Positions 1-64,000 of a stretch of DNA of 64,000 nt are shown here, in pieces. The notes under the pieces are model-generated. The model was given only the letters and a program-made list of their open reading frames with translations. It did no database searches and had not been told where the DNA came from. Within the stretch, counting starts at the first letter, position 1. Each line of letters begins with the position of its first letter. The stretch comes from Liolophura sinensis. Lineage: Eukaryota; Mollusca; Polyplacophora; Chitonida; Chitonidae. The stretch spans positions 16,729,385 through 16,793,384 of the forward strand of contig NC_088295.1 in the NCBI RefSeq assembly GCF_032854445.1, given 5' to 3'. The position numbers were made by a program, and so were the translations under genes.

Positions 1-3000
1 GACATACTGTAAGATTGTAAACGTGTTCTTGAAATTTTTTTGGCAACTAAGTCGTTACCATTTCTATTTGTTTAGTAATAGTGTAAGCATGAAAATCTCC
101 ATTACTTGTACCACTGCTGTATGTGGCAACAGACCAAGATAACATATCGTAATACAATACATGTTTTGGTCCTTGCATTGTATAGTTGTATCTCAACAGT
201 ACAAATATGGCAAGCACACATAAAATAAATCTACAATCTGTCAACCTTTTTTTTTTATCTTTTCAGGATTATATCCAAATGTCCATCACATATAACGAAC
301 GTTATAAACAGCTCATTCCACAAATTAACAGATAACTTCTTCAACGGACTATGAAAAACTTTGTATAATAAGTCTGTTGGCAATCATGCAATTAGGAAGA
401 TCAACTATTGGGTAGTAACCCAAGGGGTCAAGCAGTGCTAAAGGTAATTTTCAGAGGTAAAGTGGTACTCCCTACTTTTCCAAGAAAACTGGTTAAGCCT
501 ACCACAGCACACATTTTTTGAAAATACTCAACACTTCACCATTTTGGGTCCCCAGCAATACACCTGGAAAGTGTGAAGTTGACTGAGTGAAGAGGGTTGA
601 GAAAACTGATATACATGTGTATACATGTACATGTCTATATAGATCTACCGCTACAGAGATTCTTGTAGTTACATATAGGACTACAAGTATATGTATGTTC
701 ATGTCGATTGCCCAGACTTGTCACAACATTCCAGAATAAATTAATTATTTCAGCTCTTCCTCACGAGGAATGTATGTGAAAGACGCTCACATTTATTTAG
801 GCCTGTTACACCTCAACCTGTAGGACTGCTGGGTTTATTCCAATACATCCTTCACTGACAACTTTATCTTTTCATTTCATCTTGATAGCAGGTGTTGCAC
901 TATTATTTCATTCTATGATAACTTGCCTGATGCGACTGGTAATTTTTTTTATCTGTCGAAACATTTCAGTACACACGAAAAACTGCCGTTTTGGAGTCAA
1001 AACATTATACTCTTCTTATGCTACATCTAAATGTAGGCCTACATTAGAAGACAAAAATTTATTATTTGTCCTTTATTTTGTACACTCAAATTGTCATGAG
1101 TATGCAGTGTGCTCTGTTTTAATTTTAGACGCGTATGACCTAATTTTTAAGCGTATTTACGTCTGCATGCCCCTTATCTGTAGCTCTGGAGTCAAGGTCA
1201 ACGGGTATACCCACCATCTGATAACTTCCACATTCTTTATTTTCACCACTTTGGTGACTAACAAAGTGCTCAATTGCCGTAAGGTAGGCCAAAATATTAT
1301 TAGGAGCTGTTAAATACATGAAGTAGGCTTCATGAACTTACGTGGCGTAAATCTATTTGCTACATACGCTGTCACAGGCAACCAAAATACTGACTGGTAC
1401 GTGACATTTACTGTCATGATCCTCAAAATAGCGCAAGTGCATTTAATAACCTTTAGTGACATGAAATGAAACGAACAGTGAATGAAAATACAACTCCAAA
1501 CATAACTAAAATTTTTATTCAATGCATAATCGGAACATATAAATACCACCAAAACAATGAAGAAAACATCATGAAAGGAAGCTAATATTTTACCATATCA
1601 CACGGTCTATTTCGTGTTTGAAAAATATTTGAATCAAACTTGATTCAAACATGCTAATCCACTTCTCACTGGACATTGGTTTGGAGTATGACATTCTGTC
1701 CAGATTGCTTAGCCAGCACAGTAATGGAAGATTCCCCGACCAAAACCACTATAAAATCTGTTCCACACCCATCCCAAACCCACCCTCCACTAACTACCCT
1801 ATGGTCAGTCTGGTCTTGTACTGTATGTAGGTTGAATTGATTAACACCATGGAGAATTCAATGTACCAAGCTGACATTCAAATGTACACAGGACTCCTAC
1901 ATGCTGATATATGAAGCAGTATACAGAGGACATTGATGAGATTCTCTATAATCAGTCTGTGCTAATTAGAGGACTGAGGCAATTTATTGGTCAGATGTTG
2001 GGTTTACCCTCTTTGCAGGAGTCTTTATACTCTTGTCAATACCCTTCTAATTTACCCACATGAATTACTCGCTGAGTACCTGTTTTAATGTCGCATTTCC
2101 ACAAATGATGCTCTTATTTTCACCTGTAATTAGTTGGCTTTCACCTGCTCACACAACAAGTGGGTATCTCAGAATGTCCCTGAGAAACACATATCAAAAA
2201 CTATATGTCAGGAATACAGAAATTTGCCACACTAGGGTTGTGTGATAACAGCAGCCTCAGAAACATGCACACAAGTGCAGCTGCACTGAAAGCCATATAA
2301 TTAAAAACCTATACACAAACTGTCTTACAAAACAGACAGAAAAGCACACTGTTGCTAGCACACTCTGACCCGAAAGAAAGTGCCCACGTGTTTTAAAGTT
2401 GTACCAATAGTGTGCGACAACAAAAGTTTGCCTGAGTTTCCAATATGGCACTACCTTAATTGAGCCAAAGTACTACCAATAACGCATACATGACATGGCA
2501 ATATCAGCAAATGGTGTCTAACCAAAATATTCTGAGATGTTAGGGCACTATCAAACACTAGCAAAAGTACCAAAAATAATTCACAGAACTAGTAATAAAA
2601 CCAGCAACAATCTCAGTAACCAATGATACGATTACCAACCACCAGCAGTGCTAATGCCAGATCCAAGAAACACTGCCAATAACAGGTGGCACTATTTCTA
2701 ACTTGATAAACAGTGGAACGAGTAACAAAATGCATTACATTTATCTGTAATTCACCTAAATTTAGCAATTTTTAACTGACACATTTTGCTTGATTCTCTG
2801 TGATTCATCCACCTTATAGGGTCCCACAAAGAGATCATGTGAGAAGCCTGATTAATTACATATCAGAAAAACTCAAGTGTTGGCATCAAAGGTATCATCT
2901 TAAGGTCTTAATGGGCTTCCAAAAGTGCATTTTACATCCCAACTTAGTTTAACCCACAGCTGACCACGTAACAAACAGCACTACACACAACCCCCAGGAT

Positions 3001-3133
3001 TATCCATACGGAATGACACCTGACAGTATGTATGACACACTAATAGCGGGACCAGTAACAAATGGCACTGCCAGTAACAGATGGCACTAGCAGAAGTCCG
3101 TAACACTGGATTGATTGTTTGTAGGTGTCTCAC
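1..3133 (-). other. PITPNC1 intron 2 (partial), no recognisable exon
   Basis: This is intron sequence of the minus-strand PITPNC1-like gene, starting right after the GTGAGA donor at 3133 and running off the left edge. I looked for the next PITP exon (human has a conserved segment with a SKLPSWA-like start) and did not see it. The open frames here are short and have no family resemblance. There are small ACATGT-rich stretches near 600-680 and otherwise ordinary AT-rich sequence. Confidence 0.6.
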
Positions 3134-6100
3134 CTGGATAGGTAGATGCGTTTCTCTGTGTATTGCCCTTCCCCGTAATCTGGGTGCTGACAGGGTTCAT
3201 TCTTGATCACCTCCACCCCCTCCCCTCGCTGACTCTGCTCATGGCTGTGCTTGGCTATCATGTACAGCTGGCCAATACGATACTGAAAACACCAAGCATA
3301 TAGAAATGTTAGAACAGAAAACGGTTACAGTTAGGTGAATAGTGCACAGAAGTTGAGCATAGCTAAACTGCAGGGTAAAATGTACATTGGTAGGGTACTG
3401 CACAAGTGGGTAGGGTACTGCACAAGTGGGTAGGGCACTGCACATCAGCCACACAGTAATGTGTGGGTAGGGCACTGCACATCAGCCACACAGTAATGTG
3501 TGGGTAGGGCACTGCACATCAGCCACACAGTAATGTGGGGGTAGGGCACTGCACATCAACCACACAGTAATGTGTGTGTAGGGCACTGCACATCAGCCAC
3601 ACAGTAATGTGTGGGTAGGGCACTGCACATCAGCCACACAGTAATGTGTGGGTAGGGCACTGCACATCAGCCACACAGTAATGTGTGTGTAGGGCACTGC
3701 ACATCAGCCACACAGTAATGTGTGTGTAGGGCACTGCACATCAGCCACACAGTAATGTGTGTGTAGGGCACTGCACATCAGCCACACAGTAATGTGTGTA
3801 GGGCACTGCACATCAGCCACACAGTAATGTGTGGGTAGGGCACTGCACATCAGCCACACAGTAATGTGGGGGTAGGGCACTGCACATCAACCACACAGTA
3901 ATGTGTGTGTAGGGCACTGCACATCAGCCACACAGTAATGTGTGTGTAGGGCACTGCACATCAGCCACACAGTAATGTGTGTGTAGGGCACTGCACATCA
4001 GCCACACAGTAATGTGTGTGAAGGGCACTGCACATCAGCCACACAGTAATGTGTGGGTAGGGCACTGCACATCAGCCACACAGTAATGTGTGGGTAGGGC
4101 ACTGCACATCAGCCACACAGTAATGTGTGTGTAGGGCACTGCACATCAGCCACACAGTAATGTGTGTGTAGGGCACTGCACATCAACTACACAGTAATGT
4201 GTGTGTAGGGCACTGCACATCAGCCACACAGTAATGTGTGTGTATGGCACTGCACATCAGCCACACAGTAATGTGTGTGTAGGGCACTGCACATCAGCCA
4301 CACAGTAATGTGTGGGTAGGGCACTGCACATCAGCCACACAGTAATGTGTGGGTAGGGCACTGCACATCAGCCACACAGTAATGTGTGGGTAGGGCACTG
4401 CACATCAGCCACACAGTAATGTGTGGGTAGGGCACTGCACATCAGCCACACAGTAATGTGTGGGTAGGGCACTGCACATCAGCCACACAGTAATGTGTGG
4501 GTAGGGCACTGCACATCAGCCACACAGTAATGTGTGGGTAGGGCACTGCACATCAGCCACACAGTAATGTGTGTGAAGGGCACTGCACATCAGCCACACA
4601 GTAATGTGTGGGTAGGGCACTGCACATCAGCCACACAGTAATGTGTGGGTAGGGCACTGCACATCAGCCACACAGTAATGTGTGGGTAGGGCACTGCACA
4701 TCAGCCACACAGTAATGTGTGGGTAGGGCACTGCACATCAGCCACACAGTAATGTGTGGGTAGGGCACTGCACATCAGCCTCACAGTAATGTGTGGGTAG
4801 GGCACTGCACATCAGCCACACAGTAATGTGTGGGTAGGGCACTGCACATCAGCCACACAGTAATGTGTGGGTAGGGCACTGCACATCAGCCACACAGTAA
4901 TGTGTGGGTAGGGCACTGCACATCAGCCACACAGTAATGTGTGGGTAGGGCACTGCACATCAGCCACACAGTAATGTGTGTGTAGGGCACTGCACATCAG
5001 CCACACAGTAATGTGTGGGTAGGGCACTGCACATCAGCCACACAGTAATGTGTGGGTAGGGCACTGCACATCAGCCACACAGTAATGTGTGTGTAGGGCA
5101 CTGCACATCAGCCACACAGTAATGTGTGGGTAGGGCACTGCACATCAGCCACACAGTAATGTGTGGGTAGGGCACTCCACATCAGCCACACAGTAATGTG
5201 TGGGTAGGGCACTGCATATCAGCCACACAGTAATGTGTGGGTAGGGCACTGCACATCAGCCACACAGTAATGTATGTGTAGGGCACTGCACATCAGCCAC
5301 ACAGTAATGTGTGGGTAGGGCACTGCACATCATACTGGCACAGCAGGACAGTCTGTCAATCAGCTGATCAACATAGACTACTGATGAACGCCACGTAAGC
5401 ATACTCCAAAGTAAATTTGGTCATATAAAAGCACTAACCAGTATAACAACATGCACCTCCTTTTCATGCTTAGACAACTTTCACCTGAAGCTTCTGTATA
5501 TCTTACAGAATATAATTATGTATATGTATTTGATGTTAAATCTTTGAGAGAAATTGAGGAATGTCCCTGAACATGATGGACAGACCATGTAACTACCTGT
5601 ATCTCATTCATTTTGAACTGTTGACACAAATTTTGGGAGATATTCTGGTCTGTTGTAGAACAGGCGGCATCTGATGCTTCGTGTAGTTTACATATATAGC
5701 AAACACAACAAACAGGTCGGTTCCCCCAGGCTCTGCTCGGTTTCCACCCACCATAATGCTGACCGCCGTCGTATCAGTGATATATTCTTGAGTACGGCGT
5801 AAAACACCAATCAAATAAACAAATAAATAAATCAACAAACATGTCAAATGGGTGTAAGGATTTGGAGAGAGGGAGGGGAAGGAGAAGAATTAAGTCCACA
5901 GAGTGCAGCTGATTTGTCCTTGGACTATCACTTCCTAAGCCCCCTTTATTACATGCATATATGCGATGCGCGTTCAGCATTTGTCCCTAGGGATAACATT
6001 AGTATGTTTCTTTAGGCTGGCAGAGCTTTCTTCCATGTCTGTCAGCAGGAGCGGGAGCTCTATCTATCACCATCCCATCACCTGAATGTCACTGACACGG

Positions 6101-9100
6101 GCTGATCTAGCAATAATCCATATCACCTTAAGAATGACTAACACTGTGTAAACTTTAATGCATACGATGAATTAAAGGACTTACACAATAATCACCAACT
6201 TTTAGCAGCTTGGCCTTGTCTCTCAGATCTAATTATATCATATCTACCTTTATCTTTTTATCTTTTATGTCATTAAACTTTCCATGTATTTCTTGTAGCC
6301 TCTTCATTAGTATACACCCTGCTCTAGGGTAGAAGATTTGTTTGGCTGCATGGTGTCTATTTGAGGAAGAACATGCCAACAGATATTTCATATTTTCCAT
6401 AAAATCCAAGTCATCCTCAGTGTAACTGTTATTATACAATGGATTCACATTATTTCTTTTTAAAGTAATTAGATCTGAAAAATATCACCTTTGATTTACA
6501 TGTATGCCTATTTATGTTCATTTATTTATTTGGTGTTTTATGCCATACTCCCTACTTATATAACTGACTTAATAAAGCAATACATTCAAACTTTTAACAT
6601 TTCTAAATTCCATCTTCATAGGGTCATTTTGTTTACCACTGTTTTATTTAAGACAGATAATAATGGTACAAGTAGGCTCTACTATGAACTGTGAATTCTC
6701 ACTACATGAATATGGTACTGGTTTATTGTACTGCTACTATGAACTGTGAATTCTCACTACAAGAATATGGAGCTGGTTTATTGTACTGCTACTATGAACT
6801 GTGAATTCTCACTGCATGAATATGGTACTGGTTTATTGTACTGCTTCTATGAACTGTGAATTCTCACTGCATGAATATGGTACTGGTCTATTGTACTGCC
6901 AGGGAAACCCAAACCATATGCCACACGACTGTCATGTGGCTGAGTGACATTTAGAAACAATAAACAGGGAAATGTGCTCACTGGATGCTCTCATCAATAA
7001 CACTAAACAATGGTTAAAGCTGTTCCCATGGTAACACATTGATTCACAGAAAATGAAGAGATAAAAGTAGAACATGTGTATGTGGATGAGCCTGAGGAGT
7101 AATTACTGGTGATCAATTTATACCTGAATATCATGTCAAAGAGACAAAGATTCCACCCCCTCCCCCTACCCCCCACTATCCAAATCTTCCCACCCTCCTT
7201 GTGACACACAACTTAAGGCATTAATCGATATGTTCGGGCTTATTTTTAGTATTCTAACTGAATGCAAACCTGTGCATGAGGAACCTACATACGCTTGACA
7301 CATGGCTCTTTCAAATGTCCTAAACCCGTAAAACTACCTTTGAACAGGTTAATTAGTAATATGCCAGTCTCTATAAACAGCCCTAATTACAAATTCTGCA
7401 ACAAAATAAAGTAACGATGAGATTGTTTCAGAAACAGAAAACACCTTGGCCATTTGCCGAGCAGAGTATTAAAGCATATATGCTCTCAGACTTGTACAGT
7501 CATGTAAAATGTTCTCCTACTTAAAGGGTCACTGTGTTTAAGGTATAAAAGCTCTACTACAGCAGTAAAACATATCAACTGCCATGGGGCTGTGTGACAG
7601 GGAGCCTGCAGTTAGCTTCAATTACCTAGGTAACAGGGCAACCCAGCACTCTGCTAATTTGACAGTCCCAGACACACTTCTAAACCAAGTCGACCTTATC
7701 ATAACCACTCAGTATCTACAGTATTTTTACATAAACATCATTTAGCAAAAGTAGCCCAGGGATAACATTTTCATCCTGACAGACCAATGAATCCAGAAAC
7801 CTCTCTAATTAGACTATCCCATCCACAGTTAAACCTCACAGCAAATATCATCTGTTTGGAAAAGCAGAAAAACAAATTGCATTAATGCTAGCTAACGTAA
7901 CAAATGGCTCTGTGTTTCTTAAAAGAAGCCATGGGAAACATCCCTATTTGTTGGCTCTTGTAAAGCTTTCCCTTCATAATTTGTGCAGAAATTTTAAATA
8001 AATAGAAGAGATAGTAAGCCCTGTGACAATGACATGTCTGTACCATGCACAGAAATGTACACTCAGGATAAGCTTTAATCTACACTGTGTAGCAGTAGGT
8101 CTTAACATGAATACTACACCCAGACTGCAGGTTATCAAGGAGCCTGAACTTCTACATGAAATTCAAGACAAAATGGAAATACCTGAACAAACACACAATT
8201 TGCGACGTTATAATCAAACGTAAAGGCTGAGACTCTTGACATACAGTATTTCACCTAAAATTTAACCCATGAATTAAGTTGTTCATTGTGGTCGATTCTA
8301 ACAGTTAATTCTGTTGAACTTAAAATTGTGATTTGAGGTTTATGTGGAAGGTAGGATGACACCTCAACGGACAAATGTATGTTTCAGCACAAATACTACT
8401 GTTTTATCAACTTTATTTGCCTCTAAAAATGCACATTTTAGGCACATTTTTATCACGTATATTTCATACATTACACTTACATTTAGAACCTAGCTTGTGG
8501 ACAATTCATATCCCCAGAGATAACCATTCCAGTTTGCCTGCATGGTGCATAAATGTATTTTTGATCTTACCAAACAGGTGCCAAATTGTACAAACTAGAG
8601 ATTCTCCAAAGATAACCATCTTTGTTAATTTAAAGATTTGTGGTTTTGATCTCAAAGTCAAACTGGTGGGAGTTTTATTTTTAAAAATAATGAAATAATG
8701 AACAAACAATAACTTGTGGACAACCAGCTTGGTGGATTTGACTTTAGAGCCAAGCTGGTATCTGGTTGTATTGTACCAACAATAACAAACTTGTGGACAA
8801 TCAAATACTTCATATAGCTATTCAAAGCTAAACATGGTCTATTTTGATCTCAAGTTACTCTGACGCAATGTTGTATTGTACCAACAACAACAAACTTGTG
8901 GACAATCAAGTCTTCATACAGCTATTCAGTTAAAGATGGTTGGTTTTGATCTCAAAGTCACTCTGACCCAATGTTGTATAGTACCAACAATAACAATCTT
9001 GTGGACAATCAAGTCTTCATACAGCTATTCAGTTAAAGATGGTTGGTTTTGATCTCAAAGTCACTCTGACCCAATGTTGTATAGTACCAACAATAACAAA

Positions 9101-12100
9101 CTTGTGGACAATCAAAGTCTCCATATAGCTATTCAGTTAAAGATGGTTTGTTTTCATCTCAAAGTCTGATACAACATTGTATGGTACCAACACTAATAAG
9201 ACTGTGGACAATCAAAATCACCGGAGACATGATGGATAGTCAGAATGCTGGTTTGACCTCTAAGTCAAGATGGTGCTGGATTGTTATGTATTGTAACAAT
9301 AAACTTCTGGACCATGTACTAGTATAATCTTCACAGCTAAAATTTGGAGCTTTCTACCTCAATGCCAAGCTGGTGTATGGCTGGATAATTCTACAAACAA
9401 TAACACACTTGTGGACAGACTAAGTTCACAAAGATTCCAGTTCAAAATTGGTGATTTTAATGTTATGCTGTATTGTGCAATGATAGCAAGCTTGTACACA
9501 GTCCAAGTCTACAAAGATAACCATTACAGTTAAATATTGGTGGTTTTAATGCAAAGCCGGTGCCAGATTGAATTATACAAATAATGACAAATTTGTAGAC
9601 ACTTCAAGTCACTAGAGATAACCATTTAAGTTAAATACTGGTGGTTTTAATGTCAAGCTGGTGTAAGAATGTATTATACAAATAATGACAAACTTATAGA
9701 CAGTCTTAGTCCACAGAGATAACCATTCCAGTTAAAGATGAGTGGTTTTGATCTCAAGGCTTAGACACTGCAAGGTATGTATTGTGTAAATAATGAAATA
9801 ATAAATAACTTGTGTACACTCCAAGTCCCTAGACAGAATCATACCAGTTCAAGGCTGGCCTTATCATGATGTCCTGAAAGCTTAGGAATGGTGAGCCACC
9901 AAATCTGATTAGACGGCTAATAATCTGCTTCAGTCCCACTGGCAACTGCCGTATCTGATTACACCTGAAGCAGAACTGCATTAGTGCCTTCGTATGAACT
10001 GGAGTAATAACTTAGTTCCAAGCAGTGTGGGCAGACATTTCTCTTTCATCCTGCCAGACTGTAATCCAGAAGAGGACGTTCACATTCACAGTTTTCACTC
10101 CGCACCCCTGAGGGCACTGTCAGATTTTAATAACATCCCTAGAATCAAAGTGATTTTGAAAATATCAAAGTTTACAACAGGAACAAAATACTTGCACAAG
10201 GAACATACTTGGCAAATGGCAGAGATTTAACACAGAAATGTTACGAGTGACTCTCATATACTGGGTAAAATATGCTGGTCAGTAACACTGCAATAAATAC
10301 ATGGTCATGCATGGTAGCCAATGTATTTCTATATCATGACGAGTACAGGATAATATTATCCTGTAAGCATCAGAACTATATTCATTTACATCATGTAAAT
10401 GAATATAGTCATATCTCCTAAAACATTTAAAGAACATTTGGAAGTTCAGGTCAGGCAAATGGTATGTGACATATTCGATACTAGATTTTTATTTTAATTT
10501 TTAAGCCTCTGTTTTTTTTTTAATAATTATGTGACTTTGCAGTATGTGAGATTAGTGACATTTAAGGATTACAGTCAAAACGTTATGGAACATAAGCCTC
10601 TCTTTATGACTATCTGTTATATCCATGTAGATATAGCTGTTATACATGACATGCTAAATGTATACCCTAATTCTTCTAAATCTGGGACAGATATTAGTAG
10701 TGCTGACAGAGGAATGATATTAGTAGTGCTGACAGAGGAATGATATTAGTAGTGCTGACAGAGGAATGATATTAGTAGTGCTGACAGAGGAATGATATTA
10801 GTAGTGCTGACAGAGGAATGATATTAGTAGTGCTGACAGAGGAATATAACATTTCTTAACCAGCCTTTTGAAAAAGTAAAGATACCAGGATGTCGTTCTT
10901 TAGATAGTCTAATCATGTGAAAAAAAAAAAGAAACTCAATATTCCTGCTAGATTTACCTACATATTGGCTAAAATGAGCAGATCAGGTGTCCCAAATTTT
11001 AGAAGAAATAGGGTACATATGCATTTAAATTCTGTCTGAAAGCCGTGAATACCTGTTCATGCTTCTGTGTCAACAAGTTTCTGAAGTAATAGGTTAAATA
11101 TATCCTGAAGATAAATTTGACAAGACAGGTTTCAAGTTTCCCATCACGATGTGACAGCGGAAGGGGTGGCCATGGACCAATGTGCTGGAATGTCATCCCG
11201 CTTCCACGGTCATTTCCTCTTACACCAAACGACCCAGGATATATACACATCTGCTCCCTTTACATACTGTATTCACAATCACACCCTTTCAACCATCAAC
11301 TGTCACCTTAACTTACTTGGTATACTACATGTAAAAATATCAGCCTTTATCTTTTAAAGTAATTTTACCTGTATCTATATACATGTAGGGTCAGAAGGAG
11401 TTAAATGGTACCCTCACCACATTTGAGCGGACATCTGTGAATCTGATTCTCGTTCTGACTCCAGTAATTTAGAGGCCGGTTACCAGCTCCCTGCAGCCCG
11501 CTACTATTGCAGAAAACGAAATGTCAGGCAACCCCCAAGTCTGACCAATGCTCTTATTTCACCTCATTTAATTCTCTCTCAAGTAGCTGGCTACTTTTTC
11601 AGGGTAACATTCAGATAATAAAAACCACAGCTGCATACAGCAAAACATTTAAAAATAAGAACATGGAATCCCTAAAATCTGTTTACTGTTATATTCATTA
11701 AAACCTTCACTTTGAGCATTGACTTGTGGAACTAGTATTGGACAACATTCTGGTGGATTCCTGAGGAGTATACTGTCAGAAACACATTTATATTCTGGTT
11801 AAAATGATGAAAAATAAACAGTGGGCCCGTCAGTTCACTGCATGATATCAGTACAACTGACACATACATGTACTTTCTATTAAAAAAAAAATAACAATGA
11901 CTTCAGGTTGAAATAAATCCATTTCTAGCATTCATTTTTCCTCCGCACCAATGACCTGTTTTTTATAATTTACTATTAATCGATGAAGCACTGCAAAGAC
12001 TGTATAATTTCTCTCTCTAATGACCTATTCCTGACTTACTGACAAGTACACAAATCTGATACACTAATTAAAACCTAGCGAGTATAACGACTGACAAGTC

Positions 12101-13773
12101 CAGAAGGAATTATGCCACGCCCTGTCTACCACGGTCCAGCTCTAGCAAATCATATAGCTAGTAATCAAAGGAAATCATAGCTCCGTGGGCATGTCGGGAT
12201 GACTTCAGGAAGGTCAAGTCTCCCTGCATCAACTTAATTGCAGGTCTTTGATCTTTGTGATAAATCCCTGTGACTAGATCTAGTGAAATTAGTAGCAAAT
12301 TATTGGACTAGGCTGTTAGCTTTTGAGTTTTGCAACATAAAGCATTATATTCTGAACAAAGATGCTTTGAAGAGAGCAGTGTATGGATCAATACAAAATT
12401 GATCTCTTCGGACAATGGGATCTGTATAGCACACTGCAGTCGGCATAGTCAGCAAACTATGACCTTTAGAAAATTAACAAACGGAGAAAGAAGGCCCTAT
12501 TGTGCGATGTAAACATCTTCTTTTTGGAGGATAAGCACTGGACATAATTATGTGTACAAAAAAACACTGAAGCCAACAGAATTGATTTTTTTTTTTTTTT
12601 TTTTTTTTTTTTGATTGGTGTTTTACGTCGTACTCAAGAATATTTCACTTATACGACGGCGGCCAGCATTATGGTGGGTGGAAACCCGGGCAGAGCCCGG
12701 GGGACACCCACGACCCTCCGCAGGTTGCTGGCAGACCTTCCCACTTACGGCCGGAGAGGAAGCCAGCATAAGCTGGACTTGAACTCACAGCGACCGCATT
12801 GGTGAGAGGCTCCTGGGTCGTTACGCTGCGCTAGCGCGCTAACCGACTGAGCCACGGAGGCCCCCCAACAGAATTGGTTGAAATGCAAAAATAGCTAGTG
12901 CAAATGAAAAGTGTTTGTTTGATCAAAAGAAATGAAACACTGAAAAAACATAAAGTGATCAAAAATTAACAAAAAATTATAAAACTTAACAGCCTAATCC
13001 CTCTATGAATGTTTTTGTTATGTCAGAGAGCTGTAATACATTGGCAGTAAAGTACGAGAGGTATTTATATTGTTCTGCTTGTATGGTATATTTGACTATT
13101 GTCTGTATATATTTTATATATGCAACATAATATTTGGTAAGGCATTCATACAAGATTGAACACATGAAAATGGGCATGCCTGCATAAGTTTTCTCTTCTA
13201 CTCTTATATACACACCCATATTTCTTCACATAACATGACTGTATACTATGTATCTCACGGGGCAGGTCATACACTGTCACCTATCAGGATGACATACTAG
13301 CTCCACTGCACACACACACAAGTACCAGCTACAACATATGTGGTACACACATCCTTCTGAACAAATTACAACACACTAGATGTTTCCTTTAATTAATCTC
13401 TCCTAGGCACATGCTAGGAAGGCCATATTCATGCGATATTTACATGTGTATATGCCCACATTTAATAACCACGATTAGGCCTACATTAGTAATGTAATGT
13501 CATTACACTGTAGATCATTGTGACACATTTAACCCAGTAATGCCATTTTAAATTCTGTCATTGTAAGCTGTAATTTAAGTTATGGTGACAGTTGAAAACA
13601 TAGTAGACAGTTCTACATCGCTGACGCTACAAAAAAAAACAAGCAAAAAAAAAAAAACAAAAACAAAAAAAAACGCTTCGCCTTGTTCGCTTTCATACTT
13701 GGTGAACTGAAGGCAACATTCTTACCTCCTCCACTGTGAGTGGCATACAAATTCGGTACTCCTTCAACATCAT
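3134..13773 (-). CDS. PITPNC1: Cytoplasmic phosphatidylinositol transfer protein 1 (PITPNC1-like), first two coding exons
   Basis: Coding exon 1 is 13726-13773 and reads MMLKEYRICMPLTVEE; it ends in phase 0 with donor GTAAG. Coding exon 2 is 3134-3282 (acceptor TTTTCAG); it begins YRIGQLYMIAKHSHEQS and continues through GEGVEV, NEP, GQYTEKR and IYLS, ending in phase 2 with donor GTGAG. This matches the N-terminus of the class II (RdgB-beta) PITP proteins closely and in length, including the QLYMI-KHSHEQS signature that separates PITPNC1 from class I PITPNA/B. The family moves phosphatidylinositol and phosphatidic acid between membranes through a START-like lipid-binding fold; only the first ~65 residues are visible. 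The start is placed at the first of two adjacent ATGs because it gives the human length. The remaining exons lie left of the window. Intron 1 is 9.95 kb. The gene is divergent from PSMD12, 549 bp between start codons. Confidence 0.93.
3389..5332. repeat. 37-bp minisatellite, about 51 copies
   Basis: Two 20-bp starter units (GGTAGGGTACTGCACAAGTG, 3389-3428) lead into a 37-bp unit built from GGGCACTGCACATCAGCC and ACACAGTAATGTGTGGGTA, repeated head to tail with very few changes. Units differ mainly at GTGGGTA, GTGTGTA or GTGTGAA, with rare point changes, and one unit near 3789 is 35 bp. The mixture of subtypes in runs suggests recent unequal exchange. The array sits about 105 bp from the acceptor of PITPNC1 exon 2 (in intron 1), but unlike the arrays in ZZEF1 the unit shares no clear sequence with the exon. 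On the gene strand each unit contains a GATGTGCAG that could act as a weak decoy acceptor. Confidence 0.97.
5715..5834 (+). mobile_element. SINE family A, 5'-truncated copy
   Basis: The 3' half of the tRNA-derived SINE seen complete at 12585-12864: a CCCCCAGGCTCTGCTCGG block, CACCATAATGCTGACCGCC, then TTCTTGAGTACGGCGTAAAA and an AAATAAACAAATAAATAAAT tail. The tRNA head is missing. It lies in PITPNC1 intron 1. Confidence 0.85.
6511..6556 (-). mobile_element. SINE family A tail remnant
   Basis: On the minus strand this reads GAGTATGGCATAAAACACCA followed by an AAATAAATAAATG tail, matching the end of SINE family A. Only the last ~45 bp are left, so the assignment rests on the core tail motif alone. 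Confidence 0.5.
6679..6898. repeat. 55-bp tandem repeat, four copies
   Basis: Four head-to-tail copies of a 55-bp unit containing TATGAACTGTGAATTCTCAC and GAATATGGTACTGGTTTATTG, with only a few substitutions between copies. It lies in PITPNC1 intron 1 and has no coding potential or exon similarity. Confidence 0.92.
8490..9855. repeat. Degenerate ~100-bp tandem repeat, about 13 copies
   Basis: CTTGTGGACAATCAAGTC-like blocks recur about every 80-115 bp (near 8493, 8712, 8790, 8893, 8998, 9103, 9200, 9303, 9408, 9492, 9591, 9692 and 9808). Each is followed by TTAAAGATGGTTGGTTTTGA-like and CAACAATAACAAA-like segments. The central copies (about 8890-9190) are most alike; both flanks decay, as expected for an old array with a recently homogenised middle. 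It is intronic in PITPNC1. Confidence 0.88.
10344..10409. repeat. Two adjacent perfect palindromes
   Basis: 10344-10365 is a 22-bp perfect palindrome (TACAGGATAAT and its complement). Ten bases later, 10375-10409 is a hairpin with 16-bp perfect arms (ACTATATTCATTTACA) and a 3-nt TCA loop. Both lie in PITPNC1 intron 1, and no mobile element was recognised around them. Confidence 0.9.
10690..10845. repeat. 26-bp tandem repeat, six near-identical copies
   Basis: Six copies of a 26-bp unit (GATATTAGTAGTGCTGACAG plus AGGAAT) with no visible differences, so the expansion is young. Intronic in PITPNC1, with no nearby exon. Confidence 0.95.
12585..12864 (-). mobile_element. SINE family A, full-length, with target-site duplication
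   Basis: Read on the minus strand this is a complete tRNA-derived SINE. The head begins GGCCTCCGTGGCTCAGTCGG, with box A TGGCTCAGTCGG (12843-12854) and box B GAGTTCAAGTCC (12775-12786). The body contains CCGGCCGTAAGTGGGAAGG and GGGCTCTGCCCGGG, followed by GTACGACGTAAAACACCAAT and a long A tail (27 T on the plus strand). A perfect 11-12 bp duplication (CAACAGAATTG) flanks it at 12574-12584 and 12866-12876. The intact duplication and internal promoter mark a relatively recent insertion, antisense-neutral within PITPNC1 intron 1 (same strand as the gene). Confidence 0.93.
12877..13725. other. PITPNC1 intron 1, 5' end
   Basis: Ordinary AT-rich intron from the SINE to the exon 1 donor. It contains a short CA run near 13310 and an A-rich low-complexity block at 13630-13672. 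No exon or RNA gene was seen. Confidence 0.5.
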
Positions 13774-14322
13774 GACTGGGCCTTGATTAAAACATAGACT
13801 TTCAACACACAAAGTGCATGGCGCGTGTAACTGCTGTCTACACGATATGTATACAACTGACAGGTCTGTGGTTACTATTACTGAGTATAATCAACGTCCT
13901 CTTCTTATTCCCTGACCTTAATCATTGGGTCACGCGGAAGCGCACCTGGGCTTCGGGTTGGCCAATATGAACGAGGTGGATAATGAGCGCACTCCTCACA
14001 GTGATGGAGTCCCAATAAATGGTCATGTATTTCCACCGCTGAGCACCTATATCCGGGTATCAGTTTTTAAACCATGAAGGTAGAATAGAAAACCATTCTA
14101 CCTATTTGTTAAGCTAAAGCACTTGCTTGTCCATTCATGTGAAACAATTTATACCCTGGGCACAGAATGAAATTAACATACCTTCCTCCTTTTAAAAAAC
14201 CAACGTAGTTCAATAGCTTTGAGTAAGCCGTGAGGAATAAAAGTAGTCCGTGCTATTTTCACGAGGTCTCAATATCGCTCATGAGAGCAGATTAAAACGT
14301 GCTGTAGACGAGAAGCGTCAAC
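13774..14322. promoter_or_regulatory. Divergent PITPNC1 / PSMD12 promoter region
   Basis: The 549 bp between two head-to-head start codons must hold both promoters and 5' UTRs. It is richer in CpG than the surrounding introns. Visible elements are CCAAT-type boxes at 13924-13928 (inverted), 13962-13966 and 14012-14016, and an ETS-like GCGGAAGC at 13934-13941. There is also TGAGTAAGC at 14220-14228, one base from a MARE/Cnc-type TGAGTCAGC, of interest because proteasome genes are Cnc/Nrf1 targets in other animals. I see no clear TATA box. Transcription start sites cannot be set from sequence. Confidence 0.65.
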
Positions 14323-17300
14323 ATGGACGGTGCTAACGATGGACGAATCCAGAAAATGGAAGTGGATTATAGTTCCACAGTTGATGAAAAAGTTCCACAA
14401 TGTGAAAAACTGGCCAAGGTACACGGTGGTCTATCTGAAAACTTGATAAATTATGACTATGTCACGCTGTAAAGGCTAGAGTTGTGGATAGATCTTTTTT
14501 AGCCGAGTCACGACAACAACAACAACATATAATTATATTTTTTAGTTAGAATGTCGGCCCCCGCACCAATAATAATATTACTGAATCTGTTGCATTAGTT
14601 TTTGATCATTACATACTTTAATAATCTAGTTTTTTAAGGATGTTATGCTGAATCTTTAAATCATTTACACAAGGTTGGACTTCCGTGAACATCATCAAAG
14701 CATGATCAGCTGCAAGTTTTAAAATTATTTGGCTGTTGTAAGGACTAGGTAGCTACTAGTCCGAATACCAGACGCCCAAAAACAACATATACAGTCATGG
14801 AAAAAATTATTAGACCACTCATATTTTCTTTGGTTTCTTGTTCATTTTAATGCCTGGCAACCCTAAGGTGCATTAACCGAAGATTACAATGAATACGATA
14901 AAAATCCAGCTGATTCCATAATACTTTGTCGTATCTGATATGCTTTAAGGTCAGTTGTATTCCTAGGGTGTATGCGAGGCAATTTCATGCTTTCCATTTA
15001 CATGCAGACTTACATAAAGAGTGGTTCCTGTTTACATGTAGGCATACATAGGGGTCTCTTGTTTATATATTAAGACGCAGCACAACTCGGTAGTTGTCAG
15101 CTCTCATAATGCCTAAAACGAAAGAATTATGTGGAGCCAGAAGGCAGCCATCTTGGCACAGCTGGATACTGGATTGAGCGAGCGACAAGTGGCCAAAAAA
15201 CTGAAGATCTCTAAGACAGCAGTTCATTACACCAAGAAAAAGCAAGCTGAACATGGTACTACAAAACTGCTAGCTGGTCAAGGCAGGAAATGTCTTTCTA
15301 CCCCACGAGATGACCGAGCACTCATCCGGTCCTGTATCAAGAATCGTCGTCAGGCCTCCAGAGACCTTAGAAATGAGTGGGCATTGTCAACAAATGTGAC
15401 TTGTTCAGCAAGAACAGTTCGAAACCGACTTCTTGAAGCTGAGTTGATGCCTACTCCAGCCAACTTACTGGTTAGGAGGAAGCCTGGGGAAGCCTAAAAA
15501 CCAGACTGCCTTGCTCCTACTGTAAAGCATGGGGGGTGGATCAGTGATAATCTGGGGTTGTTTCAGTATGGGTGGAACAGGACAGATGCAGTTATGTGAA
15601 GGGAGAATGAACCAAGTCACATACAGAGCTACTCTTGAAAACAGTCTTCTTCATCAGCTGCTAAACTCTTTCCTGGCTCAAATGACTGGATTTTCCAACA
15701 AGACAATGCCCCTTGCCACACGGCAAGGTCAGTTAAAACTGGATAGAGAACCGGAACATTCGAACCATGAATTGGCCTGCTCAGTCACCTGATCTGAATC
15801 CAATTGAAACCTGTGGAATATTATCAAGTTCAAAATGGAGAACCACAAGCCCAAAAACAAAGCAAATTTGTTCGAATTTTTTGCAACAGGAATGGGCTGC
15901 TGTGACCGCAGGGCAATGTAACAAACTGGTGGCGAGCATGCCAAGGCGCATGGCTGCAGTCATCAAAAACAATGGGCATGCAATCAAGTACTAACTCCCG
16001 TGTGAGGGGACTGAGAGTCATGTGACTACGTGACTAGGAGACAGGAGAAAAAATGAAATGCCAAAATGTTTTGAGAATACAGTTGCCACATCTACAGATG
16101 TATGAACTTAAGTGATTTTGGTCATTGTCAAGAAAGTCATAGAGAAACTGATAGATATCACCTCTTAAATAAAACCCTTATGAACTATTTCTGTTTTCAT
16201 CACTTTCTTTGCCCAAACAAATGTTCCTTCAGTTGTTGCAAGGTTTTAAAATTAACAAGAAATGGGAGAAAGCAAGGGTGGTCTAATAATTTTTTCCGTG
16301 CCTGTATTTCATGTTAGGGCTGTCATTGTCGTCAGAACCAACTCAGACGAAAAAGTGACAGTTGGCTGCCACCCCTGAAGTGTCAGCGAGCACTATACCT
16401 CAGGTGATAAAAATCAACATTTAATACTGGCCACGTTAAAACAACCCTCCTCACATAAGGTAATGATTTATCTTTGCACTTCAAGCAATCCATCTAACAC
16501 TGAGAAAGTTGATCACTACCGGCCACTGAATCTCAAATTTGATGCTCACTTCTCTTCCATCGCCTTAATTTGCACTAGTGGTGATGTAGCACACACATTT
16601 GCAGAAAGTCTTGTTTGCTTACATCAGTATGATGGGAAAGGTCAACTGACCATGTGACATAACAACGTCTTGGCTGTCAGACTGATGTCGATATCAATGC
16701 CTTTAGAGTACAAGGAAGGATAACTTTTTGGTCTGACTGGCTTCTAACACCAATGACAACCCCAGCAAGAAATATATGTTGTCCCAAGGAACATCTTAGA
16801 AGTGAGGGAGTGTCCCAAAAAAAAAATGCAGATGTCTTGTACATGCCAGTAAGAAAATGGGATGCATTTTTGTCCTATTTACATGCTCACATCTACTCTC
16901 CTGTGTTGTCATAGCATACCAGCAGATGCACATTTGATTGGCTGTGCTCTTGAGATCAGTCTGAACACTCAGCCTGTTTTTTACTATTGTAGTGCTGAAG
17001 AGCTGTAGTGTGTAAATGGCAGAAAAAAAGAGATACCCTAAATGATATAAAATTTCTTCCAGACCCCCCTAGTTAGCAGTTAATCATGTGGCGCAGCACC
17101 TTGTCTATCGGGAGGTCTGCCATGCCTCTGTGAAGGCACAGTGCAGTCAGGGCATTAGCCAGGATCTGACAATAGGGCGTCCAGCGGGGTTGGGGGCCGC
17201 CGTAAATAAGCAGGCGGTCTGCCACGGGAGACATTTTATCGCCACTGTATCATTGAAAATCAAGGCCTTTTAATAGCTTTAATTGCTATTATATCACTGG

Positions 17301-20300
17301 AAATAATGTATTACTATTAGACCCCAAGAAATTGACTGTTTTGGGGGGCACCCAATATATCACACTTTTCCCACCAATGACTGACACTAAAAAGAGTACA
17401 TAAATTTTATATTAAACTATGTAAGGTTACAATCTGTTATGCTTTGGACAACCAAGTGTGAAACAGGAGGTAGAAAAACAAATTGATCTGTAAAATACAA
17501 AATTCAATACAGATGCAAGGAAGACAATAACAATTTGGCGCAGCAGTTCAAGTGTGAATGCTGTGAATCAGGAGGTAGAAATAAATAAACTGTGAACAAT
17601 AAAATACACAAAAATACATATAAAAGGAAAACAATCAAAATGCATGGTAATTTGGCACTTCAGGTGCATGTCACTCAGAGTTACACTACTTCACATTAAA
17701 ATGCAACGGAACCAAATCAGAATACAGTATACATAGCTCTGAGACTGAGAACAGGCAAAATTATCACCACTGAATCTGTGACTGCCACTCACTAAAAGAG
17801 TAGTGTCACCAATCATCATACGATTTGAACAGCTAAGTCACAGTAGGTAGAAATAAACTTTGTAAAATACAAAAAACAAAACAAGAAACAATTTAAATAC
17901 ATGTGCTATCAGTCACATATCTATGTCGAGAAATTAACTTTTGGCGCAGTGACACAGTAGTGCATGTCAAACATCATTTCTGTCATCTGAATACATATTT
18001 GAATACACTTTGAAAACTTACATGTTAGAAAAATATTCACAGTCTAGTATACATATAATGTTACTACACTTTGAAACAGTGTACTGGTCTGTGGGCTGGG
18101 ACTCGCCGTAAAAAAATGTTGATTCAAATTTTTGCCCGTCAAAAATACCCCCTATGGCTGGATTTCCCGTCCAGCTGGACGGGTGGACGGGTGTCTGGCT
18201 AGCCTGGTGAGTGCAGTGCTCCCTGCCTCTGAAAACACTTTATTCGATTGGCTGTCCTTTTCTGCAAAACATTACTGCAAATACGTTCATCGGCTTGTCG
18301 TATCGTATTCAATGATCAACGCCTGTGATTGCGGGACGATTTTTTTTCCTGCAAATATCGAAGAGTAACTATAAAATCGGAAACCTTTGCTAGCCTCAGA
18401 GCTCAGAACGCAAAAGGAGGTTTCCAAGATTATAAACATTCAGCCAACCATGCATATATAATGCGCATCAGCAAGTTTGCACAACAATTATACTTGAACG
18501 TCAGACCAATGCCAACAGTGTGCCCAGTTAGTGTTGGCTGGAGAGGAAGCATCAGTCAAAATACTACATGTAGCTACACAAAAAAAAACTATTCCATCTT
18601 TATTTACGAACCGAACGAATGCAACTGACAAAACAGTTACTTTTCTGTGCGACATCCTAAAGCCTGTCTCTTCCTTAAGCCTGGCGCACAACAGAGAAAC
18701 TTGCTGAGCTGTCGATCACGAGAGGTGGTCAGCGCAGCAACTTACTCTACACTTGTTTCACCGCACATGAGCGCATTCGTCTCAGCAGATTTTCGCTCTA
18801 ATATACCACGTGACCCTCAACTATCCCACGTGAGTGCTCAAAATGGCGGCTGACGAAACGCAGGAAGAAGAGTTATTACGTTGCCGTTGAAATACATCTT
18901 TTCAAAAAAAAAACTGGACTAGATCTCTGTTTTTAAACGGCCTCTCGTGCCGAAAATCTCACTAAAACTTCGCCGCACACAGGGGAATGAGCTCAGCTGC
19001 CTGCCTCTCATGTTCTATAGCTCAGCAGGTTTCTCTCATGTGTATATATCTGGTCGATAAGTCAGGCTGAGGTTCTATTATGGTGGGGAGATTTGACTAC
19101 AGCATGTATGAAATGCGATAGTTACTTGGTTGAGAGTGTTTTGTTTTGGTGTAAAATTCATATATTTTCACTGCTAGTTGAGTTGTTATCCTTTGTGATT
19201 AACTTCAAAACATATATTGCATTCTGTGTTATGTGTGATAAATAGACAACTGTGATGTAAATATTTATCATATTTTTCACTTTTTCAGCAAGGAAAGCTG
19301 ACTGAAGCATTGGATATTCTACTATCTTTAGAAAAACAAACAAGGACAGTAAGTTGTTTTGTGTATATTCTTTCATGGATCATATGTTTCATATATAAAG
19401 TCTACATGTCTTGTTTGTGCCCTGCACCCAGGTAGAACCTTTGTAATCTCTACGTCTTGTTTATGCCCTGCACCTAGGTAGCATCTTCGTAATGTCTATA
19501 TGTCTTGTTTATGTCCTGCATGGAGGTAGTACTTATATAATTTCTACATGTCTTGTTTATGTCCTGCACCCAGATAGCACCTGTATAATGTCCACGTCTT
19601 GTTTATGTCCGGCTCCTAGGTAACATGCATAATGTCTACATGTCTTGTTTATGCCCTGCATGAAGGTAGTACCTGTATAATGTCTACATGTCTTGTTTAT
19701 GTCCTGCTCCTAGGTAGCACCTTTGTAATGTCTACATGTCTTGTTTATATCCTGCACCCAGATAGCACCTGTATAATGTCCACGTCTTGTTTATGTCCTG
19801 CACTAGGTAGCACCTGTATAAGGTCTACATGCCTTGTTTATATCTTGCACCCAGATAGCACCTGTATGGTGTCCACATGTCTTGTTTATGTCCTACTCCT
19901 AGGTAGCACCTGTATAATGTCCACGTCTTGTTTATGTCCTGCACTAGGTAGCACCTGTATAAGGTCTACATGTCTTGTTTATATCTTGCACCCAGATAGC
20001 ACCTGTATGGTGTCCACATGTCTTGTTTATGTCCTGCTCCTAGGTAGCACCTGTATAATGTCTACATGTCTTGTTTATATCCTGTACCAAGATAGCACCT
20101 GTATAATGTCTACATGTCTTGTTTATGTCCTGCTCCTAGGTAACACCTGTATAAGATCTACATTTCTTGTTTATATCCTGCACCAAGATAGCACCTGCAT
20201 AATGTCTACATGTCTTGTGTATGTCCTGCACCTAGGTAGCACCTGTATAAGGTCTACATGTCTTGTTTATATCCTGCACCAAGATAGCACCTGCATAATG

Positions 20301-23300
20301 TCTACATGTCTTGTGTATGTCCTGCACCTAGGTAGCACCTGTATAAGGTCTACATGTCTTGTTTATATCCTGCACCAAGATAGCACCTGCATAATGTCTA
20401 CATGTCTTGTGTATGTCCTGCACCTAGGTAGCAGTGGTATAAGGTCTACATGTCTTGTTTATATCCTGCACACAGATAGCACCTGCATAATGTCCACATG
20501 TTTTGTTTATGTCCTGCGGCTTTTCAAATAGTCTGTGTTTACATTTCTTGTTTTTGTCTTGCAACCAGGGAGCTGACACACATTCCACTAGCCGGATCCT
20601 GGTTGCCATTGTCAAACTCTGTTTTGATACTCAAAACTGGGATGCTCTCAATGAGAATATTGTCGTTCTAACCAAGAAAAGAGGACAAATAAAGCAGGTA
20701 AAAATCTGAGTTATTGAGTTAAATAGAACGTTCAGTGGGAGTTGGGTAAGAAGGAAAAAAAACAATAGTTAAGTTTGGATGATTTATAGATTATTGTCCT
20801 ACCCTTGTATTTCTGATCAACATTAGAAGTTTTCACCAATGTTGGGAGTTTGCGAATGCTTTAGTATCATGTTTACTTGTGCTGCATTTCTGTTTGCAGT
20901 CTGTGACCAAGATGATTCAGGAAGCTTGTAGCTATGTGGATAAAACTCCTAACTTGGAAGTCAGGTTGAAACTCATCGACACTCTCAGAACTGTCACAGC
21001 TGGGAAGGTATGTATATACATGCATTTGCTTGCATTTATGTTTTGCCGCTACATTTTATGGGTTTATTTTATCAGTGTTAGTTACATGAATATGCATGCA
21101 TATTTCAACATTTAGTTTTGGTTTTCATGAGTTTATGTTACATGCTACATCTACCACCACTGTCTTTTAAGTTTACCAGTTTTAAATGTTAGGGAAAATT
21201 AATAATATTTGACTTGTTTGCATGATGATTTTGGTTGAATATTTTTTAAAATCTACTTAAAGTTGATAACATATGTTGTAGATTTATGTAGAAATAGAGA
21301 GAGCCAGACTAACTCGTACCTTGGCCAAGATCAAAGAGGATGGAGGGGACATAACTGAAGCAGCTAATGTGTTACAGGAGTTACAGGTAGGTGGCCTCTA
21401 AAGCTGCGGTTCAGGTTACTCTCTGTTGGCACTGATGTCGGTTTTATTTCAACTTGATGCCTGGCACAGTGATCTAAGACAGTTCTTGCCACAAATCTAA
21501 CTTTTGCTGGCCAAGGTGCAGCTACACCTTGTAGTGTATTTCTACATTCCTGTAGAGGTGAATCAATGTCTTGCTTAGTTCTGGACATTCCCAGTGGTAT
21601 TGATTTTTTTCATTTTTGCTTAACACAGGTGGAAACTTTTGGTTCCATGGAGAAGAGGGAGAAAGTGGAGTTCATTTTAGAACAGATGAGACTTTGTTTG
21701 GCCAAGAAGGATTACATTCGCACACAAATTATCAGCAAGAAAATCAACACCAAATTCTTTGATGACGATGAAGCGATGGTATGGCAAGATAAATACAGAA
21801 TATTCACTTAGGTTACAAAGTTGCAAATAAAGCAGTGCAAATGTTGAAGTTTTATATTTTGTTTTCATTTCCTGTCATCTTTTTTTCATCAGCTGCAAAT
21901 TTCTTATTTTCTTTCTAGTTTTGATTAATTTAGAGATGTTTTATATACATTGGTTTACCAATATTTTATCACATGAAGAGGCAGCTGAGCAAAGAATTCT
22001 TATGTGAAATAGTTAGCTCTAATTATCTAAGGTAGTGAGTGTATCATCCATTGTCCTTGTAACAATTGTAAAACTCTTGAAAGTGAAGAATTTTACTAAA
22101 GCATTATTGAAAGAAGCATTATTGAGGGTCTTCTGCGTGATATCTCAAGTCTTTCTTGCTTTGAGTGTGCGTTTGAAGTTATTCTAAATGTAATAATAAT
22201 TACAGTCTATGTGTTTGTTATGTAGGACCTAAAGTTGAAATATTACAAGTTGATGATAGATCTGGATGAGCATGAAGGATCCTACTTGGCCATCTGTCGG
22301 CACTATCTGGCCATCTACAACACCAAACAGATCAAAGAGGACACGGACAAGATGAAGGAGGTTCATTTGTTACTAGCTATGGATAAGTTTTCTGTCAGAA
22401 TTGCCATTTACATGTAGCTGAGTAGTTTATAGATGACTTGTAGTGCTGCATGTCTAGTCCAACTTTTTATCGTTGTAAAATGGGAGGGTATACTTATTTG
22501 ACCTAAAAATTTGCTCAAAAAGTGATTTTTTTTTATGGGCAAGAAAGTTAAGAAAAAAACATTACTTTTGTTGTGAAATACATTTTTCCAGTAGGTTATC
22601 ATCCTGTCTTCCATACAAATTTCACAAGCCTAGAAGGATCAATAGATCTAGAATGAGGCAAAATGAGTAATTTTATAGTCATGGGATTATAGGTCACATA
22701 CTGTATATTCTCTTCAGTTTTTCTCTTTTCGGTATTGAATCTTCCATTCACAGAGGATTGTCAGTTAGTAAAGTGGTTTTTGCTGTTACAGGCCCTTCGC
22801 TGTGTCATTGTATACCTGACCCTGGCCCCTTATGACAATGAACAGTCAGATCTGATCCACAGAGTTAAGGATGAGAAGAACACAGAGGAATTGCCCAAGT
22901 ACAGGTACTGTTTTATTGTGATGTAACTGCTCAACAGAGTGTTCATCTTTTGTGACAGCATGTGTTTGAACACTTGAATAGTGGTGTAGGGTAACATTAA
23001 CATGAATAAAGTAGGCTGTAATTACCTTTTGCATCCTTCATTTTGAATGTCTTACAAGATTTGTAGACACCAATCAAATTATAGGTGTTGTAGTACATGT
23101 ATAAGAAGTTTGGTTTCCTGATGTTGAGGTACTTCTTACATCACCACTGCATCAGTTTTTGGGAGAAAGGAATCCCTAACTGGTAATCTCCCCATTCTTT
23201 GCTGTGTGGTGTGATGTAACTGGGCCAAGCCATCTATTCTGGAGGACAAAAGGCTATAATTCATATGGTGCTTTAACACAAATATCACATTGGAGAAAAT

Positions 23301-25116
23301 ATGTCCAACACTAATTTTATAATTCCCAATTTCAAATGGCCCATCTAGGATTTAGAATCAGTGGACATTTTTTTCTAATTGTCTGTGTGTTTAGTTCATT
23401 GTGTAGGATTTTAATTAAGTTTCTTTTCATGGTTTTGCTTCCCAGGGAGTTACTGAAACTCTTCACAACAGCAGAGATCATTCAGTGGAAGCACTTGTGC
23501 CAGCAGTATGAGACAGAGCTGAAGAATGGCTCCCCTGGCAACCCACCCACACATGTATTTAACACTAAGACAGAGGGTGGTGCTAAACGCTGGCAGGATC
23601 TGAAGACCAGGGTAGTGGAACATGTGAGTAAATGTTAGTCTTCCCTCTGGCTTTGTACATCAGCGTTGTAGTATTACTCATCTATCATCTTCTGCTCTAG
23701 CACATTGTAGTCCTCATGACTGTCCGTCAGTCCAAAAATCTGTAACATGTTAAAATATGTAAATTTTGAACTGCTTCATAACAACAACAGATTGACGTCC
23801 CAGTGCAGACTGATGTTGTCGCTTTAAGGCATGGTTGGGCTTGTCTGTATTTTAATATGGCAGTATCGATTAAACTACCGACAGAATGTGGTTATTTTTT
23901 TTCAATACTTGATACCCAAACCCAAACTTGAGAGCATAATTCAGACAATTTAACTGATCATGTTTAATTAGTTTTCTGTATTCAATGTACCACTTCCAAA
24001 ATTAGTAGAATGATCCTTCCTTGGCATATTAAGCGACGTCACTTTGGTATCCTAACGTTGGATCTCGAAACTTGCATATTGATTTAACTTTTCTCAGGTA
24101 GCAAGATTGTTGAAAACAATGTGGGAGCGGATTGTGACCAAGCAGTTCATGTGCTTGCCTTTCAAGGTGCTGGTTTAAAACTGTCCTGGGACATGATATT
24201 GTAGATTCCCCTGCTTTCCCTGTTATTGGTGACAATAAGCGTCCAACGGTTCTCGTAGTTCAGTGTTTCACACGTCATTCACCAACATGGTTTGCATATT
24301 TGTACATCACTTCAGAAAGTTTGTTTCTAAATTGCCAAAGGGTGATGGTTCACCCAGTCACTCCAGTTTCCTCTATCCATAACACGTAGTTCAAAATTCT
24401 TGAGTATGGCTTTGAAAAAACACAAGAAAATAAATAACTAAATTTTGCAAAAGAATGTTGTTGGACAAAATTCCGCAAAGGTTTGCCAGTTTTGGCAAGT
24501 GACATGGCTGGATATGGAGAGTGGTTGTACGGTCTCTTGTACATCTGAACAATCAGGGACTACGAGGTATGTGTATTCTCGAAACTATTTGATAATTGTG
24601 TTCTGATGGTATGCAGGACATGTGGCACTGGTACAGGAAATACACATACTTGTTTTGTATAAAGTAAAATGTTAAATTTCAGAATATTCGAGTGATGGCA
24701 AAGTATTACACACGGATAAGGATGAAGAAGATGTCTGATTTACTGGATTTACCTGAAAGTGTAAGTAAATAATGTTCGAGTATCAGTTCTGGTCTTCAGA
24801 ACCCGTTCAGTCTTATTGCCAGTTAAGAAACCTGAATTCCCTTAGCCAGTCCTTGACATTCTTTCTGCAAGATTTTCTAAATGCAACTTTTGTTTTTATT
24901 TTATAGGATACAGAAGAGTTCTTATCCAATCTTGTAGTGAATAAGACAGTTACAGCCAAAATTGATCGCTTGGACGGAATTATTAACTTCAGCCAGCGTA
25001 AAGATCCTAATGACATACTGAATGATTGGGCATGTAACAGCAATGACCTCATGCAGCTGGTCAACAAAACCAACCATCTCATCACGAAGGAAGAAATGGT
25101 CCACAAACTTTATTAA
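14323..25116 (+). CDS. PSMD12: 26S proteasome non-ATPase regulatory subunit 12 (Rpn5)
   Basis: Complete gene with 11 coding exons: 14323-14418, 19289-19348, 20569-20697, 20900-21007, 21282-21386, 21629-21778, 22226-22360, 22792-22904, 23446-23623, 24683-24760 and 24907-25116 (TAA). They join in frame to 453 aa (human 456). The protein starts [20 protein letters not shown] and shows the family's [41 protein letters not shown] and AKYYTRI-type segments. It ends EEMVHKLY. Rpn5 is a lid subunit of the 19S regulatory particle: N-terminal helical repeats, then a PCI domain (roughly residues 240-420) and a C-terminal helix that joins the lid helical bundle. All introns are GT-AG; the exon 7 donor (GAG|GTTCAT) is weak. 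Intron 1 (4.9 kb) holds a Tc1 element. No frame damage. A possible ATTAAA poly(A) signal is at 25178-25183. Confidence 0.98.
14792..16304 (+). mobile_element. Tc1/mariner-family transposon, inactive
   Basis: A 1,513-bp element in PSMD12 intron 1 with terminal inverted repeats of at least 27 bp (CAGTCATGGAAAAAATTATT at the left end; the right end reads inward with two changes, CAGGCACGG). It is flanked by the TA target duplication at 14790-14791 and 16305-16306. The intact ends and few TIR differences suggest moderate age. It holds a broken transposase described separately. Confidence 0.96.
15109..15993 (+). pseudogene. Tc1-type transposase, frameshifted and internally deleted
   Basis: The start is probably the ATG at 15109 (MPKTKEL), but a frameshift follows within ~10 codons. 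The helix-turn-helix region continues in the frame open from 15129 ([18 protein letters not shown], then a second DNA-binding part with [11 protein letters not shown]). After LMPTPANLL the sequence jumps to VRRKPGEA and [13 protein letters not shown], so the segment normally carrying the first catalytic Asp is deleted. The [10 protein letters not shown] motif (second Asp) and SPDLNPIET (third acidic residue, ~15785) are in different frames, and the end reads [16 protein letters not shown], stop at 15991-15993. With several frameshifts, a missing catalytic residue and a stop after the deletion, no active enzyme can be made. Confidence 0.93.
16307..19288. other. Rest of PSMD12 intron 1
   Basis: AT-rich intron with two GC-richer islands. 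17085-17260 has no repeat or coding similarity I recognise and ends in AT-rich homeodomain-like cores (TTTTAATAGCTTTAATTGC). 18080-19060 is CpG-rich and promoter-like and is described separately. No exon was seen before exon 2. Confidence 0.45.
18090..19060 (+). promoter_or_regulatory. Promoter-like CpG-richer island inside PSMD12 intron 1
   Basis: This stretch is noticeably richer in CG dinucleotides than its flanks. It contains two CACGTG E-boxes 20 bp apart (18807-18812, 18827-18832). Directly after them comes AAAATGGCGGCTGACG (18840-18855), which matches both a YY1-type AAnATGGCGGC site and a good initiation context. The ATG at 18843 opens a 15-codon frame ([15 protein letters not shown], stop at 18888-18890). 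It could be an internal promoter with an upstream ORF, a non-coding first exon, or a captured piece of another gene's 5' end. There is no direct evidence of transcription. Confidence 0.35.
19393..20568 (+). repeat. 48-bp intronic array resembling the PSMD12 exon 3 acceptor
   Basis: About 24 units of 48 bp fill intron 2. Each holds CTTGTTTATGTCCTGCACC, then a (C/T)AG|GTAGCACC step, ATAATGTC and TACATGT. The last unit grades into the true acceptor, CTTGTTTTTGTCTTGCAACC AG|GGAGC at 20550-20573, with the same pyrimidine-rich run and AG position. So most units are decoy 3' splice sites upstream of the used one. As 48 is divisible by 3, the array also leaves a false 299-codon open frame at 19632-20531. 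Confidence 0.85.
24362..24441 (+). mobile_element. SINE family A remnant
   Basis: Degenerate tail of SINE family A in PSMD12 intron 9: AGTTTCCTCTATCCATAAC, then AAATTCTTGAGTATGGC, an AAAACAC block and AAATAAATAA. Confidence 0.55.
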
Positions 25117-27119
25117 CATCTATTTTCTCTGTGCTTGGCCAGTTCTATGGCATCTACTTGTGTGTTTTGTCATTGTCATTAAACTTGACATCAAATTCCC
25201 TGTATTGTTTTGTTCTCGGTGATAATCACGATGACCAACCAGAATATTAGAAAGAGAGCGTAAAGATGTTCAGCTCAGGAAAGCAATGAATAAGCCAAAC
25301 TTTAACATCAGTAGATGTTTCTGACCAAAACTGTGAATTTTTTTAAGGCTTTCAATGGTATTTCCATCACTTCAGCTCGAGTCATTTTGAAGCAGGCTAG
25401 CCCAGTGTTTAGATATTTATCATGAAGGGGCCTGCAAAAGCTATTAAGGTTAAAATGCTGCATGGCTCTGAACCAATGAATTACACTGCTAGTTGGAATC
25501 CACCTCTTGATGCTTTGCACAAAGCTTTGTCAGGAGGTTGGTCGGAAAGAATATTTGGCAATGGGGAATTGTTTAACCCTGCACTCCAGTTTATAAAGTA
25601 AATATAGTGATGCCTCACTGGAAGATGAAATGAGTGACTATATCATTATGTTGTGGTTAAGGAGAACGTTACACAACAAAGGAATTTATATACCACATGC
25701 GCTGAATATACTGACTCCAAACAAAACAAATTATACTGAGAGTGGAAATTTATTGTTGTTTGATTAAAATTGCCATAATGTTATAAGGATGGCCTAAACT
25801 GAATAATTATTCTGCATTCCACAATTCTATCTTATAGAAAAAGAACACTACATTGATTCCTTAGGTATGTTTTAACTTCACACTAGACATTATTTACTGT
25901 TAAGAGGCTTGATACATTTGTATCAATAACATTAATTTCCTCCAATTCTTAAAACCAAACCATACTGATACACACTGTGTATAAAAAAAGTTTCTTAAAA
26001 AATGTTGAATCTATTGCGCAATGCTACATATACAATTCATAGAAGATGTAGGTATCACACTGGTAAACAGTTGAAGTGTTTTGTGCACATATTTCACTGA
26101 CAAAAATTACCCAGGAGATACATCCTACACAAAAACAACACTACATACATGTGCACTTAATACACTGAAATTCAGCACGACACACACACATGTATACCCC
26201 TAATATTAAAATCGAGCACATTATTCTTCAAGCTTTCATTTTTTATCAATCAAAAAAATTATGCATCAAAAACCTTCTCTGTCTTCATAAATTGTACCTA
26301 ATCTTGCTGGCAACCACCTTTACAATGAATAGTAAACAAAAGCTTTTGTAAAATGAAACCATTTGACATTGTTAAGAATCCTGAAGAGTGGACACATATT
26401 TAGCATGGGTGCTGATACCACTGTATGTTGTCAACAGTGATGTCACTTACGAATATGCCTCTAAAAGCCTATATAAAAATGGGTGGCTACAACATACCTT
26501 AGATATTCCTTGAGCATAAGTAGTGACCTTGGTATCTGAAAATTCCAACTCGACTGGTTTTGTATAAAAGGAAAGAGAAACAATGACCAGAAGATAGCCT
26601 GGATTTACACTGACAAAGTACATGTACAATAATCACTGAGCTGGATGCAAGCATCTGATCATGAGCAGGAAATTCTAACACCTCGTCAGGGAAACCACTT
26701 TCTGTTTTGAGTTTACAGTTATAGATGTGTACAAGTATTATTGGAATCTTCCAACCAATGGTTGAGTAACTGCATATATTCATATCAAAACACAATCCTT
26801 CTGGCACTCTTTATCACATTACCTTACATCAATCAATAAATATGTTAGAGGATTCATGAAACATAACTGTGTCCTAGCCATAATAGTTTTTAAACATCAT
26901 CCAATCTTTCACTGACATAATTTATTAAGTGTCTATGTTTGACTGGTCAGTCAAGCCTTTATACCTTAAAAGACATTTTAACCCCCAAGAATAAGACAGA
27001 AAGCTTATTGATACTCATACATGTGAACATGGTATAAACTAAATTGGCACAAATAATATTGGGTTTCATGAATCTTTTAAAGAGTGTTATCACAGCAGTT
27101 AAGTTGTAACTCAGTCCAT
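25117..27119. other. Tail-to-tail intergenic region between PSMD12 and ZZEF1
   Basis: Two kb between the PSMD12 stop (25116) and the ZZEF1 stop (27120), holding both 3' UTRs. Candidate poly(A) signals are ATTAAA at 25178-25183 for PSMD12 and TTTATT (AATAAA on the minus strand) at 26921-26926 for ZZEF1. Short open frames have no family resemblance. I see no gene, RNA or mobile element. Confidence 0.6.
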
Positions 27120-30100
27120 TCAGTTGGTTTTTTTTGTGGTCTGTGGCTTGGAACACAATTTGGTTGCAAGATTGATCTCCCCTATCTGTACACTGACTGC
27201 AGCAACATTTCGAAGTCCCTGTTAACATAAATGTACACAATACTGATACAAAGCATTATTCAGATATCTCTGAAGGTGTGCAGTACAAAGACAGCGTAAG
27301 GCCATCTAGAGATTTATTTGACCAATTGATGCGTAACACCACACTCAAGAATTTTTCTCTTATGTGAATTAACGACTGCTTTCAATAAACTAAGTACACA
27401 TATTTCTCTGTCTAAATGTATGCTATCTGCATGCTATTTATAAAGGACAATCAAAATATGGAGTTTAGTGAAAGCTGGTCTCAGATCCATCAAAAGAGCA
27501 TAGGTAGGTTGACACCAAACTGTTGTGATTTATACTCAACAAATCATTCTGGTCCACAGTTCCATAATCCTTAACTTATCAAGGAGTGCTGGGAATTGTT
27601 TTACAATCAGTGTTAGGAAAATAGCAACCACTACTGAAGGAGCTGCATTGCAACAGAAATTGAGAACAGTATCACCAGAAGCATTTCAGGAACATGGGGC
27701 CTGTAATAAATTGGTTGTCTGTCTTCACCTGACCTCACTGACGCAAACTTTGCTGCAGGTCTCAAACAGTTATAAGTCAGAAGTGGATACCCCACTGGAA
27801 AATGCTTTAATGAGATTTATAGTTGCCCACTGACTCACCTGGACAACCCTCTTCCTGAGCTCATCCAGGTCCTGCACAGACAACAGGTAACTGTTGACCA
27901 CACCACGCTCCTGTAATACAAGCACAAGTCCCATTAATACCGCTAACTAACCCAGCAACACCAACAAGATACGTTTCACACATGAGGGGGGCTCGGTCCC
28001 AGCTGTGCACTGATACCATCCGTATCTCTACTATGTCAGAATTTCTACTGCTGTTTCTGGCAAAGTCTAAGGGCCTGTTTGTTTATTTATTTCATTGGGG
28101 ATTATACCGCTTTGAAAGACATGAGAAGCTGTGAAGGTATGGAGAGTTCTGTTAGGTAAATGACAACCAGCATCAGAACTGCAATCTGATTCAGAAAACT
28201 ACTTACGATGGCTAGGTTCTCTACCATCAAGAATAATTCAGNNNNNNNNNNNNNNNNNNNNNNNNNNNNNNNNNNNNNNNNNNNNNNNNNNNNNNNNNNN
28301 NNNNNNNNNNNNNNNNNNNNNNNNNNNNNNNNNNNNNNNNNNNNNNNNNNNNNNNNNNNNNNNNNNNNNNNNNNNNNNNNNNNNNNNNNNNNNNNNNNNN
28401 NNNNNNNNNNNNNNNNNNNNNNNNNNNNNNNNNNNNNNNNNAGTCAGAGCTCTTGTGACAGGGGAGACAACTGACACAGTATCAGTACCCTGTTTACTCA
28501 ATCCACAGTAGAGCTTCCACAGAGGCTTTAGTAAACTCAAGTCAATACTTAAACATGATGAACTGCCATTCCTGAAACAAAAACATGGTGTACTTGATAC
28601 TATGGAACACTTGAAAGAACAAACTGTAAATATACTTATAGCTACATGTATACTCTTCATAAGCCCATCATTGATCTCAGCATAAAATATCATTAAAGTT
28701 ACATGAACTAACTAAAGTACCACTGCATTCTGAACAGCCAATGCCTACAAATTGCCAACAGTGATGTTTAAAAGTGACTTAGGAAGCTAATAATCAGCTT
28801 GATATTAACTCTCGTCCAAAGTGAAGCGATGTTAGGGTTAAGACTATGAATTGAAAGTCACTATGATTCAGTTGAGTCTTACCTGTGCTCACTGTGAATG
28901 ATCCTCAGAAGCAGTTGTATAACCTTCAATCTCTGACAGGAAGTCTGTTTACAGGCCACATAAATAAGACTGGCCCACAACTCCCCAGCTGGTAACACAC
29001 GGTTCAGTGTATTGCTGAAAAACAAAGGTTTATTTGTACTCAGGTTGTGATCACGCCCATGATGGCTGAGGTGAATATATAGATCTACATCTGAATTCAA
29101 CCATTAACAGATTAGGGTAACTGCCAATGATGAAATACATGGCAAGCCTATGATCAAAGAAATAATGATTTATAGATCCTAGAGTACATAATTAATATTA
29201 TATGTTAAATAACCTGGATGCAGTTTAGCAGAAGATCAGAGATTCTAATGCTGAAACAATCTTCAAAGCTACAACAATGAAGTGACACCCCTTTGCAATG
29301 TGATGTACTGACTTACAAGGCTGAGTGTGAGAGGAGAATTCTGTTGAGGATGAGGTAGCCTGTGTCAAAGCCATCCCTCTGACTGGCCCACACTGTGAAC
29401 TTGTATCCCCAGTCTGTACCACTGCCGTCTGAGGTGAAGCGGAAGTACAAGGTGTCACCTGACAACAATAACAATATTTACACTGAATGGCAATGGAAAA
29501 ATACATACATTATCATGTAGACCAACCAGATCACATTCAATTTAAATGACAGTTTATGTAGCATATGTGCTTAAATGTGAGCTGAATGAGCTCACAAATC
29601 CTTCTTTATCTTGTACAAATTTTTCATTCCTTTTATATTTATATGCCAATTATAAATGTAACAACATTTACATGTAGCAACTTGCCAAACAAAATACAGT
29701 AACATTACTAATATCTATCATTCTTGGCCTTCTAGATATGTGCCACATATGTTTGCATTCTTTAGTCCATGTGCTATTAAAGTCACCCTTTATACAACCA
29801 AGTAAACCATAAGATAAACAGACTGTTTTTCTGGTAGCACGGAGATTGCTTTTAGAGCAGGTTTGATCACATGGCAGTGAGTCAATCAACAAAAAATTGG
29901 GAAAAAATCTGACACACTGCCATCTGATTATAACCCAAAGACAACATGTCAAGGTTTATACAGAATTCTAAGACTGCATACCTGGCACATCAAAGTTGTA
30001 CCAGTTGGTATGTGATGTCCCACTGAACACCTTCTTGTCCTGGGTGTAACTGGCTGAGGTGGAGAATACCAATTCATCGCAGCCTTCCTCTGTGGCACAT

Positions 30101-33100
30101 CTGAAACAGTCACATAAACATCCCCCAGTCTTCAGTTGAGATACAGTTGTAATGGCCAAGTGGTAAATATGTGCTGCACTAAAGACCACTAACAATTTAT
30201 AGATGTGATCAATTGTCTAAGTGAGATGACCAGTTTTGGATTTCATGCATTGTCAAACATTTACTCCTTTTCTCCATACTTCTCTCAGTTTGAAAGATGC
30301 ACGTGTAAAATAAACTATATGTACTACAGCAACCCTAGAAAACAGCGAATTAATTCTCTTCTGATGGCTCAAAATATTGATTCTATCTTTTCCAATATAT
30401 AAATGGATATTTTGATGCAAGAAAAGGTAAGGATTTAATTAAAAAATAATGACTTTATTGGGTCAGTGTTGTTTATTTTAAACCGGTAAATGCAGAAGAG
30501 TTGAAATTTTAGAATGAGGCACCACAGATGTATGGAAGTCTAAAATCAACAAAGACTCCATAAAAAGTCATTATTTCTATTCTATCATACTTTAAACTTT
30601 TACATATTTATTTGACACGAAAGTGAAGGGAATGCAGAGCAAATTCCACAACAATCCCTTATTTCGCTGCAGACTCTTGTTTGCTGTCAACACCTGCTCT
30701 ACACTGTCATGGAAAGGACCATACACACACAAAGCAGAGGGGTAAATCAATTAGCATGAGATTGTTGTTGCCTGCGTTAATGAATTTGTGGCCTGAACAC
30801 CTGTGATAACCCCTACTTAGAAATGGTGTCGTCCAAGGTGGACTTTTGTGATGTGAGTCGTGACATGGGTAAGTTCCGAAGCGTGCATCTCTAATTTTAG
30901 ACCTGTTGACCTGTGAAAAAATTCAAAGTATAATATCATTCTGAGTAGCCAGACATAATGCCACCAGCAGTTTTCTCTGTCACGACTTGAAGATACTCTT
31001 ACAGATTACAGCATGTTTGAAGTGGTACTAGTCCAGCCTCACCTGGGGTCAAATGAGACGGAGAGGACGGTGGCCCCCGGGAAATGGAGGGTCTCCTCAA
31101 TGTTACAGTTGTTCTTATAGTTGTGTTCTGACTCCTTGGTCTCCACAGAATAGCTGACTTCCTCCATCAGCTGGCAGGCTGTCTGAGCTACAGCCACCAT
31201 GCTCTCCTGGTCACAGTTCTCTATCACCTTCTCCACAACCTTCACACACAAAGACAGTATGATAATTATTAGGATTATAAGTGAATATTGAAATACATGT
31301 CCCAAATACAAGGTCATTATTTCTTAAGATATTTGAGTGTGCTTGAAGGAAATTGTTTTCCATTAAAATATCTCATATTTAATAAACATAAATTTGTCTT
31401 CCAGTTTTTCCATTTGCGGTGTAACCTCATGGTTTTCTTACAAGTATATGCCCTAATATTGTCATTTACTGTGCACATCCATTATTATTATTTTATCTGT
31501 GATGTTTTGCTGTTTTAACATCAACTGCAACTTTACTTTGGTCTTAACATGATGGTGTCTCCTTGAAACAGACCAACTCAAATGTTAACAATGTTATAGT
31601 GCTGCTTCACCATGCCTGAACACCTAACATGAGGTCTCGTCATGTCCAAGTATACTGACACCAGATCGACCAGTGCTTTACCTATTATCCCCTAGCCAGG
31701 GAAGTAGCAAGATTTAAAAGCATCTGGTGCCGCTATTGAATTCTAGGTCTCTCACTTGTAAGGCTGACACTCTAATCTCTTGATCATTACAGTGTATTTT
31801 TTAAAAATAGCTGGGACTGGACGGTCTATAAATTACTCTGTCTATGTCAAATTCAAATTTCTGACATCCTATCTTTTGAAATGGGCCCTTCATTTAACAA
31901 GGGCCTGAGTGCAGAATGACAAGGTTTCTTATGGGTGTCAAAACTTTTGTGAGATCTGTGTTTTTTATACTACAGTAAACAATCAATCTACCTGGTGAAA
32001 CTGCTCCCTGCTGTCTGAGCGGTTGAGCAGGTCGAGAATACAGGGGATATGCTGATGGTCCTTACAGCCCAGCACCGTGTAGTTGATGTTCATGCCTCTG
32101 GGCCAGTCTGCCAGCAGTAAGGAGAGAACCTGTCGACTGTACAGTACAGCCATGGCCGTGTTCACCTTGCCCAGGTACTCGCGGGAAGAGATCTTCTCCT
32201 GCCTCTCCAGCTCAGACTTCCACAGCTCACCGCTCTTGGTCTTCCTCTGTTTGAGGATTTCTTCCTGCACCTCCTTGTCTGGCGTGGCTATCAGCTTCTG
32301 GGTCTCCTCTGATGGCTCTTCTTTAGCCTTGTCTAGGGTTCTGATGAAAATGAGAACAACGAATACACTGAATACATTGAATACATTGCTCAATACACTG
32401 ATCTAAATCCATAGCAGCTGGGCTTTACGGCAGTAACAACAGAATTTCGTTCAGTGTTTCTCGCTTGAAGGATGCATGAAAAGGAACTCAAAAACAAAGA
32501 TTATGTTTCAATGCCAAATAAAGAAAATTATGCCCCAGAATTTTCGTAAAAAAAAGCATTTTGGGGGGATTTTTATACCTATTAAATACCATCCTATGTT
32601 ATGCACATTTTCCGCTAACGGTCAGATTTTTTCGGAATTTATGTCATTGTTGATGTTGTTCGGAACTCAGTGAACACCCCCGAAGTGCCCCTAGCGCGCT
32701 GAACCGCTTTGCTCCATGTGGGCAAGGTGACATGTACACAGATACTGCGTGGCTTCTTCAGGCCAGTTTAACACCGCCTCCACACCCATACACCCGGCCC
32801 AGTTCAGTCTGTTCACCACACTCCCACCCCAATTTGGCCAGACCCATTCAATCTGTCCCCCAGCCTTATCTTTAAAGAGGGATCATTGTTGACCTCAGCA
32901 CTGCAAACTACTTAATTTCCAGACTGACTGCTGGGGCCTTAAGAACTTTATGTACTATGAAGACATTTTTTACCCCACAAAGTGAAAATTGAAAAAACAC
33001 ATGATAATCAGCTCATTAAGGACTAAAACCAAAGCATATCATGTATCCTTTAATAATTTTCCCTATGGCATTTAGTCTGCCTATTATAATGCATGTGTTC

Positions 33101-36100
33101 TATAAATTTCAACCTTGATTACAAATTCATCTCTTTTCTTAAAAAATGTGTACAAATCTATTTCTATGTTGCACTTCACAAAAAAAAAAATGGAGCAGCA
33201 CTCAGTGGAACCTGTGAGCCCTAGCATCCTAAACAAACACATACTCAGAAACAACATACTGAACAAACTGGGTAGTACAAAATGCATAAAAGTTTCATAA
33301 AGACTTTCCACAAAAGCCAGGAATAAAATGGAATCTTAAATAAGAAACATTATAGACTGAAAATAGGAACACCTATCTTTAGAGTTGAGTTTGAAAAGAA
33401 GATGTAATTAAAATAGAGACCAATACTCAATTACACGTATCACAGATAACAGAACTGCTACATACAATTGCCACAAAAATGTTTTGCAAAAGTTCATCTC
33501 AGAATATGAAAACACATGCATTAAAAACCAAGGAAATGATGTGGATGTGAGTTGCAAATAGACAGTTGTGCTAAGCAATAAAATACACAATATGTTAACA
33601 AATTATCTGACTAGTGATTTATGCTGGATTTAAGAACGTCTCCTACAATGCACACCAGACTGTGACACTTACTGCCGCTCTGATTTCTTCTTCAGACAGA
33701 ACAACTGGATGCCCTGATCTATGGCCTTGTCCCCAGGGTTGGAGGTTTCAGGTGTGGACGTGTTCTTATGCCTGTAAGGTGTGCATCAAAAAAGTTCAAC
33801 ACTGTAAAACCTGTATTATTTAAGACTATATACATGTTGTGTACACGCAGCTTTATAAAGCTGTAAGTTAGCTAATCACTGGTAGATTTATAATAGGGTG
33901 AAATATAAATGCTATGTTCACACTAGGAGTTACCTGTAGCTACTGTAGTACCTCTAGTCACTGTATTTTTTATGACATAATCAGACCAGTCACATGGGCA
34001 TAAACAGAAAGCATGACTTAATTCAAATGCTTATTTCAAAACAATTTTCAATTCAAGGAAGAAAGTACATACCATTTCTTTGTAAGCTTTTTTATTTCAT
34101 CAGGTGTCTTGTAATGCTCTCCTTCCAAACTTCAAACAAAGAATACCTTCTATTAGTAAGGGTTGTACACCTTCTATTAGTAAGTCTGTACACCTTCTCT
34201 CATTTTCCAATGGCCACACTCATCTACTCATATTACAAGTCTATTTCTGATACACCACAGGCATGTGGAACAAAACTGAATCCTACATTACACATCTTTG
34301 TTTTTAAATATGAACTACACCAAATAACACAGAATATAAAGATTAATCCTATGTATTCAAGGTCAAAAAAATTTGAAACTTGTGCTTCCAATTTTCATGG
34401 AACCCTTATTAGGCAGCATATTGTTATGTATGACTATTTAACGTTTTCATGTACTGTTAGTCTGCAGACCTTTGTGAAAGCATAACAGGCCCTGTTATAT
34501 GTGTACAGCGCGGACCGGATCGAAAGCACCTTGTTCAATGCTTCGTTTATTTCATTGGCTGTTAATTCTGTGTTTAAGAATAGTTGAATCCACCTGGAAC
34601 GTATATAAGCCGTGTTTTCTGTGCAGAGAGGAGGTATTTTTGCTGCATCCGCTGGGAGCCAGGAGAGTGTGCGACGCTCTCGTATTGAGTCCATTATATT
34701 GATATGAGCTGGTGATGCCAGTTTCGTTTGGGAGGACAGTTTTCTATGCCGGCACCGTTTGTGTACCACAGTTGTACTGATGTCTGGTATTAGTGAATTT
34801 CTGCGGAAGTCACGTTTATTGGTGTTCGGATCTTTATTATGATTATACAGTGTTGACTGTGTAATTTGTTTAACACGCTGACCTCACCTGACCGACAAGG
34901 TCGTCACGGACTCTAAACTGAAGTTTTCAGTTTTGTAAAGGACGTTCGTTCTGCCACAAGGTGACATTACTCTACGTCTCTGAACGGCTCGTTTGTGAGT
35001 TTCTGCGGGAGCTGTGACTGTTCTAAAGTGGATTATACCTCTATGCCTGGATTTACCCTGTGTTGTGCTCTGCGGGTGTGACGTCATTCAAAGGCTTGAC
35101 TGTTCCAGTTCTGTGTAACCTGTGTACTGTGTTCGCGTTCGCTAACCTAGCAAAGTACCTGACTGGGACAATTTGTGACTTGTGTGAATTGTGTGTTTAT
35201 CCCATGGTCTTTACGTTGGATCTCCTGGAATACGTTCCTTGGGATGCAAAGGTGAACTGGAAACTTTTAAAGACCGGTAATACTGATGTGTATGTTTTTT
35301 TAATGTTGTTGTTGTTGAACTGTCTGTAAAACTGTACGTCTCATTTTATATATAAACATTGTTTACATTGTAATATTGAGTCACTGAGTCTGTTTTCTGT
35401 TGCTGTTTTCAATACCGTAACAATATAGTAAGTTAATGTTTGAATAGTTGTACAGGTGCTGTATGTATCATGACAGAACATGAGAACAGAGCACTAACTT
35501 TTCCTGAATGGCTAAGACAATAGCAGCTGTATTCCCTTCATTGACATCATACAGGAATCGGAGAACATCCAGTGGGACTTTAAGTTGATCATGGAGGGTC
35601 TGTTACAGAAAAACACACATTTCCAAAGTCTGTCACAATTCATCAGCATTAAATCACATCAGTTATACTTGCAATAAATCTGGAAAAAATCTGAAATCAT
35701 CACAACATACTCACAGTAAGAAGCAAACAAGATATTAAGAATAACTTTAAAATTTACAGGATTTAAATGGTTTACCAGTCGAATCTTGATCTTACAGCAG
35801 TAGATGCAGTTAAACTCTATTAAAGGTATTGTTCACTGGGTTAAATAGCTGTGACATCTCAAGTACAGGAGTTTGTGACATCTACCAGATCTCTCATTAA
35901 CTGACTGGCCCATGCTGAAATGTCTACAGCAGGCCCATGTTCAAAGATAGGATGTCAAAACTTTGCCAGACCGACAGCTTAGTCAGCAAAAAATTACACA
36001 ACACTGAACAGAGGTTGCGTACTGTCTAATGGTTTTATAGCAGTATCTATCACATTGCGGTGGTTCAACAGTCTTGAGTCAGAGTGAGCTGAAGAGTTGT

Positions 36101-39100
36101 GAGTGCCGACATGATAGTAAGGTATAGTGCCACCAATAAAGCAGGTTTACACCCGTGTGGTAACAGCAGAGTACTGTGCTATGTACCATATTTCTTCTAA
36201 TTTTTGGGACACCTGATCTGGTCGTTGTAGCCAATATACATGTAATTGTAGCAGAAATATTAAGTTTCTTTTTTCTGTTTTCAGCACTACTAATATCTTT
36301 CCCCAAAATTAGAACAACCTTAAACTTTGGTTGTAACAGCACAGAACTATACAGTAGCAGTTTATTAAGTACTTTAACCACTTCCTATCGCTCACTTATT
36401 AAATTCCTCAAATTTTTCACATGTGAAAGAGCAACTTTCAGGGCAATTTATGCATATTTACAATTTGTTTTTCTAGACAAAACTACACTGGTTGGATTGA
36501 CCAATTTCAGGAAAAAGGATAATTTTAACTGTCTACAAAAAAGAATGCCTTCAGAATAAGCTGGAAGAAAACCAAAAAAAAAAAAAAAAAGGTGACTCAA
36601 ATACTGCAGTAATACCAAAACAAACAACTTAGAACTGAAAAGCTACCTGAAAGTACATCTTGGTTTTTTCATCAATGCCCTCCATGCATTTCTCCTTGAT
36701 CTCTTTATCACAGGATGAGTCAGAGTCAAGAGAATAGTCTGAGTCCTCGTCGTCGCTGGTAACAAGCTCCTCCTCCTGACTCTCTTTGATTGGTATGCCA
36801 GGCTGATCCTGTATTTTGATCCCCTTTTTTTCCGAAGCAGCCTCCTTTTCTGGATCAACTGATGAGCCTGTCGCAGACCCTGGCCTGATCACTGTACCCT
36901 CAGCAGTTACAGGTTTTTTGGATTTCAACTTTGCTGATTTTACAGCATCTTTTAAAAGTTTGGCATTCTTTCTTTCGTGAGTGTACATCATTAAAGACAG
37001 AACCTATGGAGAGTAAAATGGAGGAAATTATACAAATACTTTGCAATCTTATGTTACACATGACTCCCTGAAGTAAATATCTGAAAACTAATGATCCAGA
37101 ATTTATTTACAGTTTTATGACAATCTTTTATTTCATTTCCTGATCTTGTTCAAGAAAAGACTGAATACAGTTTCTGCTGGTTTTTCTACAACTTTATGTG
37201 TCCCATACAAGTATTAATTTGGGTATTTGAGTTTCTTCGCAGCCTGTAAAGCCACTATAAAGTGGTCATTCAGTCAACCTATTTCGTGTTTGGTATGGCA
37301 AAGAATTAACAACTAACAAATTAACAAATTCAAGACAAAATGAGGCTTAAAAAGAGCTTGGAAATCAGCCATAAAGGTGCAGCAAACTGGTCAATCAGGA
37401 GTTAAATCCTAATATAAACTACTTTTTCAACTGTTCCGCATTTAAAATGGAAGCCTTGGATGCTATTAAGATTGGCCAACTTTATGATTTCTTAAAAAGT
37501 AAACAATAGCCAGTCTGAACAAAACATGCCGAAGTAACACCATGGAAGCATACAAAAAGGTTGACAGTACAAATGTTGATTTTACTGATGATGCCAGAAA
37601 ATTACAAATGTATTCACTGAGGATCAATGGAACAGTGATGTGATGGGGTTTCGGTTGTCATGACTGCTCGCAGCCAGCCATTACCTCAAGATCTTTGAGT
37701 AGCCATTGTCTACTGAAGCCGGTGCCTTGGCTGGCCATGTAGACGACACACTGAAGAAAATCCGTCTGGTAGAGCTCTGTACAAGTCCTTTCTGTCATCA
37801 ACAGGAGGGTTTTACTAAGGGCCTTTAGGGCAAGGGAGAGCACCCAACTCTGCTCAACACTCAACACCTCACCTGAAACATAACACCAGTGATAAAATTA
37901 CAAGCATGGCTTAAGATACAAATGCTGTCAAATACTTATTGTTACAAGTGTAATCATGTACAAATAATGACAAATACGACATCTAAAAATTCCCAGACCA
38001 AGGCCAGGAATGACCCCATACCACAGAAACCATTATTTCATTAAGAATATAAGATTCTAGAGGATATCAATCATGAGTTAATGCATCACTGCACACAGGT
38101 ATTGGATGCCTGTGGCTACAATGGGACAGAGTGGAAGGCTCAAGCTTGCACATGTGGTATGACATGCTTATGTTACTTCATTGTTGCATTGTTACAAGAC
38201 TAGCGACATTTCCCTCTCACCTTTCTTCAGTCTTGTAATGATATCTTTGGTGATCTGCATGAATATTTCCAGGTGATCAGAGTGCAGGATGTCCAGCTGA
38301 GAGGAGGCACACTCCACATATTTGTCCTTCACCTGCCAAAACAAGATAGCCTGGACAAATACCCTAAAAAAGCTCATAATACATAGCACTTACAAATTTT
38401 AGCTTACTAACACACAGGTAGCCATTACTAAAGTCACACACAGGTAGCCACTACTAGAGTCACACACTTGTAGCCATTACTAGTGTCACACACAGGTAGC
38501 CATTACTAGAGTCACACACTCGTAGCCATTACTAGAGTCACACACTCGTAGTCATTACTGGAGTCACACACAGGTAGCCAGTACTGGAGTCACACACAAG
38601 TAGCCATTAAAAAACACAAGAACAAAAGATCTTCACTCCAGCAATAAATATCACCGACAATAACAAAATGTGACAGCATTTATCAAAATATAAAATAAAT
38701 TGGGCAATATGGTAATTTTGAATATGTTAGGAGTAATCATCAAGACAGTGGTGCATTTATATCTATACATTACAGCTCTTTTGGAGTTGATTACAGATGA
38801 ACATGTTTCATACTGAGACAGGATTGTCAATAAACTCACAGTCTGCCTCTTCCTCGTTTTCACATCAATGAGCAGAGTCTGGTGTGTAGCTGAGAAATGT
38901 TTCAGAACAATTCCATTTTTAACATCTGTTCCCACTAGGTCATATGTCACTGATGTTCCAATGGTCAGTATCTGAAAAAACAAGCACATATCTATTAATC
39001 ATGTATCGGGGTGTATAAACTGAAAATTATTTTAAAGAAATAACTAAAATCATCACGTAACATCACACTTTTCTGGTTACCTCAGTAATAATGTTATGAA

Positions 39101-42100
39101 CAATCAGAGAACTTTTTTTTCACAGGTTTTTTAGAACCTGTTTACAACAATTTCACACAATATAATGAGTAAAATAAGAAGAGAAAAGAAAACTCACCTC
39201 TGGAAATCCAGCGATTATGAAAAGTGCAAATATGGAGGAGAGATCTGGTTTCTGTAGGAAAAAAATTTCAAAATCATTTAAGACGGTCAGTGAAATGGTC
39301 CAAATATTGTAATATACATACTATACGTTAACCTGTCTGCAAGAATGATTCTGAATTACTTTCTTGGTAACTGGATCATGTCACATTTATAAATTATTTC
39401 TCAAACAGCTGCAATTAGGATGTTTGGAAATGAGATAAATGTCACTGAAATTCAAAAGAAATTTTTTTATTTTTTTTTTTTATATCTGTTAATTTTGTTT
39501 TATAACCAAAGTGGATGCCAGTATTGTTGAAAATGAGAAATTCACTCAAAAGTGTGTTAATTTTAAGTCAAACTCATTTCAAAATAAAATAACAACTGAA
39601 CTTCAGTCCAGATTGTCCTGAATCAAGACTGTTGAAGGCACCCCCAAGGTTTTAATTTTTATAAACAATACCTGATAATCTGAGAAAGCCATAAAAGCTG
39701 TGATATAATTGGATTTGGATGGAAAACTCCACGGGAAGATGGACAATCAGCTTGAACAATGCTACGTGCTTCTGGTTTCAACATTATAATCCATCAAGTG
39801 CTATCAGGTATAGGACTTACCTGTCTGTTGTTATCCAGACAGTCAAATTTGCTTCATCACTACAGACAGACCATTCAACACGTGAGTGATCAGGTGTAGT
39901 AACTAGAGAACTCACTTGTCTGAGGTTATCCATACACTCAGAGATGTGCTTCATCACTACAGATAGACCATTCAAAACGTGAGTGATCAGGTGTAGTAAC
40001 TAGAGAACTCACCTGTCTGAGGTTATCCATACATTCAGAGATGTGCTTCATCACTACGGACAGACCATTCAACACATGAATGATCAGGTGTAGTAACTAG
40101 AGAACTCACCTGTCTGAGGTTATCCATACACTCAGAGATGTGCTTCATCACTACAGACAGACCATTCAAAACGTGAGTGATCAGGTGTAGTAGCTAGAGA
40201 ACTCACCTGTCTGAGGTTATCCATACACTCAGAGATGTGCTTCATCACTACAGGCTTCCACTCTGGAGTGAGGTAAAGCTTCCTGAGGATTCGGGACAAC
40301 GGCCAGGCCCAGTCTAAACAACTCCTAAGGTAAGGAACAACTTCACAATATTATGGTCAGGAAATAAAACAAGGAAGTTCTCCATACCTACGTTCACCAA
40401 TTTCTGAGCATCAATGCATTTTGAGTAAATTAAGAACTACATGTAATAGTGTGCAAATAATAAGATGAAAAAACATTTATAATTTAACTGATAAACCACA
40501 GATGCTAAGATTCAAGGTAAAAAAAAAAACACTTTTCATGCTGTAAGAACAATTTTGTCTAGATTTACTCTGCATAAAATATAACAAATGTTTTATAATA
40601 TAATTTGCAAATATAATAAATATTTCTACTGGTCAGATGTACAACAGCTGGATCTAGCCAACAATCATCATAATGATAAAAACAAAACTGACTTTATATA
40701 CAGTTCAGTACCATTCTAAACACTTTGCCCCAAAATCAAAAAGGTATTCTATGGTGTTTTGCCCCTCTTGTGCATCTTTCACAGTGTTCGTCATTTCATG
40801 CTTCACGGCCGCATCAGCAGTCTGCAACACAAGAACAAGAGACATACAGGTGAATCTGTACCCAGCAATACATGTACAAGCAAACTGCGTAATAATCATT
40901 AAATAAGAAAGTGACAAACACGTTAGTTTTGCTTCAACACACTGCTTCTTCCACTACTTTCAACTTTAAAGGGTTTAAAATCATTGAATGGGTTAATAGT
41001 AACGTACGTGGATTTCCTACACTAAAATGTCATGCTGACATGTCCATCCAGTGAAAGTGATACGCTTCATCAATATTTATACTCCGGCCATACATGTCTG
41101 CCAGCTACCTGCGGATGGTTGTTGGTTTCCCCTGGGATCTGCCTGGTTTCCTCTCGCCATAATGCTGGCCGCCATCGTTTAAGTGAAATATTCTTGAGTA
41201 CGGTGTAAAACACCAATCAAATAAATAAATAAATATATTTATACTTATAGATCATTTTTTATACCAACATCTTTTGGCAAAAACTGAAGCAAAACAGTAT
41301 TAAAATTTATGGAAATGAAGTTACCTTTCTTGTGCTTCTGGTTAGCAGCATGCCTAACAAGCCCATGGCTAAATGTACAGTGTTCACCTCATGACCACTG
41401 TCTCTCCTACAATACATAAACACACATCATAACACAAGAGTTTAGCCACTTACATTGACATGTGGTCTGTTAAATAAGCGAATGATAACAATTGGTATGG
41501 TCTGATTTGTTTGGTTTGGATTTAACAATGCTTTCTACATCACTTAGTCATCTTACAACAATGGCATTACAAGTTTCATGTATATTTAGACAATTCTTGA
41601 TGATGTAGGTTCTTCCCACCATAATGCTGGCCACCTTCATATAAGTGAAATATTCTTGAGTATGGTGTAAAATTCAATCAAATACAAAAATATATAAATA
41701 ATGTATATTGCAAAGACACAATGCAGGTTTATATCAGCTCTTAACGTTAGTTTTACCATGAAATGGATGAATGTATTGGAAATGTACCTCACAATCTTGA
41801 AGAGAAGTTGCAGGAAAGACTCGTTGTTGAAGTTGTAGATGGAATCAGTTTCAATCTTCTGTAACAGAAATGCAAACCTTAATATTAAGTTTCGAAAGAT
41901 TCTGCTGCATTAAAAGGTATTACTTGTCCATTAAAGGCATGTAACCTGGCTCAGCCACATACATGGCATCCAAATGTATTAGTACCTACATGTATCACCT
42001 GTCTATAAGAGAACATAGAAGGTCTTCCTTTATGTTTGCCTAGCTCTAACAGAGGCTTAAAATGGAATCTTCCGGTCAATGCAGGTCAATATTATAATGT

Positions 42101-45100
42101 ACTATTTCTCTTTATTATACCTATACATACAACACTCTCTTGCAAGATACAATAAAACAGTGATTTTCTTTGTATGAATACCTTTCAAAATGATTCTGTG
42201 ATAAGCATACATATATCATACATCCTACAGTATAACAGATATCCCTAGTGTCCCACCCACAGGTGATCTCACCTGATCCACCAGGGGCACCATGGCCCCT
42301 AGCAGTCCCATGATTCTCTCCTGGGAGTGGATTGCAAAGGCCTCCTCTTGTCGTACCTCTAGCTGTTTCTCACATTCACTTTTCACCTCACCTGTCCAAC
42401 ACAAACACCCAAACAAAACACTAAAATACTAATTCAGTGTGGTAATGTTTTGAAACGTAACATTTGTCTTTTTATAACTATTTTTTCACATATTTTAAAA
42501 GGGTCGCAGAATTTGATTAAAATGATTTAAACCAGTGGTTGCAATATCCAAAAACGTACATCTTATAACTCCATTTTTATCAATCTGTCATATATACATG
42601 TATTAATCTTACATCCTGATACACGCTCAGAAAACTTGGTGTCTACTTACCTTCTGCCTCCTTGGGTACAGTGAGCAGACAGTGCATGGCTATGTCAATA
42701 CACTGGTTATGAAGTTGGACAGCGGCCTGCTGGTAGTCCCTGTCCCCCTGCTGTGAGTGGGTCTCAGTGCCATAGATGTAGTTAACCAGACAGAGAGCCA
42801 GTGTGGAGTACAGCAGCCAGACATGTTGATGGATATACGCCTGCAGCAGGCTGTCACATTCACGCTTTGTGTTCTTCACTGTCATGAAGAAATTAAGGAT
42901 AACTTTAAGCAGCAGGATCCAGTTGTTTGAAAGTGTATCAGCTTATACTGGTTGTTATTCTTTAAATCTTTAGTCAAACTCAGCAGCCAATGCAGTGCTC
43001 CAAAGTCAAAGTATATCAGCAACAGTTTTATTTCTTTATTTAATGTAATGTTACACAATTTTTTTAGGCTAAGTACAAAATTGAAGACCAGAAGTTAAAT
43101 CTGATATTAAGTCTTAAAGCGGTTTGAACAGCCTGGCCCAGGATATTTATCTATTTATTCATGATTCGTATTTTACACCAATCTACTCAAGAACATTTCA
43201 CTTATACAACTGCAGCCAGCCTTATGGTGAGGAGAAACCAGACAGAGCCCGATGAAAGCCCACTACCACCTACAGGTTGCCGCCAGACTTTCCATGTATA
43301 ACAAGAGAATTTGCAAAAATACACTTATACAAGTGACATTTCCTAATGTAGAGAAAGATAAAATCTACAGCTTGATTGACAAAGCATCACAGGCAAGATG
43401 CAAATCTTTCAAGGAATTAATGTTTCGTTTAGATGTTTATATGCCATACGACGACGAGTAGTCATAAGGACCAGTCCATCCCGCCAAACTGCTGCCGCCA
43501 CTGAAGTATCATGCCTAAGACACCAGACACACTCCACCTAATCATATTACACTGACACCAGGCCAACCAGTCATGTTTCCTTGCTCTAACCTCTCAGTTT
43601 TGAGAACCAAACCAGGCAGCAACAAGTATCAATCTTAAAGTCATTGGTATCAACCGACCTGGTTCTGATCACAGAGTCTCCCGACTTCCAAGACGGATGC
43701 TCTAGCCATTAAGATGTCTATAAATTGATTAATATGTTAACACTTTTTTTGATTAATTCTTCCTCAAACATAAGTTTCTATAAAGTTCTTAGTCTTAACA
43801 TCACCCATCCAAGTTCAGAGGACAAGCACACTTACACTTCACCATAGGGAACTTGGTAATGTCATGTTCAGAAGAATGTCTGAAATGTATGAAAACAACA
43901 GTAAGTTTACCATTGCTCTAATACAATGCACAGGTAAGTCATCACAACTTAGCCAACATACATGTGTTTAGGGCAAAATTGCTCTCTACAAGCTACTGCA
44001 TAAAGTTGGATGTCTTTAATATCACAAATTTCAAAACAAGGCAAGATATACAGTTTTACAGCCATTTGCTATAGTTACAGTTTCATATATTAAAATTTTA
44101 CAGTAACACATTATTAAAGGTGACTAAACAGAAGACAAAGTAGTCATTGTAGATCAAAGTCATGAGATATGACCACCAGGTAAGAAGTGATTATAACACA
44201 TCTGACATCAACATACAAGATACTACTGAATCAAGGTAATAACACATCTTTTGCTATGAATTCTTTCAAAGTATCTTACAATGCAAAGGTTCCTCAGACT
44301 AGCAACAGAAACCATTCACTTCTGATCAATAGTGAAGTTTGATTTTAAAGAATTATTTGATACAAGAATATTAGATCCCCGTAAACATGCTCTTACCCTG
44401 AAGGGAAGGACTCTGTGATGTGACAACCCAGACAAAGGTCAAAATCTTCACACACGTTACAGTGAATACGAGTTCCAACAATAAATGACTGGCACTTGTT
44501 ACATTTATACCTGAAGGAAACAATGGCAAAATGGAACATGTGAAAACAATTCAAAGAATGCTTTGCACGTAAGTGGTCACAAACACCACTGATTTTGGTG
44601 AATGTTGAAAAAAAAAAAAATGTAAAGATTATAAAATATCACATTTTGACACTTCACCATTCCTTAGATACAGCATGCACAAATACGGAGATGATGATTC
44701 TATAACATAATTTGATAAAGGGCATATTACATAAACTCCTAGAAGCATTTCAAAGTGGTATACAGTACTGGTAATCACATAAAAGGTATTGCACTCTATG
44801 ACCTTTTATATGAGCACAAAACATGTTTTTATTTTTATTTTTTTTGTTCACCGGTATCACTGATACATATTCCCACTACTGTTGAAATCAGTTCAAATCC
44901 TATGAAATACCTCAAATTGTAATAACTGGTTTTAGAAGTAGGTGCAGCAGTGGGTGCACAAACAACATTCTGTTCTAAATGAGCATATCCTGAGAAGTAC
45001 CAGCACTTACATGAGGTACACCATGTCATGATCATCTGTGTGTTTTGAGTTATCACTCTCTGCATACGGCTTAACACCTCCTGTCAAATATACCACAATT

Positions 45101-48100
45101 TAACATAACAAAATCCTGAATTTTCACATATCCAGTCACATGACATAAGATTTACTCCAGAGCCCTGGATATTTTCTAAACTTTAATTGACACAAAGGCA
45201 ATCTTCATGATCACCATAACACATGTACTGTACAAGGGGTTGATTTCCCCACCTGTGCCCTCCTATGTAGATGGCCAATGCTTCATGACCAGCTTTACCA
45301 TATCGCTGACATGTACACTATACATGTAAAGATTTGATTTCCCTGTTTTGCTCACCAGATTAGCATGCACCACACAAGTTCATATTTCATGACTAGAGCT
45401 TTGATTTCCTTATTTTGCTCACCAGCTTAGCATGTAGCACATATGTTCAGATTTCATGACTATAGGTGTTGCTCACCAGCATAGCATGTAGCACATATGT
45501 TCACATTTCATAACTAAGGTTTGATTTCTCTGTTTTGCTCACCAGCATAGCATGTAGCACACAGGTCCATGTCCTCACACTGTAGACACCTGTACCTCCG
45601 CCCAGGCAAGGTCACAGAACAACCATCACAGCTAATCTCCACATCCAACAGGTCTGAGAACTTGGCTACAAACATCTGTATTGGCTGAAATCAAAAAAGG
45701 AAATAGTGAAACTATCAAATTCTTTATCAAGTTTTACTGTATCCAAACAACCTTCATTTACAGCCATGCAAATCCTATCAAAAAGCAAATATTCCCAGAG
45801 ACTAATTTACTTTACATAAAATCCTATTTCATTTTTTCCCAAATTTTTTAATTATTTCCAAAGCTACATCTTTTTTGAAAAAGAGGAAACGGCCTGTTCT
45901 GACTGAGGCTTCTAAACAGGTAATTTTCTTTCTCTAATAAATTCAATCCATACATTCAGCCTGCCACGTGTTGACGTGGCAATCTGAGGAGCCTACCTTG
46001 CGTTCCTCGGAGGATACCCCATCATGTTTGTGGTACCAAGTAGAGAAGCCTTTGCCAGAGTCGGCACTACATTCCTGAAACCAGGTCTTACATTGCTCAT
46101 ACTCGCGCAGTTCTTTGTTCTCTTCCTGCTCAGCCACTGTACGATCACGCATCTTCACTGTCTCTGAGAGAATGGGAAACAAAAAAATAAATGTTACAAA
46201 CTGAAAAGCCTATACAAAGTAGTTAGATGCAAGTTTCTTGAGTCTGATAAGGCTGATATCACTCTGTCGTATTTTGTATAATCTATGGTGCCATCATGCA
46301 AACATATGATCACCGGAATATCTTGCTAAAGAAACAGAACATTTGAGATGTGTTGTTTGGTGTCACAACAGTAATTAGCTGGGTTGACAGAAGTGTTGGA
46401 ATTGAGTTAGCAAGCAATTCAAACTGAATGCCATGTAAATTTATTCATTAGTGGGTCACAGAACTGACTTTCAAAATGAAGTGAGAAAATAACCCATCAG
46501 AAATCAAATGCTAACAAGGGTTACCTTTAGCTATGTCGAAGAACAAAGATGGAAGTTTGACCTCAGAAATGAAGGAGAAGTCATATGGCTGCAAACACAA
46601 CACAACATTACATTAAAGGGATACAAATTGATCATCTTTTGTCCTCAATAAAGATGTCCAATAACAATACTCTAAAATAGGTATAGAATTCAGTTTTAAA
46701 GGATGTGGTAAAATTATGTAAATAGAGCTTCCTTGAAAGTGCGCAAAATTTTGCATCCAGTAACATTCAAATTTGTACGAAACTACATGTAAACAATTAA
46801 ATCTTGTTACATATGAGATGACATTAATAGTATATAGTCCTGAGTATAACATTTCTGGGTTAAAGTGATTTGCTTTGTTGTCAAGATGACAGATACAGTC
46901 GCAAGAGATTAAAGGCTTACCTGCCACTGAGTGTCCAGGAAGTGCAGCAAACAAGCCTGTATGAAGTCATAGGCATTGGCCATATTCCTGAGAGGGAAAA
47001 TACTAGAAGAATTAAACTAGATGTTTGATTGGTTTAACTCTGTACAGTACACTTTATAGCCTATACGATGGCCATCAGGTCTTTAGGGTAGGCAACCGGA
47101 TTAGTCAAGAGTAAATCCTACGTGTATGTCAAAATGTAATATGACCTGGTGTAATATACCTTGTTATATATCACAATTTAGCCCTCTGTGGGTACCAGGA
47201 ATCTCATCCACATGTATGTACAAATTTCAAGGCATATTTTCGAGTGTGTGATAAAATTCCTGAGTATGTGATAAAATGTAGGGGATCGCCACCAAAGCCA
47301 TAGACATACCTCTTGAGCTGTCGTCTCTGGGTCCCCTGGAAGGAGTCGACTAGCCGTCTGATTAACACATAATAGGATTTTCTCACCCTGGACTCTAAAT
47401 CCAGACCACACCCATCCAGACCCTCCGCATAATGTTTGGCAAAGGAATCTTGGAAGGACAACATCTCTGACAGGAACAGCACAGTTGGGATCTGTTAACA
47501 ATGAAATATCCCGTACCATGTGAGGTAAAATAATACATTCTTTGAAATTTGTACAACCTCAAGCACACTGAAGTATCCAATCACATCCACACAGTCAGAA
47601 CAAAGTGGATTGCAATAAATGATTGAGGAAAAAAAAACTCTCAGTAAAATACTGTGTTTCACCCAAAGTTTGGTATGGAAAAGCGAAATTTTAGACGCAC
47701 ATGATGCCCTGAGAATGATACTATTGACATTTAAGATTTTCTCATAAGAATTTAATCCATCTTCGCGAGAATAAAAATCTATAATAATGGATAAATCAAT
47801 CACAATAAGGCAAAATGTGTCAGATGAAAATGCTAAACTTTCGATGAAATACAGTAATGTGATTTAGCAGGAATTATATGTTACAAACAGAAGGGAAGTG
47901 TTTGAGTGAGTGAATGAGTGCTTGGGGGCTTAACGTCGTACTCTACAATTTTTCAGTTTTTCTGACGATGAAGGAATCCTTAGGATTTATGAAATGTGCC
48001 TCCTTGCAGCAGGGAGGATTTCTACCCCTCTTTTATCTAGTACTGCTTCACTGAGATGACTTACCCAAGGCAAGTAAGCCGCCCCGCCCGAGCCATTATA

Positions 48101-51100
48101 CTGATACGGGTCAACCAGTCGTTGCACTATCCCCTATATGCTGAACGCCAAGCGAGGAAGTTAAAACTTCCTCTTTTAAAGTCTTAGGTGTGACTCTACC
48201 CAGGATTGATCCTGGATCCACCGCTCCCGAAGCGGACGCTCTACCAACTGTGCTATCTGGGCCGGTTGGAAGTGTTTGATTCAGACCACTTGACAAACAT
48301 GAATACTAGGATACAATGAAGCTGTGATATGGCTGCTGTTCATGTTAACTTGAGAGTGTATGCACGTACATGTACCTAGATTCTTCAACTCTCTTGGTTG
48401 TCTATTAAAGCATATTCTGAAGGCATTATTGTATGTAAACTGATAAAATTATACTTTTGGAGAAGCCCTGGAATTGGCCAATCCAATCAATGTAGTTCTG
48501 TCTCCAGAATCATACTAGAAATGTTCATAAATTGCACAGAAAGTTGCTCTTTCATATGCAAAAAGACTGAGGAATTAGGGTATATACTGACTTGGAATAT
48601 GTTATCTTCACTGGTCTGCCTGATGAACTCTGAGGCAAACATGTACACCTCTGCCACAGCCTGAGCATGCTGAGATCTCTCCTGTAACAGCCGATTTACC
48701 CTGCAACCAAAAACAGCGTACTGCTTAAGCTGTCACAAACACATACATTTCTACATCTATAAATAAGTCAAACTTTGAATATGGGTACTTCTGAAAATGA
48801 TGGGAAGTATGAAGCCTCAATTAAACTATTAAAGTGAAGACAGAAACACTAGCAATATGGATAGCAGAAGTAGAATTCACTCATATAGATGTCAAGAGAG
48901 CATTATTTTAACAAATGAACAGTCAGTAATCACACATCTGTATGCATCTGTTTTGTAACACAAGAACCCTAATTTCAACACTCATTTTTCATTACCCTAC
49001 CTTTTGTGGATTCTAAATTCAAAGAACATGAAAATGGTAGAATCTCACTGAGTCTCATTTTGAAACACACTGAAGAAATTGTTGGAAAATAATACACAAA
49101 TCAATATGTTTTCATTAGCCTCACCTTTCTGATGACCAAGCAGGATCTCGTACAAACTCAATCACCAACTTAAAGGCTGGGTACTTCTCAAATCCAACTG
49201 AGTCAAAGTCAGCCTGTAATAAAGATGTATACGAAATTAACCTCATAAATTACAGAGAGATCAACAGTGATACAATTAATGAGAAAGAATCTCTTCCACC
49301 CTTTGCATAGTTATGACACTACCCATCAGTTTGGATTACCCGTAGTAATTTACTGGTCTTCTAGTAATTAATAAGCCAAACAGGCATTAATTTAAAACTG
49401 TCCAAACCAAACCCATGTGCAGAATACGTAAGTGCAATACAAACAGATTTACCTTAATCAGCTTTTCCAGCCCTGTATACAATTTCTTGTTAGATACCTT
49501 CTTAAACAATTGCTTACTGGTTTTCTGCTTGAGCTGAAAAACAATCAAGGTCATTGTTTTCAAGTACAAATTAATCCAATCATAACATCTTTATTTATCA
49601 GGTAGTCTTATATATCATAATGATGGATTTATTAATCAAAGGTAGCTTATTTTGTTTTACAATGAAAAGTGTTCTTCGTCAAGGCCTTCAAACATAAAAC
49701 AATATATATAAATTAACTGTACTTCAGTATCAGTTCACATCACAACACATTATGATTGTCAGCTTTTAAGACAGAGAATTAACAAATGTACTAAACTATG
49801 GAAATATTTATGAAGCTTACCTCATGTTTTAACTGAACCTTGCTCAGGCCAGCAAACTTCAACAGGTACAAGGCTTTCCCCTTACACAGTATAACTATAC
49901 ATAAGAAAGAATTCCAGAATAATAGCACTCAAGAGTTGGGACAAAGAAAAAAAAACACATTAACTCTGTACAAGCATGTACACTAAAATATATCAACTGC
50001 TGACTTGAAAAAAGGAAGTTAGATGATTTGGAACCACACATAGTACAAATGACATTTCATATACCAATTTATATATTAAGTATGAACTAGAAATATTTAT
50101 ATTAAACACATGTTGTGTCAGAAAAGTACCTGGGACTCCTTTAACAAAGCGTACTTAGCTTTACGTGCACTTAACTTCCATGGAGACCAGTACTGTCGGT
50201 ACTACGTCGCCATGGTAGTTATGTGAAATGACGCCCAGGTCATCAATTTTGGCCAATATCATCATGTATTTTTACATAAACCTATAAAAAACAATGAAAT
50301 CAAACCTGGGTCATCTTCAATGTTGGAATCTGTATTTGTATGATCTGCTGAGTCTGCCAACTGTTTCTTCTTTATCTGTCTTTGAGCAAGCTATATAATA
50401 AACCAAAACTTTCCATAAGTGTGTAGTCTTAAGGAATATACATGTAGGACCATGTTGACCCCTACACCAGTGTTTCCTCACACACCTGCCAAGTGTATGT
50501 ACACCATGATTACAACATCAACTTCAGCTCTTTCCACCTGAGAGCCAAACACCAAGCAGGTAAAAAATGAGTCAAACTTAGCTCAAAAAATAATTAATAA
50601 AAGTTTCCTTCACAAAAAAATTTTTAACAATTTTCCCAGAAGCCAACAGGCAGGAAGGAGAGTACCCACCAAGTGCATCCTGAGATACTCTGCTGCATTG
50701 TAAGCCTGGAAGATCCCATCACTGATAGGGTTCACACTCTCACCAACCTCACAGCTTTGAACTGAAAGCAAACAAAGGACAACACCTTAAACTTCTGGAA
50801 TTTCAAATTAGTAAGAATATGACTTACAACTCCAAATGGCTTTGAAGCTTATCTTCTACAGTTTCAGCAATTACTGAATAAATAAACTTTACTATTTACA
50901 ATTTACTAACACTCTACTTCAAAAGCAAACCACAAATCAAGTATCATAGTAATTAAATTGTAGTGATATAAGTGCATGATTAAAAAGAATAAGGTAAACA
51001 TGCGATTACCATATCTGGTGATGTCTTCCCTAAGCTGCTGTGTATGCCAGAGTAGAGCTGCAAAAACACAGATGATAGCAGCATCCACCTCCTCTCCTCC

Positions 51101-54100
51101 TAGGCGCTGACGAGGCAAACCCTTACTCTGGTCCTGACACCTGTACAGGTAAACACAAAATGAACTCTTCTGAACAGTCAATTTTGATTTTCGACCACTA
51201 ATGTTTTGGTGCTGAGAAATTTGACCCTTTGGATAACGGGATTCCCATGTGAAGTCCACCATGTTGCTTTTATGCCATGGGGACAAAAAGCTGTGACTGA
51301 TTTCTGTTTTAAATTTTTATATTTAAGTAATTTATCACAGATACCATTTAACTTTGGGCTAATCTGCCTAGATGACAGAAAGTTAGGTACAGTTAGGTAC
51401 AGTTAGGTACCAATGAACAAATGAAGAACATTCAACATATGCTTTGACAAAACACAGAATACATGTACAACTGTAACCCCTACCGTTTTAATAGATTGGT
51501 TGAGGGTCCTTCTTTCTGTTCAATTAGATCCCACAGGAACTGGTTAGCCACTGTGGCATCTTCAGCAGCCTGCAGCACAAACAAAACATGTCAAGAAAGT
51601 GAACAATTCCATCACATCCTCATCATTTGAAGATAGTTTGGACTTTCAAATACTAGTATACATCCATAAAATGTTGAATCAACCATACACTGTATGTTTT
51701 TGTTTCAAACAGGAATTGTGCTAGACAGTTTATCAATGTCATCATCAACATTTGATAGCAATTTACATCACTGGCATCAGTACACATTTATAGCAAAAAA
51801 TCACATTGAGAAATCTGTTGCACACATGTTGCTACTGAATTACATGAAACTTCTTTAAATAGATGATTTACCTGATCATAAATAGTTTAACATTTGAACC
51901 CCACATTTAAGTGCATCAAACACAAGACTTGTTTCTGACTACTTCACATTTGTTACTCTACTAGATATTATTTATGCACTATAAGAAATGTTTCAGTGGC
52001 AAAACAGACCTATCTGAACACTTACAAATTTTCCGGAGAGAGAGCGCTGGAGTTTGCCAATCATATAGCCCCCTCTGAAGAGAGTGGTCCAGAGTTCACT
52101 GCGAAGCAAATCTTGGTCGTCCCCCCTTCCATCATGGATGACCTCCGAGAAAGCATCCCGTAAACAAACTGTCACAATACAGAATACACACATACAGATC
52201 ACCATTACTGATACCTGTACCAGCTGTCATTTAGTAGATTTGCCTATTACATCTAAACAAACTCATGAACACTCAACATAATGCAGACTTTATATTCACA
52301 TTCAAATCATTTAGGGGTACAAATAATAAGTGAAAGCTATAGCTGGCAAAGGATTATATTATGACAGCCACAACATTAGGTTATCTGTTGTCAAGGAATA
52401 CTAAACAATACAAGTAAACACCTCAATGTTCTACTATTTGTGAACTACAATGATTTGGATAGACTTACATCCTTTGGCATCCAGAGTTGAGCCACACAGT
52501 CTGCCAAACAGCTTGGCGAGGCTGAGCTGAAGGTCAAATGGCCAGCAGAGAGGAGAGTCTGGACAACCCTTAGCTGTCAGCTAGACAAAAAAACAAATAG
52601 TCTCATGGAATACTAGGCACCAACACATAATTTATAGTCGTACTCTTGAAATCATCAGTTCTGAACACACATTCTTCTCTGCATGTCTAGGTTTTATGAG
52701 TAACATTGACAAAACATGTTAAACATACTAATGTTTTGAAAAAGCAGACGGGTAGTCAACAATTTGTTCATTTGATAAATCAATTAAAATGATGAAGTAT
52801 TCAATTTAGAAATACTTTAAGTAGTTGGAGAAGAAATTACTTGGCTAGACCAATTGGTACCTTGAACTTGTATCCCCATTCATTGTTACTGCCATCAGAA
52901 TGGAAAAGGAAGTGAAGGCGATGACCGCCAGCAAAGGTGACAAGTCTGGGCCACTTTTCTGTGCCTACTTTCATGTCAAAGCGTCGCTTTATCCCACGCG
53001 AGTCCGTAAACTCTAAATAATCATACCTGTATAAATACAGACACATAATACTGAAGGACAAGAAAACCTCAAAAGGAGAAAAGGTTTGCTTTCAAAACTT
53101 TTACTCTCAAAAACTAATTTTACTGATTTGACCAAAAAAAAATTGTAATGATGAAAGACCAATCTAGAGCCCAAAAGTTTACCTCCTTTCTGTTTCACAT
53201 CTGGGGTCAAACTCCACAACAAATGATGTTGCACCTGGACAGCTGAAAACCTGGGAGGCAAACAAATATTATTTGTTATGAAACAGGCAGTAAAATCAGG
53301 GATTAAAGTAGTACAAACAGCAACTGTCTTAACATCTAAAGTTTAAGTTGAACCATGAACACATTTTAAAAATATTACGTAATACACACAAGTACCGCAC
53401 CAAGTGGTGTAATCGTTGTTCTCATAGTTATGGCCGGAATCCTCATGTCAGGCCCTCAGCATTTATACTGGTCACAACAGTGTGAGCGTGAACTGAGCTA
53501 TTACACGTAGCTGTGTGGTGTGCTGGTTGTTCTCATAATTATGGCTGGAATCCTCATGCCATGCCCTCAGCATTTATACTGGTCACAATAGTGTGAGTGT
53601 GAAGTGAGCTATTACACGTACCTGTGTGGTGTGTTGGCTGTTCCAATAGTTATGGCTGCACTCCACATGTCAGGCCCTCAGCATTTATACTGGTCACAAT
53701 AGTGTGAGTGTGCAGTGAGCTATTACATGTAACTGTGTAGTGTGTTGGCTGTTCCAATAGCTATGGCTGCACTCCACATGTCAGGCCCTCAGCATTTATA
53801 CTGGTCACAATAGTGTGAGTGTGAAGTGAGCTATTACATGTACCTGTGTGGTGTGTTGGCTGTTCTCATAGTTATGCCTTCAGCAATTATACTGTTTGCA
53901 ACAGTGTGAGTGTGAACAGAGCTATTACATGTACATGTACCTGTGTGGTGTGCTGGTTGTTCTCATAATTATGGCTGGAATCCTCATGCCATGTCCTCAG
54001 CATTTATACGGGTGACAATAGTGTGAGTGTGAACGGAGCTATTACATGTACCTGTGTGGTGTGCTGGCTATTCTCATAGTTATGGCTGGACTCTACATGT

Positions 54101-57100
54101 CAGGCCCTCAGCATTTATACTGTTCGCAACAGTGTGAGTGTGAACAGAGCTATTACATGTACATGTACCTGTGTGGTGTGCTGGTTGTTCTCATGGTTAT
54201 GGCTGGAATCCTCATGCCAGGCCCTCAGCATTTATACTGTTCACAACAGTGTGAGTGTGAACGGAGCTATTAAATGTACCTGTGTGGTGTGCTGGTTGTT
54301 CTCATAGTTATGGCTGCACTCCACATGCCAGGCCTTCAGCATTTATACTGGTCACAACAGTGTGAGTGTGAACAGAGCTATTACACGTACCTGTGTGGTG
54401 TGCTGGCTGTTCTCATAATTATGGCTGGAATCCTCATGCCATGTCCTCAGCATTTATACGGGTGACAATAGTGTGAGTGTGAACGGAGCTATTACATGTA
54501 CCTGTGTGGTGTGCTGGCTATTCTCATAGTTATGGCTGGACTCTACATGTCAGGCCTTCAGCATTTATACTGTTCGCAACAGTGTGAGTGTGAACAGAGC
54601 TATTACATTACATGTACCTGTGTGGTGTGCTGGCTGTTCTCATAATTATGGCTGGAATCCTCATGCCATGTCCTCAGCATTTATACTGGTGACAATAGTG
54701 TGAGTGTGAACTGAGCTATTACACGTACCTGTGTGGTGTGCTGCCTGTTCTCATAATTATGGCTGGAATCCTCATGCCATGTCCTCAGCATTTATACTGG
54801 TGACAATAGTGTGAGTGTGAACGGAGCTATTACCTGTACCTGTGTGGTGTGCTGCCTGTTCTCATAATTATGGCTGGAATCCTCATGCCATGTCCTCAGC
54901 TTTTATACTGGTGACAATAGTGTGAGTGTGAACGGAGCTATTACACGTACCTGTGTGGTGTGCTGCCTGTTCTCATAATTATGGCTGGAATCCTCATGCC
55001 ATGTCCTCAGCATTTATACTGGTGACAATAGTGTGAGTGTGAACGGAGCTATTACATGTACCTGTGTGGTGTGCTGGCTGTTCTCATAATTATGGCTGGA
55101 ATCCTCATGCCATGTCCTCAGCATTTATACTGTGAACAATAGTGTGAGTGTGAACTGAGCTATTACACGTACCTGTGTGGTGTGCTGGCTGTTCTCATAA
55201 TTATGGCTGGAATCCTCATGCCAGGCCCTCAGCATTTATACTGGTGAAAACAGTGAGAGTGTGAACGGAGCTATTACCTGTACCTGTGTGGTGTGCTGGT
55301 TGTTCTCATAGTTATGGCTGGACTCCACATGCCAGGCCCTCAGCATTTATACTGTTCAAAACAGTGTGAGTGTGAACGGAGCTATTACACGTACCTGTGT
55401 GGTGTGCTGGTTGTTCTCATAATTATGGCTGGAATCCTCATGCCAGGCCCTCAACATTTATACTGGTCACAATAGTGTGAGTGTGAAATGAGCTGTACCT
55501 GTGTGGTGTGCTGGCTGTTCTCATAATTATGGCTGGTCCCGAGCTTTTAAACAGGTCAAAATGGTGTGGATGCCAATTCAGTCATTACCTGTGTGGTGTG
55601 CTGGATGTTCTCATAGTTATGGCTGGAATCCTCATGTCAGGTCCTCAGCATTTATACTGGTCAAGATGATGTGGATGTGAACTGAGTCATTACCTGTGTG
55701 GTGTGCTGGTTGTTCTCATAGTTACGGCTGGATTCCACATGCCAGGTCCTCAGCATTTATACTGGTCACAATAGTGTGAGCGTGAAATAAGTTATTACCC
55801 GTGTGGTGTGCTGGTTGTTCTCATAGTTATGGCTGGACTCCACATGCCAGGTCCTCAGCATTTATACTGGTCACAATAGTGTGAGTGTGAAATGAGTTAT
55901 TACCTGTGTGGTGTGCTGGTTGTTCTCATAGTTATGGCTGGACTCCACATGCCAGGTCCTCAGCATTTATACTGGTCACAATAGAGTGAGTGTGAAATGA
56001 GTTATTACCTGTGTGGTGTGCTGGTTGTTCTCATAGTTATGGCTGGACTCCACATGCCAGGTCCTCAGCACAACATCCTCAGCATTGACCTGAGACCAAT
56101 GCTCACTACCAATCTAGTAATGAAACAGATATTATATATTACCTCTATTTCACACTCATCTTAAACTTAATAATCCTTACAACTGTACACCTCGTCAGAA
56201 GAATGGAACTTACAGAGCACATACACTGTATTTGATGTTTATTCACACACCTGTCAACCCTATTTATTATACTCTTGAGCACTGGAATGGCATAAAACAC
56301 AAGTCAAAATAAATAAATAAAACCAAGACTATTTATTCATGACAATAAAAGATCATGTTTAAAATGAGCATTACAGTAAAGATACCGAAAGCACTAGAAA
56401 TGTAATAAAGAAAGCATATCAATAACAACTGCTGACTGACCTTTGGAAAGATGTCTGGCACTAGGTGGGAGAGTTTGCAGAGCTCCATAAGTGCAGGCTG
56501 CAGGTTGTTCAGTGTGGCCACCCTGTGTCTGGAGTCACACTGGCTGCCAATGGAGGTCAGTAGGCAAACCTAGGTATATGAGGAAATGTCACAGGGTAAA
56601 CAAATGTAAGAATCCACACGCAAAGAAATTCCCCATTCCCAAAGCTCATCCCATTTCCTCACCAAAAGGTATATGCATCATATTTTCACCCGATAAAGTT
56701 AAATGAGATATTAAAGTAGATCCCCAGCACTAGGTCTTCCAAACTGCAGATAGACTGTTTGATGTCCCGAATCGATTCTGATCGCTTAAAATGTTAAAAA
56801 AAAAAGAATTTGGTCATCAATCATCAGCAAATCTACTCCCCTACAATCGAGCCACCGCTGACCTTGTGACAGGAGACAACTGCTATACTTTTACAGCTAT
56901 TTTTCGAGATTATCCCATGCCCATGTGTGGCCTGCAACTGCAGTCACACAACACAGGGTATGGTAAAGTTACATACATGGCCTCACCTGCCGGTATCACT
57001 TGACTTGGCTATAAAAATTCATAGTCTGTGGAATGCGAAACCATGCCAAATTCTCCACATGTACTACCATAATTTTATGTCCAATTTGCATCAGACAAAG

Positions 57101-60100
57101 CAGACGGGAGTGCATTTTTGTCATCACCGGTGGCCAGTATATGAGCAAAAATCGGTCACTGTATCGCCCAGTCGCTATGCTGTACCTGCTTTTCCAAAAT
57201 CTAATTTAACTGTGATAGCCTATTTTTCAAAATATTTGTTGTAAATAACTGTTTTTCTTAATGATTTTCTGGGTGCTAAGGAAGAGGTATACAAGTAGGG
57301 GTACTTATAAATTAAGTCATACGATGGCTTATGGAAAACCACACAGTGGGTGGGCCTAATGAATGGATTTGGCACCGCTTGCAGGGCTTTTGAATACATA
57401 ATCCTTTTATCTGCATGACATCACCCAGCCAGGGCTCCGCGGTCGACAAGATAGGCAGAAGATTTTTTTTTTTTTCAAATACTGTTTACAGACTAACATA
57501 GCATAAATATCGTGTCTATTTTCACAGTAAAGGTTCCCTAACGTCTTTGGGGATCTCCCTTAACAACAAAATGAGCCTTAGTCCAAAAACATCAATGTTG
57601 CCTGAAGGAACATACTAAGGTTTGTATAATTTGAATGTGAGGACATGAATTAATGACTAGGCAGCTCTTTGGGATAATATACACATCTAAACTTAAGGAA
57701 AAGCATACACAAATTTGTCCATGATTCACCAAACTCAACTTACCATATTATCAATATAAATGCTCTGAATACATCCCTTATTAAAAAACAAACATGATAA
57801 CTGGTATCACTATTTAAATGTACTACAAATGGGATGTTGCAGCTGCCCGTACCTTGACTTACATGTAAATGTGACATGTTTTTGTACACAAACTCACTCA
57901 CCATTTGTCTGACCACAGAGCCCAAAAAGGACACCAACAACTTGGGAAATAAACGTGTCTGTTGAAAAAACAGAAAATATTATCACAGAGCATGCAATAT
58001 CAGAAGTGTGCAGGAAGGTAGCAGAAGTTAAATTTATCTCTAAAACAGACATACCCAAATCAATGCTGCATGTTAAAAGTGCCAAAAAAGTTAACTTACC
58101 AGTTTTTCTGGATCCATTCCATTGAGAAGCCGGAGGGCATCTGCAGCTTTCTGTCCTACATTCACAGTGTCTGTAACAGAAAACGCAACACTGCTGTACA
58201 CTGTGTCTGAGAGGTGAAAGTCTCTCAACATCAATCATCTGAACATATACTATGTTCAGATGTATAGTATTATACTATACTAACTATGTGTAGTATAGTA
58301 CTGTACACAAAGACTGCAAATAACATTCTTCACAAACTTCATTATGTGAATTGAACAGTCAGATTAGACATCAAACTAAAACAGCTAGTACAGTTTCATG
58401 TAAACAAAATTCCGGTGTTTTCATTTGAAAACTGCTTAACTTCATAGAGAATAGCTGAAGAATATGGGAATTAGTGATACTTACATTGGGTCATAGCCTG
58501 AGACATATTACTTTTGGTAACAGCCTGAGACATGGTGCGACTTACATCAAAGGGGTTAACATGAGACAGAGCAATTACATTGGGCAATAACTCTAGACAG
58601 TGCAACATTTTCCACTGGGTGATAACACAAGACAGAGCAACACTTACACTGGGTGATAACCTGAGAAGCTACTGTTCTCCATACATCTTCCTCCTTAACA
58701 GTGAGATGTCTCCAGCACCAGGAGAGCAGGCTCGTCTGTAGACAGCAGACTAGGTGGACCAGATGGTTGTGCTGCTCACTGACATCCTCAGCCTGAAGAG
58801 CTCCACAGAACTCACGGTACGACACTGATATCAGGGTGTCCATCACAGACAAGACTGGGCCAGATTCAAAGTCCTGTATTAAAACATGATACTGTGTGAC
58901 AGACTGATATCAGGATGTCGATCACAGAAAAGACTGGACCAGAGTCAAAGTCCTGTATTAAAACATGATACAGTGTGACAGACTGATATCAGGATGTCCA
59001 CCACAGACAAAATTGGGCCCAAGTCATAGCCCTGTATTAAAACATGTCACAGTGTGACAGGCTGCTATGAGGGTGTCCATCACAAAACAGGGTGGTCTAA
59101 GAAGGAAAGTCCTCTAAATAAAACATGACACAGTGTGTAACTTACATTAGGTTGTTGCAGATACACATTGGAAGTCCTCAAACCACATTACCAAATTAGT
59201 CCATTGTCAAATTACGCATGTATGTTAAAAAAAACAATATGTAACAATATGTAACAATATAATATGTATGAATAACAGTCTAAATAGTTGCATCAAGAAG
59301 CATCACCTAAAGATCCTAGCTATATTTCACACTGGAGTTTCCTAAACTTTGACATAATTCAGTCTTTGTGCTACGTACAGCTGATGGATGTTTGGGCAAG
59401 TCCAGCAGCCCACTGGGGTCCACAGTGCTGAAAAACTGACAGAGAGACTGAAACACCAGGGTTACAGACGGAGAGTCCCCAGACACCTGCAACATAGTCA
59501 GGGAAACAATAAATATGTGTACAAACTGTAGGCAAATAGTTACAAGCTGCCAGTCAGAGAAACATCAATTTGTTATGCATTTACAAGTGTGAAAATGTTT
59601 AAACAAACCACTACAAAAACTTTATGATCAACCTTTTCATTTCAACCCATGAGTGAACATCAACGACAACCTTGAAAGCAATCTTACTGTCACATTTTCC
59701 ATCATTTTGAACAGTTGCTTCCTCCTTGCTTCTTTGTCAGAGAAAAAGATTGCTGCACCTAAAAAACAAAAAGCCCAATGAAAGAACAAGAAAATCAAAG
59801 AAGAGAAATTATCTGACAGGCCTGTGATATAATATGAAAAAAGATAAATATATATGTAAATAACATTGTGAATTAGTAAAATAAAGCAAAATATTATAAT
59901 TGTAGATTCTGATTAAGTAAGCTCCTTAATTATAATTACACATGAAAACCTGTGAAGAAAACATAGAATATCCATATTTACCATCAATCAGCAACTGCTT
60001 GACCACAGAGATCAGTTGGCCATCTTCCTTCTCCATAGGGGAATCCACCAGAGTACACAAGTGCTGGAATAACTGTTCAGCTGACACCTGACATGTACAG

Positions 60101-63100
60101 AGATGACCTGTGTATTAATAACCCTGAATCATTGCAACAATGACTGTTACATATTTGGAAGAAATAAAATCCTGTAACTGTGTTAATTTAAAAATGGTTC
60201 CATTTCACTTTATCTCCAAAACAACCTATCCTCATATAAAAATAGCATATTCAAATATCACCATTTAAATATAAGAATTATGAAATGATTTTGACCTTCT
60301 CACATACTTTATGTAAAAACTGTTGTTGCTTTGAAAGAATATTGGTTAAATTATATGATGTCTGCTGTTTTGGTTTTCAAAATGTAACTCTTCAGGTGTC
60401 TGCCAGCAAAATGCGAATGATTGTGGGTTTCCCCCAGCCTCTGCCCGGATTCCTTCCACCACAATGCTGTCCGCTGTCATATAAGTGAAATATTCTTCAG
60501 TACCATGCAAAACACTAATCAAATAAATATATAAATAACCCCTCAGGGAGACAGGTTATAAATTCTGACAGCCTGACATGAATCTCAACAATTAGAAGTA
60601 TGTCTGCACATAACTTTTACCACATATAACTTATTTCAACATCTAAGAGCCATAAAGAACACTTTGGAGCTCACCTTTGGCTCCTGCTGTTTTATGGTTA
60701 TGTAAGGGGTGATACTGTGGAGAAGCTGCAGTAACAGCAGCCTACACTTGGACCAGGAAGCCAAGTCCCTGTAACAATATGGTTGCAATCTCTATACCTC
60801 TCACATTGACAAAAACAGATTTCCACCATGCTACTACAAATAAACAATGACAGTTCCAAATCTTGACATGAAAATGGGGATATTTGTCAACATAAGAAGC
60901 TGTACACCAAGATCGATAATTCCAATATCCTTCATTATTACATAGCTAGAAATGTGGTCCCATGAAATCAGTCGGATTGTAGTCGGCTCGGGGGAATAAA
61001 TTTCATTATTTGTTGATTTCCGACTTCAAAAAAATACTAAAGCGCAGATCAAAAGCAATTTAGTAATATACAAGTGCTGGATACAGACTGTACTGCTCGC
61101 TGAGATCAGGGAGATAAAAAGAACTTCCTTCAAGCTGGCACGTGTAAGTCTGTACATGTATCTTCGATCGTTATTTTTGCATGAGATATAAGTCCTTGGA
61201 CAGGTTCATCTATATAATAAATTGGTCATTGTGAAGTGTCTTGTACATTATGGAGTGGTATTGTACTCGTCCATGTTGTGTTGGAAATCAACATTGGACT
61301 TATATGGATTTTCAACACAATATAATGCACAAAACACTTCACATCTTGACTTGTACCAAATATTAAAGGTCTCATGTCCACATACGCAATCATGACAGAT
61401 GGAACAAAGGCCCTGGTGAATAATAAATATGTAAAACAGAGCTAACACATATAAAGTCATGGATATCGCGAATAAAGAATCACAACTCCACTTTCTGGTT
61501 ATTTTTTAGAGAGTAGTTAGAGGAGAACCCCAATGACTTTATTTTCACATTAAAAGTTCATTAAACACAATATCTGTGCTCCGTTAGTCTGTATACTGCA
61601 TTTAAAGAACTATCATGTTAACTAGTTCCATTTAAAGAAAAACTATTTAATTTGGGCCTTCTGTCTATCTTGTCTACTGCAGAGCCCTGGTCGAGTGAAG
61701 TCTTGCTGTCATGCACTCTGACAGTGATATAACCAAATCACTTTTGCAACAAAATTTTGAAAGACAGGCTACTGTAGGCCTATTAGACACGGGAAACACA
61801 TATACAGCATTGCAACTGGGCAATATGATGACCAATTTCACATATCAGCCATGTAGATGACACACATGCGCTCCTGTCTGGTTTGTCTGACACAAACTGG
61901 ACATCCACCGAATTATGGTAGTACCTGTGGAGAATTTGGCATGGTTTCGAAGGTAACACACTAGAATTTTTTTACAGCAAAGTTGAGCGATACCGACAGC
62001 GACACAAGGATCCATGCAGTGGGGCCAGCTAATAGTGAGTTGCACTGACAACTACTGAATGGAAACCGTGATTGGCAACACAAAGAAATAGCAGTTTAAA
62101 ATTTGTCTGGGTTCCCGTTATGGGCTTCAAGGTACGGCATGCCGTGGTGTATTACATGTGCACAACATCCTGCAGGCAAGGTGTGAACTGAGCTGGAGGG
62201 AAGCCTGTAGCTTCATGGCCGTTACAGGGCAAGCCTTGCGGCTCCCTACAGTTCGTGTCACAGCCTGCTGTTTCAAACGAGCAACTAGCTAAACAACTTC
62301 TGCATTCAGGGAGTGAAAATCCTGACGCCTTTTCCGCATGGTTATTTTGGGGGATATTATAAGCCTCGTCCTTTGGCCTTCTCTTTTAGAAGTTATGGCG
62401 GAATTAGCAAGTCTCATACGACTATGATCAAGTCCCCAGTAATCCAATGGTGTTTTTGACAAGATCTGGTCATATTTTGTAAATCTGTGCCATTTTTTAA
62501 GCCATGTATGTGACTATACAGAATCCTGTGTTGTGTTACTGCAGTCGCAAGCCACACTTGGGCATAGAATAATCTCAAAATTATCTATAAAACTGGAACG
62601 ATGTTTCCTGCTGTCTGTGATATCAAGCTATCTGTCTGCAGTTTGGAAAGCTCAGTGTTGGGGACCTACTTTAACATTTTACATTATAATCATATAGAAC
62701 AACATACTTCTCAAATAAAGTGTACATCTCCCAGATGACATCCAGTGGGGATTCCCCCAAGTCTAGGTGCTCAGGACGCAGAAAACTGCCCTTCCTGTTG
62801 ATACACTGCAAGGGAACAAGGTACAACATTCACATATATGTACTTTAATTTAGGCAATGTTGTTTCTGGGATTTTCATTTTTACCATTCATAACTACAAG
62901 CAAGAAGAGATGAGGTCACCCATATAATGATTTATGATGGAATACTCTCAAATGCTTTCACTGGCATTCCAGCAAATTTATCTTACTTAACGTCAACACC
63001 AAACACAGAATATTATCTGCCAAATCTGCCAAATTGCATGGACACAGCCAAACATTTTTTTACCCTTTGGAGTGGAGAGTTTTAATACAGCTTTTGCTGC

Positions 63101-63858
63101 TTCTGCTATGACTTTAAGTCAAAACGTTTATCTACCTGCCAAAGGGAGGTGGTTTACTTCAGATTCCCCCACCCATGAACCTGACTGCTGTAAATTCTGA
63201 TGCATGATGTTAAACACCAAGCAAATAAACATATAAATAAATAAATTTGGAATGACAAGAGAGATACCTGGTCTCTGGCTAGGTCTCCAAGTAACCGCAG
63301 TGTGTGGAAGGTCATGAAATGGCTGTTCACAGTGGACACCTTCTTGGGGTTTGGCAAGGCTGAATCCTGAAAACATACCAGTTACAAAATGGGAAATGGA
63401 GGAAGTAAGATAGTAATGTCAGTAAAAATTCCCTACCAGCAATTAGAAATAATAACTGCACTACTGAAGTTTGAGTGAGCCACTTTCAATTAATCCTCTT
63501 GGCAAATATAACATACAGTACCAAAGGCATCACTGATAAAAATAATATTTTCAGAATGCATAAACAGTGGACGTGGAATGCCGATACTTTAAATTTTAGA
63601 AGTCAATAAAAAATGCAATTTTGCACAATATACACAATATTGTAGGTATATAGGTACATAATGTGTCAACTGAAGAGGAAATGTTTACATGGTTTACTCA
63701 ACTTGTGGTTAATCAAGATGGGAAGTTAGCAGCTAATTCCCTACCATTTCTCCCTCCACAAACTCGCAGGTTCGGTTGAAACCATAAAACTTGATGCCTA
63801 GTATTCCGATTCTTCCTACACCAGGCTGTCTTGGCTCCATGAACTTCACTAGGACATA
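27120..63858 (-). CDS. ZZEF1: Zinc finger ZZ-type and EF-hand domain-containing protein 1, C-terminal ~2,154 residues (5' partial)
   Basis: A very large minus-strand gene: 54 coding exons with GT-AG borders and matching phases, listed in the block entries below. Order along the protein in the window: a post-DOC helical region, a first CUB-like domain (52861-56113), a linker, two ZZ zinc fingers (44397-45684), a long helical part, a second CUB-like domain (29317-31239) and the conserved C-terminus ending KKTN (TGA at 27120-27122). Order and motifs follow vertebrate ZZEF1 throughout (2,961 aa in human); the EF-hand and DOC/APC10 regions lie right of the window. ZZEF1's ZZ fingers are reported to read the histone H3 tail and the protein to act with Kruppel-like factors. 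Exon lengths sum to 2,155 codons if the 200-N gap at 28242 is closed with a 2-nt overlap. A likely further exon end is at 63994-64000 (donor GTACAG). No damaging change was seen. Confidence 0.96.
28077..28120 (-). mobile_element. Possible SINE tail remnant
   Basis: GTTTGTTTATTTATTTC at the left end, the reverse complement of an AAATAAATAAAC tail like those ending the SINEs in this window, followed by a degenerate body. Weak, based on the tail only. Confidence 0.3.
28242..28441. other. Assembly gap (200 N) inside a ZZEF1 exon
   Basis: Exactly 200 N, a typical placeholder size. The flanks encode SPVTRALT on one side and ELFLMVENLAI on the other, which are contiguous in vertebrate ZZEF1. Overlapping the flanks by the 2 nt CT restores both the reading frame and the expected exon phase, while 200 extra bases would break it. 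So probably no coding sequence is missing. Confidence 0.9.
29317..31239 (-). other. ZZEF1: ZZEF1 second CUB-like domain exons
   Basis: Exons 31043-31239, 29982-30100 and 29317-29458. The residues show the family pattern: ESEHNYKNNCNIEETLHFPG, LSVSFDPRC, EEGCDELVFSTS, FSGTSHTNWYNFDVPG, LYFRFTSDGSGTDWGYKF and FDTGYLILNRILL. CDEL and the WGYKFTV end are landmarks of the C-terminal CUB-like module of ZZEF1, a beta-sandwich also seen in HECTD/Zer1-like scaffolds. It parallels the first such domain at 52861-56113. Confidence 0.93.
31600..31797 (-). mobile_element. SINE family B, old copy
   Basis: Diverged relative of the element at 47906-48267: TATACTGACACCAGATCGACC, a CTATTATCCCCTAGCCAGGG body and a tRNA-like head near 31770-31797 (GACACTCTAATCTCTTGATC). 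It lies in the ZZEF1 intron between exons 31992-32340 and 31043-31239. Confidence 0.55.
34493..35422 (+). mobile_element. Possible solo LTR (about 930 bp) in a ZZEF1 intron
   Basis: A block of different base composition with short inverted ends TGTTA...TAACA. It has a TATA-like GTATATAAGCC (~34609), a downstream GC-richer region and an AT-rich 3' part (TTTTATATATAAACATTG) followed by a T-rich end. This is the layout of an LTR-retrotransposon long terminal repeat, with no internal coding region left. I could not find a clean 5-bp target duplication, so boundaries and orientation are uncertain and another mobile-element type is possible. Confidence 0.45.
38411..38608. repeat. 26-bp tandem repeat, about eight copies
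   Basis: Units of about 26 bp (CACACACAGGTAGCCATTAC plus TAGAGT) in the ZZEF1 intron between exons 38840-38971 and 38221-38332. Unlike other arrays in this gene, the unit shares nothing with the adjacent exons. Confidence 0.9.
39817..40206 (-). repeat. 97-bp array carrying copies of an exon end and its splice donor
   Basis: Four intronic units lie directly downstream of ZZEF1 exon 40207-40324. Each includes a near copy of the last ~47 nt of that exon (gene strand CTGTAGTGATGAAGCACATC to AACCTCAGACAG) plus its donor and ~50 bp of intron. The true exon ends CAG|GTGAGT. Copies carry CAG|GTGAGT, CAA|GTGAGT (one) or, in the most distant, CAG|GTAAGT. A TGGTCTGTCTGTAG lies just before each exon-like part, so each could also have a weak acceptor. 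Confidence 0.93.
41084..41236 (+). mobile_element. SINE family A, 5'-truncated copy
   Basis: Contains GCCAGCTACCTGCGGATGG, CGCCATAATGCTGGCCGCC, TTCTTGAGTACGGTGTAAAA and a long AAATAAATAAATAAAT tail. Antisense to ZZEF1, in the intron between exons 41325-41406 and 40712-40821. Confidence 0.88.
41608..41686 (+). mobile_element. SINE family A, short 3' fragment
   Basis: CCCACCATAATGCTGGCCACC, then AAATATTCTTGAGTATGGTG and a short AATCAAATA tail. Intronic in ZZEF1. Confidence 0.75.
43148..43300 (-). mobile_element. SINE family A, 5'-truncated copy
   Basis: Reverse orientation: ATCTATTTATTCATG tail side, ACACCAATCTACTCAAGAAC core, CAGCCAGCCTTATGGTGAGG and CACCTACAGGTTGCCGCCAG. It lies next to a family B copy, in the intron between ZZEF1 exons 43836-43879 and 42651-42878. 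Confidence 0.8.
43452..43722 (-). mobile_element. SINE family B copy
   Basis: Shares with 47906-48267 the ACACTGACACCAGGCCAACC block, the AAGCAACAAGTATCA-like CAGCAACAAGTATCAATC segment and a tRNA-like head (GACTTCCAAGACGGATGCTC, near 43687-43706). Intronic in ZZEF1. Confidence 0.65.
44397..45684 (-). other. ZZEF1: ZZEF1 tandem ZZ zinc-finger exons
   Basis: Exons 45543-45684, 45011-45080 and 44397-44510. Finger 1 runs ISCDGCSVTLPGRRYRCLQC, EDMDLCATCYAGG, then a His-rich end (HTDDHDMVY). Finger 2 runs YKCNKCQSFIVGTRIHCNVC, EDFDLCLGCH, closing with H residues in the next exon (HSSEHD, 43836-43879). The C-x2-C, C-x2-C and C-x2-C plus terminal His pattern of the cross-brace ZZ fold is complete in both, so both should bind two zinc ions. 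In human the ZZ fingers give the protein its name and its histone-tail binding. Confidence 0.96.
45330..45542 (-). repeat. ~66-bp array carrying copies of the ZZ exon end and its donor
   Basis: Directly downstream of ZZEF1 exon 45543-45684, three units repeat the exon's last ~20 nt with its donor (gene strand TGCTACATGCTATGCTG|GTGAGC) and then GGAAATCAAA-like intron sequence. The copies sit near 45356, 45421 and 45475. A more degenerate fourth unit may lie near 45240-45300. The true junction is at 45542/45543. Confidence 0.85.
45997..52580 (-). other. ZZEF1: ZZEF1 exons between the first CUB-like domain and the ZZ fingers
   Basis: Exons in gene order: 52469-52580, 52026-52168, 51484-51569, 51010-51140, 50670-50761, 50306-50390, 49821-49894, 49453-49533, 49125-49213, 48592-48700, 47310-47491, 46921-46987, 46525-46588, 45997-46163. 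Landmarks are LQLSLAKLFGRLCGSTLD, SELWTTLFRGGYMIGKLQRS, AALLWHTQQLREDI, FQAYNAAEYLRMH, ALYLLKFAGLSK, YPAFKLVIEFVRDPAWSS, VLFLSEMLSFQDSFAKHY, CLLHFLDTQWQ and KTWFQECSADSGKGFSTWYH. Every junction keeps phase. Similarity to vertebrate ZZEF1 is lower here than in the domains, as expected for helical linker. Confidence 0.9.
47906..48267 (-). mobile_element. SINE family B, full-length, with target-site duplication
   Basis: Complete tRNA-derived SINE on the minus strand: head GCCCAGATAGCACAGTTGG with box A TAGCACAGTTGG (48244-48255) and box B-like GGATCAATCC (48203-48212). The head's CCGCTTCGGGAGCGG resembles a tRNA-Pro anticodon arm. The body runs through ACTGGTTGACCCGTATCAG and ends GTACGACGTTAAGCCCCCAA and CACTCATTCACTCACTC. 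A perfect 12-bp duplication (GGAAGTGTTTGA) flanks it at 47894-47905 and 48268-48279. It lies in the ZZEF1 intron between exons 48592-48700 and 47310-47491. Confidence 0.92.
52861..56113 (-). other. ZZEF1: ZZEF1 first CUB-like domain exons
   Basis: Exons 56009-56113, 53183-53250 and 52861-53026. Landmarks are VLRTWHVESSHNYENN, CPGATSFVVEFDPRCETE, RYDYLEFTDSRG, KVGTEKWPRLVTF, HFLFHSDGSNNEWGYKF. This is the beta-sandwich with the acidic YDYLEFTD and WGYKF ends typical of this module in ZZEF1. The intron between the first two of these exons is 2.76 kb and is almost entirely the exon-derived array at 53393-56008. Confidence 0.95.
53393..56008 (-). repeat. 105/111-bp array, 24 copies of a ZZEF1 exon end and its donor
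   Basis: Immediately downstream of exon 56009-56113, 24 intronic units repeat about the last 60 nt of that exon (gene strand GCTGAGGACCTGGCATG through AACTATGAGAACAACC to CACACCACACAG), its donor and ~45-51 bp of intron. Units nearest the exon are 105 bp and almost identical to it; farther units are mostly 111 bp. The far units have donor CAG|GTACGT or CAG|GTACAT, which has the +5 G that the real CAG|GTAATA lacks. Units far from the exon differ more (GGAATCCTCATGCCATG against GGACTCCACATGCCAGG on the plus strand). Plus-strand open frames within the array are by-products of unit lengths divisible by 3. Confidence 0.96.
56266..56323 (+). mobile_element. SINE family A tail remnant
   Basis: ACTCTTGAGCACTGGAATGG, CATAAAACACAAG and an AAATAAATAAATAAAA tail. 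Short, diverged fragment in the ZZEF1 intron between exons 56441-56569 and 56009-56113. Confidence 0.5.
56840..57475 (+). repeat. Dispersed repeat C, shorter copy
   Basis: Diverged but clear inverse match to 61640-62600. Shared stretches are ATGCCCATGTGTGGCCTGC, CTGCAGTCACACAACACAGG, GAAACCATGCCAAATTCTCC, ATCAGACAAAGCAGACGGG and the end CAAGATAGGCAGAAG. It lacks the central ~350 bp of the other copy. No coding capacity. Possibly a non-autonomous DNA element, but its ends are not clear. It lies in the ZZEF1 intron between exons 57902-57958 and 56441-56569. Confidence 0.75.
58478..58647 (-). repeat. ~33-bp array carrying copies of an exon end and donor
   Basis: Downstream of ZZEF1 exon 58648-58873, about five diverged units repeat the exon's last ~18 nt and the donor (gene strand CAGGTTATCACCCAGT|GTAAGT, then GTTGCTCTGTCTC). 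The most distant unit (near 58480-58500) keeps an intact GTAAGT; middle units have lost it. This is the older-looking of the two arrays on this exon. Confidence 0.72.
58874..59140 (-). repeat. 79-bp array carrying copies of an exon start and its acceptor
   Basis: Upstream (on the gene strand) of exon 58648-58873, three units repeat its acceptor and first ~50 nt: TTTAATACAG|GACTTTGAATC, then GGCCCAGTCTTGTCTGTGAT and CCTGATATCAG. The first two intronic units are nearly identical to the exon; the third is more diverged. Each has a usable-looking acceptor but no donor after the exon-like part (the sequence runs on as TGTCACACTGTATCATG). Confidence 0.9.
60396..60538 (+). mobile_element. SINE family A, 5'-truncated copy
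   Basis: TTGTGGGTTTCCCCCAGCC, CACCACAATGCTGTCCGC, AGTGAAATATTCTTCAGTAC and an AAATAAATATATAAATA tail; mildly diverged. It lies in the ZZEF1 intron between exons 60675-60768 and 59982-60087. Confidence 0.8.
60769..62707. other. ZZEF1 intron with dispersed repeat
   Basis: 1.94-kb intron with repeat C in its right half (61640-62600). The left half, 60900-61600, is CpG-containing sequence I do not recognise, with no exon or coding frame. Confidence 0.5.
61640..62600 (-). repeat. Dispersed repeat C, longer copy (inverted relative to 56840-57475)
   Basis: Minus-strand match to the copy at 56840-57475, carrying an extra central segment (about 62040-62440) that is GC-richer and absent there. The two copies face each other across seven ZZEF1 exons (57902-60768). 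No transposase-like frame and no clear terminal repeats were found, so it is annotated as an unclassified repeat. Confidence 0.72.
63150..63244 (+). mobile_element. SINE family A, degenerate copy
   Basis: GATTCCCCCACCCATGAACC, TTCTGATGCATGATGTTAAA, CACCAAGCAAATAAA and an AAATAAATAAAT tail: same order of blocks as family A, strongly diverged. Confidence 0.5.
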
Positions 63859-64000
63859 CTGTACCAAAACAAAACCTAAGGTAAGCATCTGTAATTCTTT
63901 ACATCCTTGTGAAAACCATTACTCGTTAATTTCCTTGCTGCAAATTAACTGAAAAAGCTAGAGAGTATAGTCTTTCACGTACAGGTCCTGTACCTCCAAA

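Follow-up and report, generated by a model that had tools for sequence, protein, structure and literature searches.

A minisatellite that gives several splice donors to one transcript was reportedly described in 1995, in a gene which we take to be 6-16/IFI6, and introns originating from tandem arrays are said to have been the subject of a 2007 paper. In human segmental duplications, internal tandem repeats at exon-intron boundaries are tied to altered splicing and to new introns (PMC2812944). Tandem duplication also supplies splice sites in ATP2A1 and potato RdRp (PMC4974935), and in the Rogers model an AGGT-bearing exon segment is duplicated to give a new intron, with the peptide unchanged. 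Regarding minisatellites in chiton or mollusc introns, no literature was recognised in a limited search, which leaves its absence unproven. The first-pass annotation of the present DNA, which knew of no named class for arrays seeded at splice junctions, is correct only in part, as boundary tandem repeats and a multi-donor minisatellite are already in print.

The window is a stretch of 64,000 nucleotides from the chiton Liolophura sinensis (contig NC_088295.1), on which arrays were called with Tandem Repeats Finder (TRF) and exons were predicted by a purpose-made ab initio gene finder, whose initial settings were discarded because they predicted too many exons. The map of the ZZEF1-like gene used for testing comprises 55 exons, some uncertain and some hand-set. 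Its name was taken from the first-pass annotation and fits the pair of predicted ZZ domains. The relevant features are the following.

27839 to 63858, minus strand: predicted ZZEF1-like gene with two ZZ domains (ZZ matches and ab initio exon chain)
34145 to 34198, no strand: 24-bp array, intron-internal, for comparison (TRF and exon map)
38410 to 38609, no strand: 26-bp array, intron-internal, for comparison (TRF and exon map)
39815 to 40253, minus strand: 97-bp array over the donor of exon 40207-40324 (TRF, 4.5 copies; 47 exonic nt)
40207 to 40324, minus strand: predicted exon with functional donor CAG/GTGAGT (gene finder; 4 GT decoys counted in its array)
45333 to 45560, minus strand: irregular 54-67-bp array over the donor of exon 45543-45684 (TRF, 67/54 bp; 18 exonic nt)
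45543 to 45684, minus strand: predicted exon with a ZZ domain, donor CTG/GTGAGC (gene finder and ZZ match)
53417 to 56070, minus strand: array of 2.65 kb over the donor of exon 56009-56089/56113, with 105/111-bp units that form 222-bp dimers (TRF; 62 exonic nt)
56009 to 56113, minus strand: predicted exon, donor CAG/GTAATA (gene finder)
58481 to 58533, no strand: 27-bp two-copy array, intron-internal, for comparison (TRF and exon map)
58557 to 58660, minus strand: weak 35-bp array over the donor of exon 58648-58873 (TRF, 75% matches; 13 exonic nt)
58648 to 58873, minus strand: predicted exon with arrays at both ends, donor AGT/GTAAGT (gene finder)
58824 to 59137, minus strand: 79-bp array over the acceptor of exon 58648-58873 (TRF end 59084/59137; 50 exonic nt)

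The combination of TRF and gene finder bears out the earlier claim of arrays at five splice junctions of this gene, four donors and one acceptor. The case is clear at all of these junctions except the 58648 donor, whose array is weak and yielded no aligned copies. For the array at 45333-45560, TRF ends at 45520 and the limit near 45560 was set by eye, while in the 2.65-kb array the 105-bp portion spans 55535-56070 (TRF). The acceptor of exon 56009 lies at 56089 in the gene-finder model, 56113 being the alternative from the first-pass annotation, with an identical donor in both. The arrays without exon content to which that annotation pointed do exist by TRF, and the one at 38410-38609 lies in an intron of the ZZEF1-like gene, but those at 3389-5332, 6679 and 10690 fall outside it. 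Within this gene alone, five of the eight intronic arrays cross a junction versus 1.3-1.6 expected (P about 0.002), a value obtained on a partly hand-set exon map and for a gene chosen for these very arrays.

The units of these arrays are unrelated, as had been proposed. A comparison of 72 units revealed similarity only between two arrays within locus L005 and two within L035. Three of the five ZZEF1 arrays were also searched against the entire genome, with simple repeats and very common words ignored, and each matched only its locus of origin. The units are arranged head to tail, measure tens of base pairs and are unrelated across loci (genome-wide for the three arrays searched). The arrays at splice junctions are thus locus-private minisatellites in which an exon end and its splice site have been copied.

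The comparison sample consisted of 40 other, unselected loci of 6.5 kb each (260 kb), with exons predicted from the DNA alone. It contains 77 merged arrays of period at least 15, of which 67 have a period of at least 20; the 37 tested lie in introns with predicted exons on both sides, and the 30 dropped include those at L017 (acceptor, 25 nt), L019, L025 and L028. Crossing was defined as at least 10 nt for periods of at least 20, and the threshold planned first, 15 nt, is also reported. The separation of donors from acceptors, the tally of arrays that stop before a junction, the version with basic periods and the weighting by GC were introduced only once the data had been inspected, and all P values are uncorrected. 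Copies of the junction were found at donors in L007, L008, L020 (two), L021, L027, L038 and L039, and at acceptors in L005, L011 and L017. Junction-crossing arrays therefore recur beyond ZZEF1, but the suggestion that five in one gene is peculiar to it is not sustained, as 5 of 108 predicted junctions are crossed by at least 10 nt there versus 11 of 444 in the sample (Fisher P 0.22).

Several loci were reassigned. L019 and L025 were ruled out as donor crossings: their arrays straddle the stop codon, and the units hold C-terminal codons, presumably those of the DNA-PKcs and ATM ends. The 21-nt acceptor crossing of L028 was not counted, because CTTCAG/ATTTATAATGAG, which lies past the end of the array, is probably the actual acceptor. 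L030 was rejected as an acceptor crossing (7-nt overlap, below threshold, no aligned copies) and retained in the acceptor-edge count of 10. The donor of L038 was shifted from 961 to 913, since the next predicted exon there continues what we take to be KIFC1 sequence. The L021 intron is bounded by a doubtful exon (5602-5641), and counts without this locus were also computed.

The excess over chance resides in the side of the intron, in that donors are crossed and acceptors are approached, although the sample is small. Among the 37 arrays, eight cross a donor versus 2.28-3.35 expected (P 0.001-0.012), that is, 2.4-3.5 times the uniform expectation and 2.0-2.8 times that of GC-weighted placement (P 0.036 and 0.004), whereas two cross an acceptor versus 2.3-3.4 expected. 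Conversely, ten arrays end close to an acceptor, with their edge at most 30 nt before it or 9 nt beyond it, versus 3.15-3.47 expected (P 0.0004-0.001) and two in the matching zone at donors. The table of crossing versus stopping short at the two sides gives a Fisher P of 0.008, which becomes 0.004-0.005 when the gene models are denser. Without L021, the acceptor-edge count is 9 versus 2.58-2.91, and without both L021 and L030 it is 8 versus 2.0-2.25 (P 0.0006-0.0016); without the crossing array of L027 and both L021 arrays, six donors are crossed versus 2.93/1.86 expected (P 0.06/0.008). Counted plainly, 8 donors and 3 acceptors are crossed in the sample (P 0.23), and 12 and 4 once ZZEF1 is added (P 0.08). 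None of the eight ZZEF1 arrays stops just short of an acceptor.

Chance alone, with dense arrays (about 3 per 10 kb in this genome) falling into short introns and splicing irrelevant, is a somewhat improbable explanation. As arrays occupy 16% of the sequence in the gene sample and 22% in random DNA, much overlap with junctions is to be expected, and the arrays that straddle stop codons at two loci point the same way. The same two observations speak against a class tied to splice junctions alone. Overall, 10 of the 37 arrays cross a junction versus 4.6-6.7 expected (P 0.006-0.10). The comparison favors chance with best-scoring periods (6.7 expected, P 0.10), at the 15-nt threshold (8 versus 5.28, P 0.12) and at the upper end of GC-weighted placement (P 0.03-0.25), but not with basic periods (4.56 expected, P 0.006); moreover, the donor and acceptor-edge excesses hold with both choices of period and at three gene-model densities. 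The first-pass annotation would have been contradicted by overlap at the chance level in short introns, and the result lies in between: at 10 nt, the overlap is 1.5-2.2 times what unweighted placement predicts (P 0.006-0.25, depending on the null), the donor-side excess being steadier. It is unlikely that the arrays mark a mutational hot spot at transcribed exon-intron 5' borders, involving breaks or slippage through R-loops, splicing-coupled repair or the GC step, a mechanism of the kind offered in that annotation. Such a hot spot is consistent with donor crossing above even the GC-weighted null and with 11 array edges within 50 nt of the donor and 14 within 50 nt of the acceptor, versus 6.8-7.4 expected (P 0.05-0.08 and 0.002-0.005). 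Array density, however, is not higher in the gene sample than in random DNA, acceptor crossing is not elevated, and no pile-up occurs just inside the intron at donors, where 2 arrays within 30 nt and 3 within 50 nt are both under expectation.

The copied splice sites bear on two further explanations. The copied GT/AG pairs are neither clearly conserved nor clearly purged: 161 of 189 are retained, whereas decay as in the remainder of the unit would leave 153.7, and three displayed copies in L027 carry GG at the position of the functional GT. Selection preserving spare splice sites, also raised by the first-pass annotation, is accordingly most improbable, even though 82 of 139 decoy donors equal or exceed the functional one in score and the motif columns are slightly better conserved than the remainder of the unit (0.93 vs 0.91). 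In several arrays the decoys are weaker, being as strong as the functional donor in only 7 of 20 (L021) and 6 of 24 (L039). That the copies serve as alternative ends of exons or as coding repeats is very unlikely. Some units have a length divisible by three and reach the first decoy free of in-frame stops (30 bp in L020 and 54 bp in L038), but among the 12 donor-array units, at the lengths used for the count, only 5 are multiples of three, and of the 11 arrays that hold a GT decoy, 7 have an in-frame stop ahead of the first one. An assembly artefact is scarcely credible. No point in its favor was found, the HiFi reads of the published genome average 8,347 bp at 14x and exceed the longest array of the window (2.65 kb), and the copies are diverged yet in register with the exon.

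The explanation we consider to have about an even chance of being right is neutral local duplication followed by a filter set by the order of splice sites. The genome would continually form minisatellites by tandem duplication of any stretch between tens and a few hundred base pairs long, an indiscriminate process suggested by the unrelated, locus-private units. Where the duplicated stretch contains an exon end and its donor, each later copy would bring a spare donor, and the copy adjoining the exon body would keep splicing correct, so that the array could expand with the protein unaltered. A duplicated acceptor, by contrast, would place spare AGs on the upstream side of the genuine site, so that splicing would encounter them before it; acceptor-crossing arrays would then be mostly lost and arrays tolerated up to the acceptor edge, as the asymmetry suggests. 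Since acceptor crossings are not clearly below the uniform expectation, this purging is only proposed. Pure filtering also predicts donor crossings at the uniform expectation, so that the observed excess may require a seeding bias. In favor of this explanation stand the donor and acceptor-edge excesses, the unremarkable retention of the copied GT/AG pairs, the many decoys that score as high as the functional donor, and the arrays in random DNA and over stop codons. Against it stand the 15-nt total, the plain donor and acceptor counts, the lower donor count without L027 and L021, the lack of acceptor-edge arrays in ZZEF1 and the weaker decoys of several arrays, together with the unplanned split by side and the reliance on predicted exons. 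A more tentative reading is that array birth itself is biased to intron 5' ends by mutation tied to the border, the order rule permitting dozens of donor copies and stopping acceptor arrays at the AG. If this birth bias is real, the genome holds a natural experiment in introns that open with near-identical donors, as many as about 30 of them.

Should the sample be representative of the genome, about 2.5% of junctions (11/444) would have duplicates of their splice site next to the functional one, in many cases with the same score. These would provide many natural tests of how the spliceosome selects between nearly identical donors, and would show directly at which end an intron can bear duplication. 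The arrays would also represent a route for intron growth with proteins unchanged. The published repeat table lists 0.08% for "other: simple repeat, microsatellite, RNA" and 14% unclassified, and the array fraction is a repeat component unnamed in it.

With the IFI6-type minisatellite, the chiton arrays share a repeat unit that holds the donor consensus and the adjacent exon, as found at four ZZEF1 donors (one weak) and at eight in the sample (the L027 copies lacking the GT). The IFI6 type concerns one gene, whereas the chiton arrays occur in several unselected genes and are accompanied by a different, acceptor-edge pattern. The tandem-array introns of 2007 concern intron birth, in contrast to the growth of an existing intron proposed here. 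As in the Rogers model, tandem duplication provides splice sites and would leave the peptide unaffected; in that model, however, the duplicate is an exon segment, while the chiton duplicate spans the exon-intron junction, its units consisting of 11-62 exonic nt plus intron. In the human paralogs (PMC2812944), the repeats create novel introns, whereas in the chiton, on our reading, existing introns lengthen and the exon remains unaltered.

A gene finder written for this analysis, with the window itself as its training set, gives an exon chain on the minus strand from about 27.8 to 63.9 kb, and the two ZZ domains inside these exons are in keeping with a ZZEF1-like gene. Tandem Repeats Finder (TRF) recovered the arrays named in the first-pass annotation, and all five array-bearing junctions are present in the gene-finder model, with an exon content of 47, 18, 62 and 13 nt in the arrays at four donors and of 50 nt in the array at one acceptor. 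The claim that arrays straddle five junctions of this gene is sound, the donor with 13 exonic nt being a weak case. Further features of the window are as follows.

53417-56070: array of intermixed 105- and 111-bp units arranged as 222-bp dimers; the 111-bp unit carries a 6-bp insertion immediately inside the copied donor
28242-28441: run of 200 N, a gap within or next to the 3' portion of the ZZEF1-like gene
About 41180-41235 and 41638-41685: two stretches with 'taagtgaaatattcttgagta-ggtgtaaaa' in common, which we take to resemble a mollusc SINE tail
3134-3282, minus strand: exon from a gene for a phosphatidylinositol transfer protein (Pfam IP_trans, E 4.3e-19); a 1.9-kb array with a 37-bp unit lies immediately upstream

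PMC11068029 describes the genome of the chiton Liolophura japonica as a HiFi assembly with a mean read of 8,347 bp at 14x. Because the reads are of this length and depth, the arrays of the window, which reach 2.65 kb, are unlikely to be assembly artefacts. The units had also been described as unrelated, and this is upheld: among 72 array units compared, similarity was found only between arrays of the same locus (two in L005, two in L035), and three of the five ZZEF1 arrays, searched against the whole genome (609,464,459 bases, 632 contigs), each matched their own place only.

The occurrence of such arrays outside ZZEF1 was assessed under a sampling plan set before any other locus was inspected. 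Conserved multi-exon genes were located by their HECT, PI3/PI4-kinase and kinesin domains, and neighbours were merged; 6.5 kb was taken from each of 14 HECT loci (the best of 20), 12 PI3/PI4-kinase loci (all that there were) and 14 kinesin loci (the best of about 38), with totals counted by hand. TRF returned 77 merged arrays with a period of 15 or more in 32 of these 40 loci, and the following loci have junctions crossed.

Donors crossed by at least 10 nt (n = 8): L007, L008, L020 (two), L021, L027, L038 and L039
Acceptors crossed by at least 10 nt (n = 3): L005, L011 and L017

Arrays at junctions therefore recur elsewhere, at 11 of 444 predicted junctions in the sample; ZZEF1 has them at 5 of 108 (Fisher P 0.22). 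This difference does not establish ZZEF1 as exceptional, nor five arrays in one gene as a peculiarity. In L007, the ATCAAG|GTACAC region is repeated about every 87 bp, with 16 further copies. At L027 (positions 3449-3942 of the gene strand), GG stands in place of the functional donor's GT in all three copies displayed, which are thus not GT decoys. In the KIF5-like intron array of L039, the upstream exon contributes about 100 nt to a deep copy (4849-5004) versus 54 nt at the array start, which suggests a minimum of two duplications that differed in extent.

Twelve random 3.2-kb stretches drawn from 11 contigs (genes permitted; one inside L015) contain 13 arrays with a period of 20 or more. Array density there is 3.4 per 10 kb, with 22% of bases covered; the gene sample has 2.6 per 10 kb and a coverage of 16%. 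Arrays seem to characterise the genome as a whole rather than its genes. One of these stretches, L044 on C1, lies under overlapping arrays, mainly of 58-bp period, for nearly all of its 3.2 kb.

In the null model, a one-unit seed is placed anywhere in the collapsed intron or over either end. Chance crossing is frequent because of the short introns, which for the tested arrays have a median collapsed length of 567 bp. Of the 37 arrays tested, all in bounded introns, 10 cross a junction by 10 nt or more. The expectation is 6.7 when best-scoring periods are used (P 0.10) and 4.56 when basic periods are used (P 0.006). The threshold originally planned, 15 nt, yields 8 crossings versus 5.28 (P 0.12), and GC-weighted placement gives P 0.25 or 0.03 for total crossing. 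The overlap is thus mostly, perhaps wholly, expected in total, but its distribution between the two sides is not. Eight donors are crossed versus 2.28-3.35 expected (P 0.001-0.012; GC-weighted, 0.004-0.036); if the L021 arrays and the crossing array of L027 are left out, 6 remain versus 2.93 (P 0.06) or 1.86 (P 0.008).

Two acceptors are crossed by the same 37 arrays, and 10 arrays end at the acceptor edge, from 30 nt before to 9 nt after the junction, where 3.15-3.47 would be expected (P at most about 0.001). Without L021, which depends on a doubtful exon, and L030, where the end lies 7 nt past the junction, 8 remain versus 2.0-2.25 (P 0.0006-0.0016). At the corresponding donor edge (30 nt short to 9 nt past), 2 arrays end. 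The contrast between sides, split after data inspection, has a Fisher P of 0.008, or 0.004-0.005 with denser gene models; in ZZEF1, 0 of 8 arrays end just short of an acceptor.

Regarding the copied sites, splice dinucleotides are retained in 161 of 189 decoys from 15 of 16 junction arrays (the 58648 donor array has no alignable copies), versus 153.7 expected at the decay rate of the remainder of the unit; they are neither clearly protected nor purged after formation. Of 139 decoy donors, 82 equal or exceed the functional donor in score; position must therefore have at least some part in correct splicing, and the site chosen is presumably the donor closest to the exon body. Under established models of AG choice an upstream AG is used first, and a copied acceptor upstream of the real AG would be used in this way. 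Because copied acceptors lie upstream of the real AG, such position effects would explain both the tolerance of donors and the halting of arrays at the acceptor edge. By itself, this explanation does not account for donor crossing above the uniform expectation, for which a bias in seeding at the 5' ends of introns may be needed. Arrays are not restricted to splice sites: two of them, in PIKK genes, run across stop codons, so that an array can capture any coding edge.

L019 5220-5710: unit repeats the last codons of a coding end presumed to be that of DNA-PKcs
L025 5125-6366: unit repeats the last codons of a coding end presumed to be that of ATM

The mechanism proposed to act at splice junctions is upheld only in part: most of the overlap is explained by array abundance, and what merits pursuit is the difference between the donor and acceptor sides. 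Human introns have reportedly arisen from tandem arrays, and one minisatellite reportedly supplies several splice donors to a single transcript. A genome-wide account of the asymmetry was not recognised in the literature searched, with subscription journals mostly outside its scope. Intron gain through tandem duplication is discussed in PMC4974935, and PMC2812944 describes human paralogs in which tandem repeats at the borders of exons and introns change splicing.
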